64,000 bases of DNA, taken from NCBI RefSeq assembly GCF_017876495.1, contig NZ_JAGIOB010000001.1, forward strand, positions 4,340,001 through 4,404,000. The letters run 5' to 3'. Shown piece by piece: positions 1-64,000 of this stretch. Every line of letters starts with the position of its first letter. Position 1 is the first letter of the stretch. The notes beneath the pieces are model-generated. The model was given only the letters and a program-made list of their open reading frames with translations. It ran no database searches and was not told where the DNA came from. The DNA is from Microlunatus capsulatus. Lineage in GTDB: Bacteria > Actinomycetota > Actinomycetes > Propionibacteriales > Propionibacteriaceae. The translations under genes and the position numbers were made by a program.

Positions 1-123
1 GGCGGCGGAGCGCGCCGCGAGCTGACCCCTGCTCACCGCCCGCCGGCCCTCGCACCACGCCGGCCGGCCGGGGCAGACTGGGGGCGCCGGTCGCGGCGGG
101 GCGACCGCGGAGGAGGGGTGCTC

Positions 124-1389
124 GTGAGCGCGGTCAGGTCGCTGGTCCGGGAGCTGGTCGTCGTCCGCTCCACCGTCGCCTGGCACGGGCACGTCGGCCG
201 GGACCCGTTCGCCCGGCTGCAGCTCACCGAGGGGCGGCGCGACCCCTACCCCCTGTACGAGGAGGTGCGGCGGCGGGGACCGCTGGTGCCGACCCCGCTG
301 GCCGGCCACCAGACCGCCAGCCACCGCGTCTGCCGCGAGGTGCTCCGCGACCGCCGCTTCGGGGTGCAGTCGGAGGAGGCGCTGAACCGCGGGGACGGCG
401 AGCTGTCGCTGCTGGAGCTCGACCCGCCCGACCACACCCGGCTCCGCCGGCTCGTCGCGCCGTCCTTCACGCCGCGGGCGCTGGCGGGCACCCGGGAGCG
501 GGTGGGCGCGGTGGTGGACGGGCTGCTGGACGCCGTGCCGGCCGGCGAGCCCTTCGACCTGGTCGGCGCCCTCGCCTCTCCGCTGCCGATCCGGGTGATC
601 ACCGACCTGCTCGGCGTCCCCGACGACGACAGCGCCGCCTTCGCCCGTGACGGCGCGACCATCGGCAGCGCGCTGGCCGGGGTGCAGTCGCTCGGGCACG
701 TCGTCCGGCTGCTGGAGGCCAACCGCCGGCTGGGCGCGCTGCTGGAGGAGGTCTTCGAGCAGCACCGGCGCGAGCCCCGCGACGACCTCGTCAGCCGGCT
801 GCTGGCCGTCGAGGGCGACCAGGTCCGACCGGGCGAGCTCGCCCCGCTGTGCCGGCTGCTGCTCGTCGCCGGCTTCGAGACGACGGTGAACCTCATCGGC
901 AACACCGTGCTGGCCCTGCTGGCCCACCCCGACCAGTGGCGGGAGGTCGTCGAGGACCCGTCGCTGGCCGCCGCGGCGGTCGAGGAGACGCTGCGCTGGG
1001 ACCCGCCCGTCCAGCGCACCTTCCGCTCGCCGCACGAGGACCTGGAGCTGGCCGGGGTGCCGCTGGCCCGCGGCTCGATGGTGATGCTGCTGCTCGCCGG
1101 CGCCAACCGCGACCCCGAGGTGTTCGCCGAGCCGGGGCGCTTCGACCTGCACCGCTACGCCGACCGCTCGGCCCCGGCCGCGGAGCACCTCTCCTTCTCG
1201 GCCGGCCTGCACTACTGCCTGGGCGCGCCGCTCGCCCGGCTGGAGGCCGTGGTCGCCGTCGAGCGGCTGGCCGAGCGCTTCCCGCGGCTGCAGCGGGCCG
1301 GCCGCGTCCGGCGCCGCCGCGGCGGCACCGTCATCCGCGGTCCGGCCGCGCTGGTCGTCGGTCAGCGCTCGGGAGCGCTCGCGGCCTGA
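124..1389 (+). CDS. Cytochrome P450
   Basis: A bacterial class I cytochrome P450 of about 421 residues, a heme-thiolate monooxygenase that would need a ferredoxin and reductase; none is adjacent. Visible motifs are the I-helix oxygen-binding AGFETT near residue 249, the K-helix ExxR (EETLR) near 287, and the heme loop FSAGLHYCLG with the ligand cysteine near residue 365. I chose GTG at 124 because AGGAGG at 111-116 then sits 7 bases upstream; GTG at 118 would touch the ribosome site. The 3' end overlaps the tail of the convergent protease gene by 28 bases. The substrate is not predictable. Confidence 0.93.
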   Translation: MSAVRSLVRELVVVRSTVAWHGHVGRDPFARLQLTEGRRDPYPLYEEVRRRGPLVPTPLAGHQTASHRVCREVLRDRRFGVQSEEALNRGDGELSLLELDPPDHTRLRRLVAPSFTPRALAGTRERVGAVVDGLLDAVPAGEPFDLVGALASPLPIRVITDLLGVPDDDSAAFARDGATIGSALAGVQSLGHVVRLLEANRRLGALLEEVFEQHRREPRDDLVSRLLAVEGDQVRPGELAPLCRLLLVAGFETTVNLIGNTVLALLAHPDQWREVVEDPSLAAAAVEETLRWDPPVQRTFRSPHEDLELAGVPLARGSMVMLLLAGANRDPEVFAEPGRFDLHRYADRSAPAAEHLSFSAGLHYCLGAPLARLEAVVAVERLAERFPRLQRAGRVRRRRGGTVIRGPAALVVGQRSGALAA

Positions 1390-2477
1390 GCCGGCGGCAG
1401 GACCGCGGGCCCGCCGGCCGGGGCGTCGACGGCGCCGGGGGCGCTGCTGCGCTGCACCCGGTTGCGGCGCGCCCACAGGCTGAGCACCAGGGTCATCACC
1501 AGCATCACGGCGATCGGCAGCAGCATGAACGGGCCGCCGGTGCCGGGCCCGCGGTCGAAGGCGCCGCTCAGGTCGCCGTAGAGGGCGACCGGCACCAGCA
1601 GGAACAGGTTGTTGACCGCGTGCACGAGCACGGGCACCTCGAGGCCGCCGGTGCGCCAGGCGAGGACGCTGAGCGCAGCGCCGAAGGTGAAGTAGTAGAC
1701 GAGCAGCCACGGGTCGGTGGCGGCGTGGGCCACCATGAAGACGAGGTTGGCGACGACGCCGCCGACGACCAGTGCCACCCGCGGGTCCGCGAACCACGAG
1801 CCGGCCGAGCGGGCCAGCAGACCGCGGGCGCCGTACTCCTCGCCGGCCGCCTGCAGCGGCGTCGTCAGCAGGACCACGACCAGCATGAGGCCGGCGTCCC
1901 GGCTCAGCGTCCCCGAGAGCCCCTCCGGCGCGACGAGGAACGAGATGCCGACGTAGACCAGCCAGACCGGCACGACGACGAGGGCCGCCCGGCCGAACCA
2001 GCGCCAGCGGAACCCGCCGGCCACCGAGCTCAGCCAGCCCGGGCGCTGCCCGAAGAAGCCCCACTGGAGCAGCATCGCCACCGGGGTCAGCAGGGCCAGG
2101 GCCAGGTTGTTGGCCAGGAAGATCAGCGGCGTCACGGTGATCTGACCCGACTGCAGGGCGCCGGCCTCGGTCCGGCCCGTCGCGAGGTCGACGACGACCG
2201 CGGCCGCCGTCAGCGCGGTGCTGACCAGCAGGAAGGCGACGACGAGGCTGACGACCGCCAGCGCGCCCTTCCACCAGCGCGCCCGCGGGGTGCGCAGGAA
2301 GTGGTGGTACTCCCGCTCCTCGACGGGCAGCGCGCTCGGCTTCGGCGGGAGCGCCGGCGGGCCGGCCGGCGGGTGCGCGCCGACGGGCGGGTACGGGCCG
2401 GGCGGCGGGTACGGGCCGGGACCGGCGGGGAGCGGGCCGGGACCGGCCGCGGACGGGGCGGAGGGGTGCTCGGTCAT
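1362..2477 (-). CDS. CPBP family intramembrane metalloprotease
   Basis: Integral membrane protein of about 371 residues in the CAAX protease/bacteriocin-processing (CPBP, Abi) family. The N-terminus is a proline/glycine-rich cytosolic tail of about 50 residues, followed by about eight hydrophobic segments. The family motifs are present: the paired glutamates in GEEYGARG, then FMVAHA and HAVNN, whose histidines complete the metal site. ATG at 2477 is preferred because GGAGG lies 8 bases upstream; an in-frame GTG two codons earlier is less well placed. Function could be peptide processing, immunity or prenyl-protein cleavage; nothing nearby indicates a substrate. Confidence 0.88.
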   Translation of the reverse strand: MTEHPSAPSAAGPGPLPAGPGPYPPPGPYPPVGAHPPAGPPALPPKPSALPVEEREYHHFLRTPRARWWKGALAVVSLVVAFLLVSTALTAAAVVVDLATGRTEAGALQSGQITVTPLIFLANNLALALLTPVAMLLQWGFFGQRPGWLSSVAGGFRWRWFGRAALVVVPVWLVYVGISFLVAPEGLSGTLSRDAGLMLVVVLLTTPLQAAGEEYGARGLLARSAGSWFADPRVALVVGGVVANLVFMVAHAATDPWLLVYYFTFGAALSVLAWRTGGLEVPVLVHAVNNLFLLVPVALYGDLSGAFDRGPGTGGPFMLLPIAVMLVMTLVLSLWARRNRVQRSSAPGAVDAPAGGPAVLPPAQAASAPER

Positions 2478-2680
2478 GACCACAGCCTCCCAGCGCGGCC
2501 GGGTCCCGGGCAGTGCAGGCCGTCACGGGCTCGGGTGAGGGGCTCCCGGCCCCGTCGTGACAGGTGTCACGGGCCCTCCGCCCTCCGCGATCGCGCGAGA
2601 CTCGACCCGTGACGGCTCGGGAGGTCGAGTCCGGGCGCAGCCGGCCGCTAGCCTGACGGCCGACCCAGGGAGCTGATCAG

Positions 2681-3967
2681 ATGGACGTCCGCCGCAGCGG
2701 GCTCGGCGTGCTCGTGGTGAGCCAGCTGCTCGCCGGCCTCGGCGTGGCCAGCGGGGTCGCCGTCGGCGGGCTGCTGGCCGAGCAGCTGTCCGGCACCGTG
2801 GTCGTCGCCGGCCTGGCCCAGACGTCCTCGGTGCTCGGCGCCGGCCTGTGGGCGATCCCGCTGGCCCGGCTGGCCGGTCGCCGCGGCCGTCGCTGGGGGC
2901 TGGGCTGCGGCTACGCCCTCGCCGTCCTCGGCACGCTGCTGGTCCTCGGCTCGGCGGCGCTCGGCTCCGTGGTCCTGCTGTTCGTCGGACTGGCCGCCTT
3001 CGGCGCCTCCACCGCCGCCGGGCTGCAGGCCCGCTTCGCCGCGGCGGAGCTGACGACGGCGGCCTACCGGGCCCGGGCCCTGTCCGTCGTCCTCTGGGCC
3101 ACGACGCTGGGTTCGGTCCTCGGCCCGAACCTGTCCGAGGTCGGCGCCCGGCTGGGGGAGCGGCTGGGCATCGAGCCGCTGACCGGCCCCTACCTGTTCT
3201 CCCTCGTCGCCTTCACCGCGGCCGCGCTGACGGTCAGCCTGGGCCTCCGCCCGGCGTCGCCCGACGCCGCGGGCGAGGGGCCGGTCGACCCCGCCGCCGT
3301 GGACGTCGGCGCCGCGGTGCCGGTCGTCCAGCTCGGCTTCCGGGTCGCGCTGCGGCTGGGGTTGGCCGACCCGCTGACCCGGCTGGCCGTCGTGGCCATC
3401 ACCTGCTCCCACACCGTGATGGTGGGGGTGATGGTGATGACGCCGCTGCACATGGGCCACCTCGGCTTCTCCCTCGACCTCGTCGGCCTGGTGATCAGCA
3501 TCCACATCTTCGGCATGTACGGCGCCAGCCCGGTGATGGGCTGGCTGACCGACCGGATCTCCGCCGTCGGCGTGCTGCTGGTGGGCGTCGTCCTGTTCGC
3601 CGCCGCGCTGGTGCTCGCGGCGATGGCGGACGAGCCGAGCATGCTGCTGATCTCCCTCGCCCTCGGCCTGCTGGGCCTGGGCTGGTCGGCGGGGATGATC
3701 GGCGGCTCGACGCTGCTCGCGTCCTCGGTGACCCCGGAGGCCAAGGTCTCGGTGCAGGGGGCGACCGACGCGGTGATGAACGTCGCGGCCGCGGCCTCCT
3801 CGGCCGTCTCGGGCCTGGTGCTCGGCTGGGCCGGGTATCCGGGGCTGGCCGTCGTCGCCGCCGTCGTCCTGGTCCCGATGGCGGTCCTGGCCGTCCGGAC
3901 GGCGCTGCGGCCGCCGCGGCCGGGGACGCCGGAGCCCGCCGCGCAGCGGTCCTCCACCCGCGCCTGA
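2681..3967 (+). CDS. MFS transporter
   Basis: A 428-residue, twelve-segment major facilitator superfamily protein of the inner membrane. The loop after the second segment carries the typical basic stretch (RLAGRRGRRWG), and a matching charged loop (GWLTDRIS) follows the mid-protein segment, as expected for the duplicated MFS fold. A GGGAG ribosome site precedes the ATG. The gene stands alone with its own short upstream region. Drug or metabolite efflux is likely, but the substrate cannot be inferred. Confidence 0.9.
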   Translation: MDVRRSGLGVLVVSQLLAGLGVASGVAVGGLLAEQLSGTVVVAGLAQTSSVLGAGLWAIPLARLAGRRGRRWGLGCGYALAVLGTLLVLGSAALGSVVLLFVGLAAFGASTAAGLQARFAAAELTTAAYRARALSVVLWATTLGSVLGPNLSEVGARLGERLGIEPLTGPYLFSLVAFTAAALTVSLGLRPASPDAAGEGPVDPAAVDVGAAVPVVQLGFRVALRLGLADPLTRLAVVAITCSHTVMVGVMVMTPLHMGHLGFSLDLVGLVISIHIFGMYGASPVMGWLTDRISAVGVLLVGVVLFAAALVLAAMADEPSMLLISLALGLLGLGWSAGMIGGSTLLASSVTPEAKVSVQGATDAVMNVAAAASSAVSGLVLGWAGYPGLAVVAAVVLVPMAVLAVRTALRPPRPGTPEPAAQRSSTRA

Positions 3968-3986
3968 GCGGTCCTGGCCCGACCGC

Positions 3987-4118
3987 TCAGCGGTGCCGCG
4001 GGTCCTCGGGCGGCTCCGCCGGGGGCCGGTCCGGCGGGACCAGCCGGGTGAGGGCCGCGCCCAGCCCGTCCACCAGTCCCCGCACCACCGCGTCGGCCGC
4101 GGCCAGCCACCGGCGCAC
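3987..4118 (-). CDS. Hypothetical 43-residue ORF
   Basis: A short reading frame beginning GTG three bases after the stop of the 81-residue gene upstream on the same strand. It encodes an amphipathic, alanine-rich helix followed by a proline-rich acidic tail (RPPAEPPEDP). The tight spacing would allow translational coupling, but there is no clear ribosome site. It may be a small partner of the upstream gene or chance open frame in GC-rich DNA. Confidence 0.25.
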   Translation of the reverse strand: MRRWLAAADAVVRGLVDGLGAALTRLVPPDRPPAEPPEDPRHR

Positions 4119-4121
4119 CGC

Positions 4122-4367
4122 TCAGCCCTTCTGGAGGTGGAGGAGGACGACGGCCGGGACCGCCCACGCCGAGCGGACGGTCTCGTCGGTGGCGCCGCCC
4201 TCGACGTCCACCCCCGGGTGCCCGGCCAGCTCCTCGTCGGCGAGCAGCCGGCGCACCTCGGCCAGCCGCGCCTCGACGAAGGCGCGGTGGTGCTCGCCGC
4301 CCCAGGCGCGGAGCAGGGCCAAGCCCTCCAGGCCGAGCAGGTGGGCGAGCGGGTGCTGGTAGGTCAC
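4122..4367 (-). pseudogene. Probable truncated methyltransferase N-terminus
   Basis: An 81-residue frame starting GTG with MTYQHPLAHLLGLEGLALLR and continuing to AEVRRLL. From memory, this opening resembles the N-terminal cap of an actinobacterial SAM-dependent methyltransferase family, in which about 200 more residues with the glycine-rich SAM motif should follow. Here the similarity stops after about residue 55 and the frame ends shortly after, so no catalytic domain is present. It could be a decayed gene or a stand-alone small protein; I favour a remnant. Confidence 0.45.
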
Positions 4368-4427
4368 GGCTCGACGCTAGCCCGGCCCGCGGTCCGCCCC
4401 GACCACGTCTCCCACGCCCTGCCGGAG

Positions 4428-4479
4428 AAGATCGTGTGACCTCGCGCGGTGATGTCACCGCGTCAGCTCACACGATCTT
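4428..4479. repeat. Compound intergenic palindrome
   Basis: A nested inverted repeat. The outer arms of 12 bases (AAGATCGTGTGA at 4428-4439, its exact complement at 4468-4479) enclose an inner perfect 8-base stem (CGCGGTGA 4445-4452, TCACCGCG 4455-4462) with a 2-base loop. It lies between two minus-strand genes, 60 bases upstream of the truncated methyltransferase start and just past the esterase stop. It could act as a terminator for the esterase, although it lies on the 5' side of that gene's end in transcription terms and has no T-run. Confidence 0.7.
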
Positions 4480-4486
4480 GTCCTGA

Positions 4487-5530
4487 TCAGCCGGCCGTGG
4501 TTCCCACCGGCTGCCCGAGGGCGGCGCGGAGGGCCTCCAGCGCCTGCCGCCGGAAGTCCCGGGCCACCGCCGAGCGGTCCTCGCGGAACCCGTCGGCGCC
4601 GTGGTACATCCCGGGGGCGACGTGCAGCGCGCAGGGCACCCCGGCGTCCCGCAGCCGTTCGACGTAGGCGAGGTCCTCGGCGTGGAAGAGGTCGACGTCG
4701 CCGACGCCGACCCAGGCGGGCGGCAGGCCGCGCAGGTCCTCGCGCCGGGCGCCGGCGGCGTAGGGCCGGTCCTCGACGGCGGTCGGCGCGTGCCCCAGGT
4801 AGGCGGTCCAGGCGAAGCGGTTGGAGGTGGGGGTCCAGACGAGCCGGCCGGTGCCGTCGTCCCCGCGCAGCGCCGTCCTGTCGTCGAGCATCGGGTAGAG
4901 CAGCAGCTGGAAGCAGACGTCGACCTCGCCGCGGTCGGTCGCCAGCTGGGCCAGGGTCGCGGCCAGCCCGCCGCCGGCGCTGTCCCCGCCCACGGCCACC
5001 CGGGACCGGTCGACACCCAGGGCGTCGGCCTGCTCGTGCAGCCAGCGCAGCCCGGCGTAGCAGTCCTGCAGGCCGGCCGGGAAGGGGTGCTCGGGCGCCA
5101 GCCGGTAGTCGACGCTGACGACGACGACGCCCAGCTCGTCGGCCCACCGGCTGCAGAGGTCGTGGTAGGTCACCGGGTCCCCGAGGACGAACCCGCCGCC
5201 GTGCACCCACAGCAGCGCGCCCGAGGGGCGGCGCCGCCCGGCGGGCTCGTAGACCAGCACGTCAACGGGCGGGGACCCGTCGCGGCCGGGCACCCGCTTG
5301 CGGCGGACGGTGGTGCCGGGGGCCAGCGCGGAGGGCCGCGGGGTGGTCCGGCGGACCAGGCGCAGCAGCGGGGCGCTGACGGTGAACGGGAGGTACAGCG
5401 CCGGGTGCCGCAGGTCGGCCGGGACCGCCGCGACCAGAGCGCGGCGTCGGCCGCCGGCCCGGACGAGCGCGGCGCCGGCGCCGAGGGCGGTGACGGCGAG
5501 GAGCGCCCGGGCGACGCGGCGGAGGGTCAT
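4487..5530 (-). CDS. Alpha/beta hydrolase, HSL-family esterase
   Basis: A 347-residue alpha/beta hydrolase of the hormone-sensitive-lipase family, hydrolysing carboxylic esters. The oxyanion-hole motif HGGGF is at residues 110-114, the nucleophile serine 184 lies in GDSAGG, the acid is Asp278 or Asp280 (GVGDVD), and the catalytic histidine is His310 (MYHGADGF). The N-terminus has one hydrophobic stretch (about residues 8-25) that may anchor it to the membrane or act as a leader. The ATG at 5530 was chosen as the start of the recognisable protein. It is codirectional with the PhyH gene upstream, 35 bases away, so the two may be cotranscribed. Confidence 0.9.
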   Translation of the reverse strand: MTLRRVARALLAVTALGAGAALVRAGGRRRALVAAVPADLRHPALYLPFTVSAPLLRLVRRTTPRPSALAPGTTVRRKRVPGRDGSPPVDVLVYEPAGRRRPSGALLWVHGGGFVLGDPVTYHDLCSRWADELGVVVVSVDYRLAPEHPFPAGLQDCYAGLRWLHEQADALGVDRSRVAVGGDSAGGGLAATLAQLATDRGEVDVCFQLLLYPMLDDRTALRGDDGTGRLVWTPTSNRFAWTAYLGHAPTAVEDRPYAAGARREDLRGLPPAWVGVGDVDLFHAEDLAYVERLRDAGVPCALHVAPGMYHGADGFREDRSAVARDFRRQALEALRAALGQPVGTTAG

Positions 5531-5565
5531 GGCGGGGACCCTAGCGGCGGCGCCGCCCGGGAGGA

Positions 5566-6375
5566 TCAGTGGCCCTCGGAGGTCCAGCCCTCGCCGCAGG
5601 GTCCGCCGTCGGGGGACTCGGCGATGGTCACCTCGCTGCCGTCGGGGGCGAGCAGCGGGAGGTAGAAGCGGGCCACCTCGACGCTGGCCTGCGGCACGTA
5701 GTGGAAGATCAGCGACCGGCGGAAGCGGTCGGCGGTGGTGTTGGGCCGCGACCCGTGCACCAGGCTGCCGTGGAAGAACAGCACGTCGCCGGCCTTCATC
5801 TCGGTCTGCAGGCGCACGGCGCCCTCGGGCACCGGCACCGTGTTGCCGGTGAAGGACTCCTCCGGGTCGGCGTCCTCGGGGCAGAGGATCTGGATGGTGT
5901 GCGAGCCGGGGATCACCATCAGCCCGCCGTTGTCGCCGTCGCAGTCGTCGACGGCGATCCAGGCCGCGATGCAGGTCTCGGGGTGCGACTGCAGGAACAG
6001 GTTGTCCTGGTGCAGCGCCTGCCCGCGCGCGCCCGGCGGCTTGAAGTAGAACATCGACTGCGCGCCGTAGGCCGGGCCCACCAGCTGCTCGACGACGGAG
6101 ACCACCCGGGGGTCGGTCATCAGCCGCCGGGCCAGCTGCCCGACCTCGAGGTCGGTGCGGCGGTGCGGGTGGATGACGCGCGGGTAGCGGCGCAGGATGT
6201 CGCCGTCCGGCAGGCCGTCGTCGAAGCCGAAGGAGGGGTCGGCCTCGATGTGGTCGGTGAAGGAGGCGCGGATGGTGGCGATCTCGTCCGGGGACAGCAG
6301 GCCGGGCACCAGCACGACGCCTTCGCGCTGGTAGGTCTCGGCGAGGGCGCCGGGGGTGGTGAGCAGAGCGGTCAT
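5566..6375 (-). CDS. Phytanoyl-CoA dioxygenase family protein (copy 1)
   Basis: A 269-residue Fe(II)/2-oxoglutarate-dependent oxygenase of the PhyH family. The metal triad is visible as His122-x-Asp124 (LHQDN) and the distal His207, followed by an arginine at 210 that can bind 2-oxoglutarate. It is divergent from an AraC regulator 73 bases away, which probably controls it, and is followed by the esterase. A second PhyH gene with the same divergent AraC arrangement lies at 26448-27305. The substrate is unknown; the family hydroxylates diverse small molecules. Confidence 0.88.
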   Translation of the reverse strand: MTALLTTPGALAETYQREGVVLVPGLLSPDEIATIRASFTDHIEADPSFGFDDGLPDGDILRRYPRVIHPHRRTDLEVGQLARRLMTDPRVVSVVEQLVGPAYGAQSMFYFKPPGARGQALHQDNLFLQSHPETCIAAWIAVDDCDGDNGGLMVIPGSHTIQILCPEDADPEESFTGNTVPVPEGAVRLQTEMKAGDVLFFHGSLVHGSRPNTTADRFRRSLIFHYVPQASVEVARFYLPLLAPDGSEVTIAESPDGGPCGEGWTSEGH

Positions 6376-6448
6376 GGCTCAAGCCTGGGCGAGATGCACC
6401 CGTCCCACCAGGGTCGCGCCGGTCGCGGAGATGGGAGATCCTGCTGTC

Positions 6449-7276
6449 GTGCCCGAGGAGTCGATGACGCCCACCGTCCCGCGCGTGCTCACCGGCGTCT
6501 TCGCCGAGGGCCCGTCCTACGCCACCTGGCGGACCCGCGGCACCACCGACTGGCTCGTCGTGCACACCCTCGCCGGCACCGGGCGGTTCGGGTCGGCCGA
6601 CGGCCGCGCCCTGCTGGTCGGCCGGGGCGACCTGGTGCTGCTGCGGCCCGGCGTGCGGCACGACTACGGGACCGCGCCGGGCGTCGACGGCTGGGAGCTG
6701 CAGTGGGCCCACGTGCACCCGCGGGCGGAGTGGGCGCCGCTGCTGGACTGGCCCGAGGCGCTGCCCGGCGTCCGCCGGCTGCGGCTGGCCGGCGAGGTGC
6801 ACCAACGGGTCCGGGAGGCGTTCGCCCGGGCCACCGCGCTGGGTCACGGCGGGTTGGCGCAGGCCGAGCTGTTCGAGCTGAACGCGCTGGAGACCGCGCT
6901 GCTGTGGGCCGCCACCCAGGTCCCGGGCCCCCGCCCGCTCGACCCGCGGCTGATCTCCGTGCTGGAGGACGTCGGCGCCCGGCTGGCCGAGCCGCTGACC
7001 GTCGCCGGCCTGGCCGACCGGGCCGGGCTGTCGCCCTCGCGGCTCACCCACCTGTTCACCGAGCAGCTGGGCGTGCCGCCGATGCGCTTCGTGGAGCGGC
7101 AGCGGATGCAGGCCGCCCGGCAGCTGCTGGAGCTGACCCGGCGGCCGGTCGCCGACGTCGCCCGGGCCGTCGGCTACGACGACCCGCTCTACTTCTCCAC
7201 CCGCTTCCGCCGCCACACCGGTCGCTCGCCCAGCGAGCACCGGGCGGGGTCCACCCCGGAGCCGCCGTCGGCCTGA
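6449..7276 (+). CDS. AraC family transcriptional regulator (copy 1)
   Basis: About 275 residues: an N-terminal cupin-like ligand domain (RGDLVLLRPGVRHDYG) and a C-terminal pair of helix-turn-helix motifs with the AraC signature (VADVARAVGYDDPLYFSTRF ending RHTGRSPSEHR). It is divergent from the PhyH/esterase genes and presumably regulates them. The start is uncertain. GTG 6449 has GGGAG 11 bases upstream; ATG 6464 (MTPTVP) has AGGAG only 3 bases upstream and is an equally possible start. Confidence 0.88.
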   Translation: MPEESMTPTVPRVLTGVFAEGPSYATWRTRGTTDWLVVHTLAGTGRFGSADGRALLVGRGDLVLLRPGVRHDYGTAPGVDGWELQWAHVHPRAEWAPLLDWPEALPGVRRLRLAGEVHQRVREAFARATALGHGGLAQAELFELNALETALLWAATQVPGPRPLDPRLISVLEDVGARLAEPLTVAGLADRAGLSPSRLTHLFTEQLGVPPMRFVERQRMQAARQLLELTRRPVADVARAVGYDDPLYFSTRFRRHTGRSPSEHRAGSTPEPPSA

Positions 7277-7304
7277 GGGCGGCCGGTGATGTTGGCTGGA
7301 CGTC

Positions 7305-8246
7305 GTGCAGGACGTGCTGGCCGGGTTCGCCACCATCGCGGTCGTCATCGCGGTGGGGTTCCTGCTCGCCCACAGCCGGGTCCTCGACGTCGAGAGCCAG
7401 GGGATGCTGGCCCGGCTGGCCTTCTATGTCGCCAGCCCCGCGCTGATGGTCACCGTGCTGGGCCGGACGGACGTCTCGCAGCTGTTCTCGGCCAACCTCG
7501 TCGCCTCCCTCGGCAGCGTGGTGGTGACCGCGACCGTCGCCGTCCTGCTGGCCCGGCTGGTGTGGCGGCGGACCGCCAGCGACACCGTCATCGCCACCTT
7601 CAGCGCGTCCTACGTCAACGCGGGCAACCTCGGGCTGCCGATCGCCGCCTACGTGCTGGGCGACGTCTCGCTGATCGCCCCGATGCTGCTGGCCCAGTTG
7701 ATGGTGCTGCAGCCGCTCGGCCTGGCGGTGCTGGACTCGACGGTGCACGTGGCCGACCCCGCGCAGAGCCGGGGCCGCCGGCTGCTCGACCGGCTGGGCC
7801 AGCCGCTGCGCAACCCGCTGATGCTCGGCTCGCTGGCCGGGCTGCTGCTCTCGGTGACCGGCCTGCCGCTGCCCCGGGTGGTGCTGGACCCGCTGACGCT
7901 GATCGGCGGGATGGCGGTGCCCGCGATGCTCATCGCCTACGGCATCTCGCTGCGGCTGGGACCGCGGCCGGGGGCGGGCGAGCCGCCGGTCCAGATCGGC
8001 ACGATCGTGGCCCTCAAGCTGGTCCTGCAGCCGGTCGTCGCCTACCTCATCGGCCGCTTCGTCGTCGGACTCGACGGCCTGGACCTGCTGGCCGTCACCG
8101 TCGTCGCGGCGCTGCCCACCGCGCAGAACGTCTTCACCCACGCCGTCCGCTACCGGCGGGCCGAGATCCTGGCGCGGGACTCGATCTTCATCTCCACCCT
8201 GCTCTCGGTGCCCGTGCTGCTGCTCATCGCCGGCGTCCTCGGCTGA
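7305..8246 (+). CDS. AEC family transporter
   Basis: A 313-residue membrane protein of the auxin efflux carrier (AEC) family, with two blocks of about five transmembrane helices separated by a polar loop (AQSRGRRLLDRLGQ). In characterised bacterial members the substrates are small organic anions such as malonate or malate; none can be assigned here. The start is GTG at 7305. It follows the AraC gene by 28 bases on the same strand and could be cotranscribed with it. Confidence 0.85.
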   Translation: MQDVLAGFATIAVVIAVGFLLAHSRVLDVESQGMLARLAFYVASPALMVTVLGRTDVSQLFSANLVASLGSVVVTATVAVLLARLVWRRTASDTVIATFSASYVNAGNLGLPIAAYVLGDVSLIAPMLLAQLMVLQPLGLAVLDSTVHVADPAQSRGRRLLDRLGQPLRNPLMLGSLAGLLLSVTGLPLPRVVLDPLTLIGGMAVPAMLIAYGISLRLGPRPGAGEPPVQIGTIVALKLVLQPVVAYLIGRFVVGLDGLDLLAVTVVAALPTAQNVFTHAVRYRRAEILARDSIFISTLLSVPVLLLIAGVLG

Positions 8247-8282
8247 CGCGCGGGCCGGCGGCGGCCTCGGTAGGGTCCGACC

Positions 8283-8702
8283 ATGCCCGACACCCCGCTG
8301 CCCCCGCGCGTGCTCGACCTGCTGCGCCGCCCCAACCCGGCCGTGATGGCCACCGTCGCCGCCGACGGCCGCCCCGTCACCGTCGCCACCTGGTACCTGC
8401 TGGAGGACGACGGCCGGGTGCTGCTCGGGCTCGACGCCACCCGGGCCCGGCTGAAGCACCTGCGGCGCGACCCCCGCGTCTCGCTGACCGTGCTGGCCGC
8501 GGACGACTGGTACACCCACGTGAGCCTGCAGGGCCGGGTGGGCGAGGTCACCGAGGACATCGGTCTCGCCGACATCGACCGGCTGGCGACGCACTACCTC
8601 GGCACGCCCTACCCCGACCGGGAGAGCCCGCGGGTCGCCACCCGGCTCCAGGTCGAGCGGTGGCACGCCTGGGGCTCGCTGGCCGCCGAGCAGCCCGGCT
8701 GA
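8283..8702 (+). CDS. PPOX-class F420-dependent oxidoreductase
   Basis: A 139-residue split-barrel flavin/F420-binding protein. The opening NPAVMATVAADGRPVTVATWYL followed by GRVLLGLDATRARLKHLRRD is characteristic of the PPOX family branch that in actinobacteria uses coenzyme F420. It probably works as a homodimer in the cytosol, reducing a small unsaturated or heterocyclic substrate. It follows the AEC gene by 36 bases. The F420 assignment is by family, not by an experimentally defined residue. Confidence 0.85.
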   Translation: MPDTPLPPRVLDLLRRPNPAVMATVAADGRPVTVATWYLLEDDGRVLLGLDATRARLKHLRRDPRVSLTVLAADDWYTHVSLQGRVGEVTEDIGLADIDRLATHYLGTPYPDRESPRVATRLQVERWHAWGSLAAEQPG

Positions 8703-8772
8703 CCCCCGGACAGGTCCCGACCGGCGGATAGATCGCCGCGCTAACCGGATGGCCGTGCGGTCGTCCTCCGCC

Positions 8773-8805
8773 GGTCGCCCGGAGGTCGCCCGGTGTTCAC
8801 CGCGC
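8773..8805 (+). promoter_or_regulatory. Putative PHO box (three 11-bp direct repeats)
   Basis: Three contiguous 11-base units in direct orientation: GGTCGCCCGGA (8773-8783), GGTCGCCCGGT (8784-8794) and GTTCACCGCGC (8795-8805). Length, spacing and the GTTCACC core fit the PhoP-binding PHO box described in Streptomyces. It ends 56 bases before the ATG of an alkaline phosphatase, the classical PhoP target. Confidence 0.65.
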
Positions 8806-8861
8806 GGCGCTTCGATCGAGCGTCTCCGCAGAGAGCGGAGCCACGAACGATCGGGGTACGC

Positions 8862-10286
8862 ATGAAGTTCCTCTCCCGCCGCGCCGGACGCGCGGCGATC
8901 GCCGTCGCCGCCGCCGGTGGCCTGATGTTCTGCGCCGGGGTCTCCTACGCCGGCTACAGCAGCGAGAACCTGAGCGTGAAGGGCGGTGCGAACCGGGTCC
9001 AGGGCGACCGCTCCGAGGTCGTCAAGCGCGCCGTCGACAAGGGCCGGGCGCAGAACGTCATCCTGCTCATCGGTGACGGCATGGGCGACTCCGAGATCAC
9101 CTCGGCGCGCAACTACGCCTACGGCGCCGCGGGTTCGTTCCCCGGCATCGACGCGCTGCCGCTGACCGGGCAGTACACGACCTACTCCCTCACCAAGGAG
9201 GGCCGCCCGGACTACGTGCCCGACTCCGCGGCCACCGGCTCGGCGTGGGCCACCGGCACCAAGACCTACGACAACGCCATCTCGGTCGACATCCGCGGCA
9301 AGGCCCAGCCGACCCTGCTCGAGCTGGCCAAGGCCAAGGGCCTCAAGACCGGCGACGTCACCACCTCGGAGATCCAGGACGCGACGCCGGCCGTGCAGGT
9401 CGCGCACATCTCGGCGCGCTCCTGCTACGGCCCGGTCGCCACCGCGAAGACCTGCCCCGAGGCCGCCAAGGAGAACGGCGGCCGCGGCTCGATCACCGAG
9501 CAGCTGCTCGACACCCGGCCCGACGTCACCCTCGGCGGCGGCTCGAAGACCTTCGGCGAGAAGGCCGTCGCCGGCCGCTACGCCGGCCAGACCCTGCTCG
9601 ACCAGGCGAAGGCCCGCGGCTACCAGGTGGTCGACGACAAGACCGAGCTCTCCGCCGTCCGCACGGCGAACCAGACCAAGCCGGTGCTCGGCCTGTTCGG
9701 GGCCGGCAACCTGCCCGTCCGCTACGTCGGCCCGAAGGCCACGCCGACCGGCGGCACCACCCCCGCCGCCCACTGCACCCCGAACCCGGACCGGCCGGCC
9801 AGCCAGCCCCGGCTCGCCGCGATGACCCGCAAGGCCATCGACCTGCTCGAGAACGACAAGGGCTTCTTCCTCCAGGTCGAGGGCGCGAGCATCGACAAGC
9901 AGGACCACGCGGCCAACGCCTGCGGCCAGATCGGCGAGACGATCGACCTCGACGAGGCCGTCCAGGTCGCCCTGGCCTACGCCAAGCGGGACGGCAACAC
10001 CTCCGTCTTCGTCACCGCCGACCACGGCCACACCAGCCAGATCGTCGAGGCGGGGGAGAACACGCCGGGCCTCACCACGACGCTGCTCACCCACGACAAC
10101 GCCCCGATGACGATCTCCTACGGCACCGCGGAGGCCGGCGGCTCGCAGCAGCACACCGGCACCCAGGTGCGCCTCGCGGGCTACGGCCCCAAGGCGGCGA
10201 ACGTCGTCGGCCTGACCGACCAGACCGACCTCAACACGACGATCGCCTCGGCGCTCAAGCTGCCCTCGCGGCTGCCGCGCCGCTGA
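8862..10286 (+). CDS. phoA: Secreted alkaline phosphatase
   Basis: A 474-residue alkaline phosphatase that releases phosphate from phosphomonoesters outside the cell. A signal peptide ([10 protein letters not shown] then a hydrophobic stretch to about residue 30) leads to the mature enzyme. Metal and catalytic motifs are present: LLIGDGMGD with Asp72, the phosphorylated Ser122 in [30 protein letters not shown] and [11 protein letters not shown] 8862 starts the signal peptide; an upstream frame extension lacks leader character. The PHO-box-like repeats directly upstream suggest induction by phosphate starvation. Confidence 0.93.
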
Positions 10287-10308
10287 GGTCCGTCCCGCAC
10301 CACGCCTG

Positions 10309-10374
10309 ACGTCGCCCCCCGGGCTCCGCGTCGTCCCCGCTCGCGCGGGGCGGCCGGGGCGCGGGGGGCGTCGT
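10309..10374. terminator. Bidirectional terminator-like hairpin
   Basis: Between the convergent phosphatase and DinB genes. Arms ACGTCGCCCCCC (10309-10320) and GGGGGGCGTCGT (10363-10374) pair with one mismatch, and an inner stem CCCCGC/GCGGGG (10335-10340 and 10345-10350) fills the middle. There is no strong T-run, as is usual in high-GC actinobacteria. Confidence 0.6.
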
Positions 10375-10417
10375 CGTCCCCCCGCCCTCCCGGCGCACCC
10401 GGCGCCCGGCGGGAGAG

Positions 10418-11029
10418 CTACTGCCCGATCCGCCCGTCGACGCACTCGCGCAGCAGGTCGGCGTGACCGCAGTGCCGCGCGTACTCCTCGACCAGGTGGA
10501 CGACCACGTCGCGCACGGGCAGCGGGTCGCCGCGCCGGTGCACGGTCGCCCCGAGGTCCTCGGTGCGGGCCAGCACCTCCTCGGCGAAGGCCACCTCCGC
10601 GCGCCAGTCCGCCCAGGCCTGCGCGACGACGGCGTCGTCGGCCCGGGCGCCGTCGAAGTCCTCGTCGGGGGACTCCGGGGTGCAGTAGAGCGACCCGACG
10701 TCCTGGCCGGCGAGGGTGCCGCGGAACCAGGTCCGCTCCACCTCCGCCAGGTGCCGGACCAGGCCCAGCAGGGACATCGTGGAGGGCGGCACGGAGCGGC
10801 GCGCGAGCTGCTCGGCGTCGAGGTCGGCGCACTTCAGCTCCAGCGTCAGCCGGTAGCGCCGCAGGTAGTCGGCGAGCACGCCGTGCTCGTCGGTCCCCGC
10901 CGGACCGCTCTCGCGCGGGTCGTCGGCCTCGTCGACCCACAGGTCGGGGTGGACCGTGGCCCGCGTCCAGCGGCTCGGGAGCCCACCGGCCGCCGGGGCC
11001 GGGCCCGCCGAGGCGATCTCGTCCGGCAC
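10418..11029 (-). CDS. DinB family protein (DUF664)
   Basis: A 203-residue four-helix-bundle protein of the DinB/DUF664 superfamily. The characteristic histidines appear in LGLVRHLAEVERTWF and near the C-terminus in HLVEEYARHCGHADLLRE; members commonly bind a divalent metal and some are thiol-dependent S-transferases. GTG at 11029 (VPDEIAS) was chosen because it directly follows the stop of the upstream repeat protein, 8 bases away. Longer starts would overlap that gene. The two genes probably form an operon. Confidence 0.82.
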   Translation of the reverse strand: MPDEIASAGPAPAAGGLPSRWTRATVHPDLWVDEADDPRESGPAGTDEHGVLADYLRRYRLTLELKCADLDAEQLARRSVPPSTMSLLGLVRHLAEVERTWFRGTLAGQDVGSLYCTPESPDEDFDGARADDAVVAQAWADWRAEVAFAEEVLARTEDLGATVHRRGDPLPVRDVVVHLVEEYARHCGHADLLRECVDGRIGQ

Positions 11030-11037
11030 GCCGGCCC

Positions 11038-11367
11038 TCAGTGGTGGTGCGCGAGGTAGGCGCCCGCGCACTCGTTGCCCGCGTCCACCAGCCAGCGCAG
11101 CTGCTCGACGTCGTCGCGCTCGGCGGCCAGCTGGGCCAGCCGGTCACCGGCGTGCTCGTGCCCGGCGTCGACCAGCCAGCGCAGCTGGTCGACGTCACCC
11201 CGCTCGACGGCCAGCGCGGTCAGCCGGCGGGCGGCGCTGTCGTGCCCGGCGTCGACGAGCTCGCGCAGCTGGCCGACGTCGCCGCGCTCGGCGGCCAGGG
11301 CGGCCAGCCGGTCGGCCGCGACCTCGTTCCCGGCGTCGACCAGGCGACGCAGCCCCTCGGTGTCCAT
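11038..11367 (-). CDS. Small 28-residue tandem-repeat protein
   Basis: A 109-residue protein built almost wholly from helical repeats of exactly 28 residues: three complete copies and one of 20, each like LRRLVDAGNEVAADRLAALA followed by AERGDVGQ. The pattern of two short helices per unit resembles TPR/SEL1-like solenoids, and similar LVDAG/LAERGD repeats are found in longer actinobacterial proteins. No other domain is present, so it may be a binding scaffold or a fragment of a larger repeat protein. It is followed at once by the DinB gene. A C-terminal HHH ends the protein. Confidence 0.7.
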   Translation of the reverse strand: MDTEGLRRLVDAGNEVAADRLAALAAERGDVGQLRELVDAGHDSAARRLTALAVERGDVDQLRWLVDAGHEHAGDRLAQLAAERDDVEQLRWLVDAGNECAGAYLAHHH

Positions 11368-11454
11368 GGCGGCAGCGTAGGGCTCCGGCGGCGTTCCCGA
11401 CAGTGCCCGAGCCCACCGGTGCCCCGGCGGCGCCGGACCGCCGGCCGGGACGGG

Positions 11455-12216
11455 TCAGAAGGAGGCGATGACCTCGGGCCCGGTGGTCGGCCGGGTCGAC
11501 CCGCCGCGCGGCTCGACGGTGAGGGCCACCGCGACCGCTCCGCCCACGCCCGCGGTGAGCCAGACGTGCTCCCGCTCGGTCGAGGGGAAGACGGGTCCGG
11601 GGGCCATGGCGCCCGCGCGGTCCTGCGTCCAGACCTGGTAGCTGTGCGCGGCGTCCAGCACCGGCAGGGCGCCGCCGACCAGCAGGGCGCGGTCCTGGTG
11701 GCGCGACACCACCAGGGTCACGGGGTGCCCGCCCGCGACCAGCGCGCGGTGGACCTGCACGTCGTCGGCGGTCATCAGGCGGTCGACCTCGCGGGCCTGG
11801 GCCGTCTGGACCTGGTGCTGGTGCGCGAGGCCGACGACCCCGCCGCCGAGGACGAGGGCCAGCGCGAACGCCAGGGCGAGCACCGGCCACCAGGGGCGGC
11901 GGCGTCGTCGCGGGCGTGCGCGGCCGGCAGTGGTCGGGGCGGTCGCGGACCGAGCGGGCAGCGTGGCAGAGGTCGCGGCCGGCTGCTGCGGAGGGAGCGG
12001 GCGGTGCCCGCGGGCGTCGGCGAGGACGTGGCGCCGCAGCCCGGCCGGCGGTGTGCGGCTGGTCAGCCGGCTGAGCTCGGCGACGGTCTCGACCAGCTCG
12101 CGCACCTCGACCCGGCAGGACGCGCACCGGCTGAGGTGGCGCTCGAAGTCGGCCCGCTCGGCCTCGGACAGGCCGTGGACGACGTAGCTGCCGACGGCGC
12201 CGTGGACGTCGCTCAC
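11455..12216 (-). CDS. rskA: Anti-sigma-K factor RskA
   Basis: A 253-residue single-pass membrane anti-sigma factor. The N-terminal zinc-binding anti-sigma domain carries His27, Cys31 and Cys34 (HLSRCASC). A basic and proline-rich linker leads to one transmembrane segment at about residues 107-130, and an extracytoplasmic RskA domain (SYQVWTQDRAGAM) follows. Its ATG overlaps the sigK stop by four bases (ATGA), so the pair is translationally coupled. By family knowledge it holds SigK inactive until cleaved by regulated proteolysis. Confidence 0.9.
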   Translation of the reverse strand: MSDVHGAVGSYVVHGLSEAERADFERHLSRCASCRVEVRELVETVAELSRLTSRTPPAGLRRHVLADARGHRPLPPQQPAATSATLPARSATAPTTAGRARPRRRRRPWWPVLALAFALALVLGGGVVGLAHQHQVQTAQAREVDRLMTADDVQVHRALVAGGHPVTLVVSRHQDRALLVGGALPVLDAAHSYQVWTQDRAGAMAPGPVFPSTEREHVWLTAGVGGAVAVALTVEPRGGSTRPTTGPEVIASF

Positions 12217-12821
12217 GTCGGCGCTCCCAGGTGCCCGCGGAGGGCGATCAGGCCGTCCCGCATGCGGGCCTTGACGGTCCCCAGCGGGAGGTCGAGGAGG
12301 CGGGCGATCTGGCTCTGGCTGTAGCCGCCGTAGTAGGCCAGCTGCAGCGACTGGCGCTGCACCGGGCTGAGCAGCAGCAGGCCCTTCCGGACGGGCTCGA
12401 CGGCGAGGTCGGCGTCCACCCGCTCCCAGACGGGGTCGGGCAGCCGCTCGTCGGTGGCGCGGGCCCAGCGGTCGTCGCGCGCCGTGTCGCTCTCGACGCT
12501 GCGGACCCGGTCGACGGCCCGCCGGTGCGCCAGGGTCAGGATCCAGCCCATCGCACTGCCTCGTCCCGGGGTGTAGGTGGTGGCCTTCTGCCAGACCTCC
12601 AGGTAGACCTCCTGGACGACCTCGGCGGCGTGCTGCGGTGCCCGCAGGACCCGCAGCACCGTGCCGTAGGTGCGCGGTGAGGTCGCCTCGTAGAGGTCGG
12701 CGAAGGCGTCGACGTCACCCTCGGCGGCCCGCTGCAGGAGCTGGGCCAGGTGGTGCGAGCGCTCGTCCGCGGGCCGTCCGGCCCCGGGGTGCTCCCCGGA
12801 GCCGGACGTCGTCGCGTGCAC
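12213..12821 (-). CDS. sigK: ECF sigma factor SigK
   Basis: A 202-residue group 4 (ECF) sigma factor. Region 2 includes DLYEATSPRTYGTVLRVL and EVVQEVYLEVWQ with a PGRGSAMGWILTLAHRRAVD segment typical of SigK. Region 4 carries the helix-turn-helix YGGYSQSQIARLLDLPLGTV. It lies 30 bases downstream of a fasciclin lipoprotein gene and overlaps rskA. The arrangement matches the mycobacterial sigK-rskA locus, which controls the fasciclin antigens MPT70 and MPT83. Confidence 0.93.
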   Translation of the reverse strand: MHATTSGSGEHPGAGRPADERSHHLAQLLQRAAEGDVDAFADLYEATSPRTYGTVLRVLRAPQHAAEVVQEVYLEVWQKATTYTPGRGSAMGWILTLAHRRAVDRVRSVESDTARDDRWARATDERLPDPVWERVDADLAVEPVRKGLLLLSPVQRQSLQLAYYGGYSQSQIARLLDLPLGTVKARMRDGLIALRGHLGAPT

Positions 12822-12851
12822 GCTCAGCCACCGTGACCGAGGGTCTGCGGC

Positions 12852-13523
12852 TCAGGACTTCGGCAGCAGGACGGTGTCGATGATGTAGACGGTGGCGTTG
12901 GCGGTCTGGACGTTGCCGCAGAGGACCTTGGCGTCGCCGTTGACGGTGAAGTTCTCACCGGAGCCCTCGACGGTGATGCCCTGCTTGGGGTTGAGGCTGT
13001 CGTGCTCGCCGGCGAGGGTCATCGGGTCGAGCTTCTCGCCGACGACGTGCTCGGTGAGGATCGCGGTGAGCATCTCCTTGTCGGCGAGGACCTTGTCGAG
13101 GGTCTTCTTGTCGATCTTGGCGAAGGCGTCGTTGGTGGGGGCGAAGACGGTGAGGTTGTCGGTGGTGTTGAGGGTGTCGACGAGGCCGGCCTTCTTGACC
13201 GCGGTGACGAGGGTGGAGAGGAGGGGGTTGTTGCTGGCGGCGGTGGCGACGGGGTCGGCGCTCATGCCGTCGAAGGAGCCCTTGCCGGTCTTGGGGACGG
13301 CGGAGCAGGCGGCGCCGAAGGGGGCGTCGGCGGTGGAGGCGCTCATGGAGGGGGTCATGGAGGGGCTGGCCATGGGGGAGCTGGAGGCGCTCATGGAGGG
13401 CGCGGAGGAGGTGGAGGTGCCGGCGGGGGTGGCCTCGGTGCCGCCACAGGCGGCCAGGGTCAGCGGCAGGGCGAGGGCTGCGGCGAGGCCGGCGATCTTG
13501 GCGATGCGGGTGGTGGTGAACAT
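12852..13523 (-). CDS. Fasciclin-domain lipoprotein (MPT70/MPT83-like)
   Basis: A 223-residue surface lipoprotein: signal peptide with lipobox LAAC (Cys26), a serine/methionine-rich linker (repeats of SPSM/SASS to about residue 65), and one fasciclin (FAS1) domain with TVFAPTNDAFAKI and VYIIDTVLLP. Its AGAGGA ribosome site is well placed. It is the first gene of a probable fas-sigK-rskA operon. In mycobacteria these proteins are the SigK regulon, so autoregulation is likely. No clear SigK promoter (CCATCC/CCGAAT-like) could be picked out upstream. Confidence 0.9.
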   Translation of the reverse strand: MFTTTRIAKIAGLAAALALPLTLAACGGTEATPAGTSTSSAPSMSASSSPMASPSMTPSMSASTADAPFGAACSAVPKTGKGSFDGMSADPVATAASNNPLLSTLVTAVKKAGLVDTLNTTDNLTVFAPTNDAFAKIDKKTLDKVLADKEMLTAILTEHVVGEKLDPMTLAGEHDSLNPKQGITVEGSGENFTVNGDAKVLCGNVQTANATVYIIDTVLLPKS

Positions 13524-13913
13524 CGTGAATTCCTCTGTCTGCTGGACGGTGGCGGGCCGTTCGGCCGGTCACCACCACTTCGGTCCCACGAGCCCCGCGG
13601 TTTGGTCCCGAGCCGTTCCCACCTCGGGCCGTCGGCTCGTCGGCCGGTGGGGGACAGGCTCCCCGAAGGCCGTCTGACCAGGGTCGACGGGCCCAGGAGC
13701 CACGGCCGATTCCCCCTACTTCGGAGCCGCGGGCGGACCGGATGGGTCGTCAGCACAAAACTGCAGATATTCCTTCTGAAATAAAACAGAATGGTCTCGG
13801 AATAGGCATTTCCTGAGCCATTGACCAGGTCCCGGACCTACGTTTCAGCTGCTCGCAGCACCGGGGGGGCCGCGAGCACCCATCCCCCTCTCCAGCTGAT
13901 CGGAGCTCTCCCC
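13524..13913. other. Divergent intergenic region with AT-rich core
   Basis: About 390 bases between the divergent fasciclin lipoprotein and the large secreted protein. No gene is supported. Bases 13750-13812 are strikingly AT-rich for this genome, and the promoters of both genes probably lie here. I could not fix a -35/-10 pair with confidence. Confidence 0.5.
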
Positions 13914-15161
13914 GTGTCCAGCCTCTCCACCCGCGGCCTCGGTGCCGCCGCCACCGTGGCCCTCACCGCCGCCGCCGTCCTCGGTCTGCCGACCTCGGCC
14001 CCCGCCGCCACCACGACCGCCAGCGCCGCCGGCGGCTCGGCCTACGGCTCGACGGTCAAGGTCGGCAACCTCGTCGACTCGGGCCGCACCTCCTACGTGC
14101 CGCTGTGCACCACCCGCGTCGGGTCGGCCGCCAACAACACCGCCCGGGTCGACCTCGGTCTCCTCGGGCACATCGGGGCGGCCACCACGAAGGTCGTCAG
14201 CACCGACGCCCGCGGCACCCGGGCCGCCACCGCCACCAGCACGACCGCCGGCACCTCTCTGCTGGGCGGGCTCGTCTCGGTCTCCTCCATCACGAGCACC
14301 GCCGGGGTCAGCAAGGACGCCCGCGGCTACCACTCCACCGGGTCCAGCGTCCTCGTGGGCCTGCGGGTCGCGGGCCGGTCCGTCACGGCCAAGCCCGCCC
14401 CGGGCACCAGCATCACCATCCCCGGGGTGGCGACGGTGCTGCTCAACCAGCAGAGCGCGCGGACCAGCGCCGGCGCGCACAACCAGGGGGTCACCGCGCT
14501 CCGGGTCACGCTCCTGCCCGGCAACACGCTGGGGCTGCCGACCGGCACCGTGGTGGTGGGAGCGGCCAACGCCTCGCTCGCCGCGCCCACCCGGCACCGC
14601 CCCTACGGCTCCGCGTTCGGCACCGAGGCCAACGTGGCCGGTCTCGTCGGCAGCGGCCGGACGGCCAGCTCCGTGCTGCCCTGCGGGGGCAGCGGCGGGG
14701 TCACCCGCACCAACAAGGTCGCCTCGGTGACGGCTCCGGGTCTGGTCCGGGTCGGCGCGGTGACCAGCAGCGCGAAGAGCACCGACACCGCGAGCGCCAC
14801 GACGGCGACGACCGCGGCGAAGGTCGCCGGGATCTCCCTGCTGGGCGGCGTGGTCGAGGTGGACGCCGTGACGGCCCAGGCCAACGCCAAGCGCACCGCG
14901 ACCGGCGTCGCGCGGACCTCGACCGGCACGCAGGTGGTCGGGCTGAAGATCAACGGTCGCGCCCGCACCGTCTCCACGAAGGAGAACACGACGATCGACA
15001 TCGCCGGCGTGGGCACCCTCACGCTGCACAAGACGGCCCGGACCGCCACCAGCATCACCGTCGACGCCCTCCAGCTCAGGCTGACCACCGCCCGGGCCGG
15101 CCTGCCGGTCGGGGCCGTCGTCACCCTGGGCCACGCGGGCGCCGGCGTCGCCCACCGCTGA
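13914..15161 (+). CDS. Secreted two-repeat protein, choice-of-anchor P-like
   Basis: A 415-residue exported protein with no recognised catalytic motif. GTG 13914 has GGAG 8 bases upstream and begins a clear signal peptide (MSSLSTRGLG, cleavage near SAPAA). The mature part contains two homologous halves of about 180 residues, beginning AYGSTVKVGNLVDSGRTS and AYGSAFGTEANVAGLVGSGR, each ending in a TLGLPTG or RAGLPVG segment with beta-rich character. This resembles the actinobacterial 'choice-of-anchor P' surface family, but that assignment is from memory. Surface or matrix role inferred only. Confidence 0.7.
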   Translation: MSSLSTRGLGAAATVALTAAAVLGLPTSAPAATTTASAAGGSAYGSTVKVGNLVDSGRTSYVPLCTTRVGSAANNTARVDLGLLGHIGAATTKVVSTDARGTRAATATSTTAGTSLLGGLVSVSSITSTAGVSKDARGYHSTGSSVLVGLRVAGRSVTAKPAPGTSITIPGVATVLLNQQSARTSAGAHNQGVTALRVTLLPGNTLGLPTGTVVVGAANASLAAPTRHRPYGSAFGTEANVAGLVGSGRTASSVLPCGGSGGVTRTNKVASVTAPGLVRVGAVTSSAKSTDTASATTATTAAKVAGISLLGGVVEVDAVTAQANAKRTATGVARTSTGTQVVGLKINGRARTVSTKENTTIDIAGVGTLTLHKTARTATSITVDALQLRLTTARAGLPVGAVVTLGHAGAGVAHR

Positions 15162-15337
15162 CCTCCGGCGACCTCCCCCGGGGTGAGGGGCGGTGCAGAC
15201 CCCCGCTGCACCGCCCACCACCCCTCCCTCGCCGTCCCTCCCGCCGCTCGTCCCCGCCCCGCAGCCCCTCCCCAGGACGTCCCCCACCAGGACGTCCCTC
15301 CCTCCCGTCCGTCCCGTCCGAGCCCAGGAGGCTCCTC

Positions 15338-15601
15338 ATGACGATCGCCCTGCCGGCCGGCCGACCTCCCGTCGCCCGCCCCCGCCCCACCCGCCCGGCA
15401 CCGCCCACCGGCCCCGCGGCCTCCACCCGGTCCGTCCCCGCCGACGTCGCGCGGGCCGACCACCCCCACGGCGACGTCCCGTTCTCCGCCCCGCCCGCGG
15501 CCCCGCTCGCCGTCGTGCTGCTCGGGATGCTCGTCGTGCTCGCCGGCCTCGTCGCCGGCGGGGTGCTGCTGGTCGTGCACCTGCTCGGCCTGGTCGGCTG
15601 A
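15338..15601 (+). CDS. Small single-pass membrane protein
   Basis: An 87-residue protein with a proline/arginine-rich N-terminal half and one long hydrophobic segment at the C-terminus (about residues 57-86, AVVLLGMLVVLAGLVAGGVL). The ATG has a textbook AGGAGG site (15326-15331) at a 6-base spacing, which supports real translation. It follows the secreted two-repeat protein by 176 bases and precedes a hairpin. No family recognised. Confidence 0.65.
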   Translation: MTIALPAGRPPVARPRPTRPAPPTGPAASTRSVPADVARADHPHGDVPFSAPPAAPLAVVLLGMLVVLAGLVAGGVLLVVHLLGLVG

Positions 15602-15612
15602 TCTCCCGGCCC

Positions 15613-15638
15613 CGACCCGGTCGGCTGCGGCCGGGTCG
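15613..15638. terminator. Terminator-like hairpin
   Basis: Perfect 8-base stem CGACCCGG / CCGGGTCG around a 10-base loop, starting 12 bases after the stop of the small membrane protein and lying in the convergent gap before the zinc-finger HTH gene. Confidence 0.5.
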
Positions 15639-15675
15639 CCGCTGCGCCCCGTCCCGACTCCCGCGCCCGGTGCAC

Positions 15676-15727
15676 GGGGCGCGGGAGCGCCGCAGGGGCG
15701 CGGGAGCGCGTCAGGGGCGCGGGAGCG
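15676..15727. repeat. 19-bp tandem repeat, three copies
   Basis: The core GGGGCGCGGGAGCG recurs at 15676, 15695 and 15714, a 19-base period. The array ends exactly against the stop codon (15728-15730) of the minus-strand zinc-finger HTH gene. Confidence 0.75.
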
Positions 15728-16090
15728 TCAGCGCGTGCGCTCGAACCGCTCCCACGCCGCCTGCCGCGACATCTGCAGAGCGGTTCCGACCCGGGCCCAG
15801 GAGGCCCCGCGGCGGCGGCACTCGGCCACCCAGCCGGCCAGGGCGTCCTCCACCTGCCGGGCGGCGGCGGCCACCAGGGGCAGCCGGTCGAGCAGGGCCT
15901 CGTCGGTCATCGTCGACCAGCGCGGGACCTCCGGCTCGGCCGCCGGGGGCCGCCGCGGCCCGGCCATGATCTGCACGCAGAGCGCGACGCACTCGTCGCA
16001 GATGCAGCTGCCCGGCCCGGCGACGACCTGGGCCACCTCCTCCTCGGGCTTCAGGCAGAACGAGCAGCGCTGTCCGGGTCTGGTGTCCAT
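15728..16090 (-). CDS. ClpX-type zinc-finger HTH protein
   Basis: A 120-residue protein. Its N-terminus resembles the ClpX C4 zinc finger: CSFC (Cys9, Cys12) and CDEC (Cys31, Cys34) with the typical VAGPGSCICDECVALC spacing. Unlike ClpX it has no ATPase; instead the C-terminus (about residues 97-119, SWARVGTALQMSRQAAWERF) looks like a helix-turn-helix. ATG 16090 begins right before the finger. There is no ribosome site, and two tandem inverted repeats lie 8-50 bases upstream, so an autoregulated leaderless transcript is plausible. Confidence 0.8.
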   Translation of the reverse strand: MDTRPGQRCSFCLKPEEEVAQVVAGPGSCICDECVALCVQIMAGPRRPPAAEPEVPRWSTMTDEALLDRLPLVAAAARQVEDALAGWVAECRRRGASWARVGTALQMSRQAAWERFERTR

Positions 16091-16098
16091 CGCCCCAC

Positions 16099-16139
16099 TG
16101 TCAGGGATGGCCTGACGTAGTGTCAAGGTTTGCCTGACA
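16099..16139 (-). promoter_or_regulatory. Paired operator, two TGTCAGG-N5-CCTGACA inverted repeats
   Basis: Two 19-base inverted repeats: TGTCAGG (16099) with CCTGACG (16111-16117), and TGTCAAG (16121) with CCTGACA (16133-16139). Both have a 5-base spacer, and their centres are 22 bases apart, two helical turns. On the minus strand a consensus -35 TTGACA overlaps the second repeat. They sit just upstream of the zinc-finger HTH start. Confidence 0.65.
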
Positions 16140-16369
16140 TCGTGGTGCGAGTAGGCCCAGGAGGCCGGCGGTCTGCTCCGCCCCGGGCCGGCCCCGTCCT
16201 CCGGACGGTGCAGCCCCGCAGGGCCGCGGTCCTCTACGATGCTGACCGTCCGCTGGCGTCATCACGTCCGGACCGGGGGTCGAGCAGGGGCCCGACCGCG
16301 GGTGCGACCCGCGGTGCGGAGAGCCTGCGCCGACCACCCCCGTCGGCCGCCGTGAGCACGGAGACGCCG

Positions 16370-17125
16370 ATGACGACCACCCCCGACCCCCGTCCTGACC
16401 AGACCGACCGCGACCTGACGGCCGCCCTGGCCGAGCTGGCCCGGGTCGAGCACGGCCGCACCCCGCTCAGCGAGGGCGCCCGGGTGGTGGCCAGCACGGT
16501 CCGCGACCTGCTCGCCGACACCACCGAGGTGTCCGTCACCCTGCTCGAGAAGGGTCGCCCCCGGACGGTGGCCGCCACCGGAGCCCTCGCCGTGCAGCTC
16601 GACGAGCGGCAGTACGCGGCCCGCACGGGACCGTGCCTCGACGCCGCCCGCTCGGGACGCACCGTCGCCCTGGCACTGCAGGAGGCCACGGGGGCCTACC
16701 CCGAGTTCGTGCGCAGCGCCCTCGACCAGCACGTCAGCCACAGCCTGTCGGTGCCGGCGCCGGCCCCGGACCGCGCCGGCTGGCGGGTGGCGCTGAACGT
16801 CTACGCCCTCTCGGGGGAACCGTTCAGCGCTGCGGCCCGGTCGGGCGTCGAACGGTTCGCCCCCTACGCCGGGACCTTCCTGGCCAACCTCGACCACCAC
16901 CACGCGGCGGTCCTGCTCGCGGAGGGCCTGCAGCAGGCGATGCGGTCGCGGGCCGTCATCGAGCAGGCGAAGGGCGTGCTGATGGCGCGGGAGCACTGCT
17001 CGGCGGAGCAGGCGTTCGAGCTGCTGGTGCACAAGTCCCAGCGCGACAACGTCAAGCTCCGCGACGTCGCCCAGGCCCTGGTCGAGCGGGTGACCCGGCG
17101 CGAGGGGACGGGCCCGACGGCCTAG
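16370..17125 (+). CDS. GAF-ANTAR domain regulator
   Basis: A 251-residue putative antiterminator: residues about 15-165 form a GAF sensor domain (DERQYAARTGPCLDAARSG is typical of this group), and about 185-240 an ANTAR RNA-binding domain (AMRSRAVIEQAKGVLMAREHCSAEQAFELL). ANTAR proteins bind paired RNA stem-loops to prevent termination. ATG 16370 is preferred, with GGAG 6 bases upstream; GTG 16352 is possible. Its TAG stop shares the palindrome CTAG with the stop of the convergent gene. Confidence 0.9.
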   Translation: MTTTPDPRPDQTDRDLTAALAELARVEHGRTPLSEGARVVASTVRDLLADTTEVSVTLLEKGRPRTVAATGALAVQLDERQYAARTGPCLDAARSGRTVALALQEATGAYPEFVRSALDQHVSHSLSVPAPAPDRAGWRVALNVYALSGEPFSAAARSGVERFAPYAGTFLANLDHHHAAVLLAEGLQQAMRSRAVIEQAKGVLMAREHCSAEQAFELLVHKSQRDNVKLRDVAQALVERVTRREGTGPTA

Positions 17126-18060
17126 CCGGACCGCCGCTCGGCCGCCAGCCGCTCGGCGAGCTGCCCGGCCAGCCGGTCCAGCTGCCGCACGTGCGCGGCG
17201 TCGCCGTCGGTCTGGACGACGGCCGGACCCACGCCGTCGGTGACCACGGCGACCGCGTAGCCGTCGAGGATCCCCATCTGCCGGGTCACCCGGTCCGCGC
17301 GCAGCCACCCGCCCTTGTAGGCCGTGGCGCCGACCGTGCCCAGCCCCCAGGCGTGCTCCTCGACCGGCCGCATCCGGCCCAGCAGGTACGCGCTCGCGGA
17401 GGGGGAGACGACCTCACCGCCGGCCAGGGCGGCCATGAACCGGACCTGCTCGCGCACGGTCCACACCATGAGGCCCTCGTAGCGGTCCGGCGCGGTGGTC
17501 GTGCGGTCGCCCACCGAGCGGAGGACGGCCGTCATGGCCCGACCGGGGGAGCCCGGGATCGCGGCGCGCAGCCGGGCGACCGCGTCGCCGTCAGAGCGGC
17601 TGAGGGCCCGGTCGACCAGCCGCCGCTGCTCGCGGCTGAGCCGGTCGGGGTCGCCGCCGGCCACGGTGTCGAGGACGGCGGCCACCACGAGGACCTTCGA
17701 CGTCGACCACGCCTCGGGCCGGTCCACCCCGCCCTCGACGGTGACGTCGCCCGGGTCGTCGAGCGGCGCGAAGGCGACGGCGTTGCGCCGGTCGCCCACC
17801 CAGTCCGGTGCCTCGGGGGCCGGGCTGGGTGGACGGCTCGAGCGCGGTGCGGGACTCGGCGACCCAGCGCGAGCGGTCGGGGACGACGTCGACGGCGGGG
17901 GAGAGGTGGGGGCCGGCGCCGTGGACGGGGCGGTCGTCCCCGGGGACGCCGGGGCGCCGGCGACCGGCCCGTCGGCGACCGGAGCCGTGCCGCAGCCGGC
18001 CAGCACCAGGGCGGCGACGGCGAGGGCCGCGCACGCGCTGTCCCGACCGGTCCTCTGCAC
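17122..18060 (-). CDS. Beta-lactamase-like serine hydrolase lipoprotein
   Basis: A 312-residue exported protein with a class A beta-lactamase/PBP-like fold. The lipobox LAGC places Cys23 as the lipidated residue, and a proline/serine-rich linker runs to about residue 85. The catalytic set is recognisable: Ser119-x-x-Lys122 (STSK), SDG at 156-158 in place of SDN, and KGG at 249-251 in place of KTG. The altered triads suggest a housekeeping cell-wall hydrolase rather than a true resistance enzyme. It is divergent from the GH43 gene. Confidence 0.8.
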   Translation of the reverse strand: MQRTGRDSACAALAVAALVLAGCGTAPVADGPVAGAPASPGTTAPSTAPAPTSPPPSTSSPTARAGSPSPAPRSSRPPSPAPEAPDWVGDRRNAVAFAPLDDPGDVTVEGGVDRPEAWSTSKVLVVAAVLDTVAGGDPDRLSREQRRLVDRALSRSDGDAVARLRAAIPGSPGRAMTAVLRSVGDRTTTAPDRYEGLMVWTVREQVRFMAALAGGEVVSPSASAYLLGRMRPVEEHAWGLGTVGATAYKGGWLRADRVTRQMGILDGYAVAVVTDGVGPAVVQTDGDAAHVRQLDRLAGQLAERLAAERRSG

Positions 18061-18095
18061 GCGTCGAGCCTAGGGGTGCGGCCTCGTCGCCAGCA

Positions 18096-18152
18096 GAACT
18101 GCGGGAGGACGACAGGTTCGGACCCGCTGGACCTGTCGTCCTCCCGCAGTTC
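18096..18152. repeat. Long perfect inverted repeat in a divergent promoter region
   Basis: Two 22-base arms (18096-18117 and 18131-18152) are exact reverse complements, beginning GAACTGCGGG and ending CCCGCAGTTC, around a 13-base loop. The element lies between the starts of two divergent genes, so it does not terminate either of them. Confidence 0.85.
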
Positions 18153-18218
18153 CTGCCGGTGGCCGCCGTACAGTGCGGAGCCTGACCGCGGCCCCGGCCG
18201 CGGAGGAACGAGGTCTCG

Positions 18219-19328
18219 ATGACGTCCCTCGCACCGGCCGCCGGTCGCGCCCGCCCGCGGCGCCGGCCGCTCCTGGTCCTGGCGACCGCCGCCGCCCTGC
18301 TGCTCGGGGCCGCCTGCTCCGGGGGACCGGCCGACCCGGCCCCGGCCGCCCCCTCCGCGAGCGCCGCGGGCCCGGCGGTCTTCACCAACCCCGTGCTGGG
18401 CCAGGGCGCCGACCCCTTCGTGACGGTGGTCGACGGCCGGTACTGGTCTGTGCAGTCCTCCGGCACGGGCGTCACGCTGCGCTCCTCGGACTCGCTGCTC
18501 ACCCTCGGCGACGCGGACGCCGAGGTGATCTTCCAGGGCGGGGAGGAGGACAGCCCCTGCTGCGAGTGGTGGGCGCCGGAGCTGCACGAGATCGACGGCC
18601 GGTGGTACGTCTACGTGGCCGCCGACGACGGCGACAACGAGAACCACCGCACCTACGTGCTGGAGGCCGACGCCATCGAGGGGCCGTACGCGTTCGCGGG
18701 CCGGCTGGAGCTGCCGGGGGACCGGTGGGCCATCGACGCCACCGTCTTCACCGCCGCCGGCACCCGCTACGTCTCCTGGTCGGGCTGGCCGGGGGACACG
18801 AACGGCCAGCAGAACCTCTACCTGGCCGAGCTCGCGACGCCGACGACGGTGTCCGGGAAGGCCGTGGTGGTCTCGGAGCCGCGGCTGGACTGGGAGACCC
18901 GGGCCGGCACGGTCGGGGTGCTGGTCAACGAGGGGCCCGCGGCGCTGGTGCGCGAGGGGAAGGTCTTCCTCACCTACTCGGGCTCGGGCTGCTGGACCCC
19001 TGACTACGCCATCGGGCTGCTGAGCGCCGACGAGGACGCCGACCTGCTCGACCCCGCCAGCTGGACGAAGGACCCGGAGCCGCTCTTCGCGGCCAGCGAG
19101 GAGGCCGAGGAGTACGGCACCGGGCACCACAGCTTCTTCGCGTCCCCCGACGGCACCCAGACCTGGTTCGCCTACCACGCCGTCACCAGCCCCGGGGGCA
19201 GCTGCGGCGAGGACCGCGAGGTCTACGCGCAGCCGGTCGCCGACGGCCCCGGGGGCCGGCCCGACCTGGGCGTGCCGTCGGGACGGACGGTCGAGATCCC
19301 GCTGCCGGCGGGCGACCCCGGGTCCTGA
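18219..19328 (+). CDS. Glycoside hydrolase family 43 lipoprotein
   Basis: A 369-residue extracellular five-bladed beta-propeller glycosidase of the GH43 type, probably acting on arabinan or xylan side chains. The signal peptide has lipobox GAAC (Cys33). Catalytic residues are visible at their usual places: Asp65 as base (GADPF), Asp173 as pKa modulator (IDATVF) and Glu238 as acid (VNEGP). A GAGG site precedes the ATG. No sugar transporter is directly adjacent. The exact linkage specificity is unknown. Confidence 0.85.
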   Translation: MTSLAPAAGRARPRRRPLLVLATAAALLLGAACSGGPADPAPAAPSASAAGPAVFTNPVLGQGADPFVTVVDGRYWSVQSSGTGVTLRSSDSLLTLGDADAEVIFQGGEEDSPCCEWWAPELHEIDGRWYVYVAADDGDNENHRTYVLEADAIEGPYAFAGRLELPGDRWAIDATVFTAAGTRYVSWSGWPGDTNGQQNLYLAELATPTTVSGKAVVVSEPRLDWETRAGTVGVLVNEGPAALVREGKVFLTYSGSGCWTPDYAIGLLSADEDADLLDPASWTKDPEPLFAASEEAEEYGTGHHSFFASPDGTQTWFAYHAVTSPGGSCGEDREVYAQPVADGPGGRPDLGVPSGRTVEIPLPAGDPGS

Positions 19329-19332
19329 CCGC

Positions 19333-20235
19333 TCAGGCGGCGACGAGCTGCGGGCTCCGGGTCCGGGCGGACGCCCCGGCCTGCTCCCGGTACAGGGCGG
19401 CGGCGTCGCGGAAGGCGGCCAGCGCGTAGGCCGGCACGGCGAGGCCCTGCCCGGACGCCTGCAGCAGCTGGGTCTCCACCCGGACGATGTCGCGGACGTT
19501 GCGCTCCAGCTCGTCGTCCATCCCCAGCTCGACGAGGACGCTGCCGAACTGGGTCTGCTGGGCGCGGGTCTTGGCGCCCACCAGGCTGAACGTCTTCGAG
19601 CGCAGGAACCGGGCGAGGTGCAGCTGCCACGGCGCGAGCGCCCCGGACTGCACCAGCTCCAGCGCGCTCATCCGGTAGAAGGCGAAGTGGCCGGGCTCCT
19701 GCACCTTGATGGCCTCGACGACGGTGGTCCGGACGGCGTCCTCGCCCATCGCGGCCAGCCCCTCCGACATCGACTGGTAGGCCAGCATCGCCGACTTCTC
19801 GGTCGCTGCGCCGGTCAGGTAGTACAGCAGCCGGATGACCTCGTGCACCGCGGGGATGTGCGCCAGCGCGCCCAGCACCCGGATCCGCGGCGGGACACCG
19901 CCGGTGTCGGCCTGGGTGGGCGGCATGCCGAGGTGCTGCCCGAGGGTGTCGAGCAGGACGCCGTGGTGCTCCTCCTGGGGACCCCAGACGTCGGCGTAGA
20001 ACAGCCGGTCGGTCTCGCTGACGCCGGGCAGCAGCACGGCCAGCTCGAGGACGTTGCGCTCCACCTCCATCTCCACCCGGGCCATGTACTCCAGCGGGCC
20101 GGCGAAGCGCTCGCGGACCGCGCGGGCGTCGCGGAGGGTGTAGTCGGCGGAGCCCAGGTCGACGGGCGGGTGCAGCGCGCCGAGCCGCTCCACGTGGGCG
20201 CGGATGCGGGCGGGGTCGACGGTCGGGGTGGTCAT
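19333..20235 (-). CDS. Ferritin-like di-iron superfamily protein
   Basis: A 300-residue, almost entirely helical protein. Two E-x-x-H motifs, Glu88-x-x-His91 (QEEHH) and Glu180-x-x-His183 (QEPGH), plus nearby carboxylates (EVERN, ATEKSA) give the ligands of a ferritin-like di-iron site. Actinobacterial relatives are often mislabelled as a LepA GTP-binding protein, but there is no GTPase motif here. It is divergent from the ABC transporter operon. Oxidase, desaturase or peroxide-handling activity is possible; the substrate is unknown. Confidence 0.65.
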   Translation of the reverse strand: MTTPTVDPARIRAHVERLGALHPPVDLGSADYTLRDARAVRERFAGPLEYMARVEMEVERNVLELAVLLPGVSETDRLFYADVWGPQEEHHGVLLDTLGQHLGMPPTQADTGGVPPRIRVLGALAHIPAVHEVIRLLYYLTGAATEKSAMLAYQSMSEGLAAMGEDAVRTTVVEAIKVQEPGHFAFYRMSALELVQSGALAPWQLHLARFLRSKTFSLVGAKTRAQQTQFGSVLVELGMDDELERNVRDIVRVETQLLQASGQGLAVPAYALAAFRDAAALYREQAGASARTRSPQLVAA

Positions 20236-20382
20236 CGCGGTGGTCCAGTTCTCGGGGAGGTTCGGTCGCAGGAGGTTCGGCGCCGGCCCCGGTGCGGTCT
20301 GGTCACACCTCGGTCACGTGAGCACCGCCACGTCCGGTCCGCTCCCCGGACCGGAATGGATCGGAGAATCCCTAGCGTTACG

Positions 20383-20396
20383 GTCTGGTACCGGAC
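20383..20396. promoter_or_regulatory. Near-palindrome in the ABC operon promoter region
   Basis: GTCTGGTACCGGAC (one mismatched pair) follows five bases after a possible -10 element TAGCGT (20373-20378), in the divergent gap between the ferritin-like gene and the ABC operon. A repressor site is possible; the evidence is weak. Confidence 0.3.
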
Positions 20397-20477
20397 GGCC
20401 GACGTCGTCCGGGCGCCCGGAGCCGGGCGCCGACGTGGACCCGCCCCGGCGGCACGACCCGGGAGGGGGCGAGCAGG

Positions 20478-21410
20478 ATGAGTGCGGTGAGCACCGACCA
20501 GGTCGAGACGGCCTCCCTCGGCGGCGCGCAGGTGGCCCGCCGTCTGCGGGCCGACCCGGCGGCCGTCGTCGGCGTCGCCCTCGTCGCGGTCTTCGTCGTG
20601 GTGGCCGCGCTGGCCCCCGTCGTCGTCCTCGCCTCGGGGCACGACCCCTACGCCTACGACCTCGGCGCCCTGGACAGCACGGGCGCGCCGGCCGGGGCGC
20701 TGGGCGGGATCAGCGCCGACCACTGGTTCGGCGTCGAGCCGCTGACGGGGCGCGACCTCTTCGCGATCGTCGTCTACGGCGCCCGGACGTCCATCCTCGT
20801 CGGGCTGCTGGCCACCGTCGTCTCGGTCGTGCTCGGCGTCGTCGTCGGCCTGCTGGCCGGCTACTTCGGCGGCTGGGCGGACCGGCTGCTCAGCCGGGCC
20901 ACCGACGTCGTCTTCGGCTTCCCGAGCCTCATCTTCATGATCGCCCTGGGCGCGATCATCCCCACCTGGCTGCCGAAGTCGGCGCTCATCGTCGTCGTCA
21001 TCGGGTTCTTCGGCTGGCCGCCGATCGCCCGGGTCGTCCGGGGCCAGACGCTGCTGCTCAAGGAGCGGAACTACGTCGTCGCCTCCCGCGCCGCCGGCGC
21101 CGGCGCCGGGCACGTGATGCTGCGCCAGGTGCTGCCCAACCTCGCCGCCACGATCATCGTCTTCGCCACCATCTCCATCCCGGGCAAGATCGGCGCCGAG
21201 GCGGCGCTGTCCTTCCTCGGCGTCGGCGTCCCGCCGCCCACCCCGGCCTGGGGCCGCTCGATCGGCGACGCGATCAGCTGGGTGCAGACCGACCCGATGT
21301 TCCTGATCTTCCCCGGCGCCGCGCTGTTCCTGGTCACCCTGGGCTTCAACCTCTTCGGGGACGGGCTGCGCGACGCCCTCGACCCCCGGTCCGCGAGCCT
21401 GCGCCGGTGA
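20478..21410 (+). CDS. Peptide/nickel-type ABC permease (DppC-like)
   Basis: A 310-residue inner membrane permease of the Dpp/Opp family, DppC-like subunit. It has an N-terminal segment followed by five core helices and the cytoplasmic EAA-type loop that contacts the ATPase (SRAAGAGAGHVMLRQVLPN). First gene of a four-gene operon: permease C, permease B, solute-binding lipoprotein, fused ATPases. Permease C before permease B is the reverse of the usual order. The next gene starts within its stop codon (GTGA). Confidence 0.9.
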   Translation: MSAVSTDQVETASLGGAQVARRLRADPAAVVGVALVAVFVVVAALAPVVVLASGHDPYAYDLGALDSTGAPAGALGGISADHWFGVEPLTGRDLFAIVVYGARTSILVGLLATVVSVVLGVVVGLLAGYFGGWADRLLSRATDVVFGFPSLIFMIALGAIIPTWLPKSALIVVVIGFFGWPPIARVVRGQTLLLKERNYVVASRAAGAGAGHVMLRQVLPNLAATIIVFATISIPGKIGAEAALSFLGVGVPPPTPAWGRSIGDAISWVQTDPMFLIFPGAALFLVTLGFNLFGDGLRDALDPRSASLRR

Positions 21411-22489
21411 GCGCGCCCTCGACCGGCTCGGGGACCGGCACGATCCCCGCGACCGAGCACGCGCCGTCCCGACGGGCGGTGCGCGCCGGCGGCTACCTGC
21501 GCTACCTCGGCGGCCGGCTGCTGGGCATGGTCCTCGTGCTGCTGGTCATCGCGCTGATCAGCTACGCGATCTTCTACCTGCTGCCCGCCAACCCCGCGCA
21601 GCTCTCCTGCGGACGGCCCTGCACACCGGACCGGCTGGCGCAGGCCGAGGCGTTCATGGGCTACGACCAGCCGTGGTGGCGCCAGTTCCTCGGCTTCCTC
21701 GGCGGGCTCGTCGCCGGCCGCACCTACGGGACGGGCGCGGCGGCCATCCAGTGCGCGGCGCCGTGCTTCGGGTACTCCTTCCGGCTCAACCAGCCGGTGA
21801 CCGAGCTGATCGTCGACCGCATCCCCGTCACGTTCTCGATCGCGCTCGGCGCCGCCGTGCTGTGGCTGCTGATCGGGGTGGCGACCGGGGTCGTCTCGGC
21901 GCTGAAGCGCGGCTCGCTGACCGACCGCGTGCTGATGACGGGCGCCGTCGCCGGGGTCTCGGCGCCGGCCTACCTCGTGGGCCTGCTCGGCATCCTGCTG
22001 TTCGGCTTCACGCTCAACATGGTCCCGGTCTCGGGCTACGTGCCGCTGACCGAGAGCCCCGTCGACTGGGCCTGGCACCTGGTGCTGCCGTGGCTGGTGC
22101 TGGCCTTCCTCAACGCCGCCCTCTACACGCGGCTGACGCGCGGGGAGATGCTCGAGGTGATGGGGGAGGACTACATCCGCACCGCCCGGGCCAAGGGCCT
22201 GGGCGAGGGCCGCGTCGTCCGCCACCACGCCCTGCGCAACGTGCTCATCCCCGTCGCCACCGTCTTCGGCCTCGACCTCGGCGGCCTGCTGGGCGGGGCC
22301 GTCATCACCGAGAAGGTGTTCTCGATGCAGGGCCTCGGCGCCCTGCTGCTCGACGCCGTCGGCAACCTCGACCTGCAGGTGCTGGTCGGCGTGACCCTGT
22401 TCTCGGCCTTCGTGATCGTCGTCGCGAACTTCGTCGTCGACCTCACCTACGGCCTGCTCGACCCCCGGGTGGGCACCCGCTCCGGCTGA
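21407..22489 (+). CDS. Peptide/nickel-type ABC permease (DppB-like)
   Basis: A 360-residue DppB-like permease with about six helices and the EAA loop (RTARAKGLGEGRVVRHHALRN). GTG 21407 overlaps the preceding stop by four bases, so the two permeases are coupled. Compared with DppB it has a longer periplasmic loop between the first two helices, containing four cysteines (SCGRPC and QCAAPC), which could form disulfides. Confidence 0.9.
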   Translation: MSAPSTGSGTGTIPATEHAPSRRAVRAGGYLRYLGGRLLGMVLVLLVIALISYAIFYLLPANPAQLSCGRPCTPDRLAQAEAFMGYDQPWWRQFLGFLGGLVAGRTYGTGAAAIQCAAPCFGYSFRLNQPVTELIVDRIPVTFSIALGAAVLWLLIGVATGVVSALKRGSLTDRVLMTGAVAGVSAPAYLVGLLGILLFGFTLNMVPVSGYVPLTESPVDWAWHLVLPWLVLAFLNAALYTRLTRGEMLEVMGEDYIRTARAKGLGEGRVVRHHALRNVLIPVATVFGLDLGGLLGGAVITEKVFSMQGLGALLLDAVGNLDLQVLVGVTLFSAFVIVVANFVVDLTYGLLDPRVGTRSG

Positions 22490-22555
22490 CGGCGCGGCCC
22501 CGCCCCTCCTGACCACCCCGACCGATCCCCGACCCACCGAAGAAGAGGAACCCCC

Positions 22556-24229
22556 GTGAGACGCGCGACCACCGTCGGCGCCCTGCTGGCCGCCACCACC
22601 CTGCTGCTGGCCGGCTGCAACGCGAACCCGACCACCCCCAGCACCAGCGGCTCCAGTGCGCCGGTGACCCAGGGCGGCGACCTGTCCATCCTCACCGCCC
22701 AGACCGAGCTGAGCTTCGACCCGGCCAAGAGCCAGAGCCTGGCCATCACCTCGCTCGGCCTGGTCGAGCGCCGCCTCACCACCTGGGACATCACCCCGGG
22801 CCAGGAGGCGAAGTACGTCCCGGACCTGGCCACCGACACCGGCACGCCCAGCAACGGCGGCAAGACCTGGACCTACACGCTGAAGGACGGCCTGACCTAC
22901 GACGACGGCACCCCCGTCACCAGCGCCGACGTCAAGTACGGCCTGGAGCGCTCGTTCGCCCCTGAGCTCTCGGGCGGCCTCGGCTACCACAAGTCGCTCC
23001 TGGCCGGTGCGGCCGACTACGACGGGCCGTACGACGGGAAGGAGCTGGACTCCATCAAGACCCCCGACGACAAGACGATCGTGTTCGAGCTGAGCACCGC
23101 CTACGGCGACTGGCCCTGGATCGCCTCGATGCCGGCGTTCTCGCCGGTCCCGAAGGCGAAGGACACCGACCCGGCGACCTACGGCGAGAAGCCGGCTGCG
23201 ACCGGTCCCTACACGATCGAGTCCTACCAGCAGGGCGTCGCGCTGAAGATGGTGCGCAACCCGAGGTGGGACCAGGCGACCGACAGCGTGCGCACCGCCG
23301 GGCCGGACACCATCACCTTCAAGATGAGCCAGGACGCCACCGTGGCGGCGCAGGCGCTGATCGCCGACGGCGGTGACGCCCAGTCCTCGTTCGGCGCCCA
23401 GTTCGTGCCGCCGGCCCAGCTGGCGCAGGCGCAGGGGAACCCCAGCGCCAAGAGCCGGCTGGTCACCTCCGAGCCGGGGGCCCTGGCCTACCTGGCGCTG
23501 AACACCCAGCGCGGCGACCTCAAGGACGTCAAGGTCCGCCAGGCCCTGCAGTACGCCGTCGACCGGCAGGCCTTCCTCGTCGCCTCCGGCGGCGAGATCG
23601 CCGGCGCCGCGGCCACCACGCTCATCACCCCGGGCATCCCCGGGCGCGAGGAGTACGACCTCTACCCGGCGCCCGCCGCCGGCGACGTCGACAAGGCCAA
23701 GCAGCTGCTGGCCGACGCGGGCCACGCCGACGACCTCGAGCTCACCCTGGTCACCGGCAACGACACCGTCGCGCTGGCCCAGGCGCAGGCCCTCCAGCAG
23801 GGCTTCGAGAAGGCGGGCGTGAAGATCACGCTGCAGCCGCTGGACGCCAACACCCTCACCGAGCGGGTGACGGGCAGCTCCGGCGACTACGACCTCTACA
23901 TCGGCAGCTGGCAGCCCGACTTCCCGAGCCCGAACGGCAACATCCAGCCGCTGTTCGACTCCAGCCAGATCGGCGGCGGGGGCTACAACATCTCCCGCTA
24001 CGAGAACGCCGACGTCGACGCGGCGATCGCGAAGGCGACCGGCGAGGTCGACCAGGCCGCGGCCGGCGCCCAGTGGGCGGCGATCGACAAGACGATCATG
24101 GAGGACGCGCCGGTGGTCCCCCTGACGTACACGAAGAACTCGTTCCTGCACGGCTCGAAGGTGCAGAACTTCGTCATCGGGGCCTTCCCGGCGTACCCGA
24201 ACTACCTCAAGGTCACGCTCGCCCCGTGA
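22556..24229 (+). CDS. ABC transporter solute-binding lipoprotein (SBP family 5)
   Basis: A 557-residue extracellular binding protein for oligopeptides or similar solutes. It has a signal peptide with lipobox LAGC (Cys21) and a family 5 fold (LEVERRLTTW-like start region, YTLKDGLTYDDGTPVTSADV, IGSWQPDFPSPN). The start is GTG with AAGAAGAGGAA upstream. It sits between the permeases and the ATPases and defines the specificity of the system; the ligand cannot be told from sequence. Confidence 0.9.
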   Translation: MRRATTVGALLAATTLLLAGCNANPTTPSTSGSSAPVTQGGDLSILTAQTELSFDPAKSQSLAITSLGLVERRLTTWDITPGQEAKYVPDLATDTGTPSNGGKTWTYTLKDGLTYDDGTPVTSADVKYGLERSFAPELSGGLGYHKSLLAGAADYDGPYDGKELDSIKTPDDKTIVFELSTAYGDWPWIASMPAFSPVPKAKDTDPATYGEKPAATGPYTIESYQQGVALKMVRNPRWDQATDSVRTAGPDTITFKMSQDATVAAQALIADGGDAQSSFGAQFVPPAQLAQAQGNPSAKSRLVTSEPGALAYLALNTQRGDLKDVKVRQALQYAVDRQAFLVASGGEIAGAAATTLITPGIPGREEYDLYPAPAAGDVDKAKQLLADAGHADDLELTLVTGNDTVALAQAQALQQGFEKAGVKITLQPLDANTLTERVTGSSGDYDLYIGSWQPDFPSPNGNIQPLFDSSQIGGGGYNISRYENADVDAAIAKATGEVDQAAAGAQWAAIDKTIMEDAPVVPLTYTKNSFLHGSKVQNFVIGAFPAYPNYLKVTLAP

Positions 24230-26055
24230 CCGAGCAGCCTCCGACCGGGGCGGACCCCCGGCCCGCGCCGTCCGCGCCCGTGCTGACGGTGGAGGGCATC
24301 ACCGTCGCCTTCGCGGGCACCGGCGCGCGCCGTCCGGGCCCGCCCCGGGAGGTGGTGCACGGCGTCGGGTTCACCCTGCGCCGGGGCCGGGTGCTCGCCC
24401 TGGTCGGGGAGTCCGGCTCCGGCAAGAGCGTCACGGCCATGTCGCTGCTGTCGCTGCTGCCGGGGAACGCCCGCGTCGGCGGCTCGGCGGTGCTGGCCGA
24501 CGGCGACGGCAGCCCCGAGGAGCTCGTCGGCGCGACGCCGGAGCGGCTGCGCGCCGTCCGCGGACGCCGGGTGGCCGCGATCTTCCAGGAGCCGATGAGC
24601 GCGCTCAACCCCGTCTTCCGGATCGGCGACCAGATCGCCGAGGCCGTCCAGGTCCACCAGCCGCACCTCGGTGCCGACGCCACCCGCCGTCGCGTGCTGG
24701 AGCTGCTGGACCAGGTGGCCGTCCGCGAGCCGCAGCGGATCGCCCGCGCCTACCCGCACGAGGTCTCCGGTGGCCAGCTGCAGCGGGCCATGATCGCGAT
24801 GGCCGTCAGCAACGACCCGGCCGTGCTCATCGCCGACGAGCCCACCACGGCCCTCGACGTCACCGTGCAGGCCGGCATCCTCGGCCTGCTCCGCGACCTC
24901 ACGGACCGGCTCGGCACGGCCGTGCTGCTGATCACCCACGACATGGGCGTGGTCGCCGACGTGGCCGACGACGTCGCCGTCCTGCACGACGGCCGGATCG
25001 TCGAGAGCGCTCCGGCCGACCGGCTCTTCGCCGACCCCCGGGCCGCCTACACCCGCGCCCTCCTGCAGGCGGTCCCCAGGATCACCGACGCCACCTCCCG
25101 CAGCGGGACGGACCGCTCCCCGAGCCTGTCGGAGGGCGGCCCTTCGACGAGCTCAGGGAACGGAGCGACGAGCTCAGGGAACGGGGCGACGAGCTCGGGG
25201 AACGGGGCGACGAGCTCGGAGAGCGGGGCGACGACCCCCGCCGCGGAGCTGCGCGAGGTCACCGTCGTCTACGGCGGCCGGGGCGCGGAGGTGCGCGCCG
25301 TCGACGGCGTGTCCCTGACCGTCGCGCCGGGGGAGTTCCTCGGGCTGGTCGGGGAGTCCGGCTCGGGCAAGTCGACGGTCGGACGGGCGCTGGCGGGGCT
25401 GGTGCCGGTCCGTTCCGGCCAGGCGTGGCTGGCCGGGGTCGAGCTGTCCTCGGCCTCGCGCGCGGAGCTGCGGCGGGCCCGGTCCCGGCTGGGCATCGTC
25501 TTCCAGGACCCGGCCTCCAGCCTCAACCCGCGGCACAGCGTCGGCCGGAGCATCGCCGAACCGCTGGTGCTGCACGGCACCACCGACCCGGCCGCCCGAC
25601 GGGCCCGCGTCGAGGAGCTGCTCGAGCGGGTGCGGCTGGGCCGCGACCTCGCCGGCCGGCTGCCGCACGAGCTCTCCGGCGGCCAGCGGCAGCGGGTCGC
25701 CCTGGCCCGGGCCCTGGTGGACCGCCCGGCCCTGCTGGTCGCCGACGAGCCGACCAGCGCCCTCGACGTCTCGGTGCAGGCGACGGTGCTCGAGCTGCTG
25801 GCCGAGCTGCAGCGCGACCTCGGCTTCGCCTGCCTGTTCATCAGCCACGACCTCGCCGTCGTCTCCGTCGTCACCAGCCGGGTGGCGGTGATGTACGACG
25901 GCCGGGTGGTCGAGACCGGCGCCACCGCCGACGTCCTGCGCGACCCGCAGGACCCCTACAGCCGGCGCCTGCTGGCCGCCGTCCCCGTCGCCGACCCCGT
26001 CGAGCAGCGGGAGCGCCGTCGGGCCTGGCTCGCGCTGGAGCCCGCCGGCCGCTGA
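24226..26055 (+). CDS. Fused dual ABC ATPase (DppD-DppF)
   Basis: A 609-residue protein with two complete ATPase domains. Domain 1 has Walker A GESGSGKS near residue 61 and signature VSGGQLQR; domain 2 has Walker A near 376 and signature LSGGQRQR; both have Walker B ADEPT. It powers the permeases encoded upstream, replacing the usual two separate ATPases. GTG 24226 overlaps the binding-protein stop. The linker (about residues 307-335) is a run of GATSSGN heptapeptides made by a 21-base tandem repeat next to a REP-like palindrome. Confidence 0.93.
   Translation: MTEQPPTGADPRPAPSAPVLTVEGITVAFAGTGARRPGPPREVVHGVGFTLRRGRVLALVGESGSGKSVTAMSLLSLLPGNARVGGSAVLADGDGSPEELVGATPERLRAVRGRRVAAIFQEPMSALNPVFRIGDQIAEAVQVHQPHLGADATRRRVLELLDQVAVREPQRIARAYPHEVSGGQLQRAMIAMAVSNDPAVLIADEPTTALDVTVQAGILGLLRDLTDRLGTAVLLITHDMGVVADVADDVAVLHDGRIVESAPADRLFADPRAAYTRALLQAVPRITDATSRSGTDRSPSLSEGGPSTSSGNGATSSGNGATSSGNGATSSESGATTPAAELREVTVVYGGRGAEVRAVDGVSLTVAPGEFLGLVGESGSGKSTVGRALAGLVPVRSGQAWLAGVELSSASRAELRRARSRLGIVFQDPASSLNPRHSVGRSIAEPLVLHGTTDPAARRARVEELLERVRLGRDLAGRLPHELSGGQRQRVALARALVDRPALLVADEPTSALDVSVQATVLELLAELQRDLGFACLFISHDLAVVSVVTSRVAVMYDGRVVETGATADVLRDPQDPYSRRLLAAVPVADPVEQRERRRAWLALEPAGR
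25122..25154. repeat. REP-like palindrome inside a coding region
   Basis: Imperfect palindrome: left arm 25122-25136 (GAGCCTGTCGGAGGG), 3-base centre, right arm 25140-25154 (CCCTTCGACGAGCTC), 12 of 15 positions paired. The sequence resembles the dispersed palindrome with core CCCTTCGAC(A/G)AGCTCAGGG seen in many actinobacterial genomes (recollection, not searched). It lies in the linker of the fused ATPase. Confidence 0.6.
25146..25229 (+). repeat. 21-bp tandem repeat, four copies, in-frame
   Basis: Units at 25146, 25167, 25188 and 25209, each like GACGAGCTCAGGGAACGGAGC with few differences. The first unit begins within the right arm of the REP-like palindrome. The array is in frame and encodes GATSSGN repeats between the two ATPase domains. 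Confidence 0.9.
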
Positions 26056-26137
26056 GGTCCGCCCTGGTCCCCCCGACCTAACAGACGCTGGGGCGGCCCT
26101 GGCCGACACCAGCGCTGACAACTCGGCTCCGGTGGGG

Positions 26138-26446
26138 TCAGACCTCGACGAGCTTCTCGAAGAAGAACTCGTGCTTGAGGAACGAGGTGTCGTACTCGTG
26201 GCCGGGCGCCGGCGGCTGCAGCGGCGACGCCTGGAAGAGCCGCCAGCCGTCCAGCAGGGCCTCGACGCCCGTGGCGTAGGGCGGCTCGTCCGCGTCGCCG
26301 GCCGTCGGCCGCGTGGCGCCCGTGCCGTCCCAGGCGCCCCAGGCGACCACCGCGGCGTCGAGCGAGGAGTTGGACAGGTAGAGCGCCAGCACCTGCTGCC
26401 GGAGCCCGGTGCCCGGCGTCGTGGGAGCGGGGGTGGTGAGCGTCAT
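26138..26446 (-). CDS. Conserved hypothetical protein of the PhyH module
   Basis: A 102-residue soluble protein without recognised domain, with WDGTGATRPTAGDADEPPY and an ending HEYDTSFLKHEFFFEKLVEV. It starts 1 base after the stop of the PhyH gene and is thus cotranscribed with it. No signal peptide or membrane segment. The aromatic, acidic character and constant pairing with an oxygenase gene would suit a small partner or a substrate-binding protein, but no function can be assigned. Confidence 0.7.
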   Translation of the reverse strand: MTLTTPAPTTPGTGLRQQVLALYLSNSSLDAAVVAWGAWDGTGATRPTAGDADEPPYATGVEALLDGWRLFQASPLQPPAPGHEYDTSFLKHEFFFEKLVEV

Positions 26447-26447
26447 C

Positions 26448-27305
26448 TCAGGCCTCCTCGCGGGTGCCGGGCCGGTTGGTCACCCGGTGCACCCAGTAGT
26501 CGATGTCGAAGGTCGGGTCGCCGCTGAGCTCTCGCCACAGCAGCACCCGGTTGTGGATCTCGAGCCGCCCCGAGGCCTGCTCCATCCAGGGCTGCCGGGC
26601 GTCCAGCTCGGCGGCCACCCGCGGGTCGTCGAGGTCGGAGACGTCCCACCAGCGCTGCTGCCGGACCGTCGGGTTGAAGCGGATCTTGTACATGTAGCGC
26701 GGGGTGCCGGAGTCGTTGCGGCGGCCGCCGTGCCAGATGCCGTGGTGCAGCAGCACGACGGTGCCGGCCGGGCAGGTGAGCCGGGTCTGGCCGAGCATGT
26801 TGTGGTAGCGGCCGATGTCGGACTCGTTGATCTGGCGCAGGTGGGTGCCGGGCACGCTCAGCGTGCCGCCCATCTCCAGCGTCACGTCGCGGGGGTAGTA
26901 CATGAGCTGGACGTCGAAGGCGTCGCGCCGGGCGTCGATGATGGCGTCCGCGTGCAGGGCCTGCGCCTCCCCGCCGTGCGGGGGCCGGACGTGCACGGCG
27001 TGGTGGTCGACCTGCGGCGCGGGGCCGAGCAGGCTGCGCAGCGCGCCCGCCACCCGGGGGAGGGCGATGAGCGTGGCGCCGAGCGTCCCGGCGGGGAACG
27101 CCTCCGGGATGGAGGCGCCGTAGCGGACGGCGGGCGCGCCCTGCTCCAGCTGCTCCACGGCGGTCGCGTTCACCTCCTCGGGCACGAGGCCCTCGAAGAC
27201 CAGCGCGCCCTGCGCCACGAAGCGCGCGACCTCCGGCGAGCTCAGCAGGGGGAGGTCCTCGGCGAGGGTCGGGTCGGTCTGCTCGGCAGTGCTGACGGCC
27301 ACCAC
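26448..27305 (-). CDS. Phytanoyl-CoA dioxygenase family protein (copy 2)
   Basis: A 285-residue Fe(II)/2-oxoglutarate oxygenase. The ligands are His118-x-Asp120 (LHADA) and distal His192 (WHGGRR), with an arginine three residues on for 2-oxoglutarate. GTG 27305 is chosen because AGGAG lies 7 bases upstream. It is divergent from an AraC gene that precedes a Gfo/Idh/MocA enzyme, and is followed by a small hypothetical. The layout repeats that of copy 1 at 5566-6375, although the proteins are only distantly alike. Confidence 0.87.
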   Translation of the reverse strand: MVAVSTAEQTDPTLAEDLPLLSSPEVARFVAQGALVFEGLVPEEVNATAVEQLEQGAPAVRYGASIPEAFPAGTLGATLIALPRVAGALRSLLGPAPQVDHHAVHVRPPHGGEAQALHADAIIDARRDAFDVQLMYYPRDVTLEMGGTLSVPGTHLRQINESDIGRYHNMLGQTRLTCPAGTVVLLHHGIWHGGRRNDSGTPRYMYKIRFNPTVRQQRWWDVSDLDDPRVAAELDARQPWMEQASGRLEIHNRVLLWRELSGDPTFDIDYWVHRVTNRPGTREEA

Positions 27306-27401
27306 GGGGCAGCTCCTCTCGGTAGGGGTTTTCCACCACGCTAGGCCGCGAGCGAGCGCAGGGGATGGTGCGTGCTCGGCCACCGCTGGTAGTTTTCCGG
27401 C

Positions 27402-28178
27402 ATGACGGTTCCGGTACCGCTGGGCGGGCAGCCGCAGGTGGTGTCGCTCGGGCTGGGGGTCCACGGCCAGCGGTCGCACCGCGACCGCTTCCTGCTGCCG
27501 GACCTGTGGGCGTTCCACCTGTACCGCTACCGGGCGGCGCTGGTGCTGGACGGCGTCGAGCACGCGCTGCTGCCCGGGTCGGTCAGCCTGGTGCCGCCGG
27601 GCACGGTGACGGTCTACCGGTACCGCGGGGTCTCCGAGCACCTCTACGTCCACCTGAGGCTGAGCGGGGAGCCCGTCGGGCTGCCCCCGGTCGCCCACGC
27701 CGGCGCGTCGGTGCCGCTGCTCACCGACCTGCTCACCACCGCCGTCACGACGTTCCCCCTCGCGCCCGCGGCCGCGACCGCCTCCGTCTGGGCGGCGCTG
27801 TGGCAGGTGGCGGGCCTCGTCCGGCCGTCGGTGGAGGACCCGGCCCGCGCGCGGATCGCCCCGGTGCTGGCCGCCGTCGAGTCCTCGCTCACCGGCCCGC
27901 TGCCCGTCGGCGAGCTGGCCGCGCTCGCCGGGGTGTCCCCGGCCCACCTCACCCGGCTGTTCCGGGCCGCCACCGGCCGCACGGTCGTCGGCTACGTGCG
28001 GCACCGCCGCGGCGTCCGGGCCGAGCACCTGCTGCGCCGGACCACCCTGCCCGTGGCCACCATCGCCCGGTCGGTCGGCGTCCCCGACCTGCAGGCCTTC
28101 AACAAGCTCTGCCACGACGTGCTGGGCGCCTCACCGCGCGCCGTCCGCGCGGGCGACGTCGCTACCGTGACCGGGTGA
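27402..28178 (+). CDS. AraC family transcriptional regulator (copy 2)
   Basis: A 258-residue regulator: N-terminal cupin-like sensor (LPGSVSLVPPGTVTVYRYRG) and C-terminal double helix-turn-helix (VGELAALAGVSPAHLTRLFR and VATIARSVGVPDLQAFNKLC). It is divergent from PhyH copy 2, with a 96-base gap for shared control, and overlaps the next gene by four bases (GTGA), so it probably regulates both arms of the module. Confidence 0.9.
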   Translation: MTVPVPLGGQPQVVSLGLGVHGQRSHRDRFLLPDLWAFHLYRYRAALVLDGVEHALLPGSVSLVPPGTVTVYRYRGVSEHLYVHLRLSGEPVGLPPVAHAGASVPLLTDLLTTAVTTFPLAPAAATASVWAALWQVAGLVRPSVEDPARARIAPVLAAVESSLTGPLPVGELAALAGVSPAHLTRLFRAATGRTVVGYVRHRRGVRAEHLLRRTTLPVATIARSVGVPDLQAFNKLCHDVLGASPRAVRAGDVATVTG

Positions 28179-29230
28179 CCACCTTCGCCCTCGTCGGCAG
28201 CGGCTTCCGGGCGCAGATGTTCCTCGACGTCGCCCGGGCCCTGGGGACGGTGTCCTGCGTCGGCGCGGTCGTCCGGACCCCGAGGACCCTCGGCGTCCCC
28301 ACCTTCGGGTCCCTCGACGCCTGCGTGGCCGCGGCCCGGCCGGACTTCGTGCTCACCACCACGCCCTGGTCGGTGACACCCGCGGCGGTGGTGCAGGCGG
28401 TGGAGCGGGGGCTGCCGGTGCTGGCCGAGACGCCGCCCGCGCCCGACCTGGAGGCGATGCGGGACCTGTGGGCGGCCGTCGGCGGCTCGGGGCTGGTCCA
28501 GGTGGCCGAGCAGTACCTGATGATGCCCGCCCACGCCGCCCGGGCGGCCGTGGTCGCCGGCGGGGCCATCGGCACGCCGACGCAGGTGCAGGTCTCCTCG
28601 ACGCAGCAGTACCACGCCGTCTCCCTGGTCCGGGGGTACCTCGGCGCCGGCCGGGGCCCCGTCACCGCCCGGGCCAGCCGGACGACAGCACCGCTGCTCA
28701 GCCCGCTGGACCGGGGCGGGTGGACCGACGACCCCGCGGAGCACCCGACGACGACGACGCTGGCCACCCTCGACCTCGGGCCGGGGCGGTCCGCGCTCTA
28801 CGACTACACCGAGCAGCAGACCCGCAACCAGCTCCGCTCCCGCCGGCTGCTGGTCCGCGGCTCGGCGGGCGAGCTGCAGGACGACGCGGTGGTCCGGCTG
28901 GCCGGGCCGCGGACGCTCGTCCGCACCCCGCTGCAGCGCCGGCAGAGCGGTCACGACCTCGACCTCCTCGGCTTCGACACCGAGCACATCACCTTCGACG
29001 GGGCGGTGGTCTACCGCAACCCCTACGTCGGGCAGCGCTGGATGGACGAGGAGATCGCCGTCGCCACCCTGCTGGAGCGGACGGCCGCCTGGGTGCGCGG
29101 GGAGGGACCGGAGCCCTACCCGCTCGCCGAGGGGCTGCACGACCAGCAGGTCGCGCTCGCCGTCGAGCGCTCCGCCGACCTCGACGCCCCGGTGACCACC
29201 TCCTCGGAGGGGTGGTCGACGCCGGGCTGA
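28175..29230 (+). CDS. Gfo/Idh/MocA family oxidoreductase, atypical
   Basis: A 351-residue protein with an N-terminal Rossmann fold (GSGFRA, residues 8-13) and a C-terminal Gfo/Idh domain, expected to be an NAD(P)-dependent sugar or inositol dehydrogenase. The canonical EKP motif is ETP here (Glu85-Thr86-Pro87), so the usual catalytic lysine is missing. GTG 28175 overlaps the AraC stop. Coexpression with AraC and divergence from PhyH suggest one small-molecule pathway. Confidence 0.8.
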   Translation: MTTFALVGSGFRAQMFLDVARALGTVSCVGAVVRTPRTLGVPTFGSLDACVAAARPDFVLTTTPWSVTPAAVVQAVERGLPVLAETPPAPDLEAMRDLWAAVGGSGLVQVAEQYLMMPAHAARAAVVAGGAIGTPTQVQVSSTQQYHAVSLVRGYLGAGRGPVTARASRTTAPLLSPLDRGGWTDDPAEHPTTTTLATLDLGPGRSALYDYTEQQTRNQLRSRRLLVRGSAGELQDDAVVRLAGPRTLVRTPLQRRQSGHDLDLLGFDTEHITFDGAVVYRNPYVGQRWMDEEIAVATLLERTAAWVRGEGPEPYPLAEGLHDQQVALAVERSADLDAPVTTSSEGWSTPG

Positions 29231-29337
29231 GGAGGTCGCCGCGCCCTCGTGGCGCCGAGGTCCTTCTCGAGCGGGCGCCGCAGGACTACGGTGCCGAGCA
29301 GGAGCGCTCACCGCAGAGCGCCGCCGAGGAGGTCGTC

Positions 29338-29790
29338 GTGCGCCGGTACCTGGTCGTGGCCAACCAGACCCTCGGGGAGGACGAGCTGGTGGACCTCATC
29401 CGCCGCCGGGCCGCCGCGGAGCCGTCGGAGTTCTTCGTCGTCGTCCCCGCGACGCCGGTGCTGGAGATGGTCCCGGGCGCCGCGGCCGCGGTCGCGGTCG
29501 GCGTCCCCGCCCTGCTGCCCTGCTCACCCGCCGAGGCCCGCGCGCTGGCCGAGGAGCGCCTGGCCGCCGCCCTGGAGCAGCTCCGGGCGACCGGTGCGGC
29601 CGTCGAGGGCGCGGTGGGCGACGCCAACCCCGTCCGGGCCGTGGAGCACGCCCTGACCGGTCGGGGCTTCGACGAGATCATCGTCTCGACGCTGCCGTCC
29701 CGGCTCTCCCGGTGGCTCCGGGCCGACCTGCCCCGCCGGCTGGAGCACCGGACGAAGCTGCCCGTCACCCACGTCGCGGCCCCGGGCTGA
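29338..29790 (+). CDS. UspA-like hypothetical protein
   Basis: A 150-residue protein with alternating strands and helices. It opens RRYLVVANQTLGEDELVDLI and contains FDEIIVSTLPSRLSRWLRAD then LPVTHV, which resembles the end of nucleotide-binding universal-stress-type folds in actinobacteria. GTG 29338 was chosen for AGGAGG at 29327-29332. It stands alone, downstream of the Gfo/Idh gene. Function inferred only from fold-like pattern. Confidence 0.6.
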   Translation: MRRYLVVANQTLGEDELVDLIRRRAAAEPSEFFVVVPATPVLEMVPGAAAAVAVGVPALLPCSPAEARALAEERLAAALEQLRATGAAVEGAVGDANPVRAVEHALTGRGFDEIIVSTLPSRLSRWLRADLPRRLEHRTKLPVTHVAAPG

Positions 29791-29868
29791 CCGCCCGCCC
29801 CCGGAGCGGGTCGGGACCGGTTCCGGCCCGCCGCTGACAGCCGGGCCCCCGGCTGCCAGGATCAGGGC

Positions 29869-30228
29869 GTGCCCTCGGACTCGCGGATGATCTCGTTGGG
29901 CTTCGGCAAGTTCGCCCGGGCGGACCGGATCTACGCGCTGGAGCCGCTGGTGGGGGAGGAGCGCGGCGACGGCCGGCGCACCCGCGTCTGGGTGGAGGGC
30001 ATCCCCGACCCGATCGTCGCCTCCCGTACCGAGGGCACGATCCTGCGCGACATGGGGCAGGACGCCGCCGCCGACGCCCCGCTGGTGGACGAGGCGGTGG
30101 ACCTCGCCTCCCGGCTCGCGGCCGCCGCCGACGCCGGCCGCGTCGACCTCAGCGACCTGGGCCGGCGGGCCCGACGGCTGCTGGCGGCCACGACCGCACC
30201 GCCCGGGGCCGACCGGGAGCTCGGCTGA
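29869..30228 (+). CDS. RemA-like (DUF370-like) putative regulator
   Basis: A 119-residue protein. The segment MISLGFGKFARADRIYALEP followed by RRTRVWVEGIPDPIVASRTEGTIL resembles the RemA/DUF370 family, whose members begin with LGFGN and contain a short beta fold ending in a conserved IL. RemA of Bacillus is a DNA-binding regulator of matrix genes. The C-terminus is a helical extension (about residues 68-110) not found in RemA. GTG 29869 has AGGA upstream; ATG 29887 is the alternative. The assignment is tentative. Confidence 0.5.
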   Translation: MPSDSRMISLGFGKFARADRIYALEPLVGEERGDGRRTRVWVEGIPDPIVASRTEGTILRDMGQDAAADAPLVDEAVDLASRLAAAADAGRVDLSDLGRRARRLLAATTAPPGADRELG

Positions 30229-30237
30229 GGACCCGGG

Positions 30238-30251
30238 CCGGCTTCGGCCGG
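30238..30251. terminator. Short UUCG-loop hairpin
   Basis: CCGGC-TTCG-GCCGG, just after the stop of the RemA-like gene and before the convergent membrane protein gene. The UUCG loop makes a stable RNA hairpin; no T-run. Confidence 0.45.
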
Positions 30252-30259
30252 GGCGCGTC

Positions 30260-31150
30260 TCAGCCGAAGAGCAGCGAGCCCAGCGTGCTCAGCACGTCGC
30301 CGTAGAACGTGCCGCCGATGTCGCGGAACAGCTCGAAGGGCGCGTCCGGGCTGCCGAAGAACGGCCGCAGCGTCCAGGCCAGCTGGGTGCCGACGAGCCC
30401 GAACAGCAGGATCCAGATGTAGAGCAGCAGCATGCTGGCGGGCCGCTCACCAGCCTCGGCGCCGCTGCCGGCCCCGGGGTGCAGGGGAGCGTGGGCGCCC
30501 TGCGGCGCCGGCCGGTGGTCCGGACCGGGCTCGGCGACGGCGACGCCGTTGGCCGCCTCGCCGTTCACCGGGGCGGGCGCGCCGGCGGCGGCCGGCACCA
30601 GCTCGCGCTGGACCAGGGGCACCGGGGCGACGACGACGCGGGCGGCGGAGGACTCCTCGACGACGTGCTCGTTGAGCGCGCGCATCCCCGAGGTGAGGAA
30701 GCGCAGGCCCACCAGCGCGGTCAGCCCGAGGATCGCGACGTTCAGCAGCTTGAAGAAGGCGTAGCTGCGCGCGGTGACCAGGAAGAACAGACTGATGGGC
30801 GCGAAGGCGAAGGTCAGCACGGCGGTGACCGTGACGGCCACCATGATCAGCGCGCACGCTTGCAGCACTGACAGCCGCGCCCCGAAGACGAGGTTGAACA
30901 GGTAGAGCGTCGGCAGGCAGATCGCCAGCGTGACGAGGAACAGCAGCGGCAGCTTGGCCGTCGAGACGAGCGCTTGCAGCCACCCGCTGGAGGCGCCGAG
31001 CACCGCGCCGTAGGCCGCGAGGCTCAGGGCCGAGGTGACGAGCATCCGCACGATCAGGCCGGGCAGGTCGCGCTCGCGGATGATCTGGTCCCAGATCCCC
31101 CCGCGGTCGCGCAGGATGCGTTCGATGATGAGCTGCTCGCTCGTGGCCAC
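30260..31150 (-). CDS. Integral membrane protein of unknown function
   Basis: A 296-residue membrane protein with about five N-terminal helices (residues 30-170), a polar proline/alanine-rich loop (about 175-235) and a final helix. It ends with FFGSPDAPFELFRDIGGTFY, a motif I recall from membrane proteins labelled as actin-binding WH2 proteins in other phyla; that name probably reflects annotation transfer. Solitary gene. No catalytic residues visible. Confidence 0.65.
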   Translation of the reverse strand: MATSEQLIIERILRDRGGIWDQIIRERDLPGLIVRMLVTSALSLAAYGAVLGASSGWLQALVSTAKLPLLFLVTLAICLPTLYLFNLVFGARLSVLQACALIMVAVTVTAVLTFAFAPISLFFLVTARSYAFFKLLNVAILGLTALVGLRFLTSGMRALNEHVVEESSAARVVVAPVPLVQRELVPAAAGAPAPVNGEAANGVAVAEPGPDHRPAPQGAHAPLHPGAGSGAEAGERPASMLLLYIWILLFGLVGTQLAWTLRPFFGSPDAPFELFRDIGGTFYGDVLSTLGSLLFG

Positions 31151-31244
31151 GGCTCCCCCGTCCGGTCGGCTGCCCCGACCGTAGCGGCCCCGCGGATGTG
31201 CCGCGGGCGGTACGCGGAACTGGTGCCGCCACTACGCTCACGCC

Positions 31245-31544
31245 ATGGCGGAGCCAGCCCTGCGGGCGTCGGACGACGACCGCGACCTCGTCGTGCGGGC
31301 ACTGGAGCGGCACCACGTCGCCGGCCGGCTCGACCCCGAGGAGTTCGACCGGCGCAGCACCGCGGCCCTCACCGCCGTCACCCTCGGCGACCTGTCCGGC
31401 CTGACGGCGGACCTCCCCGACCTTGCGGCGGAGCCGGGGGGAGCGGTCGAGCCCGCGGGCCACGCCCGGCACCTGGCGGTGATCTTCCTCATCGCCTTCC
31501 TCACGGTCGCCGCGCTCGTGGCGCTGATGCTCGTCCACCCCTGA
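31245..31544 (+). CDS. DUF1707 (SHOCT-like) membrane protein
   Basis: A 99-residue protein. Residues 6-52 (LRASDDDRDLVVRALERHHV then GRLDPEEFDRRS) form the DUF1707 domain, a SHOCT-like motif widespread in actinobacteria. A linker leads to one transmembrane helix at about 77-97. Function unknown; such proteins are usually small membrane adaptors. It stands alone, convergent with the epimerase gene. Confidence 0.85.
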   Translation: MAEPALRASDDDRDLVVRALERHHVAGRLDPEEFDRRSTAALTAVTLGDLSGLTADLPDLAAEPGGAVEPAGHARHLAVIFLIAFLTVAALVALMLVHP

Positions 31545-31585
31545 CCCGGCGGCGGGAGCGTCCCGGCCGGCGCGTCGTCCGGCGG

Positions 31586-31685
31586 TCAGGCGTCGGGGCG
31601 GAGCCCGCGATCAGGCGTCGGGGCGGAGCCCGCGTTCAGGCGTCGAGGCGGAGCCCGCGATCAGGCACCCGGGCGCAGCCCGCGG
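31586..31685. repeat. 25-bp tandem repeat including a stop codon
   Basis: Three good copies (31586, 31611, 31636) of TCAGGCGTCGGGGCGGAGCC plus CGCGA, then a diverged fourth copy (31661-31685) that is the real 3' end of the minus-strand epimerase gene. Each unit reads RGLRPDA-stop on the minus strand, in changing frames because 25 is not a multiple of three. Confidence 0.9.
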
Positions 31686-32590
31686 TCCAGCTCGGCCAGC
31701 CCCTCGGCGATTCTGACCGCGGGCGTCCAGCCCCAGGCCCGGGCCCGGTCGGTGCGGATCTGACCCGTCCAGGCGGGGAGGGTCTCGTCCCAGACGGCCT
31801 CGAGGCCCAGCGCCGCGGTGACCGTCCCGACGTAGTCGCGGGCCGTGGCCGGCTCGCCCGCGACGTCGACGGCGGTCCAGCCGCCCGCGAGCGGCCCCGA
31901 GCCGGCGTCGTCGCCGGCGGCGACCCGCCCGGTGGCCAGGTCGGCGGTCAGGGCGGCGAGGTCGTCGACGTGCACCCACGCGAACGAGCGGTCCGGGTGG
32001 GTGCGGCGCTGCTCGGCGTCGTCGCGGATGTCGGCCGGGCGCAAGGTGTTCCACACCGAGGTGGGGCCGGCGCCCAGGATGGCCGGCGGGCGGACCAGGA
32101 CGCCGGTGAGGCCCGCGACCTCGGACAGCGCCAGGTCGGTGTCCCGCTTGGTGACGGCGTAGTCGTCCGCGTCGTCGGCGACCAGCGGCGAGGTCTCGTC
32201 GACGTCCCCGATCCCGGGCCGGCGGTCGTAGACGGCGCAGGTGGAGACGTGCACGAACCGTCCGACGCCGGCGTCGCGGGCCGCCCGGGCCAGCACGACC
32301 GTGCCCTCGACGGCCACCCGCTCCTGCGTCGCCCGGTCCGAGCCCATCGGGTGGACGGTGGTGACCACGGCGTCGGCCCCCGCGACGACCGTGCGCGCGA
32401 AGTCGGGATCGCCGAACTCGCCGACGTGCTCGACCACCCCGTCGCGGGCCGGGGCGGTGCCGGCCCGGCGGACGACGGCGCGGACGGTCCCGCCGCGCTC
32501 GAGGACGGCCTCGCACACCCGGGCGCCGACCAGCCCGTTCGCTCCGGTCACGACGACGTCAGGGGCGGGGGCAGCGCTGGAGGTGGTCAC
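31661..32590 (-). CDS. NAD-dependent epimerase/dehydratase
   Basis: A 309-residue extended short-chain dehydrogenase (SDR). The nucleotide-binding motif is GANGLVG near the N-terminus, and the catalytic YxxxK is in DDYAVTKRD. It probably acts on a nucleotide sugar or related carbonyl compound. GTG 32590 (VTTSSAAP) is taken as start. The 3' end has been copied downstream as a 25-base tandem array. Divergent from the MFS exporter gene 118 bases away. Confidence 0.85.
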   Translation of the reverse strand: MTTSSAAPAPDVVVTGANGLVGARVCEAVLERGGTVRAVVRRAGTAPARDGVVEHVGEFGDPDFARTVVAGADAVVTTVHPMGSDRATQERVAVEGTVVLARAARDAGVGRFVHVSTCAVYDRRPGIGDVDETSPLVADDADDYAVTKRDTDLALSEVAGLTGVLVRPPAILGAGPTSVWNTLRPADIRDDAEQRRTHPDRSFAWVHVDDLAALTADLATGRVAAGDDAGSGPLAGGWTAVDVAGEPATARDYVGTVTAALGLEAVWDETLPAWTGQIRTDRARAWGWTPAVRIAEGLAELDRGLRPGA

Positions 32591-32707
32591 GGCCCCACCC
32601 TGCCACCCCCGTCGCAGCGGAGCGCGACGGGTTCGGCGGCCCCCGGCCCGGTGGTCCGAGGTGCGGCCGGTGCAGGAGTGCCCGGTGGGGTGGACGAGGC
32701 TGGACCG

Positions 32708-33928
32708 GTGCGCCCCGACCCCCGCCCGGCCCCCGTCGTGCTGCCCGCCCTGCTGCCGCTCGCGGTGCTGGCCGGCATCTCCCCGCTCGCGACCGACATG
32801 TACATCCCCGGGCTGCCCGCCCTGGCCGCAGAGCTGGGCACCGACGCCGGCACCGCGCAGCTGTCGCTCACCACCTTCCTCGTGGCCTTCGCGGTGGGCC
32901 AGCTGCTGATCGGCCCGGTCAGCGACGCGGTCGGCCGACGCCGCGTGCTGCTCGTCGGGGTGGCGGTCTTCGCGGTGACGTCGGTGCTCTGCGCGCTGGC
33001 GCCGAGCCTGCCCGTGCTGCTGGTCGGCCGGCTGCTGCAGGGGCTCGCCGGCGCCTGCGGCTCGATCGCCGCCCGCGCGATGGTGACCGACGTGCTGACC
33101 GGCACCGAGCGCGCCCGGATGATCGGCTCGCTGGCGGCGGTCAACGCCGTCGGCCCGGTCGCCGCCCCGCTGGTGGGCGGGGTCCTGCTGACCCTCTTCA
33201 GCTGGCGCTCGACCTTCTGGGTGCTCGCGGTGGTCGGGGTCGTGCTGTGGGCCTGGGCGGCCGCCACCTTCCCCGAGACGCTGCCGCCGGAGCGCCGGTC
33301 GCACGGGGTCGGCGTGCGGGCCAACGCCGCCCGGATGCGGACGCTGCTCGCCATCCCGCGGCTGTCGCTCTACCTGGCCACGTCCTGCCTGGCCACCATC
33401 GGCTTCTTCGCCTACATCGCCACCAGCTCGTTCGTCTTCCAGAGCGGGTACGGCTACTCGGAGTCGGCCTACAGCGTCGTGTTCGCCACCAACGCCACCT
33501 GCATGATCCTCAGCACGCTGGCGTTCCGCCGCCTGGTCACCCGGGTCTCGGAGGACCGCCTGCTGAGCCTGGGTCTGGTCGTCGGGACCGCCGCCGCCCT
33601 CGGCGTGCTGCTCTCCGCGCTCGCCGGGGCGCCGTCGGGTCTGGTCTGGGCGTTCCTGGCCGTCGTCACCGGGGCCAACGGGCTGGTCATCACCGGCTCG
33701 GCCACCCGCACCCAGGCCCTGGGCAGCGCCTCGCCGGGCACCGCGGCGGCGCTGCAGGGCGGGCTGTCCTTCGGGCTCGGCGGCCTCGGCTCGCCGCTGG
33801 CGGGCCTGCTCGGCGGGTCGCCGACCGCGATGGGCGCGGTCATGCTCGGCGGCCTCGGGCTCGCGGCCGTCCTCCAGGTCGTCGTCCCGCGGTTCCTCCG
33901 GGGGAGCGCCGTCCCCGAGCCGGGCTGA
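32708..33928 (+). CDS. MFS drug resistance transporter, Bcr/CflA family
   Basis: A 406-residue twelve-helix exporter. The first helix region SPLATDMYIPGLPALAAELG and the loop GPVSDAVGRRRVLLVG are diagnostic of the Bcr/CflA multidrug subgroup of proton antiporters. GTG 32708 is chosen with GAGG 8 bases upstream. No regulator is adjacent. Confidence 0.88.
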   Translation: MRPDPRPAPVVLPALLPLAVLAGISPLATDMYIPGLPALAAELGTDAGTAQLSLTTFLVAFAVGQLLIGPVSDAVGRRRVLLVGVAVFAVTSVLCALAPSLPVLLVGRLLQGLAGACGSIAARAMVTDVLTGTERARMIGSLAAVNAVGPVAAPLVGGVLLTLFSWRSTFWVLAVVGVVLWAWAAATFPETLPPERRSHGVGVRANAARMRTLLAIPRLSLYLATSCLATIGFFAYIATSSFVFQSGYGYSESAYSVVFATNATCMILSTLAFRRLVTRVSEDRLLSLGLVVGTAAALGVLLSALAGAPSGLVWAFLAVVTGANGLVITGSATRTQALGSASPGTAAALQGGLSFGLGGLGSPLAGLLGGSPTAMGAVMLGGLGLAAVLQVVVPRFLRGSAVPEPG

Positions 33929-34025
33929 GCCCCCGCGAGCCGGGCCGCTGCCCGCGTCGCCGCTCCCGCCTGGTCCGGCTGCGTAGGCTCGGGCTCCGGC
34001 CGACCCCGCGCCGACGGAGGACGAG

Positions 34026-34961
34026 GTGCAGGCTGTGCAGACCGACGTGATCGAGGCCCGCGGCCTCACCCGCCGCTTCGGCGAGGTGCTGGCCGTCGAC
34101 GCCGTCGACCTGCGGGTGGGGCAGGGCGAGGTCGTCGCCGTCCTCGGCCCCAACGGCGCCGGCAAGACGACCACCCTCGAGATGCTGCTGGGGCTGCGCA
34201 GCCCGAGCGCCGGCACCGTCCGCGTCTTCGGCGCCGACCCGAGCACGGCGGCCGTCCGGTCCCGCGTCGGCGCGATGCTCCAGGACACCGACGCCCCGGA
34301 GAGCCTGACCGTCACCGAGATCGTCGACCTGGTCGCCGCCTACCATCCCTACCGGCTGCCGACGGGGGAGGTGCTCGAGCGCGCCACCCTGCAGGGCCAC
34401 CGCAAGCGGCGCGTGACCCAGCTCTCCGGCGGGGAGCGGCAGCGGCTCTCGTTCGCCCTCGCCATCGTCGGCGACCCCGACCTGCTGTACCTCGACGAGC
34501 CGACCGCCTCCCTCGACGTCGGGGCCCGGCGGCTGTTCTGGCAGCAGGTGGCGGACTTCGCGGCGCTGGGCAAGACGATCCTCTTCTCCACCCACAACCT
34601 GGAGGAGGCCGACCTGGCCGCCGAGCGGGTGGTGATCATCAACGCGGGCCGGATCTTCTCCGACGGGACGCCGCGCGAGCTCAAGGGCCTGCTGGCCGGC
34701 CGGACGCTGGAGCTGGTCACTGACGCCGACGACGCCGTGCTGGCCGCCCTGCCCGGCGTCCGCGGGGTGCTGGAGCTGCCCGCCGACGGCGCGACGGCCG
34801 ACCGACCGGGCGCGCGCCGGGTCCGGCTGCAGGCCGCCGACGCCGAGCCGCCCCTGCGGGCGCTGTTCGCCGCCGGCCACCTGGTCGAGGGGCTGATCGT
34901 CACCGAGGCCACCCTGGAGGAGGCCTTCGTGCACCTCACCTCGGCGGAGCGGGCCCGGTGA
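34026..34961 (+). CDS. ABC-2 type exporter ATPase
   Basis: A 311-residue ATPase of the CcmA/DrrA type. Walker A GPNGAGKTT near residue 42, signature LSGGERQRLS and Walker B LLYLDEPT are all intact, and the last ~80 residues form the accessory domain found in DrrA-like exporters. GTG 34026 has GGAGG 5 bases upstream. It overlaps the permease gene by four bases (GTGA). The pair exports a lipid, antibiotic or polymer. Confidence 0.92.
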   Translation: MQAVQTDVIEARGLTRRFGEVLAVDAVDLRVGQGEVVAVLGPNGAGKTTTLEMLLGLRSPSAGTVRVFGADPSTAAVRSRVGAMLQDTDAPESLTVTEIVDLVAAYHPYRLPTGEVLERATLQGHRKRRVTQLSGGERQRLSFALAIVGDPDLLYLDEPTASLDVGARRLFWQQVADFAALGKTILFSTHNLEEADLAAERVVIINAGRIFSDGTPRELKGLLAGRTLELVTDADDAVLAALPGVRGVLELPADGATADRPGARRVRLQAADAEPPLRALFAAGHLVEGLIVTEATLEEAFVHLTSAERAR

Positions 34962-35797
34962 GCGCCCTCGAGGAGCGCCGGCTCAGCCCCGGCGCCACCC
35001 GGACCGGCGGCGTGCCGGCCATGCTCGCCGTCCAGATCGGCTCGGAGGTCACCCGGTACCGGCGGATGCCGGAGTACTTCGTCGGGGTCGTGATCCTGCC
35101 GGTGATCCTGTTCGCGATGTTCGGCCTGCCCAACGCCGGCGACACGCTGCCCGGCGGCACCAGCGTCGTGGCCATGATCTTCGTGTCCTTCGCCTGCTAC
35201 GGCGTCGTCAGCCAGGCGCTGTTCTCCTTCGGCGCCGAGCTGGCCGCCGAGCGGCAGAAGGGCTGGCTGCGCCGGCTCCGGGCCACCCCGATGCCGATGT
35301 GGGTGTACTTCGCCGGGAAGCTGGCGATGAACCTCCTCTTCACCCTCACGATCGCGGGGGCGATGGCGCTCCTCGCGCAGCTGGCCGGCCAGGCCGACTT
35401 CGACGGGCCGGGCCTGCTCCGGACCGGGGCGGTGCTGCTGCTGGGCACGGTGGTCTTCTCCCCGATGGGCGCGGCCATCGCCTACCTGGTGCGGCCGCGG
35501 GCCGTGGCCACGATCGTCAACCTGGTCTTCCTGCCGCTCTCGTTCGCCTCCGGGTTCTTCTTCCCGCTGCGCCAGCTGCCGCAGGTGCTGCAGGACGCGG
35601 CGCCCTGGCTGCCGACCTACCACTTCGGCCAGCTGGCCCGCGACGCCATGGCCCCGGCTGCCGACGTCGAGGCCTACGGCGGCGGCTCGACCGGCGGCAC
35701 GGCCCTGCACCTGCTGGTCGTCCTGGCCTGGGGCGTGGTCTGCGCGGCCGCGACCGTGTGGGGCTACCGCCGCGAGGCGGCGCGCGAGCGCAGCTGA
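34958..35797 (+). CDS. ABC-2 type exporter permease
   Basis: A 279-residue membrane protein with six helices of the ABC-2 fold, including LAAERQKGWLRRLRATPMP, the conserved coupling segment, and a typical final FFFPLRQLPQVLQ region. It is partner to the ATPase encoded upstream and translationally coupled to it. Such two-gene systems serve self-resistance or lipid export. Confidence 0.9.
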   Translation: MSALEERRLSPGATRTGGVPAMLAVQIGSEVTRYRRMPEYFVGVVILPVILFAMFGLPNAGDTLPGGTSVVAMIFVSFACYGVVSQALFSFGAELAAERQKGWLRRLRATPMPMWVYFAGKLAMNLLFTLTIAGAMALLAQLAGQADFDGPGLLRTGAVLLLGTVVFSPMGAAIAYLVRPRAVATIVNLVFLPLSFASGFFFPLRQLPQVLQDAAPWLPTYHFGQLARDAMAPAADVEAYGGGSTGGTALHLLVVLAWGVVCAAATVWGYRREAARERS

Positions 35798-35836
35798 GGG
35801 CCGCGCTCCGCCGCCCGGCTCGCCCGCTCCGCGTCC

Positions 35837-36727
35837 TCAGCGCTCGCCCCAGGCCCGGGCGAGGGCGACGACGCGGTCGTGGACCCGGGTGACCCCGGCC
35901 GGGGTGTTGAAGCTGGCGTACTCCGGCCAGGTGAAGAGGAACGTCGCGAGCTCGGCGGCGAGGCAGGCCCGGCGCACCACGCCCGGGTCCAGGTCGCGCG
36001 CCGCGGCGTAGCGCCGGACCATCGCCTCCTGGGGGAGCGCGACCCCGGCGGGCGTGGCCCGGACCGAGCAGAAGACCAGCTCGACCGCCGGGTTGCCGAC
36101 GCCGGCCCCCTGCCAGTCGGTCCAGACCAGCTGGTCGCCCTCGACCAGCAGGTTGTCGGTGTGGCAGTCGCCGTGCAGGAAGCAGTCCGCGACGGCGCCG
36201 ACCGCGTCGCGGAGAGACTCGACATCGGCGAGGACCGGGGCCAGCAGCGCGGGCTCGCCGGGCCAGGACCAGAACGCCACGGCCGCGCTGACGTCGGGTG
36301 AGACCAGGGTGGCCTCGAGCCACGACGGGCGCCGCCAGCCCGGGCCGGCCGGCACCGGGGTCTGGTGGAGCCGGGCGAGCTCGTCGGCCAGGCCGAGCCA
36401 CCGCTGGTGGCTCCAGCGGGTCGCGGGCCACGGTGCGGGGTGCTCGCTGAGCAGGACCGCCACGCGGTGGGTGGAGAGGCGGTGGCCGAGCAGCTCCGGC
36501 GTGCGGACCCCGAGCCGGCCGCGCAGGTGGAGGTAGACCGACAGCTCCCGCTCGGCGGCCTGACGTGCCCGGCCCTCGGAGGCAGCGGTGACCTTGAGGA
36601 CGGCCCGGGTGCCGTCCGCCCGGGTGACCGCGTGGACACAGGAGGCTGACATCGAGCCGGCCAGCGGCGACGCCGTCAGGGTGACACCCAGGTCGCGGGC
36701 CGCGGCGGCGACGTCGTCCTCCGTCAT
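35837..36727 (-). CDS. Aminoglycoside phosphotransferase-fold kinase (1)
   Basis: A 296-residue APH-family kinase of the protein-kinase-like fold. The catalytic loop HGDCHTDN (His185, Asp187, Asn192) and the metal-binding Asp204 (WTDWQ) are present, and Lys45 (AVLKV) can bind ATP. Substrates in this family range from antibiotics to choline and amino sugars. ATG 36727 starts the protein. It lies just outside the left end of the tRNA-Val island. Confidence 0.85.
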   Translation of the reverse strand: MTEDDVAAAARDLGVTLTASPLAGSMSASCVHAVTRADGTRAVLKVTAASEGRARQAAERELSVYLHLRGRLGVRTPELLGHRLSTHRVAVLLSEHPAPWPATRWSHQRWLGLADELARLHQTPVPAGPGWRRPSWLEATLVSPDVSAAVAFWSWPGEPALLAPVLADVESLRDAVGAVADCFLHGDCHTDNLLVEGDQLVWTDWQGAGVGNPAVELVFCSVRATPAGVALPQEAMVRRYAAARDLDPGVVRRACLAAELATFLFTWPEYASFNTPAGVTRVHDRVVALARAWGER

Positions 36728-37457
36728 GCCGCCATGGTCACCGACGGCACTGACACTCCGCGCCGAGAGGCTGGGTGCGCGCCGGACCCGGTGGTGGAGG
36801 GGGGGACCGCGACGGCGGCCCGGGACGGAAAAACCCCCGGTCGGTGGTTCCGGAGAACCCCCGGCCGGGGGTGGTGCTGGTGGGCGATACTGGGATCGAA
36901 CCAGTGACCTCTTCCGTGTCAGGCATGAGCAGTGCCGGTCCGAGCGTCCCCCGATGTTGCATTTTCCCTGGTCAGAGACGATATCGCCCCTGCTGCTCGC
37001 TGCAGCAACAAGTGGCAACTTCGGAGCGTTGGGGTCACGGTTGGGGTCAGGTCGACCTGGTCCGGGTACGTGGCAGGCCGGCCGATGAGGGCGCGCCGAC
37101 TGTGCCCCAGGGAGCACCGCTCTCGGGGTCCCGTCGATGGCGGTCACCACCAACCTCGGTAGCCGACGTGCTGCCATTCGTCCTGTATCCAGTCGAGCCA
37201 TGTCGCAAGACCCGTCGATCCGTCTCTCAGGTCCTACAGGGCGAGCGGGCTGTCGACGCTGCGTCGAACCTGAAAGTACTCGCGAGCGCGCACGCGATGA
37301 GGAGTGCCCCCGCGGACCCGACATCGGGCAGACATCGTCCATGACCAGGTCCGCGCTCGAGGCGAGGCACAGGCTGACGAGCGGAGGACATCCGGCCGCT
37401 GCCAGACGATCCCTTCAGAGTCGGGGGGAGAGGGGCTCGCCACCGACCACGGACGGC
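36728..37457. other. Non-coding island left end with tRNA fragment
   Basis: About 730 bases without a convincing gene. It contains the truncated tRNA-Val copy at 36868-36923. Beyond it are roughly 500 bases with a less extreme GC content than the neighbourhood and no intact frame. A 17-base string (37023-37039) also occurs at 51547-51563 near the other island end. Decayed integrase or transposition sequence is possible. Confidence 0.6.
36868..36923 (-). repeat. Island left attachment site (truncated tRNA-Val)
   Basis: A 56-base copy, with one mismatch, of 51618-51673. It includes the 3' half of tRNA-Val(GAC) from the anticodon through the T-arm and acceptor 3' end, plus 13 bases beyond. Identity ends abruptly in the anticodon loop. 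It is a pseudo-tRNA and the typical distal attachment site of a tRNA-targeted element. Confidence 0.88.
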
Positions 37458-38810
37458 TCAGGCCGAGTCGCGGTCGCGCTGCAGGATCTGGCGCACGCTT
37501 TGGCTGGCGCTCTGGAGCCGCTCGGTCTCGGTGTGGTCGAAGTCCTGGTCGGCGGTGGCGTCGTCGAGGCGGCGGAGCTGGTCGAGGATGGGTTGGTGGT
37601 GTTCGGGTCGGGCGTGCCACGCGAGGTCGGTGAGAGCCTGGTAGAGGCGGTCGAGGACGTGGGGGTCGGCTTTGCCGTAGGAGCGGGGCTGGGCGACGGC
37701 GAGCTCGAGGAGCTCAGCGAACCCGGGGCGGTGCAGCACGACCCGGGGGTGGTCGTCGCTGTCGTGGAGGACGAGCGGTCCGAGGTGGTGACGGGTGAGC
37801 TCGGCGAGCAGGGCGGAGGTCTGGCTGAGACCGTGGATGGCGGTCGTGGGGTCGTTGATGCCGGGAGAGAGGGCCTTGTTGACGATGTCGCTGACTTGCC
37901 GGAGCCCGTACCCGACGTCCTGGGCGGCGGTCCTCTCCGGCCCGAGGTTCACCGTGGCCCCGATCTTGCCCTGCAGCTGGTCGAGGCGGTCGGGGTCGAG
38001 CCGGTCACCCTGGCGGGGCCAGGTGGAGCCCAACGGGGTGCCCTGGACGACGAAGTGGCCGGGGTGGCAGTCGATGACCACGACGGCGTCGGCTTCTTCG
38101 GCGGCGTCGAGGAGGTCGTCCTGGTCGATGCTGGTCAGGAAGCCCGAGGAGGACGCCCACACGGTGGTGGTGACGGCGGGGGGACGGGGGACCAGCCGGT
38201 CGGCTTGAGGGTCGTCGTGGGCGACCAGGTTGGTCGCCATGGTGGCGGTGGCGTCGTCGTGGACCCGCTGCAGCATCGTCTCGACCCGGATCTGGCGGGT
38301 GAGGTGAGCCAGGAACAACACGAGGGCGACCACGCTGGCCAGGGCGAGGAGGAACGCCAACGTGACCGAGAGCCGGGGCACGAACAAGGCCCCACCTTCA
38401 GAGGGGGAACGGACCGAGCGGAGCACGGTCAAGGCGAACGTGAAGGTCGCCAGGAAGATCGCCAGGGTGACCTGGACGAACAGGTCCTGGGTGAAGGTCC
38501 GGAGCAGTCGGGGGGAGAACTGGCTGCTCGCCAGCTGCAAGGTCACCACGGTCAGGGAGAACGTGAGCGAGGTGACGGTGATCAGGGAGCTCGCCACCGC
38601 GTTGAGGACCGTCCGGGCAGCACCGGGGTCTCCGTTGAACACCAGGGCGTCCACGAACCCGGGCAGGTGCCGGTCCAGGCGGACGTCGAGCAACGGCACG
38701 ACGATCCCGGCCGCGACCGCGAGGACGACGCCCAGGACCGGCAGCGGCCACAGCTGGGTGCGGACACCGTCCTGCACCGTCTGGGCAGCCCGCTTCAACG
38801 ACAGGTTCAC
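37458..38810 (-). CDS. DUF2254 membrane protein
   Basis: A 450-residue membrane protein of the DUF2254 family. Four helices are within residues 15-160, including SLITVTSLTFSLTVVTLQLA and SQFSPRLLRTF, the family signature; a large cytosolic domain follows (GYGLRQVSDIVNKALSPGIND). GTG 38810 has GGAAGG upstream. It is the leftmost gene of the tRNA-Val island. Role unknown; an ion-channel-like function is only a guess. Confidence 0.88.
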   Translation of the reverse strand: MNLSLKRAAQTVQDGVRTQLWPLPVLGVVLAVAAGIVVPLLDVRLDRHLPGFVDALVFNGDPGAARTVLNAVASSLITVTSLTFSLTVVTLQLASSQFSPRLLRTFTQDLFVQVTLAIFLATFTFALTVLRSVRSPSEGGALFVPRLSVTLAFLLALASVVALVLFLAHLTRQIRVETMLQRVHDDATATMATNLVAHDDPQADRLVPRPPAVTTTVWASSSGFLTSIDQDDLLDAAEEADAVVVIDCHPGHFVVQGTPLGSTWPRQGDRLDPDRLDQLQGKIGATVNLGPERTAAQDVGYGLRQVSDIVNKALSPGINDPTTAIHGLSQTSALLAELTRHHLGPLVLHDSDDHPRVVLHRPGFAELLELAVAQPRSYGKADPHVLDRLYQALTDLAWHARPEHHQPILDQLRRLDDATADQDFDHTETERLQSASQSVRQILQRDRDSA

Positions 38811-39010
38811 AGGGCACAAGCCTTCCGGTTCACGCTGGTCGGGGTCGAGCTCGCTGACTGGGGTTGAGGCTGGCCGTGCGCGGGTCCGTCGCCGTCGGGC
38901 GTCGGGCGGGACCGGGGGCGGAGTGTGCTGACGCGGTGCTGATCCCGCCACCGGGGAGGACGTCTGTGTCCGCGCGCCGGATCCGAGGGGGATGAGCGGG
39001 AGAAGAGCGG

Positions 39011-39841
39011 TCAGGGGAGCTCGAACGGGAGGGTCAGGCCGTCGAGCGCGTGCCGGCACCGGCACTCGGCGCTGGCGTCGGCCTCGAGGTCCGCCAGGCT
39101 CGCGACGGTGTCGGTGAGCAACGTCTTGAGCCGGTCGAGGTTCGCGGCGAAGAGGCGCATGACCTCGGCCTGGGTCACCGCTTGGCTGTCGTCCACGCCG
39201 GCGTCGTGGTCGGTGACCAGCGCGATGGTGGTGTAGCAGACGGCGAGCTCCCGGGCGATCGCGGCCTCCGGGGCGCCGGTCATCCCGACGAGGGACCAGC
39301 CCTGGGCGGCGTGCCAGGTGGACTCGGCCCGGGTCGAGAAGCGCGGGCCGTTGATGACCACCATGGTTCCGCCGTCGACCAGCGGCTCGCCCGACCCGGC
39401 TGCGGCCCGCACGGCTGCCCGACCTCGGGGGCAGTAGGGATCGGCCAGGGAGACGTGGACGACAGGACCCTCGTCGTCGTAGACGGTCTGGTGGCGGCCG
39501 CTGGTGCGGTCGACGAGCTGGTCGGGCAGTACGATGGTCCCCGGGCCGAGCTCGGCCTGGAGGGATCCCACGGCGCAGGGAGCGAGCACCTGGCGCACGC
39601 CCACCGACCGGAGCGCCCAGAGGTTCGCGCGGTAGTTGATGCGGTGCGGGGGGAACTCGTGCTGCACCCCGTGCCGCGGCAGGAAGGCGACGGTCCTGCC
39701 GCGGATCTCCCCGATCGCGAGCGGCGCACTCGGCCGGCCGAAGGGCGTGTCGACCTCGACCGGGCGCGGGTCGTCCAAGAAGGTGTAGAGCCCGGTCCCG
39801 CCGATGATCCCGACGTCGGCACGATCGTGGTCAGTCGCCAT
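39011..39841 (-). CDS. mtnP: MTA phosphorylase family protein
   Basis: A 276-residue purine nucleoside/methylthioadenosine phosphorylase. Phosphate- and nucleoside-site motifs are present: GGTGLY (14-19), PRHG with HEFPPHRINYRAN, and NGPRFSTRAES. The family cleaves 5'-methylthioadenosine with phosphate. In this island it lies among glycan genes, so it may act on another 5'-deoxyadenosyl compound. The C-terminus contains an unusual CRCRH cluster. No strong ribosome site is seen for the ATG. Confidence 0.85.
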   Translation of the reverse strand: MATDHDRADVGIIGGTGLYTFLDDPRPVEVDTPFGRPSAPLAIGEIRGRTVAFLPRHGVQHEFPPHRINYRANLWALRSVGVRQVLAPCAVGSLQAELGPGTIVLPDQLVDRTSGRHQTVYDDEGPVVHVSLADPYCPRGRAAVRAAAGSGEPLVDGGTMVVINGPRFSTRAESTWHAAQGWSLVGMTGAPEAAIARELAVCYTTIALVTDHDAGVDDSQAVTQAEVMRLFAANLDRLKTLLTDTVASLADLEADASAECRCRHALDGLTLPFELP

Positions 39842-39988
39842 GCGGGAAGACTAGGCCGGTCACCGCCGCCGACCCGTCACCGACCGGTCGCCGGGGTGAG
39901 CCGGTCGCCGGGTGCCGCTCCAGCCGTCCCACACCGACGCCGTGCCGGTCGGGTTGCTTCGCCGTCGGGTGCCTGGTGCAGTGGGGGG

Positions 39989-41050
39989 ATGCGCGTACTG
40001 GTCACCGGAGCTGCCGGGTTCATCGGGTCCACGGTGGTGGACCAGCTCCAGGCGGGCGGGCACGAGGTCGTCGCCGTCGACGTCCTGCTGGGGGCCGCGC
40101 ACACCGACCGGCCGTCGTGGGCGACGTCGGCTCTGCAGCTGGTCGACGTCCGCGACGAGGCCGGCCTGGCGCCGCTCCTCGAGGGGGTTGACGTGGTCTG
40201 CCACCAGGCCGCCATGGTGGGCCTCGGGGTCGACGCTCACGACGCCCCGGACTACGTCTCCCACAACGTGCTCGGCACCTCCCGGCTGCTCTCGGCGATG
40301 GCCCGGGCCGGGGTCCTGCGTCTGGTGCAGGCCTCCTCGATGGTGGTCTACGGCGACGGCTCCTACACCTGCGGGGAGCACGGGGTGGTGCGGCCGCGGC
40401 CGCGTCGGCCCGAGGACCTGGCCGCCGGTCGGTACGACCCCGGCTGCCCGTGGTGCGGTCGTGGCCTGAGCTGGCGTCGGGTGAGCGAGGACGCGGTGCT
40501 GGACCCCCGCACCACGTACGCCGCCACGAAGCTCGCTCAGGAGCACCTCGTGAGCGCCTGGACCACTCAGGTGGGCGGCCGGGCCGTCTCGTTGCGCTAC
40601 CACAACGTCTACGGACCCCGCATGCCGCGGGACACCCCCTACGCCGGGGTGGCGAGCCTGTTCAGGTCCTCGCTCGCCGCCGGTCGGGCGCCCCGGGTGT
40701 TCGAGGACGGCGGCCAGGTGCGCGACTTCGTCGAGGTCAGCGACGTGGCCGCGGCCAACGTCCTCGCCCTGACCCGGCTCACCTCGACCGAGGGTCCGCC
40801 CGAGCACCGGGTCTACAACATCGCCTCCGGCCAGCCCCGGCCCATCCTGGAGGTCGCCACCCTGCTGGCCGAGCTGATGGGGGGCCCCGAGCCGCAGGTC
40901 GTCGGCGGCGGCCGCCCAGGAGACGTCCGGCACGTGGTCGCCGACCCCGCGCTGGCCGTGGACGAGCTCGGCTTCCGGCCCGCCGTCACGTTCGACGACG
41001 GGATGCGCCGCTTCGCCGAGGCACCGATGCGCACCGGCCTCGGCGGCTGA
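39989..41050 (+). CDS. NAD-dependent sugar-nucleotide 4-epimerase
   Basis: A 353-residue extended SDR. GAAGFIG is at residues 7-13 and the catalytic Tyr177-x3-Lys181 in TYAATK. An inserted segment with Cys128, Cys153 and Cys156 (CPWCGRGL) is typical of dTDP-L-rhamnose 4-epimerase-like enzymes. The product would be a nucleotide sugar donor for the glycosyltransferases in the island. The ATG follows GTGGGGGG directly, so start recognition is unusual, perhaps leaderless. It is convergent with the GT-C gene. Confidence 0.85.
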   Translation: MRVLVTGAAGFIGSTVVDQLQAGGHEVVAVDVLLGAAHTDRPSWATSALQLVDVRDEAGLAPLLEGVDVVCHQAAMVGLGVDAHDAPDYVSHNVLGTSRLLSAMARAGVLRLVQASSMVVYGDGSYTCGEHGVVRPRPRRPEDLAAGRYDPGCPWCGRGLSWRRVSEDAVLDPRTTYAATKLAQEHLVSAWTTQVGGRAVSLRYHNVYGPRMPRDTPYAGVASLFRSSLAAGRAPRVFEDGGQVRDFVEVSDVAAANVLALTRLTSTEGPPEHRVYNIASGQPRPILEVATLLAELMGGPEPQVVGGGRPGDVRHVVADPALAVDELGFRPAVTFDDGMRRFAEAPMRTGLGG

Positions 41051-41072
41051 GCACGCCCTCAGCCGGTCGCGG

Positions 41073-42488
41073 TCACCATCCCGTCCGCACCAGGTGGTTG
41101 ACCAGCAGCGCCCAGCCGGCGCTGCCGAGCAGCGCCCAGCTCGCGACCCGTCCGCGGAGCAGGGCGAGCCCGGAGCAGGCGACGACCCCGAAGGCCAGCC
41201 AGATCCGCTCGGTCTCCGCCTTCGACAAGCCAGAGAGGTCGGCGAGCACCGCGGCCAGCACCCCGGCGAGGGCGAGCAGGGCCACCACCCGGTCCTGCGA
41301 CCACGGGCGGCCTCGTCCAGCGACGAGGGCGGTGCCTGAGCGGACGGTGCCGAGGGCCAGCAGCGGTGAGCAGGCGACCACCCAGGCGGCGAGGTTGGCG
41401 TAGATGAAGTAGGAGTAGGGCCGGACGGCGGCGATGCCCTGGTAGTAGCGGATGCGCAGCTGGGCGAGGCCGGTCCACCAGCTGAAGCCGGCGAGCAGGT
41501 GGAGGCCGACCACGGTCAGCAGGCCGACCACGGCGGACGCCCAGGGGGCGATGACCCGCCGCCAGCCGTGCCGGCCGAGCCCGATCGCGCCGGCGGCGAT
41601 CACCACCAGGCCGAAGAGGAGCAGGCCGTAGTTCAGGAAGACCGCGGCTCCCAGCAGCAGACCGCCGGCGAGGCTGGTGAGGGGGTGACGTCGGCCCGCA
41701 CCCCGGCAGACCAGGGCCAGGCCGGCGACGGCCGCGCCGGCGAACAGCCCGTCGGCGGAGACCGCCATGAAGACCGCTCCGGGGAAGAGCGCGGCGAAGG
41801 GCACCAGTCGACGAGCCGCGTCAGGCGCACCGAGCTCGCGGAGCGCCGAAGGCATGGCGACGGCGGCGACGGAGGAGACCAGGATGCAGAGCGCTCCTGC
41901 CCAGGCGCCACCACCGAGGCCTCCACGGTCCAGGCCCCAGAAGACCAGGGTCGCGAGCGGAGGGTGGGCGGCGACGTGGGTCGTCCAGACCTGGGTCCCG
42001 TCGACGGTGGGGCTGAAGGCGATGAAGTCGGTGAAGGTCCGGAGGAACTCTCCGGGGTCGGTGATCCGGGGCAGGTCGTGGAGGTACTCGTTCGGGTCCA
42101 GCAGGACGTCCGCCCAGCCTCGCCGGAAGCCGTCCACCAGGGCCAGAGAGGCCAGCCAGGCCAGGTTGAGCAGCCAACCCGTCAGCAGCAGTCGACGCCA
42201 CGGCAGCCCCGCCGCCACCTGCTGCAGCCGGAGCCCGGCGACGAGGCAGGCCAGGGCCAGCGGAGTGCCCCAGCCGACGTGAGGCCCCCAGGACCCGAGG
42301 AGGGGCGGGTCACCGAGGAACAGCTGGGTCCCGTCGGCGGCCAGGGCGCGACCGACGACGGCGGCCAGGACGACCAGCGCGAGCGCGGCGGCCACCGCGA
42401 CCGGGTCGCCCCGCCGCAGGGTCGACGCGGGTGGGTCGGGCCGGGCGGTCGCCGGTCCTCGCCCGGCTCCCGGCCCGGGTGTCGTCAC
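41073..42488 (-). CDS. GT-C type membrane glycosyltransferase
   Basis: A 471-residue integral membrane protein with about eleven helices and the layout of mannosyltransferases of the GT-C group. The first large external loop contains DPNEYLHDLPRITDP and an aspartate-rich region expected for the polyprenyl-phosphate-sugar donor site. GTG 42488 overlaps the histidine kinase stop by four bases, so it is the last gene of the RR-HK-GT operon. It probably adds a sugar on the outer face of the membrane. Confidence 0.75.
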   Translation of the reverse strand: MTTPGPGAGRGPATARPDPPASTLRRGDPVAVAAALALVVLAAVVGRALAADGTQLFLGDPPLLGSWGPHVGWGTPLALACLVAGLRLQQVAAGLPWRRLLLTGWLLNLAWLASLALVDGFRRGWADVLLDPNEYLHDLPRITDPGEFLRTFTDFIAFSPTVDGTQVWTTHVAAHPPLATLVFWGLDRGGLGGGAWAGALCILVSSVAAVAMPSALRELGAPDAARRLVPFAALFPGAVFMAVSADGLFAGAAVAGLALVCRGAGRRHPLTSLAGGLLLGAAVFLNYGLLLFGLVVIAAGAIGLGRHGWRRVIAPWASAVVGLLTVVGLHLLAGFSWWTGLAQLRIRYYQGIAAVRPYSYFIYANLAAWVVACSPLLALGTVRSGTALVAGRGRPWSQDRVVALLALAGVLAAVLADLSGLSKAETERIWLAFGVVACSGLALLRGRVASWALLGSAGWALLVNHLVRTGW

Positions 42489-43696
42489 CGGGGCGTCGGT
42501 CCGGGCGGAGGTTTCGGCGCGGGCGGGGGGAGCTCCAGGGCGAAGGAGCAGCCGGTCCGGGTGTTGTGGACCCCGATGTTCCCGTCGTGCGACTGCGCCA
42601 CGCCGCGGACGATGGCGAGGCCGAGCCCCGCTCCGCCGTCCTGGCCGTCGCGGGCCGCGCTGCCCCGCCAGCCGGTGTCGAAGACCCGGGCCAGGTGCGG
42701 CTCAGGGATGCCTCCGCACTGGTCCACCACCTCCACCCGGACGGCTCCGGCGGAGGTGCGGCCCGTCCGCACCAGCACGGCCAGTCCGGGCGCGGTGTGC
42801 CGGATGGCGTTGCTGATGAGGTTGGTGACGGCGCGGGTCAGGTCCGTGTGGTTGCCGAGGACGGTGAGCCGGTCGCCGGGCAGGACCTCGCCCCGCAGGT
42901 CCACTCCCGCGGCAGCGGCGAGGGCCGAGGTCTCGAGGAGGACGTCGTCGACCACCTCGGCGAGCGCGACGGCCCGCCGCCGCTCCGAGGACGCCGAGCC
43001 CTGCACGCGGGAGAGCGCGAACAGGTCGTCGACGAGCAGGCTCATCCGCGCGACGGTGGTGCGCAGGTGGGCGAGCGCGGCCGGCACGTCGGCGACGATG
43101 TCGTCCTCGATGCCCTCGAGCACGGCGCGCATGCCGGCCAGCGGCGTGCGGAGGTCGTGGGACATGAAGCTCACGAGCTCGCGTCGTGCCTCCTCCGCCG
43201 CCCGCTCGCGCGCCCGGGCCTCGACGAGGCGACGGCGGGCGGTGTCCACGTCGGTCAGCACGGCCGCCAGCTCGGCCGGGACCTCAGCGACGGCCGGAGC
43301 GGGCCGGTGGAGGGCAGCCGACGGCGGATCGGGCTCCTCGCGCACGAGGACAGGTGGGGGGTGGTCGACGGAGGCGGACAGGTCGGCGACGGCCAGGCTG
43401 ATCCGCCGGAAGCCCGCCAGCAACGTCCGGGTGACCAGCCACGCTCCCAGCGCAGCCAGGGTGACGGCGATGGCCAGGGTGGTGAGCACCACCCCGGAGT
43501 CGTGGCCGGAGAGGAACATGCCGACGACGGCGACCACCACCGCCAGGGCCACGGCGACGACGGGCAGCAGGGTCGCGGTCAGCAGCTGGTAGCGCAGGGA
43601 CGACCGGCGGAGGAGGCGCAGTGCCAGGGCCCCGAGGAGGCCGGTGGCCGCGCACGCGGCGAGCGCGAGGCCCAGGACGACCACGAGGTCGGCCAT
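42485..43696 (-). CDS. Sensor histidine kinase (1)
   Basis: A 403-residue membrane histidine kinase. There are four helices in the first ~110 residues and little external sensor sequence. The phosphorylated histidine is in SHDLRTPLAG, and the N, G1 and G2 boxes of the ATPase domain are present (NLISNAIRHT, VDQCGGIPEP, GAGLGLAIVRG). ATG 43696 overlaps the response regulator stop (TGATG). The glycosyltransferase gene follows with a four-base overlap. Confidence 0.9.
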   Translation of the reverse strand: MADLVVVLGLALAACAATGLLGALALRLLRRSSLRYQLLTATLLPVVAVALAVVVAVVGMFLSGHDSGVVLTTLAIAVTLAALGAWLVTRTLLAGFRRISLAVADLSASVDHPPPVLVREEPDPPSAALHRPAPAVAEVPAELAAVLTDVDTARRRLVEARARERAAEEARRELVSFMSHDLRTPLAGMRAVLEGIEDDIVADVPAALAHLRTTVARMSLLVDDLFALSRVQGSASSERRRAVALAEVVDDVLLETSALAAAAGVDLRGEVLPGDRLTVLGNHTDLTRAVTNLISNAIRHTAPGLAVLVRTGRTSAGAVRVEVVDQCGGIPEPHLARVFDTGWRGSAARDGQDGGAGLGLAIVRGVAQSHDGNIGVHNTRTGCSFALELPPPAPKPPPGPTPR

Positions 43697-44397
43697 CACC
43701 GCTCCTGCTCGGCGAGCAGCCGGTAACCGCTCCGGCCGAGGGTCACCACGATCCTCGGGTCGGAGGGGTCGACCTCGATCTTCTCCCGCAGCCGTCGGAC
43801 GTGCACGGTGACGGTGGAGGTGTCGCCGAAGTCCCACCCCCAGACCCGGCGCATCAGGTCGTCCTTGGTGAAGACCTGGCCGGCATGGGTCGCGAGGAAG
43901 GTGAGGAGGTCGAACTCGCGGCTGGTCAGCGCCAGAGGGCGGCCGTCACGCTGAGCGGTGCGGGCCGGCAGATCCAGGTGGAGGCCGGCGACGTCGAGCG
44001 TCTCGGTCAGCAGGCGGGCGCCCGAGAGCCGCTCCGCACGGCGCAGCAGGGCCTCGATCCGCAGGACCACCTCCCGCGGGCTGAAGGGTTTGACCACGTA
44101 GTCGTCGGCACCGGTCTCGAGGCCGACCAGCCGGTCCTCCTCCTCGCCGCGGGCGGAGAGCATGATGACGGCGGCGTGGTCGCCCAGCCGGCGGCGGCGG
44201 CGCAGGACCTCCAGGCCCGAGAGCAGAGGGAGCATGACGTCGAGGACCACGACGTCGGGCCTGAACCGTTCCCACCCCGCCAGGGCCGTGGGTCCGTCCG
44301 CGGCGCGGGCCACCTCGTAGCCGGCCTTCACGACGTAGGCCGCCAGGACCTCCGCCATCGTGGCGTCGTCCTCGACCACCAGCACCCGTGCGCTCAC
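43696..44397 (-). CDS. OmpR-family response regulator (1)
   Basis: A 233-residue regulator: a receiver domain with phospho-acceptor Asp in VVLDVMLPL and the conserved Lys in VVKPFSPREV, followed by a winged-helix DNA-binding domain ending with KEIEVDPSDPRIVVTL-like residues and GYRLL. Pairs with the adjacent histidine kinase. It is divergent from the GT2 gene and may control the glycan genes of the island. Confidence 0.92.
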   Translation of the reverse strand: MSARVLVVEDDATMAEVLAAYVVKAGYEVARAADGPTALAGWERFRPDVVVLDVMLPLLSGLEVLRRRRRLGDHAAVIMLSARGEEEDRLVGLETGADDYVVKPFSPREVVLRIEALLRRAERLSGARLLTETLDVAGLHLDLPARTAQRDGRPLALTSREFDLLTFLATHAGQVFTKDDLMRRVWGWDFGDTSTVTVHVRRLREKIEVDPSDPRIVVTLGRSGYRLLAEQER

Positions 44398-44519
44398 ACC
44401 GGCACTCTAGGTGCGCCCTCGAGGCCCGGGCCCCGGCCGAGGACGGACCCGCGGGTGCCGTAAGCGATGCGCAAGACTCGGATCTGGCGAGCAGGGGGAG
44501 GCGCGGCTACCGTCGCCAC

Positions 44520-45167
44520 GTGTCTGTCGACGTCATCCTGCCCTGTCTCGACGAGAGCGAGGCCCTGCCCTGGGTGCTGGGGCGGATCCCGGCCGGCATG
44601 CGTGCGCTGGTGGTCGACAACGGGTCTCGCGACGACTCCGTCGCCACCGCTCGGCGGCTCGGCGCCGAGGTGGTGCTGGCCCCGGTCCGCGGCTACGGGG
44701 CCGCCTGCGCCGCCGGGCTGGGGCACAGCCGGGCCGACGTGGTCGTGACGCTCGACTGCGACGGCAGCGTCGACCCCGATGAGCTGCCGGCTCTCGTGGC
44801 TCCCGTGCTGGACGACGAGCTCGACCTGGTGATCGGTCGACGCGTCCCGGTCGGCCGCGCTGCCTACCCGCTGCACCTGCGCTTCGCCAACCGGGAGCTG
44901 GCGCGCCGGCTGTCCCGGCGCACCGGCGTGACCATCCAGGACTGCGGGCCGGTCCGGGTCGGCCGGCGTCAGGGCCTGCTCGACCTGGACGTGCTCGACC
45001 AGCGGTCCGGGTACCCGGCGGAGACGGTCGTCAAGGCTGCGGCCGCGGGTTACCGGATCGGACAGCTCCCGGTCAGCTACCGGGTCAGGACCGGACGCTC
45101 GAAGGTGACCGGGACCCCGCTGGGGATCTGGCGAGCGGTGCGCGACTCCTCGGCCGCCCTGCGATGA
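44520..45167 (+). CDS. GT2 family glycosyltransferase (DPM-like)
   Basis: A 215-residue family 2 glycosyltransferase. It begins VDVILPCLDESEALPWVLGR, has VVTLDCDGSVDPDEL as the metal-binding DxD region and SYRVRTGRSKVTGT near the end, as in dolichol-phosphate mannose synthases. It would load a sugar onto polyprenyl phosphate, feeding the GT-C enzyme. GTG 44520 lacks a near ribosome site and may be leaderless. Its stop overlaps the next ATG. Confidence 0.88.
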   Translation: MSVDVILPCLDESEALPWVLGRIPAGMRALVVDNGSRDDSVATARRLGAEVVLAPVRGYGAACAAGLGHSRADVVVTLDCDGSVDPDELPALVAPVLDDELDLVIGRRVPVGRAAYPLHLRFANRELARRLSRRTGVTIQDCGPVRVGRRQGLLDLDVLDQRSGYPAETVVKAAAAGYRIGQLPVSYRVRTGRSKVTGTPLGIWRAVRDSSAALR

Positions 45168-46513
45168 CCCGTGGACGTGCCGAGACGCTGATCGTGCTCG
45201 CCAAGGAGCCCCGGCCCGGCCGCGTCAAGACGAGGCTGCAGGCGTCGTTCTCCCCGGAGGAGGCGGCCCAGCTCGCCGCCGCCGCGCTGGAGGACAGCCT
45301 GTCGGCCGTCGAGACGGCGGAGGTGCCTCACCAGGTCGTCGCGTGGGACGGACCGGGACGCTGGTGGCGGCAGCGGTTGGGCGACCGTGGCCATGTCGTC
45401 GTCGACCAGCCGGACGGCGACCTCAGCACCCGGCTGGCCGCCGCCTTCCGTGGGGCGGCTGCTGCCGACGCCGGCCGGGTCGACGGCCCCCGGTGCCGCC
45501 TGCTGATCGGGATGGACACTCCGCAGGTCACCCCCTCTCTGCTCCGGACCAGCTGGGAAGGTGCCGACGCCGTGCTGGGTCTGACGCCCGACGGCGGCTT
45601 CTGGGCGATCGGTCTCGCCGGCGTCGACCCGGACCTCTGCTTCAGCGGCATCCCGATGTCCACCCCCCGGACCGGCGCCGCGCAGCTGAACCGGCTGGTC
45701 GAGCTGGGGCTCGACGTCAAGCTGCTGCCGCCGCTCCGGGACGTCGACGAACCCGCCGACGCCGAGGCCGTCGCCTACCACCACCCCGACCTCGGGTTCT
45801 CCGTGCTGCACCGGCAGCTGCTCGACCGACGACCCGAGCAGCCCGCCGACCGGCTCTTCGACCGCGCCTACCTGGGCGGACCGCTCCGGTCGGACGGCGG
45901 CACCGGGGACGTGCTCGCGATCGACGTGGCCCGGTGGAGCGGTGCCGCCGACGCCGTCGACCAGCTGATCGTGAGCCGCTGCGAAGCCCCCGTCCTCGAC
46001 CTCGGCTGCGGCCCGGGCCGGCTGGTCCGAGCCGTCACCGACACCGGGCGGCCGGCGCTGGGGATCGACAGCTCCGCCGCAGCGGTCGAGCTCTGCCAGC
46101 GGCGTGGTGCGCCGGCCCTGCGTTCCCGCGTCGAGGACCCGCTCCCGGCCGAGGGGCGATGGGGAACGGTCCTGCTGATCGACGGGAACATCGGCATCGG
46201 GGGCGATGTCCGCCGGTTGCTGAACCGGTGCCGCGAGCTCGTCGCGCCCGGCGGACTCATCATCTGCGAGGTGGACGACCGTGCGGACGGCCACCAGCAG
46301 GCCGACGTCGTCCTGCGCAGCAGCGGCGCGAGCTCCACCCAGATGGCCTGGAGCCGGATCGGCGCCAGCGCCCTCGCCGAGCTCGCCGCCCACCTGGACC
46401 TCTGGGTGAGCGAGCAGTGGTCCGCCGAGGGTCGGACCTTCGTCACCCTCCGCTCCACCGGGCAGCGCTCCGACCCGGGAGATCCCGCCCACGAGGACGT
46501 CGGCCGACCGTAA
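45164..46513 (+). CDS. DUF2064 (TIGR04282-like) - methyltransferase fusion
   Basis: A 449-residue fusion. Residues 1-215 are a DUF2064 nucleotidyltransferase-like GT-A domain (AKEPRPGRVKTRL, LLIGMDTPQVTP, LTPDGGFWAIGL); relatives are named TIGR04282 arsenosugar biosynthesis glycosyltransferases in NCBI models. Residues about 275-440 form a class I SAM methyltransferase (VLDLGCGPGRLVRAV, PGGLIICEV). The ATG overlaps the GT2 stop by four bases. The fusion links sugar and methyl transfer in one polypeptide; its product is unknown. Confidence 0.82.
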   Translation: MTRGRAETLIVLAKEPRPGRVKTRLQASFSPEEAAQLAAAALEDSLSAVETAEVPHQVVAWDGPGRWWRQRLGDRGHVVVDQPDGDLSTRLAAAFRGAAAADAGRVDGPRCRLLIGMDTPQVTPSLLRTSWEGADAVLGLTPDGGFWAIGLAGVDPDLCFSGIPMSTPRTGAAQLNRLVELGLDVKLLPPLRDVDEPADAEAVAYHHPDLGFSVLHRQLLDRRPEQPADRLFDRAYLGGPLRSDGGTGDVLAIDVARWSGAADAVDQLIVSRCEAPVLDLGCGPGRLVRAVTDTGRPALGIDSSAAAVELCQRRGAPALRSRVEDPLPAEGRWGTVLLIDGNIGIGGDVRRLLNRCRELVAPGGLIICEVDDRADGHQQADVVLRSSGASSTQMAWSRIGASALAELAAHLDLWVSEQWSAEGRTFVTLRSTGQRSDPGDPAHEDVGRP

Positions 46514-46559
46514 GCGTCGACATCTCCCGCGGGCCAGGACCGACGCCCAGACTCAGCTC

Positions 46560-47138
46560 ATGAGCTTCCTCATCGACCGGGCCGGATCCGCGGCAGAGCG
46601 CCGGGTCCGTCGCTTCCAGCAGAGCCTCGGCACGCCGGCCCGGACGACGCGGACCACGGTGGTCGTCGGCCGCGTCCTCGGCGGCGCCTTCCTCGTCTGC
46701 TTCCTCACCGGCCTGTACAGCCACTTCCTGCAGGACCCGCGGCCGTGGATGCGGTTCCCCACGTGGCCGGCCCGCCTCTACCAGGTGAGCCAGGGCCTGC
46801 ACGTGGCGACCGGCATCGCGTGCATCCCGTTGCTGCTGGCGAAGCTCTGGACCGTCTACCCGTTGCTGTTCGCCTTCCCGCCGTTCCGCACCGTGCGCCA
46901 AGCCCTGGAGCGTGCCTCCATCGGGGTCCTGGTCGCCACCTCAGTGGTGCAGCTGGCCACAGGGCTCCTCAACACCTACCAGTGGTATCCGTTCCCCTTC
47001 GTGTTCCGGACAGCGCACTACGCGCTGGCCTGGATCATCGTCGGATCCCTCGTCCTGCACGTCGGCGTCCAGCTGCCGAAGATCCTGCAGTTCTGGCGAG
47101 GGCAGCGGGCTTCGAGTGCACCGGACGGCGACCTCTGA
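46560..47138 (+). CDS. Membrane cytochrome b-like protein
   Basis: A 192-residue membrane protein with four helices and histidines at positions expected for two b hemes: one in YSHFLQ, one in GLHVATG, one in TAHYAL and one in LVLHVGVQ. It would bring electrons to or from the molybdopterin enzyme encoded next. It overlaps the following gene (TGATG). A CCGTAAGCG string lies in its upstream region. Confidence 0.72.
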   Translation: MSFLIDRAGSAAERRVRRFQQSLGTPARTTRTTVVVGRVLGGAFLVCFLTGLYSHFLQDPRPWMRFPTWPARLYQVSQGLHVATGIACIPLLLAKLWTVYPLLFAFPPFRTVRQALERASIGVLVATSVVQLATGLLNTYQWYPFPFVFRTAHYALAWIIVGSLVLHVGVQLPKILQFWRGQRASSAPDGDL

Positions 47139-47782
47139 TGGCGGACCCGGCGGGTGGGCGCCGCAACGGGGGCACCGACGCGGCGGACGTGTTCCCGCGG
47201 CGGGCCTTCCTGGCCACGGTGGCCACGGCCACGGCGGCCGTCACCCTGCTGACGGCGGGCCAGACCGTCCCGGCCCTGCGGGCGGTCAACGTCTTCGGTC
47301 CGCGGGACGGGTCTGGTCCGCAAGGGCTGCCGGTCAACAAGACCGCGGTCTCCGCCGAGGTGGTCCCCGGCGCCACCGACCCCGGCTGGCGGCTGCTGGT
47401 GACGGCAGGACGCACGACGAGGTCCTGGTCCCGTCCCGAGCTGCTCGCTCTGCCGCAGACCGAGGTCAGGCTGCCGATCGCCTGCGTCGAGGGGTGGAGC
47501 GCCAGCGCCCTGTGGTCCGGGGTACCGCTCCGCGACCTGCTGGACGCGGTCGACGCCGACCCCCGCGCGGACCTCCAGATCAGCAGCATCCAGCCGCGAG
47601 GGGCCTACCGGGTCGTCGAGATGGGACCGGAGTTCGCCCGGCACCCGGACACCCTGGTCGCCCTCGGCCTGAACGGCTCGACCCTCGACCTCGACCACGG
47701 CTTCCCGGCGCGGATGATCGCCCCGAACCGTCCTGGTGTCCTCCAGACCAAGTGGCTGCAACGGATCGAGGTGCTGACGTGA
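47138..47782 (+). CDS. Molybdopterin-dependent oxidoreductase (sulfite oxidase-like)
   Basis: A 214-residue secreted enzyme of the sulfite oxidase molybdopterin family. A twin-arginine leader (FPRRAFLATVA, residues 19-29) indicates folded export through Tat. The molybdenum ligand Cys116 is in IACVEGWSAS, and the region MIAPNRPGVLQTKWLQRIEV is typical. It is shorter than sulfite oxidase, having only the Moco domain. It works with the cytochrome b partner encoded before it. Confidence 0.82.
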   Translation: MADPAGGRRNGGTDAADVFPRRAFLATVATATAAVTLLTAGQTVPALRAVNVFGPRDGSGPQGLPVNKTAVSAEVVPGATDPGWRLLVTAGRTTRSWSRPELLALPQTEVRLPIACVEGWSASALWSGVPLRDLLDAVDADPRADLQISSIQPRGAYRVVEMGPEFARHPDTLVALGLNGSTLDLDHGFPARMIAPNRPGVLQTKWLQRIEVLT

Positions 47783-48381
47783 GGGTCCTCCGCGGACTGG
47801 TGACCGCGACCGGGCTGACCCTTCTGGGGCTGGCCGGGCTCCTCGAGCTGCTCCTCCGCCGCCGTTCCCCGACCACCGGGCCCGGCCCGCAACCCCGTGC
47901 CGCGCCGGATCCGGAGGAACCAGCTCCGCTGAGCGCCGCTGTGCGGCGGACGCGGCTGGTGCTGGGAGCGGTGGGCGTGGGCGTGGGCGCGTACGGACTC
48001 CTCGTCCTGCTCCGCACGGTCCCGGGGGGCGAGCAGCTCGGGATCCTGGTCTGGCTCGCCGGAGCCGTCGTGCTCCACGACGCGGTCCTGGTGCCCACCG
48101 TCTCGCTCGTCCGTGCCGGCGCGCACCGGACCGGGCGCCGGCTTCCCGGGGGTGCTGTCGCGCTCGTCGACGGCGGACTCGTGGTGATCGGCCTCCTGTC
48201 CCTGGTCGTCCTCCCGGAGATCTGGGCCCAGAGCCGCGGCCCGCTCAACCCGAGCATCCTGCCCGGCCACTACGGGTCTGCCCTCGCCATCACGTGGCTC
48301 GTGGTCGCCGTGGTCACCGCATCGGGCGCGGCCGTCCTCGTCGCCCTGCACCGTCGGGAGCGGCTGCCCGGCAGGCCGTAG
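47779..48381 (+). CDS. Membrane protein of the Mo-oxidoreductase operon
   Basis: A 200-residue hydrophobic protein with about five helices, including LLVLLRTVPGGEQLGILVWL and SILPGHYGSALAITWLVV. Histidines are few. GTG 47779 overlaps the oxidoreductase stop (GTGA), so the three genes are coupled. No family recognised; it may be a membrane anchor or an assembly factor for the redox complex. Confidence 0.7.
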   Translation: MRVLRGLVTATGLTLLGLAGLLELLLRRRSPTTGPGPQPRAAPDPEEPAPLSAAVRRTRLVLGAVGVGVGAYGLLVLLRTVPGGEQLGILVWLAGAVVLHDAVLVPTVSLVRAGAHRTGRRLPGGAVALVDGGLVVIGLLSLVVLPEIWAQSRGPLNPSILPGHYGSALAITWLVVAVVTASGAAVLVALHRRERLPGRP

Positions 48382-48504
48382 CCGAGCTGGACCCGCTCGA
48401 CCCGGGGACGTCCTGGTCGGCGCTGGTCAGGACGGGCCCGCTACCTCGACGCCGCCGTCGGCGACGCGCTGACGGCGCACAAGCTGTCCTCGCTCCGGAG
48501 ACGG

Positions 48505-49884
48505 TCAGCCGGCAGGCAGGGGCAGCGTGAGACGGAAGTGGGCCCCGGTTCCTCCAGGGCGGGGTTCGAGGCAGATGAGGTCGCCACCGTGGGTGCGGGC
48601 GGTGGCGCGGGCGATGGCGAGCCCGAGCCCGGACCCGCCGGTGTCGGCGGCCCGAGCGTGATCGAGACGGACCAGTCGGTCGAAGATGCTCTCGCGTGCT
48701 GCGGCTGGTATCCCGTGCCCGTCGTCTGTGACGTCGACGACGACCGAGGTAGTCGTCGTGAGGGTCGTGACCGCGATCGAGCCGGTGCCCTCCACCGCTC
48801 GCCGCGCGTTGTCGAAGAGGTTGCGCAGCAGACCCTGGAGGGCGGCCGGGTCGCCGAGGACGGTGGTGCCGACCCCCGAGATGGTGATGGTCAGGGCAGG
48901 GGCGAGGAGCTGGGCCCGCGCCGCCTCGTCCGCGACCAGCCGGCTCAGCTCGACGGGCTCGCGCCGATCGGGCGTACCGGCGTCGAGCCGGGCGATGGCC
49001 AGGAGGTCGTCGACCAGCCGGCCCGCCCGGCGCGCTTCGCCGACCAGCAGCATCTCCAGCCGGTCGAGGTCCTCGTCGGTCATGGTGTCGCGGTGCTGGA
49101 GCAGTGTCTCGGCGGCAGCCTGCAGGCCGGTGAGGGGGGTGCGCAGCTCGTGAGCGGCGTCGGCCAGGAAGCGGCGAACCCGGTCCTCGGCCTCCCGGGC
49201 GTTCGCCTCGGCGCCTTCCAGCTCGTCGAGCATGTCGTCGAAGGCAAGGGCCGTGCGTCCGATCTCGGTCGTCGTGCGGCGGGGCCGGAGCCGGTCACCG
49301 CGGGAGCCGGCCGCGATGGTCTGGGCCAGCGACGCCATCACCTCCAGCGGGTGCAGGGCGAGCCGGACCGCGACCACGGCGAGGGCAGTGCCCAGGCCCA
49401 GAGCCAGCAGCCCGCTGGCGAGCAGGATCCGGCTCAGGTCGTCGAGCCCCTCCGACCTCAGGGACGTGCCGACACCCAGGCTCAGCTGCGCGCCGTCGGC
49501 ACGGCCCGGACCGGCCAGCCGGGTGCTCACCGTCCGCACACCTGTGCTGGTGGGAACCGGGCTGCCGAGCAAGGTGCCGTCGCGGAGCTCGAGTGACACG
49601 AGGACACCGTCGGCGGTGACGCGGTTCACGATCTGCTGGGGACGGACACCGGAGCGAGCCAGCTGGCGGGCCAGCTGAGCGCGGCCGGTGAGGAGGGCGT
49701 CGAGGCTCCGGTCGGACTGGGCGGCGAAGACCGTCCTGACCGAGAAGGACAAGATCACGAGCACGACGGTGAGGACCACCAGCACACCGGCGACGACGCG
49801 CAGCCGGAGTGACGTGGTGGCGATCGACCTCCCCGTCTCTGGCCCGCGCGAGGCGGGCCGCTCCTCGGTTCCGGCAGAGCTCAC
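48505..49884 (-). CDS. Sensor histidine kinase (2)
   Basis: A 459-residue kinase with two helices enclosing an external sensor (residues about 50-145), a HAMP linker, the histidine box AHELRTPLTG and intact ATPase boxes (NLFDNARRAV, VTDDGHGIPA, GGSGLGLAIAR). GTG 49884 overlaps the response regulator stop. The pair resembles PhoP/PhoQ- and TcrA/Y-like systems. Confidence 0.92.
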   Translation of the reverse strand: MSSAGTEERPASRGPETGRSIATTSLRLRVVAGVLVVLTVVLVILSFSVRTVFAAQSDRSLDALLTGRAQLARQLARSGVRPQQIVNRVTADGVLVSLELRDGTLLGSPVPTSTGVRTVSTRLAGPGRADGAQLSLGVGTSLRSEGLDDLSRILLASGLLALGLGTALAVVAVRLALHPLEVMASLAQTIAAGSRGDRLRPRRTTTEIGRTALAFDDMLDELEGAEANAREAEDRVRRFLADAAHELRTPLTGLQAAAETLLQHRDTMTDEDLDRLEMLLVGEARRAGRLVDDLLAIARLDAGTPDRREPVELSRLVADEAARAQLLAPALTITISGVGTTVLGDPAALQGLLRNLFDNARRAVEGTGSIAVTTLTTTTSVVVDVTDDGHGIPAAARESIFDRLVRLDHARAADTGGSGLGLAIARATARTHGGDLICLEPRPGGTGAHFRLTLPLPAG

Positions 49885-50552
49885 CGGGCTGGCCCCAGCT
49901 GGTAGCCGCGGTTGCGGACCGTGTGGACCAGCCGCGGCTCGCCCGCAGCCTCGAGCTTGCGGCGGAGCGAGGAGATGTGGACTTCGACGAGGTTGGGGTC
50001 GAAGCCGTCGTAGCCCCAGACGGCGGTCAGGATCTGCAGCTTGGACACCACCCGGTCCTGGTGGGAGGCGAGGTAGCTGAGGAGCCGTCGCTCGGTGTCG
50101 GTGAGGTCGACGAGCCGGCCGGCGCGTTGCACGGTGCTGCCCTCGGGGTCGAGGGTGAGGTCACCGATCGCAGCGACCACGCCGGGGCGCGAACGTCGGA
50201 GCACCGCCTGGACCCGGGCCACGAGCTCGGTCATGGCGAACGGCTTGACGAGGTAGTCGTCGGCGCCACCGGTCAACGCCTCGACGCGGTCGTCGACCGC
50301 GTCGCGGGCCGTCAGCACGAGTACCGCTGCCCGGCTCTGCTGCCGCAGGACCGGCAGCAGAGCGAACCCGTCGCGGCCGGGCAGCATGATGTCCAGCACG
50401 ACCAGATCGGGGCCGTACCTGACCAGGCTCTGCTCGAGGTCGCTCCCGTCAGGCCGGGACTCGACGGTGAACCCCTGCGCCCGGAGCACGGTCTGGACAG
50501 CTAGCCGGACGGTCTCGCTGTCCTCCACCACCAGGATCCGGGCCGCGTGCAC
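49881..50552 (-). CDS. OmpR-family response regulator (2)
   Basis: A 223-residue regulator. The receiver has acidic residues at VEDSET and the phospho-acceptor Asp in VVLDIMLPGRDG; the lysine is in LVKPFAMTE. The C-terminal winged helix ends with HTVRNRGYQLG. GTG 50552 (VHAARILVV) is taken as start. It is divergent, by 163 bases, from a secreted DUF5666-like gene that is a likely target. Confidence 0.92.
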   Translation of the reverse strand: MHAARILVVEDSETVRLAVQTVLRAQGFTVESRPDGSDLEQSLVRYGPDLVVLDIMLPGRDGFALLPVLRQQSRAAVLVLTARDAVDDRVEALTGGADDYLVKPFAMTELVARVQAVLRRSRPGVVAAIGDLTLDPEGSTVQRAGRLVDLTDTERRLLSYLASHQDRVVSKLQILTAVWGYDGFDPNLVEVHISSLRRKLEAAGEPRLVHTVRNRGYQLGPAR

Positions 50553-50715
50553 GTCCCCATCATCGGTCCCTCCGGGAAGGCCCGAGGCTCGTTCGGACGC
50601 CGGGGGACCTGAAGGCCTGCTGAAGGCCGGTCCAGGTCCCGGGTGCTCTGACCGTGTCGGTGGCCAGACTGGCCCTGCCCCCAGATCTCCTGGCCGGCTA
50701 GAGAGAAGAGAGAAC

Positions 50716-51177
50716 ATGAACAAGCCCATCCTCCTCCTCGCCTCCGCTGTCTCAGCGCTCGCCCTCGCCGGCGTGGTCGGCGCAGGGGTGGCGTCCGCCG
50801 ACCCGACCGGCACCGCCGCTCCCGAGCCGGCAGCATCTCCCAGCGCCGCAGCGGGCGCGAAGGGTGACCAGGCCCGACGACACCACCGCGGGCTCACCGC
50901 CAGGGCGTTGCACGGCGAGGTGACGCTGGCCGGGAAGCAGCACCGGCAGGTCCAGTTCCAGCGAGGCAGGGTCACCACCGTCGAGGACAGCTCGGTGAGC
51001 GTGCGCAGCGCCGACGGCTTCGTCGCCACCTACACGATCGAGTCCAGCACGAAGATCCGGGTCGCCCAGAAGAAGGCCACTCTCGTTGACGTCGAGGTGG
51101 GCGACCGCGTCCGTGTGTTCGCCGCCAAGGACGGGTCGACGCTGACGGCGACCCGGCTGGTCGACCGGAGGCGGTAG
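50716..51177 (+). CDS. Secreted DUF5666-like protein
   Basis: A 153-residue exported protein: signal peptide (MNKPILLLASAVSALALAGV, cleavage near ASA-DP), an alanine/proline linker, then a small beta-rich domain (TLVDVEVGDRVRVFAAKDGS, TATRLVDRR) like DUF5666 repeats. It lies divergent from a two-component system, suggesting envelope-stress control. No catalytic residues. Function unknown. Confidence 0.65.
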   Translation: MNKPILLLASAVSALALAGVVGAGVASADPTGTAAPEPAASPSAAAGAKGDQARRHHRGLTARALHGEVTLAGKQHRQVQFQRGRVTTVEDSSVSVRSADGFVATYTIESSTKIRVAQKKATLVDVEVGDRVRVFAAKDGSTLTATRLVDRRR

Positions 51178-51230
51178 CACATCGCTGCGGCGGCGTGTCC
51201 GGCGTCGACAAGAGTCGACCCGGGCCGGGC

Positions 51231-51566
51231 TCAGAGGGTCTGGGCCTTGACCAGGAACGGGCTCGCGGCCTTGAGCACCGAGGCGCGGGTCGCGGGCTTC
51301 TCGAACGCGCCCTTGTAGACCCCGCCCTCGGCCTCCTTCTTGCCGAGCACCCCAAGGATGGCCGCGTGCCGGGCCTCGACCCCGAAGATGCTCGCGGCCG
51401 CGGTCAGCAGACCCTTCTCCTTGAGCAGGCTCGGGGCGGCGCCCAGGTAGGCCGACACCCCCAGGTCATCGAAGGTGGATGACGCTGCACGCTCGACCCT
51501 GACGGGCTCTCCCAGAGCCTCGCTGCACCGCCTCGCGACGCCAGCGGGAGCGTTGGGGTCACGCCC
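51231..51566 (-). pseudogene. Truncated ferritin-like (Ferritin_2) protein
   Basis: Only the C-terminal half of a Ferritin_2-type domain is recognisable: TFDDLGVSAYLGAAPSLLKE and IFGVEARHAAILGVL, carrying the second metal motif. The N-terminal half with the first metal ligands is absent. The open frame continues upstream into the attachment site at 51618, without homology. The gene was probably cut by integration or deletion at the island border. The given upper limit is approximate. Confidence 0.6.
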
Positions 51567-51617
51567 CCCCGAGAACAGGAAAACCCTTGCCGAGGACTCC
51601 AGAGAGCCCTGTGACAA

Positions 51618-51673
51618 GGGGTGGTGCTGGTGGGCGACACTGGGATCGAACCAGTGACCTCTTCCGTGTCAGG
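51618..51673 (-). repeat. Island right attachment site (inside tRNA-Val)
   Basis: A 56-base block equal, except one base, to 36868-36923. It runs from the anticodon loop of the intact tRNA-Val through its 3' end and 13 bases beyond. The 3' end of the tRNA faces the island, as expected for integration into a tRNA gene. Confidence 0.88.
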
Positions 51674-51702
51674 GAAGCGCGCTACCGCTGCGCCAATCGC
51701 CC
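51631..51702 (-). tRNA. tRNA-Val (GAC)
   Basis: A complete 72-base cloverleaf: acceptor GGGCGAT pairs with the 3' GTCGCCC (one U-G pair), D-arm, anticodon stem CTTCC/GGAAG with anticodon GAC, T-arm with GGTTCGATCC. The 3' half is duplicated at the left end of the island. Confidence 0.95.
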
Positions 51703-51707
51703 GTGCG

Positions 51708-51778
51708 AGGTGGAGACGGGATTTGAACCCGTGTACACGGATTTGCAGTCCGTTGCCTCGCCTCTCGGCCACTCCACC
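51708..51778 (-). tRNA. tRNA-Cys (GCA)
   Basis: A 71-base tRNA: acceptor GGTGGAG/CTCCACC, anticodon arm GGACTGCAAATCC with GCA, T-arm CGGGTTCAAATCCCG. It is in a cluster with tRNA-Gly upstream and tRNA-Val downstream. Confidence 0.95.
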
Positions 51779-51819
51779 GCGGGGAACTTCCCCCCAGGGG
51801 ACTGGCGAGATGTACTCCG

Positions 51820-51891
51820 AGCGGACGACGGGATTCGAACCCGCGACCCTCACCTTGGCAAGGTGATGCGCTACCACTGCGCCACGTCCGC
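51820..51891 (-). tRNA. tRNA-Gly (GCC)
   Basis: A 72-base tRNA: acceptor GCGGACG/CGTCCGC, anticodon arm CACCTTGCCAAGGTG with GCC, T-arm CGGGTTCGAATCCCG. First gene of the Gly-Cys-Val cluster. Confidence 0.95.
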
Positions 51892-52000
51892 GTGCTCCGG
51901 GGCTTCGTTTCCTGGTCCCCGGCGCGAGATGAAACATTAGCCGAGGCAGGTCCCGGAGTCCAAACCGGGGCCGTCCGGCGGGTCGCACTAGGGTGAGGCC

Positions 52001-52861
52001 ATGGCGTCCGCGACCACCGACCAGCCCCTCCGCACGACCCCGCTCCGGGTGTGGGCGGGCGGTCGTCTGCACGACGACCCGGAGCAGGCCGTGGTGGCGG
52101 TGACCGACCACGGGCTCGTCGTCGGGGACGGGGTGTTCGAGGCCCTCAAGGTCACCGCCGCCGGTCCGTTCGCCCTCCGCCGCCACCTCGAGCGGCTGGA
52201 CCGCTCCGCCGCCTCGCTCGGTCTTCCGCCGGCCGACCACGGCGTCATCCGCGACGCCGTGGCGCAGCTGCTGGAGGGCCAGCAGGTCGAGCTGGGCAAG
52301 ATCCGGATCACCTACACCGCCGGCCGCGGGCCGCTCGGCTCCGGCGCCGCCTACGGGCCGCAGACCCTCGTCGTCGCCCTCGACGCGGCCGAGGCGCCCG
52401 CTCCGTCGACGGTCGTCGTCACCGCGCCCTGGACCCGCAACGAGCACGGGGCCCTGGCCGGGGTGAAGTCGACGTCCTACGCCGAGAACGTCCGGGTCCT
52501 GGCCCACGCCACCGAGCGCGGCGCCAGCGAGGGGCTGATGCTCAACACCGCCGGCCACCTCTGCGAGGGGACCGGCTCCAACGTCTTCGTCGTCCTCGAC
52601 GGCCGGGTCGTCACCCCGCCGCTGGCGGCCGGCGCGCTGGCCGGCATCACCCGCGACCTGGTGCTGGAGTGGACCGACGTCGAGGAGCGGGACCTGACCC
52701 TCGAGGAGGCGCTCGGCGCCGACGAGGTCTTCCTGACCTCCTCGCTGCGCGACGTGCAGCCGGTGCACCGCTGGGACGACACCACGTTCGGCGACCACCC
52801 CGTGACCGACGCCGTCGCGCGCACCTTCGCGGAGCGCTCGGCCGCCGACCTGGAGCCCTGA
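52001..52861 (+). CDS. Class IV aminotransferase (aminodeoxychorismate lyase-like)
   Basis: A 286-residue PLP-dependent fold type IV enzyme. The N-terminal GDGVFE motif (42-47), the PLP lysine Lys156 (AGVKSTSYAEN) and GTGSNVF with LTSSLRDVQPV near the end are typical of 4-amino-4-deoxychorismate lyase (PabC) and close D-amino acid aminotransferases. PabC would form p-aminobenzoate for folate. Other pab genes are not nearby, so the exact reaction is uncertain. Confidence 0.85.
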   Translation: MASATTDQPLRTTPLRVWAGGRLHDDPEQAVVAVTDHGLVVGDGVFEALKVTAAGPFALRRHLERLDRSAASLGLPPADHGVIRDAVAQLLEGQQVELGKIRITYTAGRGPLGSGAAYGPQTLVVALDAAEAPAPSTVVVTAPWTRNEHGALAGVKSTSYAENVRVLAHATERGASEGLMLNTAGHLCEGTGSNVFVVLDGRVVTPPLAAGALAGITRDLVLEWTDVEERDLTLEEALGADEVFLTSSLRDVQPVHRWDDTTFGDHPVTDAVARTFAERSAADLEP

Positions 52862-52928
52862 GGCGGGCCGATTCGGCACCCGGGCCTCGCGTGGGCTAAG
52901 GTTGCCGACGCCTCGCAAGGGGCCCGAG

Positions 52929-53000
52929 GGGCGATTGGCGCAGTGGTAGCGCGCTTCGTTCACACCGAAGAGGTCACTGGTTCGAACCCAGTATCGCCCA
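52929..53000 (+). tRNA. tRNA-Val (CAC)
   Basis: A 72-base tRNA: acceptor GGGCGAT/ATCGCCC, anticodon arm CTTCGTTCACACCGAAG with anticodon CAC, T-arm GGTTCGAACCC. It is nearly identical to tRNA-Val(GAC) outside the anticodon arm. Confidence 0.95.
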
Positions 53001-53151
53001 CCCTCGCACTCCTGGTCCGAGCCGTGTCACGGCCCCACCAGGCGGCTCTCGAGCCGCAGCCGGCCCCCTCGCCGCACGCTGACCACACCCTCAGATCCTG
53101 GTGCCGACATCCGGCAGGTCCCAGGATGACCGCTGACGGACGCGTGCACCC

Positions 53152-53934
53152 TCACCCGTCGCTGATGCGGGCCTCCGACCCGCGGTGCACCCGTCCCGGC
53201 CGCACCACCTGACCCTGGAGGCCGAACACCGGCCGGCCCTGGGAGTCGCGGGGGAGCGCGTCGAGCAGCCGGAGGTCGCGGTGCCCGTCGACCGGGTGCA
53301 GCTCGACGACGGCGCAGCGCACGACCGGGGCGCTCAACCGGACCCGGGCCTCGCCGAGCGTCAGCTCCCGGCCGACCCAGTCGTCCTCCGCGCCCGGCCG
53401 GTCGTGCGGGCTCCCCGTGGTGTCGAGGACGAAGGTCGAGCGGAAGCGGGCGCTGTCGGCGAGGTCGAGCGAGCGTGCGTCCGACGTCTCGCGGTCGGTC
53501 CCGCGCAGGGCGGTCAGCGACGCGGTGGTGACCACGGACACCTGGTCGCCGTACACGACGTCGCCCGGCCGGGCCCGGGCGAGGACGACGGCCTGGCCGA
53601 GGTGCCGGGAGAAGAGCGCGGCCCACGGCCCGCCGACGACGTCGACCCGCACGCGTCGTCCCCAGTAGTCGACGTCCAGGGTCTCCCCGGTCCGTTCGGG
53701 GACGCCGCTGGCCACCTCTCCGGCGACGGTGGCGCTCAGGACCGGCTCGTCCCAGGTCACGGCGACCTGCAGCAACGAGGCGTGCCCGACCGTCCGCAGG
53801 ACCTGGCGGCGTCCGGGGTCCACCAGGGCGAAGAGCCGGTCGCCGACGGGACCCTCGCCCCGCAGGTCCACCGCGTCGAGCCCCTGGTGGCGCGTCCCCT
53901 TCACCGGCGTCAGGCCGGTGGAGGCGACCCTCAT
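53152..53934 (-). CDS. MOSC domain protein
   Basis: A 260-residue protein with an N-terminal MOSC_N domain (TPVKGTRHQGLDAV) and a MOSC domain whose conserved cysteine lies in SAPVVRCAVVE. MOSC proteins bind the molybdenum cofactor or carry sulfur, and actinobacterial members resemble mARC-like N-oxide reductases. Standing alone; no clear partner. Confidence 0.85.
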   Translation of the reverse strand: MRVASTGLTPVKGTRHQGLDAVDLRGEGPVGDRLFALVDPGRRQVLRTVGHASLLQVAVTWDEPVLSATVAGEVASGVPERTGETLDVDYWGRRVRVDVVGGPWAALFSRHLGQAVVLARARPGDVVYGDQVSVVTTASLTALRGTDRETSDARSLDLADSARFRSTFVLDTTGSPHDRPGAEDDWVGRELTLGEARVRLSAPVVRCAVVELHPVDGHRDLRLLDALPRDSQGRPVFGLQGQVVRPGRVHRGSEARISDG

Positions 53935-53977
53935 CGACCGCCCCCGGCCCTCGGGCGGTCGAGGAAGGCTTCCACGC

Positions 53978-54325
53978 TCAGCAGTTGTCGCCGGGATAGG
54001 TGCGGAAGTAGACCCGGTCGGCCTTCGTCCAGGGGGTGAAGCCCGAGTTCAGCCGGCACCCGGAGTAGTCCCCGCCGTAGCCGACCCGGTAGGAGCTGAG
54101 CATGTAGATGAGCGCGTCGCCCTTGCCCAGCCGGACGCACTCCCGGGAGTCGAGCGAGAAGTACTCGTCCAGCTTCTGGGAGTAGACGTACACGTCCGTG
54201 GTCGAGTTCTTGCTGCTGCAGATGTTCTGGGTGCTGGCGGCCTCGGCCGGACCGCCGGTCAGCGCGGTCGCCGCGGTGCCGAGCACCAGCGCTCCGGTGA
54301 GCGCCACAGCCCATCTCTTGATCAT
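53978..54325 (-). CDS. Small secreted cysteine-containing protein
   Basis: A 115-residue exported protein: signal peptide (MIKRWAVALTGALVLGTAA, cleavage after AEA) and a mature part of about 87 residues with four cysteines (NICSSK, RECVRL, SGCRLN, GDNC at the end), enough for two disulfides. A GGAGGA ribosome site is 5 bases before the ATG. Unknown family; could be a structural or inhibitor protein. Confidence 0.7.
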   Translation of the reverse strand: MIKRWAVALTGALVLGTAATALTGGPAEAASTQNICSSKNSTTDVYVYSQKLDEYFSLDSRECVRLGKGDALIYMLSSYRVGYGGDYSGCRLNSGFTPWTKADRVYFRTYPGDNC

Positions 54326-54498
54326 CGAGTTCCTCCGTGTCGGGCCAGCGCGGGGGAGGGGTCCCCCGCGGATCGTGACGGTAGTCCCCGTCGGGGTCCG
54401 CCGGCCACGGCCCACCGCCGCGTCCCTCCTGGTGGTCGGGATCGGGTCGTGGCGCAAACCACCGGACAGGACGGCGCCCGGCTGCCAGACTCGCGCCC

Positions 54499-54792
54499 AT
54501 GACCGAGCTGGACGACCGGGTGGCCCGCGTGCGCGACCTGTGCAGCCACCAGTTCGGGGACGCCGCCCTCCTCGCCCACGACATCCTCCTCACCCTCGAC
54601 GGGCAGGAGCCGGTGCAGCGGGGTGACCGGTCGAACCCCTACGACGACGACTGCGGCGACGGACCCCACGTGCCCTCCGAGGCCACCGTCCTCGAGAAGC
54701 TGGCCGGGCGGACCCTGGCGACCGTCGGCGTCCTCTGCCTGGTCGCCCTGATGCTCGGCGGCACCCTCGCGCTCCTGCGCTGGTGGCTCTAG
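54499..54792 (+). CDS. Small membrane-anchored hypothetical protein
   Basis: A 97-residue protein with a soluble N-terminal helix bundle region, an acidic stretch (YDDDCGDGPH) and one C-terminal membrane helix (about 72-94). No family recognised. It is divergent from the small secreted protein. Confidence 0.55.
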   Translation: MTELDDRVARVRDLCSHQFGDAALLAHDILLTLDGQEPVQRGDRSNPYDDDCGDGPHVPSEATVLEKLAGRTLATVGVLCLVALMLGGTLALLRWWL

Positions 54793-54883
54793 GAGCCACC
54801 GGGTCGTGACGGGGGCCAGGTGACCCGGGCGTCGTCGCCGAGGTGACGACCCCCGGTGTCGGAGGTGGCTGCGAGGATGCGGT

Positions 54884-56029
54884 GTGATCTCGACCCTCGC
54901 CGTGGCCGGATACCGATCCCTGCGTGAGCTGCACGTGGCTCTGGGACGGCTGACCGTGGTGACCGGCGCGAACGGCGCGGGGAAGTCGTCGTTGTACCGC
55001 TCGCTGCGGCTGCTCGCGGACTGCGCCCGGGGCGGGGTGGTCAGCTCGCTGGCCCGGGAGGGTGGTCTGCCGTCCGTGCTGTGGGCGGGGCCGGGGGGAT
55101 CGACGAGCGGTGCCGGGGGCCGGCGTCGGGGTCCGGTGAGCGTTCGGGTCGGGTACGCCAGCGACGGCTTCGGCTACCTCGCCGACCTGGGGCTGCCGAG
55201 CGGTGATCCGGGGCAGTCGGCGTTCACGCTCGACCCGGAGGTCAAGCGGGAGCTGGTCTGGGCCGGGCCCGTGCTGCGCCCGGCCGCGACCCTGCTCCAG
55301 CGCCACGGCCCCGCCGTGCAGGTGCGGGGGGACTCGGGGGGGTTCGAGCCGCTGGTCACCGACCTCGCGAGCTTCGAGTCGGCGCTGGCCGTGGCCGGCG
55401 ACCCGGCCCGGACGCCCGAGGTGCTGGCCGTCCGCGACCAGGTCCGCAGCTGGCGGTTCTACGACACCTTCCGCACCGACGCCGCCGCCCCCGCCCGTAC
55501 CGTGCAGATCGGCACCCGCACCCTCGCCCTCGCCGACGACGGCAGCGACCTGGCCGCCGCCCTGCAGACCATCGCGGAGATCGGCGTGGCCGAGGAGCTC
55601 GACGCCTGCGTCGACGACGCGTTCCCCGGCAGCCGGCTCCAGGTCGTCTCCGAGGGCGGCCGTTTCGACCTCACCCTCCACCAGCCCGGGCTGCTGCGGC
55701 CGCTGCGGACCGCTGAGCTGTCCGACGGGACCCTGCGCTACCTGCTGTGGGTGGCGGCCCTGCTGAGCCCCCGTCCGGGCGAGCTGGTCGTCTGCAACGA
55801 GCCGGAGACCAGCCTGCACCCCGACCTGCTGCCCGCCCTGGCGCGGCTCATCACCCGCGCGGCCGCCCGGACCCAGGTCGTCGTCGTCACCCACGACGCC
55901 CGGCTCGCCGACCTGCTGGACGCCGGTGCCGGCACCACGACCCTCCGGCTGGAGAAGCAGGACGGCGAGACGCGGGTCGCGGGGGCGGGGCTCCTGGACG
56001 CACCGCCCTGGACCTGGGGGAACCGCTGA
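54884..56029 (+). CDS. AAA family ATPase (RecF/OLD-like)
   Basis: A 381-residue ABC-like ATPase of the AAA_21 type. Walker A GANGAGKS is at residues 28-35; the signature-like LSDGTLRYLL and Walker B with NEPETSLHPDLLPAL are near the C-terminus, followed by VVVVTHDARLADLL. No nuclease (TOPRIM) domain and no partner gene are seen, unlike OLD or Gabija systems. It may act in DNA repair or defence; unproven. Confidence 0.85.
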   Translation: MISTLAVAGYRSLRELHVALGRLTVVTGANGAGKSSLYRSLRLLADCARGGVVSSLAREGGLPSVLWAGPGGSTSGAGGRRRGPVSVRVGYASDGFGYLADLGLPSGDPGQSAFTLDPEVKRELVWAGPVLRPAATLLQRHGPAVQVRGDSGGFEPLVTDLASFESALAVAGDPARTPEVLAVRDQVRSWRFYDTFRTDAAAPARTVQIGTRTLALADDGSDLAAALQTIAEIGVAEELDACVDDAFPGSRLQVVSEGGRFDLTLHQPGLLRPLRTAELSDGTLRYLLWVAALLSPRPGELVVCNEPETSLHPDLLPALARLITRAAARTQVVVVTHDARLADLLDAGAGTTTLRLEKQDGETRVAGAGLLDAPPWTWGNR

Positions 56030-56087
56030 CCGCGACCGGTCGGCCGGGGCCCGGTGAGTTCGGGGCACCCGGACGGTCGGTCCTGGC

Positions 56088-56438
56088 GTGACTGATCCCC
56101 AGCTCCCCGTGTCCGCCGTGCTCGCCGCCGTCCCGTCGTCCGACCTCGCGAGGTCGGAGGTGTTCTACGAGGCGCTGCTCGGACGCCCCGCGGACGAGCG
56201 GCCCATGCCGGTCCTGGCCCAGTGGCGGTGGGACGGCGGCGTCCTGCAGGTCGTCGAGGACGCCGGGCGCGCCGGCGGCGGCCTGGTCACGGTGGTCGTG
56301 CCGGACATGGCGGCAGCGCTCGTCGGGCTGCGGGGCCGCGGGCTCGTCGTGGACGCCGACGAGGGCACGGTCGTCGCCCGGGTCGCCACCCTCACCGACC
56401 CCGACGGCAACCAGGTCACCCTGGTCGAGCAGCGCTGA
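56088..56438 (+). CDS. VOC family protein (glyoxalase-like)
   Basis: A 116-residue single-domain member of the vicinal oxygen chelate superfamily, with paired beta-alpha-beta-beta-beta modules: AVPSSDLARSEVFYEALLGR and VATLTDPDGNQVTLVEQ. It probably forms a metal-binding dimer. The substrate is unknown. GTG start. Confidence 0.82.
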   Translation: MTDPQLPVSAVLAAVPSSDLARSEVFYEALLGRPADERPMPVLAQWRWDGGVLQVVEDAGRAGGGLVTVVVPDMAAALVGLRGRGLVVDADEGTVVARVATLTDPDGNQVTLVEQR

Positions 56439-56457
56439 GGCCGGCGAGCCCGGCGGG

Positions 56458-57024
56458 TCAGCCCCGGACGGCCGCGGCCGAGGCATCGCGCCCGAGCCGG
56501 GCCAGCAGCTGGACCTGCCGGTCCGCGCCCGGAGCCGTCGGCAGCGCGGGTCCGCAGATGCCGTCCATGTGGAGGGCGTCGCCGAAGCTGTCGGCGCCCG
56601 CCTCGACGCGGTCCAGCTCGTCGGCGCTGAGCGCCTCGTCCCCGCCGGTGGCGCGGGCGACGTCCCAGCGGTGGACGACCATGTCCCAGACGTAGAACTG
56701 GACGAGGGTCGCCCCGACCGTGGTGGGGCCGAAGAAGCCGTCGTAGGCGACGTCGCTGACGTCCGGGCGCGACACGAGGGCGAGCACCCGCTCCGCGTGC
56801 TGCTGGAGACCGACGGCGGGGTCAGCGAGGTCGGGTGCCGGACCCAGGTCGTGGCCGTGCCTGGTGAGCAGGTCGCGCTGGGTGTCGACGAGGTGGGCGA
56901 CCACCTGGCGGGCGGTCCAGTCCGCGCACGGCGAGGGGCGGTCCCAGGCGTCGTGGGGGACGGCCTGCAGGACGGCGGTCAGGGGGCGGAGGGCGGCGTC
57001 GTAGGCGACGGCGGTCGGGTTCAC
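56458..57024 (-). CDS. TIGR03086-type metal-binding protein
   Basis: A 188-residue DinB-like four-helix protein of the maleylpyruvate isomerase N-terminal/TIGR03086 family. Key residues are in WDRPSPCADWTARQVVAHLVD and the later WDMVVHRWDVARA. GTG 57024 is taken as start. It may be a mycothiol-dependent enzyme. It lies 36 bases from the divergent AraC gene. Confidence 0.83.
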   Translation of the reverse strand: MNPTAVAYDAALRPLTAVLQAVPHDAWDRPSPCADWTARQVVAHLVDTQRDLLTRHGHDLGPAPDLADPAVGLQQHAERVLALVSRPDVSDVAYDGFFGPTTVGATLVQFYVWDMVVHRWDVARATGGDEALSADELDRVEAGADSFGDALHMDGICGPALPTAPGADRQVQLLARLGRDASAAAVRG

Positions 57025-57060
57025 GTGCCCACCCTGCCCCGTGCGGCACCCTGGGTCTTG

Positions 57061-57933
57061 ATGAAACCCGACAGCACCGGCCGACCCGCGCAGGAGGACG
57101 TCGAGCGTGCCCACCTGCGCGTACCGGGTGACGACTCGCACGTCATGCACCGCTACCCGGCCCCGGAGGCGCTGGCGGGGCTCGTCCGCTGGTTCTGGGT
57201 GCCGGTCTGGTCGCTTCCCCCCGGCCAGCGGTCAGTGCAGCGCGTGCTGCAGCACCCCGTGTCGCTGCTCGTGGTCACGGCCGGCTACGCCCGGTTCTAC
57301 GGCGTCTCGACCGGGTTGTCGGAGACCGTCCTCGAGGGGGACGGGTGGGCCGTCGGCGTCCTGTGCACCCCGGCGACCGGTGCGCTGGTCGCGGGCGGCT
57401 CCATGGCCGGCTTCACCGACCGGCACGTCGACGTGACCGAGGTCCTCGGCCCGGCCGGGGCAGGGCTGACCGAGCGGGTCCGCGCGGCGATGCGGGACGC
57501 TCCGCTCGACGTCCGGTCGCACGCGGGCGCGCTGGCGGCGTTCGAGGAGGTGCTGCGTCCCCTCCTGCCGCTGGACGCGGAGGGTGAGCTCGTCAACCGG
57601 CTGGTCGCCCTGGTCGAGGAGCGGCCCGACCTGGTGCGGACAGCGCAGCTGGCCGCCGAGACCGGCCTGTCCGAGCGGGCTCTGCAGCGGCTGGTGAGCC
57701 GTCGGCTCGGCCTCACCCCGAAGTGGCTGATCCAGCGACGACGCCTCCACGAGGCCGCCGCGCGGCTGCGCGCGGACACCGGGAGCACCCTGGCGGAGAC
57801 GGCGGCCCTGCTGGGCTACGCGGACCAGGCCCACTTCGTCCGGGACTTCTCGCGGGTCACCGGCACCACCCCGGGCCGGTTCGCCGGCGAGCACCGGGCC
57901 GCCCGTCGGGCCGCCGAGGAGCGGTCCCGATAG
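57061..57933 (+). CDS. AraC family transcriptional regulator (copy 3)
   Basis: A 290-residue regulator with an N-terminal DUF6597-like domain (YPAPEALAGLVRWFWVPVW) and a C-terminal AraC DNA-binding domain (AAETGLSERALQRLVSRRLG and LAETAALLGYADQAHFVRDF). ATG 57061 is chosen. It is divergent from the TIGR03086 gene and a likely regulator of it. Confidence 0.88.
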   Translation: MKPDSTGRPAQEDVERAHLRVPGDDSHVMHRYPAPEALAGLVRWFWVPVWSLPPGQRSVQRVLQHPVSLLVVTAGYARFYGVSTGLSETVLEGDGWAVGVLCTPATGALVAGGSMAGFTDRHVDVTEVLGPAGAGLTERVRAAMRDAPLDVRSHAGALAAFEEVLRPLLPLDAEGELVNRLVALVEERPDLVRTAQLAAETGLSERALQRLVSRRLGLTPKWLIQRRRLHEAAARLRADTGSTLAETAALLGYADQAHFVRDFSRVTGTTPGRFAGEHRAARRAAEERSR

Positions 57934-57946
57934 CGGGCCGCACCGC

Positions 57947-58936
57947 TCAGCGGAGCGCGTGCAGCTCGTCGAGCGCCCGGCGCGCGCGCTCCACCACGGC
58001 CGGGACGGCCGCCGGCTGCCCGAGCCGGAGCGGCAGCTCGAGCATCAGGAGGACGTGCGACGCCAGCAGCACCGCCGCCGCCTCCCCGCCGACCAGCGCG
58101 AGGACCGTCGTCCACAGGCGCCGCCGGACCCCGTCCAGCTCCGGGTCGCCGTAGCAGGACCAGAGCAGGGTGGTGAGGTCGACCGCCCGCGTGCCGCTCC
58201 CGGCGTTCCCCAGGTCGACGACCGCCACGACCGCCCCGTCGCGGACCAGGACGTTGCCGGGGGTCGCGAGGTCGGCGTGGACCATGTCCGGCCCCGGCGG
58301 CGGTGCCGGGACGTGGGCGCACAGGAGCCGCAGCTGCTCGACGAGAGCGGACACGACGGGGGAGTGCCCCGACAGCCGGGACACCGACCGGCGGAGCCGC
58401 GACTGCTCGGGCGTCTCGACGACCTCCGGCCCGGTGCCCGACGCGCTCCGACCGGTGGCGACCCGCCAGGCGTAGGACCAGTGGTCGTAGGGCTCGGTGG
58501 CCTGGCCCGCCTGGAGCTCGACGACGGCCATCAGCTGCTCCACGAGCGACGGCGTCAGCGCGGTCGCGGGGGGCGCGTCGACGAGGTCCACCAGGTGCCA
58601 CACGTGTGCAGCCGTCGCCCCCGTCCCGAGCCAGGCCGGCGTGGGGTAGCCGTGGCCCCGCATGTGCTCGACCACCCGCCGGGCCCGCAGCGTCTCGTCC
58701 AGCTGGCCGGCGTGCGTCCGGGGCGCGGTCTTCAGCGCGGCCTCGGTCCCGCCGGCCAACCGGACCCGTACCGTCCCTCCGTTGGCCCCGCCGGGCAGAC
58801 GGAGGAGCGGGGTGACGCGGGTCCCCACCGCGCGGGCCACGTCGGCGAGGACCTCACCCGGCAGGTCCCCGAGGTCGGGGCGGGGGTGGGACGGCCCGGC
58901 GGGCTGGTCGCCCGGACTGCTCGGCTCCGACGGCAC
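57947..58936 (-). CDS. Aminoglycoside phosphotransferase-fold kinase (2)
   Basis: A 329-residue APH-family kinase. The catalytic loop HADLATPGNVLV (His220, Asp222, Asn228) and the metal-binding Asp241 (DLGNAG) are intact, and the N-terminal lobe has AALKT for ATP. The substrate is unknown. It is convergent with the AraC gene, 13 bases from its stop. Confidence 0.85.
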   Translation of the reverse strand: MPSEPSSPGDQPAGPSHPRPDLGDLPGEVLADVARAVGTRVTPLLRLPGGANGGTVRVRLAGGTEAALKTAPRTHAGQLDETLRARRVVEHMRGHGYPTPAWLGTGATAAHVWHLVDLVDAPPATALTPSLVEQLMAVVELQAGQATEPYDHWSYAWRVATGRSASGTGPEVVETPEQSRLRRSVSRLSGHSPVVSALVEQLRLLCAHVPAPPPGPDMVHADLATPGNVLVRDGAVVAVVDLGNAGSGTRAVDLTTLLWSCYGDPELDGVRRRLWTTVLALVGGEAAAVLLASHVLLMLELPLRLGQPAAVPAVVERARRALDELHALR

Positions 58937-59030
58937 GAGGGGGAGTCTGCGCCGCTCCGGACGGGGAGGGCAAGGCGACCGGGGGCGACCTGGCGCCGGG
59001 GGCGCCCGTCGGAGCCCCTCCAGCGGTCCG

Positions 59031-59552
59031 CTAGGAGGAGGCGGACGGCCTCTCGGGCCGACGCGAGCGGCGGTGGCTCCAGGCGACGGCGGCGATCCCG
59101 AGGACGCTGCCGGCGAGCAGTCCCCAGGCCGTGCCCCGGCCGGAGGAGCCCTCGGGCATCGCGCGCACCACGCCGGCGCAGAAGGCGGCGACGAGCACCA
59201 GGTAGGCCAGCAGGCGCCAGCGCAGCACCGTGATGCCCTCGGCGGCTCCCATGTCCACCCCGCGCGCCGCGGCGAAGGTGATCACCACCCAGGACGTCAG
59301 CCCCGAGGCGAAGAACATGACCAGGGCGTAGGGGAGGGCGGTCGCCCCGCCGACCCACATCGAGACGACCGCGGCGACCGGGAGCAGCCAGAGCAGCAGC
59401 TGGAAGCCGACGGCGCTGGCCTCGTTCCAGACGTCGCGCTGGTGCTCCTCGTCGTAGAAGGGGCTGCCGAGGTCGCCGATCCGCCCGGCCGCGCGGACGA
59501 ACCACCCGTCCCGCACGTCCGCGACGTCGGCTCCGTGCCCGTGGTCCACCAT
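59031..59552 (-). CDS. Four-helix membrane protein paired with an HTH regulator
   Basis: A 173-residue membrane protein with four helices between about residues 48 and 160. The N-terminal 45 residues are polar (DDGWFV, DVWNEASAV). Its ATG overlaps the stop of an HTH gene by one base (TGATG). This pairing, a small XRE regulator plus a membrane protein, recurs in Gram-positives; function unknown. Confidence 0.75.
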   Translation of the reverse strand: MVDHGHGADVADVRDGWFVRAAGRIGDLGSPFYDEEHQRDVWNEASAVGFQLLLWLLPVAAVVSMWVGGATALPYALVMFFASGLTSWVVITFAAARGVDMGAAEGITVLRWRLLAYLVLVAAFCAGVVRAMPEGSSGRGTAWGLLAGSVLGIAAVAWSHRRSRRPERPSASS

Positions 59553-59809
59553 CAGATGTCCTCCTCGTCTGCGCCGGCCGCAACCCTTGCGGCCGCTCCC
59601 TGCCCGAACAGCTCTTCGACGCTCCGTCCCAGGCGCTCGGCCAGCGCGAGAGCCAGGTACACCGACGGCGCGTAGTCGCCGGCCTCGACGGCCACGACGG
59701 TCTGCCGCGTCACCCCGGCGGCCCCGGCCAGCTCGGCCTGGGTCAGGCCCAGGGCGGTCCGGCACGCCCGGACCGCGTTGCTCCGACCCTGCGCCGACCG
59801 TCGTCCCAT
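59552..59809 (-). CDS. XRE family HTH regulator
   Basis: An 85-residue regulator with a helix-turn-helix of the Cro/CI type (LGLTQAELAGAAGVTRQTVV) and the conserved ending YAPSVYLALALAERLGRSVEELF. ATG 59809 is preferred over GTG 59815. It is followed at once by the membrane protein. An inverted repeat GGGTGTC-N10-GACACCC lies about 30 bases upstream. Confidence 0.85.
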   Translation of the reverse strand: MGRRSAQGRSNAVRACRTALGLTQAELAGAAGVTRQTVVAVEAGDYAPSVYLALALAERLGRSVEELFGQGAAARVAAGADEEDI

Positions 59810-59837
59810 GACCACCAGTGTCCAGTAGACCAGACAC

Positions 59838-59861
59838 GGGTGTCAAGTAACGTAGACACCC
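59838..59861 (-). promoter_or_regulatory. Inverted repeat upstream of the XRE gene
   Basis: GGGTGTC (59838-59844), a 10-base spacer, GACACCC (59855-59861), a perfect 7-base inverted repeat. On the minus strand a consensus TTGACA overlaps its left part. Probable autoregulatory operator. Confidence 0.55.
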
Positions 59862-59906
59862 GACGGGCCGGACGACCGCGTCGACCAGTGCTGGTCGGTG
59901 CAGGGG

Positions 59907-59943
59907 ATGATCATGGTCGCGGCCGCGCCGAGACCATGATCAT
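59907..59943. repeat. Perfect 12-bp inverted repeat with 13-base loop
   Basis: ATGATCATGGTC (59907-59918) and its complement GACCATGATCAT (59932-59943) enclose 13 GC-rich bases. It lies between the 5' flank of the XRE gene and the 3' end of the TetR gene, both on the minus strand. It could terminate tetR. Confidence 0.8.
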
Positions 59944-59955
59944 GACCACGTGCCC

Positions 59956-60516
59956 TCAGGGGCGCAGGCCGTCGAGCACGAGGGTGACGGCGCCCTCGGC
60001 GTCGTCCCTCGACGCCGGGTGGCCGCAGGCGGCGCAGATCCCCTGGACCACCACGAGGACGGCGCCGGCACTCACGTTGTCGCGCACGGTCCCGTCCTCG
60101 ACGCCGGCGCCCAGCAGGTCGGTGATCACCTGCTCCAGCTCCCGGCCGCCCTCGGCGAGCGTGTCCGGCTGCGCCGTCATCAGGGTCGCGAGCGTGCGGG
60201 CCAGGCCCTGGTGGCGGTGCAGGTGGTCGACCAGGCCGCGGAGGAACTCGGCCAGCGCCTCCACCGCGGGGAGGGTGGCCAGGAGCGTGCGGCCGCGGTC
60301 GCACAGGGCCGTGAGCTCCTCGCGGTAGACGGCCTCGGCGAGGGCCGCGCGGGTGGGGAAGTGGCGGTAGAGCGTGCCGGTGCCCACGCCGGCCAACCGG
60401 GCGAAGTCGTCGAACCTCAGGTCGAAGCGGCCGTCGGCGAACAGCTCCCGCGCCGTGGCGAGCAGGGCGTCGCGGTTGCGCTGCGCGTCCGCACGGAGCG
60501 GCTTGGGGGTGGTCAT
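59956..60516 (-). CDS. TetR family transcriptional regulator
   Basis: A 186-residue repressor. The N-terminal helix-turn-helix spans LRFDDFARLAGVGTGTLYRH, and the rest is the ligand-binding dimer domain. The start has an ideal site, AAAGGAGG, 8 bases upstream. It is divergent from a ketopantoate reductase-like gene and probably represses it, through repeated motifs in the 90-base gap. Confidence 0.92.
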   Translation of the reverse strand: MTTPKPLRADAQRNRDALLATARELFADGRFDLRFDDFARLAGVGTGTLYRHFPTRAALAEAVYREELTALCDRGRTLLATLPAVEALAEFLRGLVDHLHRHQGLARTLATLMTAQPDTLAEGGRELEQVITDLLGAGVEDGTVRDNVSAGAVLVVVQGICAACGHPASRDDAEGAVTLVLDGLRP

Positions 60517-60538
60517 CCGTGGTCCTCCTTTGACAACC

Positions 60539-60577
60539 GGAAGTCGTCTCCATATCGTCGAACTGGAAACAGTCTCC
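60539..60577. promoter_or_regulatory. Repeated operator-like motif between tetR and the reductase gene
   Basis: GGAAGTCGTCTCC (60539-60551) and GGAAACAGTCTCC (60565-60577), a direct repeat 26 bases apart. The second copy is nearly palindromic (GGAAAC-A-GTCTCC). Likely TetR binding sites. Confidence 0.5.
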
Positions 60578-60606
60578 GATTGTAGGGCTGACAGCGAGGT
60601 GGGGAC

Positions 60607-61560
60607 GTGAAGATCCTGATGTTCGGCCGCGGCGTGATCGCCACGGCGTACGGGTGGGCCCTGGAGCGGGCCGGCCACGAGGTCGAGTTCTTCGTGCGGC
60701 CCGGTCGGGCGGCCGTGTACGGGCCGACGGTCGACCTCGAGCTGCTCGACGCGCGGCGCCGGGTGCGCGGGCAGCGCGTCGTCGAGACGTGGCCGGTCCG
60801 CTACCGGGAGTCGCTGGAGCCCGACCACGGCTTCGACCTCGTCGTGGTGAGCGTGCAGCACTACGGCGTCGCCGAGGCCCTCTCCTTCCTGGGCCCGCGG
60901 GCGGGCGACGCCACCGTGCTCGTCTTCAACAACCTGCTGGTCGAGCCGTCGGTCGCCGTCGAGGCTCTGCCCGCCGGTCAGGTGGCGTGGGGCTTCCCGG
61001 GCGCCGGTGGCGGGTTCGGGGACGACGGCGTGCTGCGGGCCGCCCTGCTGCCCGTCCTCTTCTTCGGCACCCTCGGCGGACCGCCGACCGAGCGCGAGCG
61101 TGCCGTCCGGGCCGTGTTCCGCGGGGCCGGGTTCAGGATCCGGGAGACCACCGACGTCCGGGGGTGGCTGACGCTCCACTTCCTCCAGAACGCGGGCCTG
61201 CACAGCCAGAGCCTGCGGCTGGGCTCGCTGACCGGGCTGGCGGGCCGACGGCGGGACGTGCGCGAGGCGGTCCTCGCCATCCGCGAGCTCCTGCCCCTCG
61301 CCGAGGCCCGCGGCGTGGACCTGCGGCGGCACCGCTCGGAGCTGCTGCCCTACACGGCGCCGGCCTGGCTGACCGCGCCGGCGCTGGCCTGGCTCTTCGG
61401 CCACTTCCCCCCGATGCGCACCGTCATGGAGGCGCACGCCAACCCCGAGGAGCTCCGCGCGGTCTGCCGCGACACGCTCGCCGAGGCGCGCCGGCTAGGG
61501 GTGCCCGTCCCGCGGCTCGAGGCGGCCGAGCCCTACTTCGCCGCGCAGCCGGCCGGCTGA
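60607..61560 (+). CDS. Ketopantoate reductase family (ApbA/PanE) protein
   Basis: A 317-residue NADPH-dependent reductase of the ApbA/PanE family with a Rossmann N-terminus (MKILMFGRGVIATAYG) and a helical C-terminal domain. The position of a second glycine in GxGxxG is altered (GRGVIA). Because it is coupled to a TetR regulator and isolated from pantothenate genes, a xenobiotic or antibiotic-related substrate is as likely as ketopantoate. GTG start. Confidence 0.82.
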   Translation: MKILMFGRGVIATAYGWALERAGHEVEFFVRPGRAAVYGPTVDLELLDARRRVRGQRVVETWPVRYRESLEPDHGFDLVVVSVQHYGVAEALSFLGPRAGDATVLVFNNLLVEPSVAVEALPAGQVAWGFPGAGGGFGDDGVLRAALLPVLFFGTLGGPPTERERAVRAVFRGAGFRIRETTDVRGWLTLHFLQNAGLHSQSLRLGSLTGLAGRRRDVREAVLAIRELLPLAEARGVDLRRHRSELLPYTAPAWLTAPALAWLFGHFPPMRTVMEAHANPEELRAVCRDTLAEARRLGVPVPRLEAAEPYFAAQPAG

Positions 61561-61617
61561 GGGCACGCGCCGACGCCTCGGCGGGCCCGCGAGCGGCCCA
61601 CGCGGTAACGTGCGCGG

Positions 61618-62250
61618 GTGCCGGTCAGCGAGCTGTCCCACGACGAGCTGGTCCGGATCTACGGGCCGTGGACCCCGCGGACGCCCCAGGACGCCGCGCG
61701 GCTGTTCGCGGGCTACCCGGGTCGGTGGTGGGTCGCCGGGGGCTGGGCGCTGCAGGCGTTCACCGGGGTCAGCCGGCCGCACGGCGACGTCGACCCCAGC
61801 ATCCCGCGCCACGAGCTGCCCCTCCTGCGCCGGCACCTGGCCGGCGTCCTCGACCTCTGGTCCGCCGACCAGGAGAACCTGCGGGTCCTGCTCCCGGGGG
61901 ACGTCGACCGGGACTCCCTCGCGGCGAGCTGCGAGAACGTCTGGGCGCGTCGCAGCGGGGGCGATCCCTGGGAGTACGACGTGATCCTGATGGACGTCGT
62001 CGAGGACCGCTGGGTGTTCAAGAGGGACGAGCGCACCAGCCTGCCGGTCGAGGAGATCGTCTGGACCCTCGACGGCGTCCCCTACCTCCGGCCGGAGGTG
62101 CAGCTGCTGCACAAGGCGAACGCACCCCGGCCGAAGGACGAGGCGGACTTCGTCGCGGCCGCGCCCCTGCTGGAGCCCGGTCCTCGGCGGTGGCTGCGCG
62201 AGGCCCTCGACCGGGCGCACCCGGGGCACCCGTGGCTCGAGGTGCTGTAG
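61618..62250 (+). CDS. Nucleotidyltransferase-like protein
   Basis: A 210-residue protein with a nucleotidyltransferase-like opening: WWVAGGWALQAFTG then PHGDVD, as in small aminoglycoside/lincosamide adenylyltransferase relatives, with further aspartates in YDVILMDVVED. It is a possible antibiotic-modifying or toxin-like enzyme (nucleotidyltransferase superfamily, DUF4111-like). No antitoxin gene is seen nearby. Confidence 0.65.
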   Translation: MPVSELSHDELVRIYGPWTPRTPQDAARLFAGYPGRWWVAGGWALQAFTGVSRPHGDVDPSIPRHELPLLRRHLAGVLDLWSADQENLRVLLPGDVDRDSLAASCENVWARRSGGDPWEYDVILMDVVEDRWVFKRDERTSLPVEEIVWTLDGVPYLRPEVQLLHKANAPRPKDEADFVAAAPLLEPGPRRWLREALDRAHPGHPWLEVL

Positions 62251-62313
62251 CCCGCCACGGCAGCCGGGCAGGGGCCGCCGCTGCCGACCTCGGACCCTGG
62301 ACCGGGCCTGACC

Positions 62314-62814
62314 TCAGCTCGCGGCCCGCTGCGACCGGGTGCGCTGGATCGCCTCCTGGACCGCGGTGAGGTTCCCGTCCTCCCAGCGGCGCTCGGTCCA
62401 GATTCCCTCGATGCGCCAGCCCCGGTCGGTGCGGCGCAGGTGGTTCGTGTAGATCGCGCGGAGCAGGTAGTCCTCCCCGTTCGGGGAGCCGACGAGCTGG
62501 TGCTGGGCGTACATGGCCGAGGTGCAGACCGCGCGGTCCGGCTCGTCGGCGTCGAAGGTGATCACGTGGTTGGTGCTGAGGTGCTGGGTGAGGTCGAAGC
62601 CGTCCAGCGCCTCGGCGATGACGTCGACGAGCTCGGCCCTGCTGGTGGAGCCCGTGGGCTTCCCGCCCTGGTAGCCGGTGAGCACGCGGTCGGTGAAGCA
62701 CTGGCCGAAGGCGGTCCAGTCCTTGCGGTCGACGGTGAGGCAGTAGCGGATGACCACCTCGCTGATGTCGGCCCGGTCCTCGAGTCGGCGGACGCGGCTC
62801 GCGAGGTCATCCAT
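62314..62814 (-). CDS. NTF2-like (SnoaL-type) protein
   Basis: A 166-residue protein of the NTF2-like/SnoaL superfamily: helix cluster IRYCLTVDRKDWTAFGQCFT, then sheet with STNHVITFDADEP and RTDRGWRIEGIWTERRW. These domains are small-molecule isomerases, hydrolases or binding proteins. GGAGAC lies 7 bases before the ATG. Solitary. Confidence 0.8.
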   Translation of the reverse strand: MDDLASRVRRLEDRADISEVVIRYCLTVDRKDWTAFGQCFTDRVLTGYQGGKPTGSTSRAELVDVIAEALDGFDLTQHLSTNHVITFDADEPDRAVCTSAMYAQHQLVGSPNGEDYLLRAIYTNHLRRTDRGWRIEGIWTERRWEDGNLTAVQEAIQRTRSQRAAS

Positions 62815-62972
62815 GGGTTCGTCTCCTGTGTGCGGTCGTGTCGTCGGGGTGGCAGCGGGTGCTGCGCCGCACCCGGTGGTGCGGTCCACTGTCGTACCGC
62901 AGGTGCGCCGTCATCTGGGGAGGCGGGGCGCACGTCGCGGCACGAGGGCCGCCGGCCCCGGGGGGACGACGC

Positions 62973-63009
62973 GCACGGGCCGCCACCAGGTGCTGGTGAC
63001 GGCCCGTGC
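62973..63009 (-). terminator. Strong terminator hairpin of the sugar ABC operon
   Basis: GCACGGGCCG (62973-62982) pairs perfectly with CGGCCCGTGC (63000-63009), and an inner stem CACCAG/CTGGTG continues it around a 3-base loop with one mismatch. It starts 18 bases after the permease stop codon on the minus strand. No long T-run. Confidence 0.75.
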
Positions 63010-63026
63010 GGCGGGGAGCGGGCTGC

Positions 63027-63917
63027 TCAGCCCTTGACGGCTCCCGCGGTGATGCCGTTGACGATCTGCTTGCCGAAGACCGCGGTCACGATGATCAGCG
63101 GCACGGTCGCGATGACGGTCCCGGCGAGGATCACCGAGATGTCGGGGGTGTAGCCGGCCTGGATGCTCGCCACCGCCACCTGGATGGTCGGGGTGTTGCG
63201 GACGACGATGAACGGCCAGAGGAAGTCATTCCAGGAGGCCATGAACGACAGGATCCCCAGCACGGCCATGCCCGGGCGCGCGATCGGGAACACGATCTCG
63301 AACAGCGTGCGGGTCAGGCTGGCCCCGTCGACCTCGGCCGCCTCCACGAGCTCGTCCGGCAGCGCCTGCGTGAGGAACTGGCGCATGAAGAACACCCCGA
63401 ACGCGGTCACCGCCGCCGGCAGGATCACCGACGCCAGGTTGTTGACCAGCCCGAGCTTGCTCATCACGACGTACAGCGGGACGATCCCGAGCGTCGGGGG
63501 GATGGTCAGCGTCGCCAGGGTGATCCCGAACAGCGCGTTCCGTCCGCGGAACTTCAGCTTCGCGAAGGCGAAGCCCGCCATCGTGCAGAAGAAGACGGTG
63601 GCCGCGGTGACCACCAGCGCGACGACGAGCGAGCGCCCCAGCGCCTGGAAGAGGTCGGCCTGGGCCAGCGCCAGCCCCATGTTCTTGAACAGCCCCGGCC
63701 CGGGGAGCAGCGGCGGCGACCCGTCGTAGAGGTCGGCCGGCGGGTGGGAGCCGGCCACGAGGGAGAAGTAGAAGGGGAACAGGAACAGCGCCGCCGTCAG
63801 GGTCAGCACGATGTAGGTGCCGACCCCGGCCTTCTCACCGGCGTGACCCCGGCCGCGCTTCGCGGGGACCGGTGCGGCGCTGACGGCTGCCTCGCGCGGG
63901 GCGTCGATCGTGGTCAT
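63027..63917 (-). CDS. Sugar ABC transporter permease (MalG-like)
   Basis: A 296-residue permease of the CUT1 carbohydrate family, MalG subtype. Six helices and the EAA loop EAAEVDGASLTRTLFEIVFP are present, and it ends in GITAGAVKG, typical of MalG. ATG 63917 overlaps the stop of the upstream permease (ATGA). It is the last gene of a sugar uptake operon running off the window; substrate unknown. Confidence 0.92.
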   Translation of the reverse strand: MTTIDAPREAAVSAAPVPAKRGRGHAGEKAGVGTYIVLTLTAALFLFPFYFSLVAGSHPPADLYDGSPPLLPGPGLFKNMGLALAQADLFQALGRSLVVALVVTAATVFFCTMAGFAFAKLKFRGRNALFGITLATLTIPPTLGIVPLYVVMSKLGLVNNLASVILPAAVTAFGVFFMRQFLTQALPDELVEAAEVDGASLTRTLFEIVFPIARPGMAVLGILSFMASWNDFLWPFIVVRNTPTIQVAVASIQAGYTPDISVILAGTVIATVPLIIVTAVFGKQIVNGITAGAVKG

Positions 63918-64000
63918 CGGAGGTCTCCGGTCGTCGTCCTGGTCTTGGGGGTGGGGCGCTCGCGGGTGCGCAGCTGCGCCAGCCCGGTGTTGAGGAGCAC
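63914..64000 (-). CDS. Sugar ABC transporter permease (MalF-like), 3' end
   Basis: Only the last 28 codons are inside the window (VLLNTGLAQLRTRERPTPKT and following). The frame is open to the edge, and its stop overlaps the start of the MalG-like gene. Position suggests the partner permease; the rest is outside. Confidence 0.7.
   Translation of the reverse strand: MLLNTGLAQLRTRERPTPKTRTTTGDLR

Follow-up and report, generated by a model that had tools for sequence, protein, structure and literature searches.

Why does the 3' half of a tRNA-Val(GAC) gene of Microlunatus capsulatus occur a second time, detached from the rest of the gene and nearly 15 kb away from it? We addressed this question in a window of 64,000 nucleotides (contig NZ_JAGIOB010000001.1, positions 4,340,001 to 4,404,000). 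ARAGORN places the intact gene at 51628-51702 on the minus strand of the window. A 56-base segment that runs from its anticodon loop through its 3' end and 10 bp beyond (51618-51673, minus strand) is repeated at 36868-36923, also on the minus strand, with 55 of the 56 bases identical; the sole mismatch is T at 36888 versus C at 51638. The 3' end of the tRNA points into the enclosed block of 14.75 kb, and no tRNA is called by ARAGORN at the left copy. An earlier sequence-only reading had given these repeat coordinates, placed the right copy in an intact tRNA facing the enclosed DNA and described the left copy as a truncated tRNA, and it was exact on each point. Immediately outside the repeat edges, ungapped identity drops to 25/60 and 24/60. 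The left copy lies outside the called genes at 35837-36727 and 37458-38810; Pfam was run on only some of the ORFs that overlap it. A BLAST search of 36700-37100 against the whole 4.41-Mb genome returned five matches, with no further full copy of the repeat. Besides the queried segment and the right copy, these were 41 bp of the adjacent tRNA-Val(CAC) and two short hits that appear unrelated. A chance repeat was rejected, given the 55/56 match and the lack of another full copy in the genome.

Several features of the sequence make a genuine integration into tRNA-Val(GAC) the most likely origin of the block. The base in the left copy is that of the tRNA-Val genes in 15 of the 15 relatives compared, whereas the right copy, within the working tRNA, differs and gives a U7.G66 wobble. 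Since the displaced copy has the base of the relatives and the working gene does not, the tRNA 3' end would have been supplied by the element, although this polarity depends on one base. The right-hand tRNA pattern is also present in six genomes of other genera. Synteny with the closest relative starts at the tRNA edge. Homology to the genome G006 covers 51617-53026 on the right side, and the left copy is matched by G006 10 bp further outward; the genes of the left flank are scattered in relatives. GC3 is 0.930 in the 15 genes inside the block versus 0.974 in 53 genes outside (p 1.7e-8), a compositional difference that the sequence-only reading had suggested looking for. That reading had also proposed that the same block, if syntenic in close relatives, would speak against integration; none of the cargo proteins was found downstream of the same tRNA in 14 relatives. 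No clean empty site was found, and all relatives compared have other DNA downstream of the tRNA. When 18.1 kb of the approximately 54 kb downstream of the G006 tRNA-Val was searched against the M. capsulatus genome, the matches were a 0.7-kb segment at 89%, located about 245 kb from the block, another of 1.9 kb at 65%, and some weaker hits.

We found a 17-base word that occurs at each inner end of the block; a shared word of equal length occurred in 0 of 2000 shuffles. Its 10-base core, GTTGGGGTCA, has three copies in the genome, all of them at these inner ends. On the left, the word occupies 37023-37039, and the core occurs at 37028 and again at 37040, 12 bp apart (37023-37049, plus strand); on the right, the word occupies 51547-51563 (plus strand), with a single core copy at 51552. 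These positions are as expected of integrase arm sites, and we regard them as putative arm-type sites, a function that we infer and that has just one site in its favor on the right side. Relative to the core, the motif lies on one side at the left copy and on the other side at the right copy; this disfavors a colinear duplication, a possibility that we considered separately. The 17-base word and the polarity of the mismatch are additions to the sequence-only reading, as is a ferritin-like fragment near the right end. We found no integrase associated with the arm motif in family genomes or viral contigs. A 16-mer of the motif is absent from 197 other genomes of the family, and two patterns for the attP gave no match in viral contigs. 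With blastn, the two junctions matched 29 and 5 phage records, all partially, and among the matches listed those with annotation were mostly tRNA-Val.

Eight matches to PF00589 were obtained in the genome at E values up to 10, none of them in the window, and PHROGs searches of ten translations from the block ends revealed no significant relic (best E 0.079). Together with Pfam on the 15 called genes, these searches identified no integration or transfer genes in the block. Pfam found no phage families among the 15 genes either, PHROGs having covered only the two ends. The absence of an integrase noted by the sequence-only reading was thus borne out, but its suggestion that the element appears fixed was not established, because attachment sites with putative arms persist.

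We consider it probable, at roughly four chances in five, that the block is an integrase-less, CIME-like remnant of a mobile element inserted in the 3' half of tRNA-Val(GAC); the combination of a missing integrase gene and putative arms flanking the core on both sides suggests this classification. The element would have entered by recombination of the tyrosine recombinase type within the 56-bp segment, between the anticodon loop and a point just past the 3' end. Its own copy of the segment (the right attachment core, 51618-51673), together with its own terminator, would have restored the tRNA at 51628-51702, and the native 3' end, which carries the base typical of the genus, would have been displaced to 36868-36923 as the left attachment core. 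In this account the recombinase is inferred, whereas the data show the repeats with their orientation, the breakpoint and the polarity of the alleles. Each core adjoins a terminator-like stem-loop on the minus strand: one next to the displaced 3' end, presumably that of the native tRNA-Val (36833-36872; RNA fold -32.4 kcal/mol, z -2.05), and one following the restored tRNA, presumably borne by the element (51584-51620; -23 kcal/mol, z -3.30). The predicted excised circle is 14,750 bp. Movement would be expected only if a matching integrase arrives, and this genome contains no further copy of the arm motif.

Related species have quite different islands in the same gene, making tRNA-Val(GAC) an apparent integration hotspot. 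One genome, G019, has an AICE-like island with an integrase, and another, G010, has a DISARM island with no integrase among the seven genes scanned. Both islands have end motifs of their own with a 12-bp spacing and an end layout like that of the M. capsulatus block. The sequence of the arm motif differs among the three islands, and the single end repeats in the G010 and G019 islands are weak when compared with shuffles (20/2000 and 133/2000, respectively). The tRNA-Val(GAC) of the genus could host a family of elements that share a single attP layout, in which short direct repeats spaced by 12 bp begin approximately 87-116 bp away on one flank of the core and 57-86 bp away on its opposite flank, every member has a private arm sequence, and integrase-less DISARM or metabolic members persist as passengers movable by a suitable integrase. 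We offer this as a speculation of low probability. It is similarly doubtful that the block is still a functional cis-mobilizable element, rather than a dead remnant, whenever an integrase is brought in by a newly arriving element of this tRNA-Val family. The nearly identical cores, the putative arms kept at both ends, and the G010 and G019 islands would suit such a role, but the private arm motifs, the absence of the 16-mer elsewhere in the family and the lone right-hand site do not favor it.

The cargo appears to be a mosaic of common actinomycete modules and a ferritin gene fragment. It begins with a DUF2254 membrane protein (37458-38810, minus strand; PF10011, E 1.7e-113) and an S-methyl-5'-thioadenosine phosphorylase (MTAP; 39011-39841, minus strand), which scores 416.6 bits against NF005876, versus a cut-off of 306. 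A predicted sugar-transfer and redox cluster with its own two-component system follows. It contains a probable NAD-dependent sugar epimerase/dehydratase (40034-41050, plus strand; PF01370, with no NCBIfam equivalog above its cut-off) and a hydrophobic membrane protein of 440 amino acids (41073-42395, minus strand) that has no Pfam or NCBIfam match and that we take to be possibly a GT-C type transferase. The first two-component system (42485-44385, minus strand) consists of a histidine kinase at 42485-43699 and a response regulator at 43696-44385, with HisKA, HATPase_c, Response_reg and Trans_reg_C domains. Downstream on the plus strand are a family-2 glycosyltransferase resembling polyprenyl- or dolichyl-phosphate hexose transferases (44520-45167; PF00535, all NCBIfam matches under cut-off), a DUF2064 transferase fused to a methyltransferase (45194-46513; PF09837 and Methyltransf_25, with TIGR04282 at 117.9 bits, below its cut-off of 134), a cytochrome b561-like membrane protein (46560-47138; PF01292, E 8.5e-8), a molybdopterin-binding oxidoreductase of the sulfite oxidase/MsrP-like fold family (47138-47782; PF00174, E 2.4e-22), and a 146-amino acid membrane protein with no assigned function and no Pfam or NCBIfam match (47941-48381). 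A literature search found no report joining DUF2064 with a glycosyltransferase.

The second two-component system, assigned by Pfam (48505-50552, minus strand; histidine kinase 48505-49785, response regulator 49881-50552), is followed by a small protein with a signal-like N-terminus (50716-51177, plus strand). The small protein has no Pfam match and is 58% identical to a homolog in the genome G001, which carries the kinase and regulator pair together with it. Pfam and NCBIfam thus agree with the earlier description of a glycan and redox cluster with two two-component systems. The ferritin-like gene fragment (51214-51477, minus strand) corresponds to the C-terminal part of PF13668 and shares 98% identity with the gene of the host itself, which runs across the contig ends. 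It occupies the tRNA-proximal end, the position of the integrase in one relative's element, and our guess is that the block may have lost its integrase through a rearrangement at this point.

A composite origin, in which this tRNA held at least two elements in tandem until an internal deletion took out the central part along with the integrases and inner attachment sites, also seems unlikely. At least three cargo modules (DUF2254, the cluster from MTAP to the molybdoprotein, and the second two-component system) are found apart in relatives, the ferritin fragment attests to rearrangement near the right end, and PMC5704250 describes such tandem decay in CIMEs. Only two copies of the tRNA-Val(GAC) 3' end are seen, however, with no inner fragment, and a single element would account for the shared motif at the two outer ends.

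In a search for a donor among 197 family genomes, some piece of the block was matched at E 1e-150 in eight of them, all of this genus and one being this genome itself, and the longest piece in a relative was approximately 3.1 kb at 65%. The closest relative matched nothing but the ferritin piece and 0.2 kb of a kinase. The cargo-type clusters are widespread on the chromosomes of relatives and of named actinomycetes, G004 has a related cluster downstream of this tRNA, at a distance of about 22-28 kb, and neither an empty site nor an integrase was found. All of this could be accommodated with no recombinase involved, if rearrangement (homologous or illegitimate) or the decay of a tRNA duplicate had left a fragment 15 kb from the tRNA, but we consider this very improbable in light of the polarity of the alleles, the synteny break at the edge of the tRNA, the GC3 difference, the end motif on opposite core sides and the use of this tRNA by other islands.

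The block resembles an ordinary mobile island from which the integrase gene has gone while the attachment sites can still be recognised. The island is sharply bounded, a single tRNA base reveals in which direction it inserted, and the putative attachment arms appear to have outlived the integrase. It suggests that a common sugar and redox locus can enter a genome with MTAP as one unit, and that within one genus a single tRNA gene may serve as the site for conjugative, defense and metabolic islands.

Islands mapped by Islander (PMC4383910) comprise an intact tRNA gene and a cognate fragment, which should not fall within a Pfam domain of a coding gene, with an integrase gene required. The M. capsulatus block likewise combines an intact tRNA with a fragment of it in the correct, common orientation, 14,750 bp apart (within the range of 2-200 kb) and with acquired genes between, but lacks the mandatory integrase. 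CIMEs (PMC5704250 and PMC3146451) keep both attachment sites and lack integration and transfer genes, much as this block retains attL and attR cores with putative arm sites at both ends. CIMEs are, however, mobilised by a related element, whereas this block, known from its sequence, is not in tandem with an intact one. AICEs use the 3' end of tRNA genes, according to PMC3218068, and the G019 element occupies this very tRNA; the block differs in having no FtsK/SpoIIIE translocase, replication protein or integrase by Pfam and PF00589 searches. The attP sites of Cluster K mycobacteriophages (PMC3203893) have a core overlapping a tRNA or tmRNA gene and flanked on either side by short arm-type repeats, of which all except one are directly oriented in Pixie; in CrimD a terminator lies between the core and an arm site. 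The block shares the tRNA-overlapping core, the flanking repeats (here putative arm-type sites) and a terminator-like stem-loop between core and arm with these phage sites, and differs from them in its arm sequence, its target and its apparent lack of phage genes.

The sequence-only reading had described an island bounded by a 56-bp direct repeat with one mismatch, the right copy lying in an intact tRNA-Val(GAC) from its anticodon loop through its 3' end, and this description stands. The copies, at 36868-36923 and 51618-51673, lie 14,750 bp apart and are identical at 55 of 56 bases, the sole mismatch being T at 36888 and C at 51638. On the minus strand ARAGORN calls tRNA-Val(GAC) (51628-51702), tRNA-Cys and tRNA-Gly, and it places tRNA-Val(CAC) (52929-53002) on the plus strand; the right copy covers tRNA-Val(GAC) from anticodon loop to 3' end, plus 10 bp. 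The stretch 36700-37100 had five matches in its own genome (a single contig of 4,409,943 bases), of which those resembling a tRNA were the self-match, the right repeat copy and 41 bp of tRNA-Val(CAC). A stem-loop and T-run follow each repeat copy (z -3.30 right, -2.05 left).

In tRNA sense, the acceptor-stem position opposite U7 is A in the left copy and G in the right, and ARAGORN draws the U7 pair of the present tRNA-Val(GAC) as a wobble. The position is A in all 15 tRNA-Val(GAC) genes from 15 relatives. The exact 23-base pattern with G, sought in 391 genomes, matched this genome and six of other genera, and none of 18 other genus genomes sampled. Because the relatives have A where the right copy has G, it looks, from this one base, as if the left copy is the native one and the element brought the 3' end that the working tRNA now has. 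Alignment limits in G006, the closest relative by the aminotransferase adjoining the tRNAs (87% identical), agree with this polarity: its right-side homology spans 51617-53026, ending at the repeat edge, and its tRNA match to the left copy extends 10 bp further outward.

A 17-base word, GGAGCGTTGGGGTCACG, stands in one and the same orientation at both inner ends; in 2000 shuffles, shared words reached 14 bases at most. A 16-base part of it occurs twice in the genome and in none of 197 other genomes of the family. The motif GTTGGGGTCA occurs three times genome-wide, at window positions 37028, 37040 and 51552, with a single site at the right end, and its reversed control pattern occurs once. The motif sites flank the core on one side in the left copy and on the other side in the right copy, which would be the layout of arm-type integrase sites in a circular attP; a colinear duplication would not be expected to produce it. 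We regard these as putative arm sites.

The codon difference for which a check had been proposed is present: mean GC3 is 0.930 for the 15 called genes inside the island and 0.974 for 53 outside (Mann-Whitney p 1.7e-8), the gene calls being GC-based. Outside the island, the gene for an AraC-type regulator (56569-57933) has a GC3 of 0.89, equal to the island's lowest. The same block in synteny in relatives, the finding that would have spoken against an island, was not seen in the 14 compared, where tblastn (E 1e-15, half of the query covered) placed no cargo protein in the 9 to 19 kb examined past tRNA-Val. The only left-flank protein matched in such DNA was an ABC ATPase (28-31%, two relatives); genes further left matched there in G003 (5566-7276; 64% and 47%) and G005 (17122-17799; 61%). 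Also on the left, a tandem repeat with a 25-bp unit (31579-31678) runs from between two called genes into the next. No empty site was found among the relatives compared, because the DNA directly after tRNA-Val differs in every relative printed; in G006, about 54 kb of other DNA separates the homolog of window position 30201 from its tRNA.

A search of 20 genomes of the genus, 19 from relatives, found two tRNA-Val 3' copies in two further genomes, both with islands in the same tRNA-Val. Those of G019, 14.3 kb apart, bound an AICE-like island (L046:1469-15779). It encodes FtsK/SpoIIIE, Prim-Pol, AAA_25 and a tyrosine integrase, the PF00589 match of the last ending at a distance of 143 bp from the tRNA. 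Those of G010, 15.0 kb apart, bound a DISARM island (L043:1899-16910; DrmA, DrmB, DrmE_C and a methyltransferase) with an rve transposase; none of seven genes scanned in it is a tyrosine integrase, all but one of that genome's three PF00589 matches being listed. G010 has CCAGCAA pairs at 12-bp spacing inside both ends, and G019 a GTCGGAC pair at that spacing on the right, its left-hand pair being imperfect. The end repeats of the three islands differ in sequence and are alike in spacing and distance from the core. Shared end words alone are not strong, being matched in 20 (G010) and 133 (G019) of 2000 shuffles, and a 12-bp-spaced pair by itself arises in about 5-9%. Among the matches listed, an integrase match lies less than 700 bp from a tRNA-Val 3' match in at least five of the 19 relatives (G005, G013, G014, G016, G019), on the tRNA-Val(CAC) side in G005. 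The tRNA-Val(CAC) region (52929-53026) faces outward on the opposite side, and synteny with G006 ends at 53026, just beyond the 3' end of that tRNA. G005 has an integrase match close to a 31-bp tRNA-Val 3' piece that lies about 12.8 kb past its tRNA-Val(CAC). This tRNA may be a second insertion site.

That no integrase is visible was borne out: at E up to 10, PF00589 has eight matches in the genome and none in the 64-kb window. PHROGs gave no significant match for ten translations of the two island ends, and the 15 called cargo genes include none that Pfam marks as a recombinase, relaxase or FtsK-type gene. The integrase of G019 occupies the tRNA-proximal end of its element. At that end of the present island lies a gene fragment (51214-51477) that shares 98% identity with the C-terminal part of a host ferritin-like gene, the G006 counterpart being 89% identical; our guess is that the rearrangement that left it took out an integrase. 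The host gene spans the contig ends (end of L054, start of L055), and the joined reading has one T more than either G006 or the fragment in the island, probably an artefact of the point at which the circle was opened.

Gene content confirms the cargo as a glycan and redox cluster with two two-component systems. It encodes DUF2254, MTAP, a sugar epimerase, a 440-aa membrane protein, a kinase and regulator, GT2, a fused DUF2064-methyltransferase, a cytochrome b561-like protein, a molybdopterin oxidoreductase, a small membrane protein, the second two-component system and a small secreted-looking protein. The gene set is not exotic. Among 80 named loci encoding the fused protein (the best 80 of 310, mostly Streptomyces, some short), GT2 accompanies it in 77, the epimerase in 72, the molybdoprotein in 70, the cytochrome in 69, the regulator in 65, the kinase in 61, the 440-aa protein in 55 and MTAP in 7. 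Similar clusters occur elsewhere in genus genomes in two arrangements, and the island mixes features of both. At E 1e-20, G006 matches the block only in the ferritin fragment and in 0.2 kb of kinase sequence. In G004, a cargo-like cluster (C9:608023-614141) is found downstream of the same tRNA-Val at a distance of about 22-28 kb, and the matches in G004 include no second tRNA 3' copy. The cluster's position argues to some degree against that part of the cargo being purely foreign. One possible role of the cargo is the modification of a polyprenyl-linked sugar, including an extracytoplasmic redox step.

This is a tRNA-Val island with clear limits that lacks an integrase of its own, and it is best filed as a CIME-like remnant. 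PMC5704250 describes CIMEs as elements that have lost their integration and transfer genes and kept attL and attR; here both cores are present and no integrase is seen. The island lacks the integrase that Islander requires (PMC4383910), and integrase-less islands are likewise described in PMC3146451. According to PMC3203893, the tRNA core of phage Pixie is flanked on either side by arm-type repeats, all but one of them direct, and phage CrimD has a terminator between the core and an arm site; the island resembles them in carrying putative arm sites at both inner ends.
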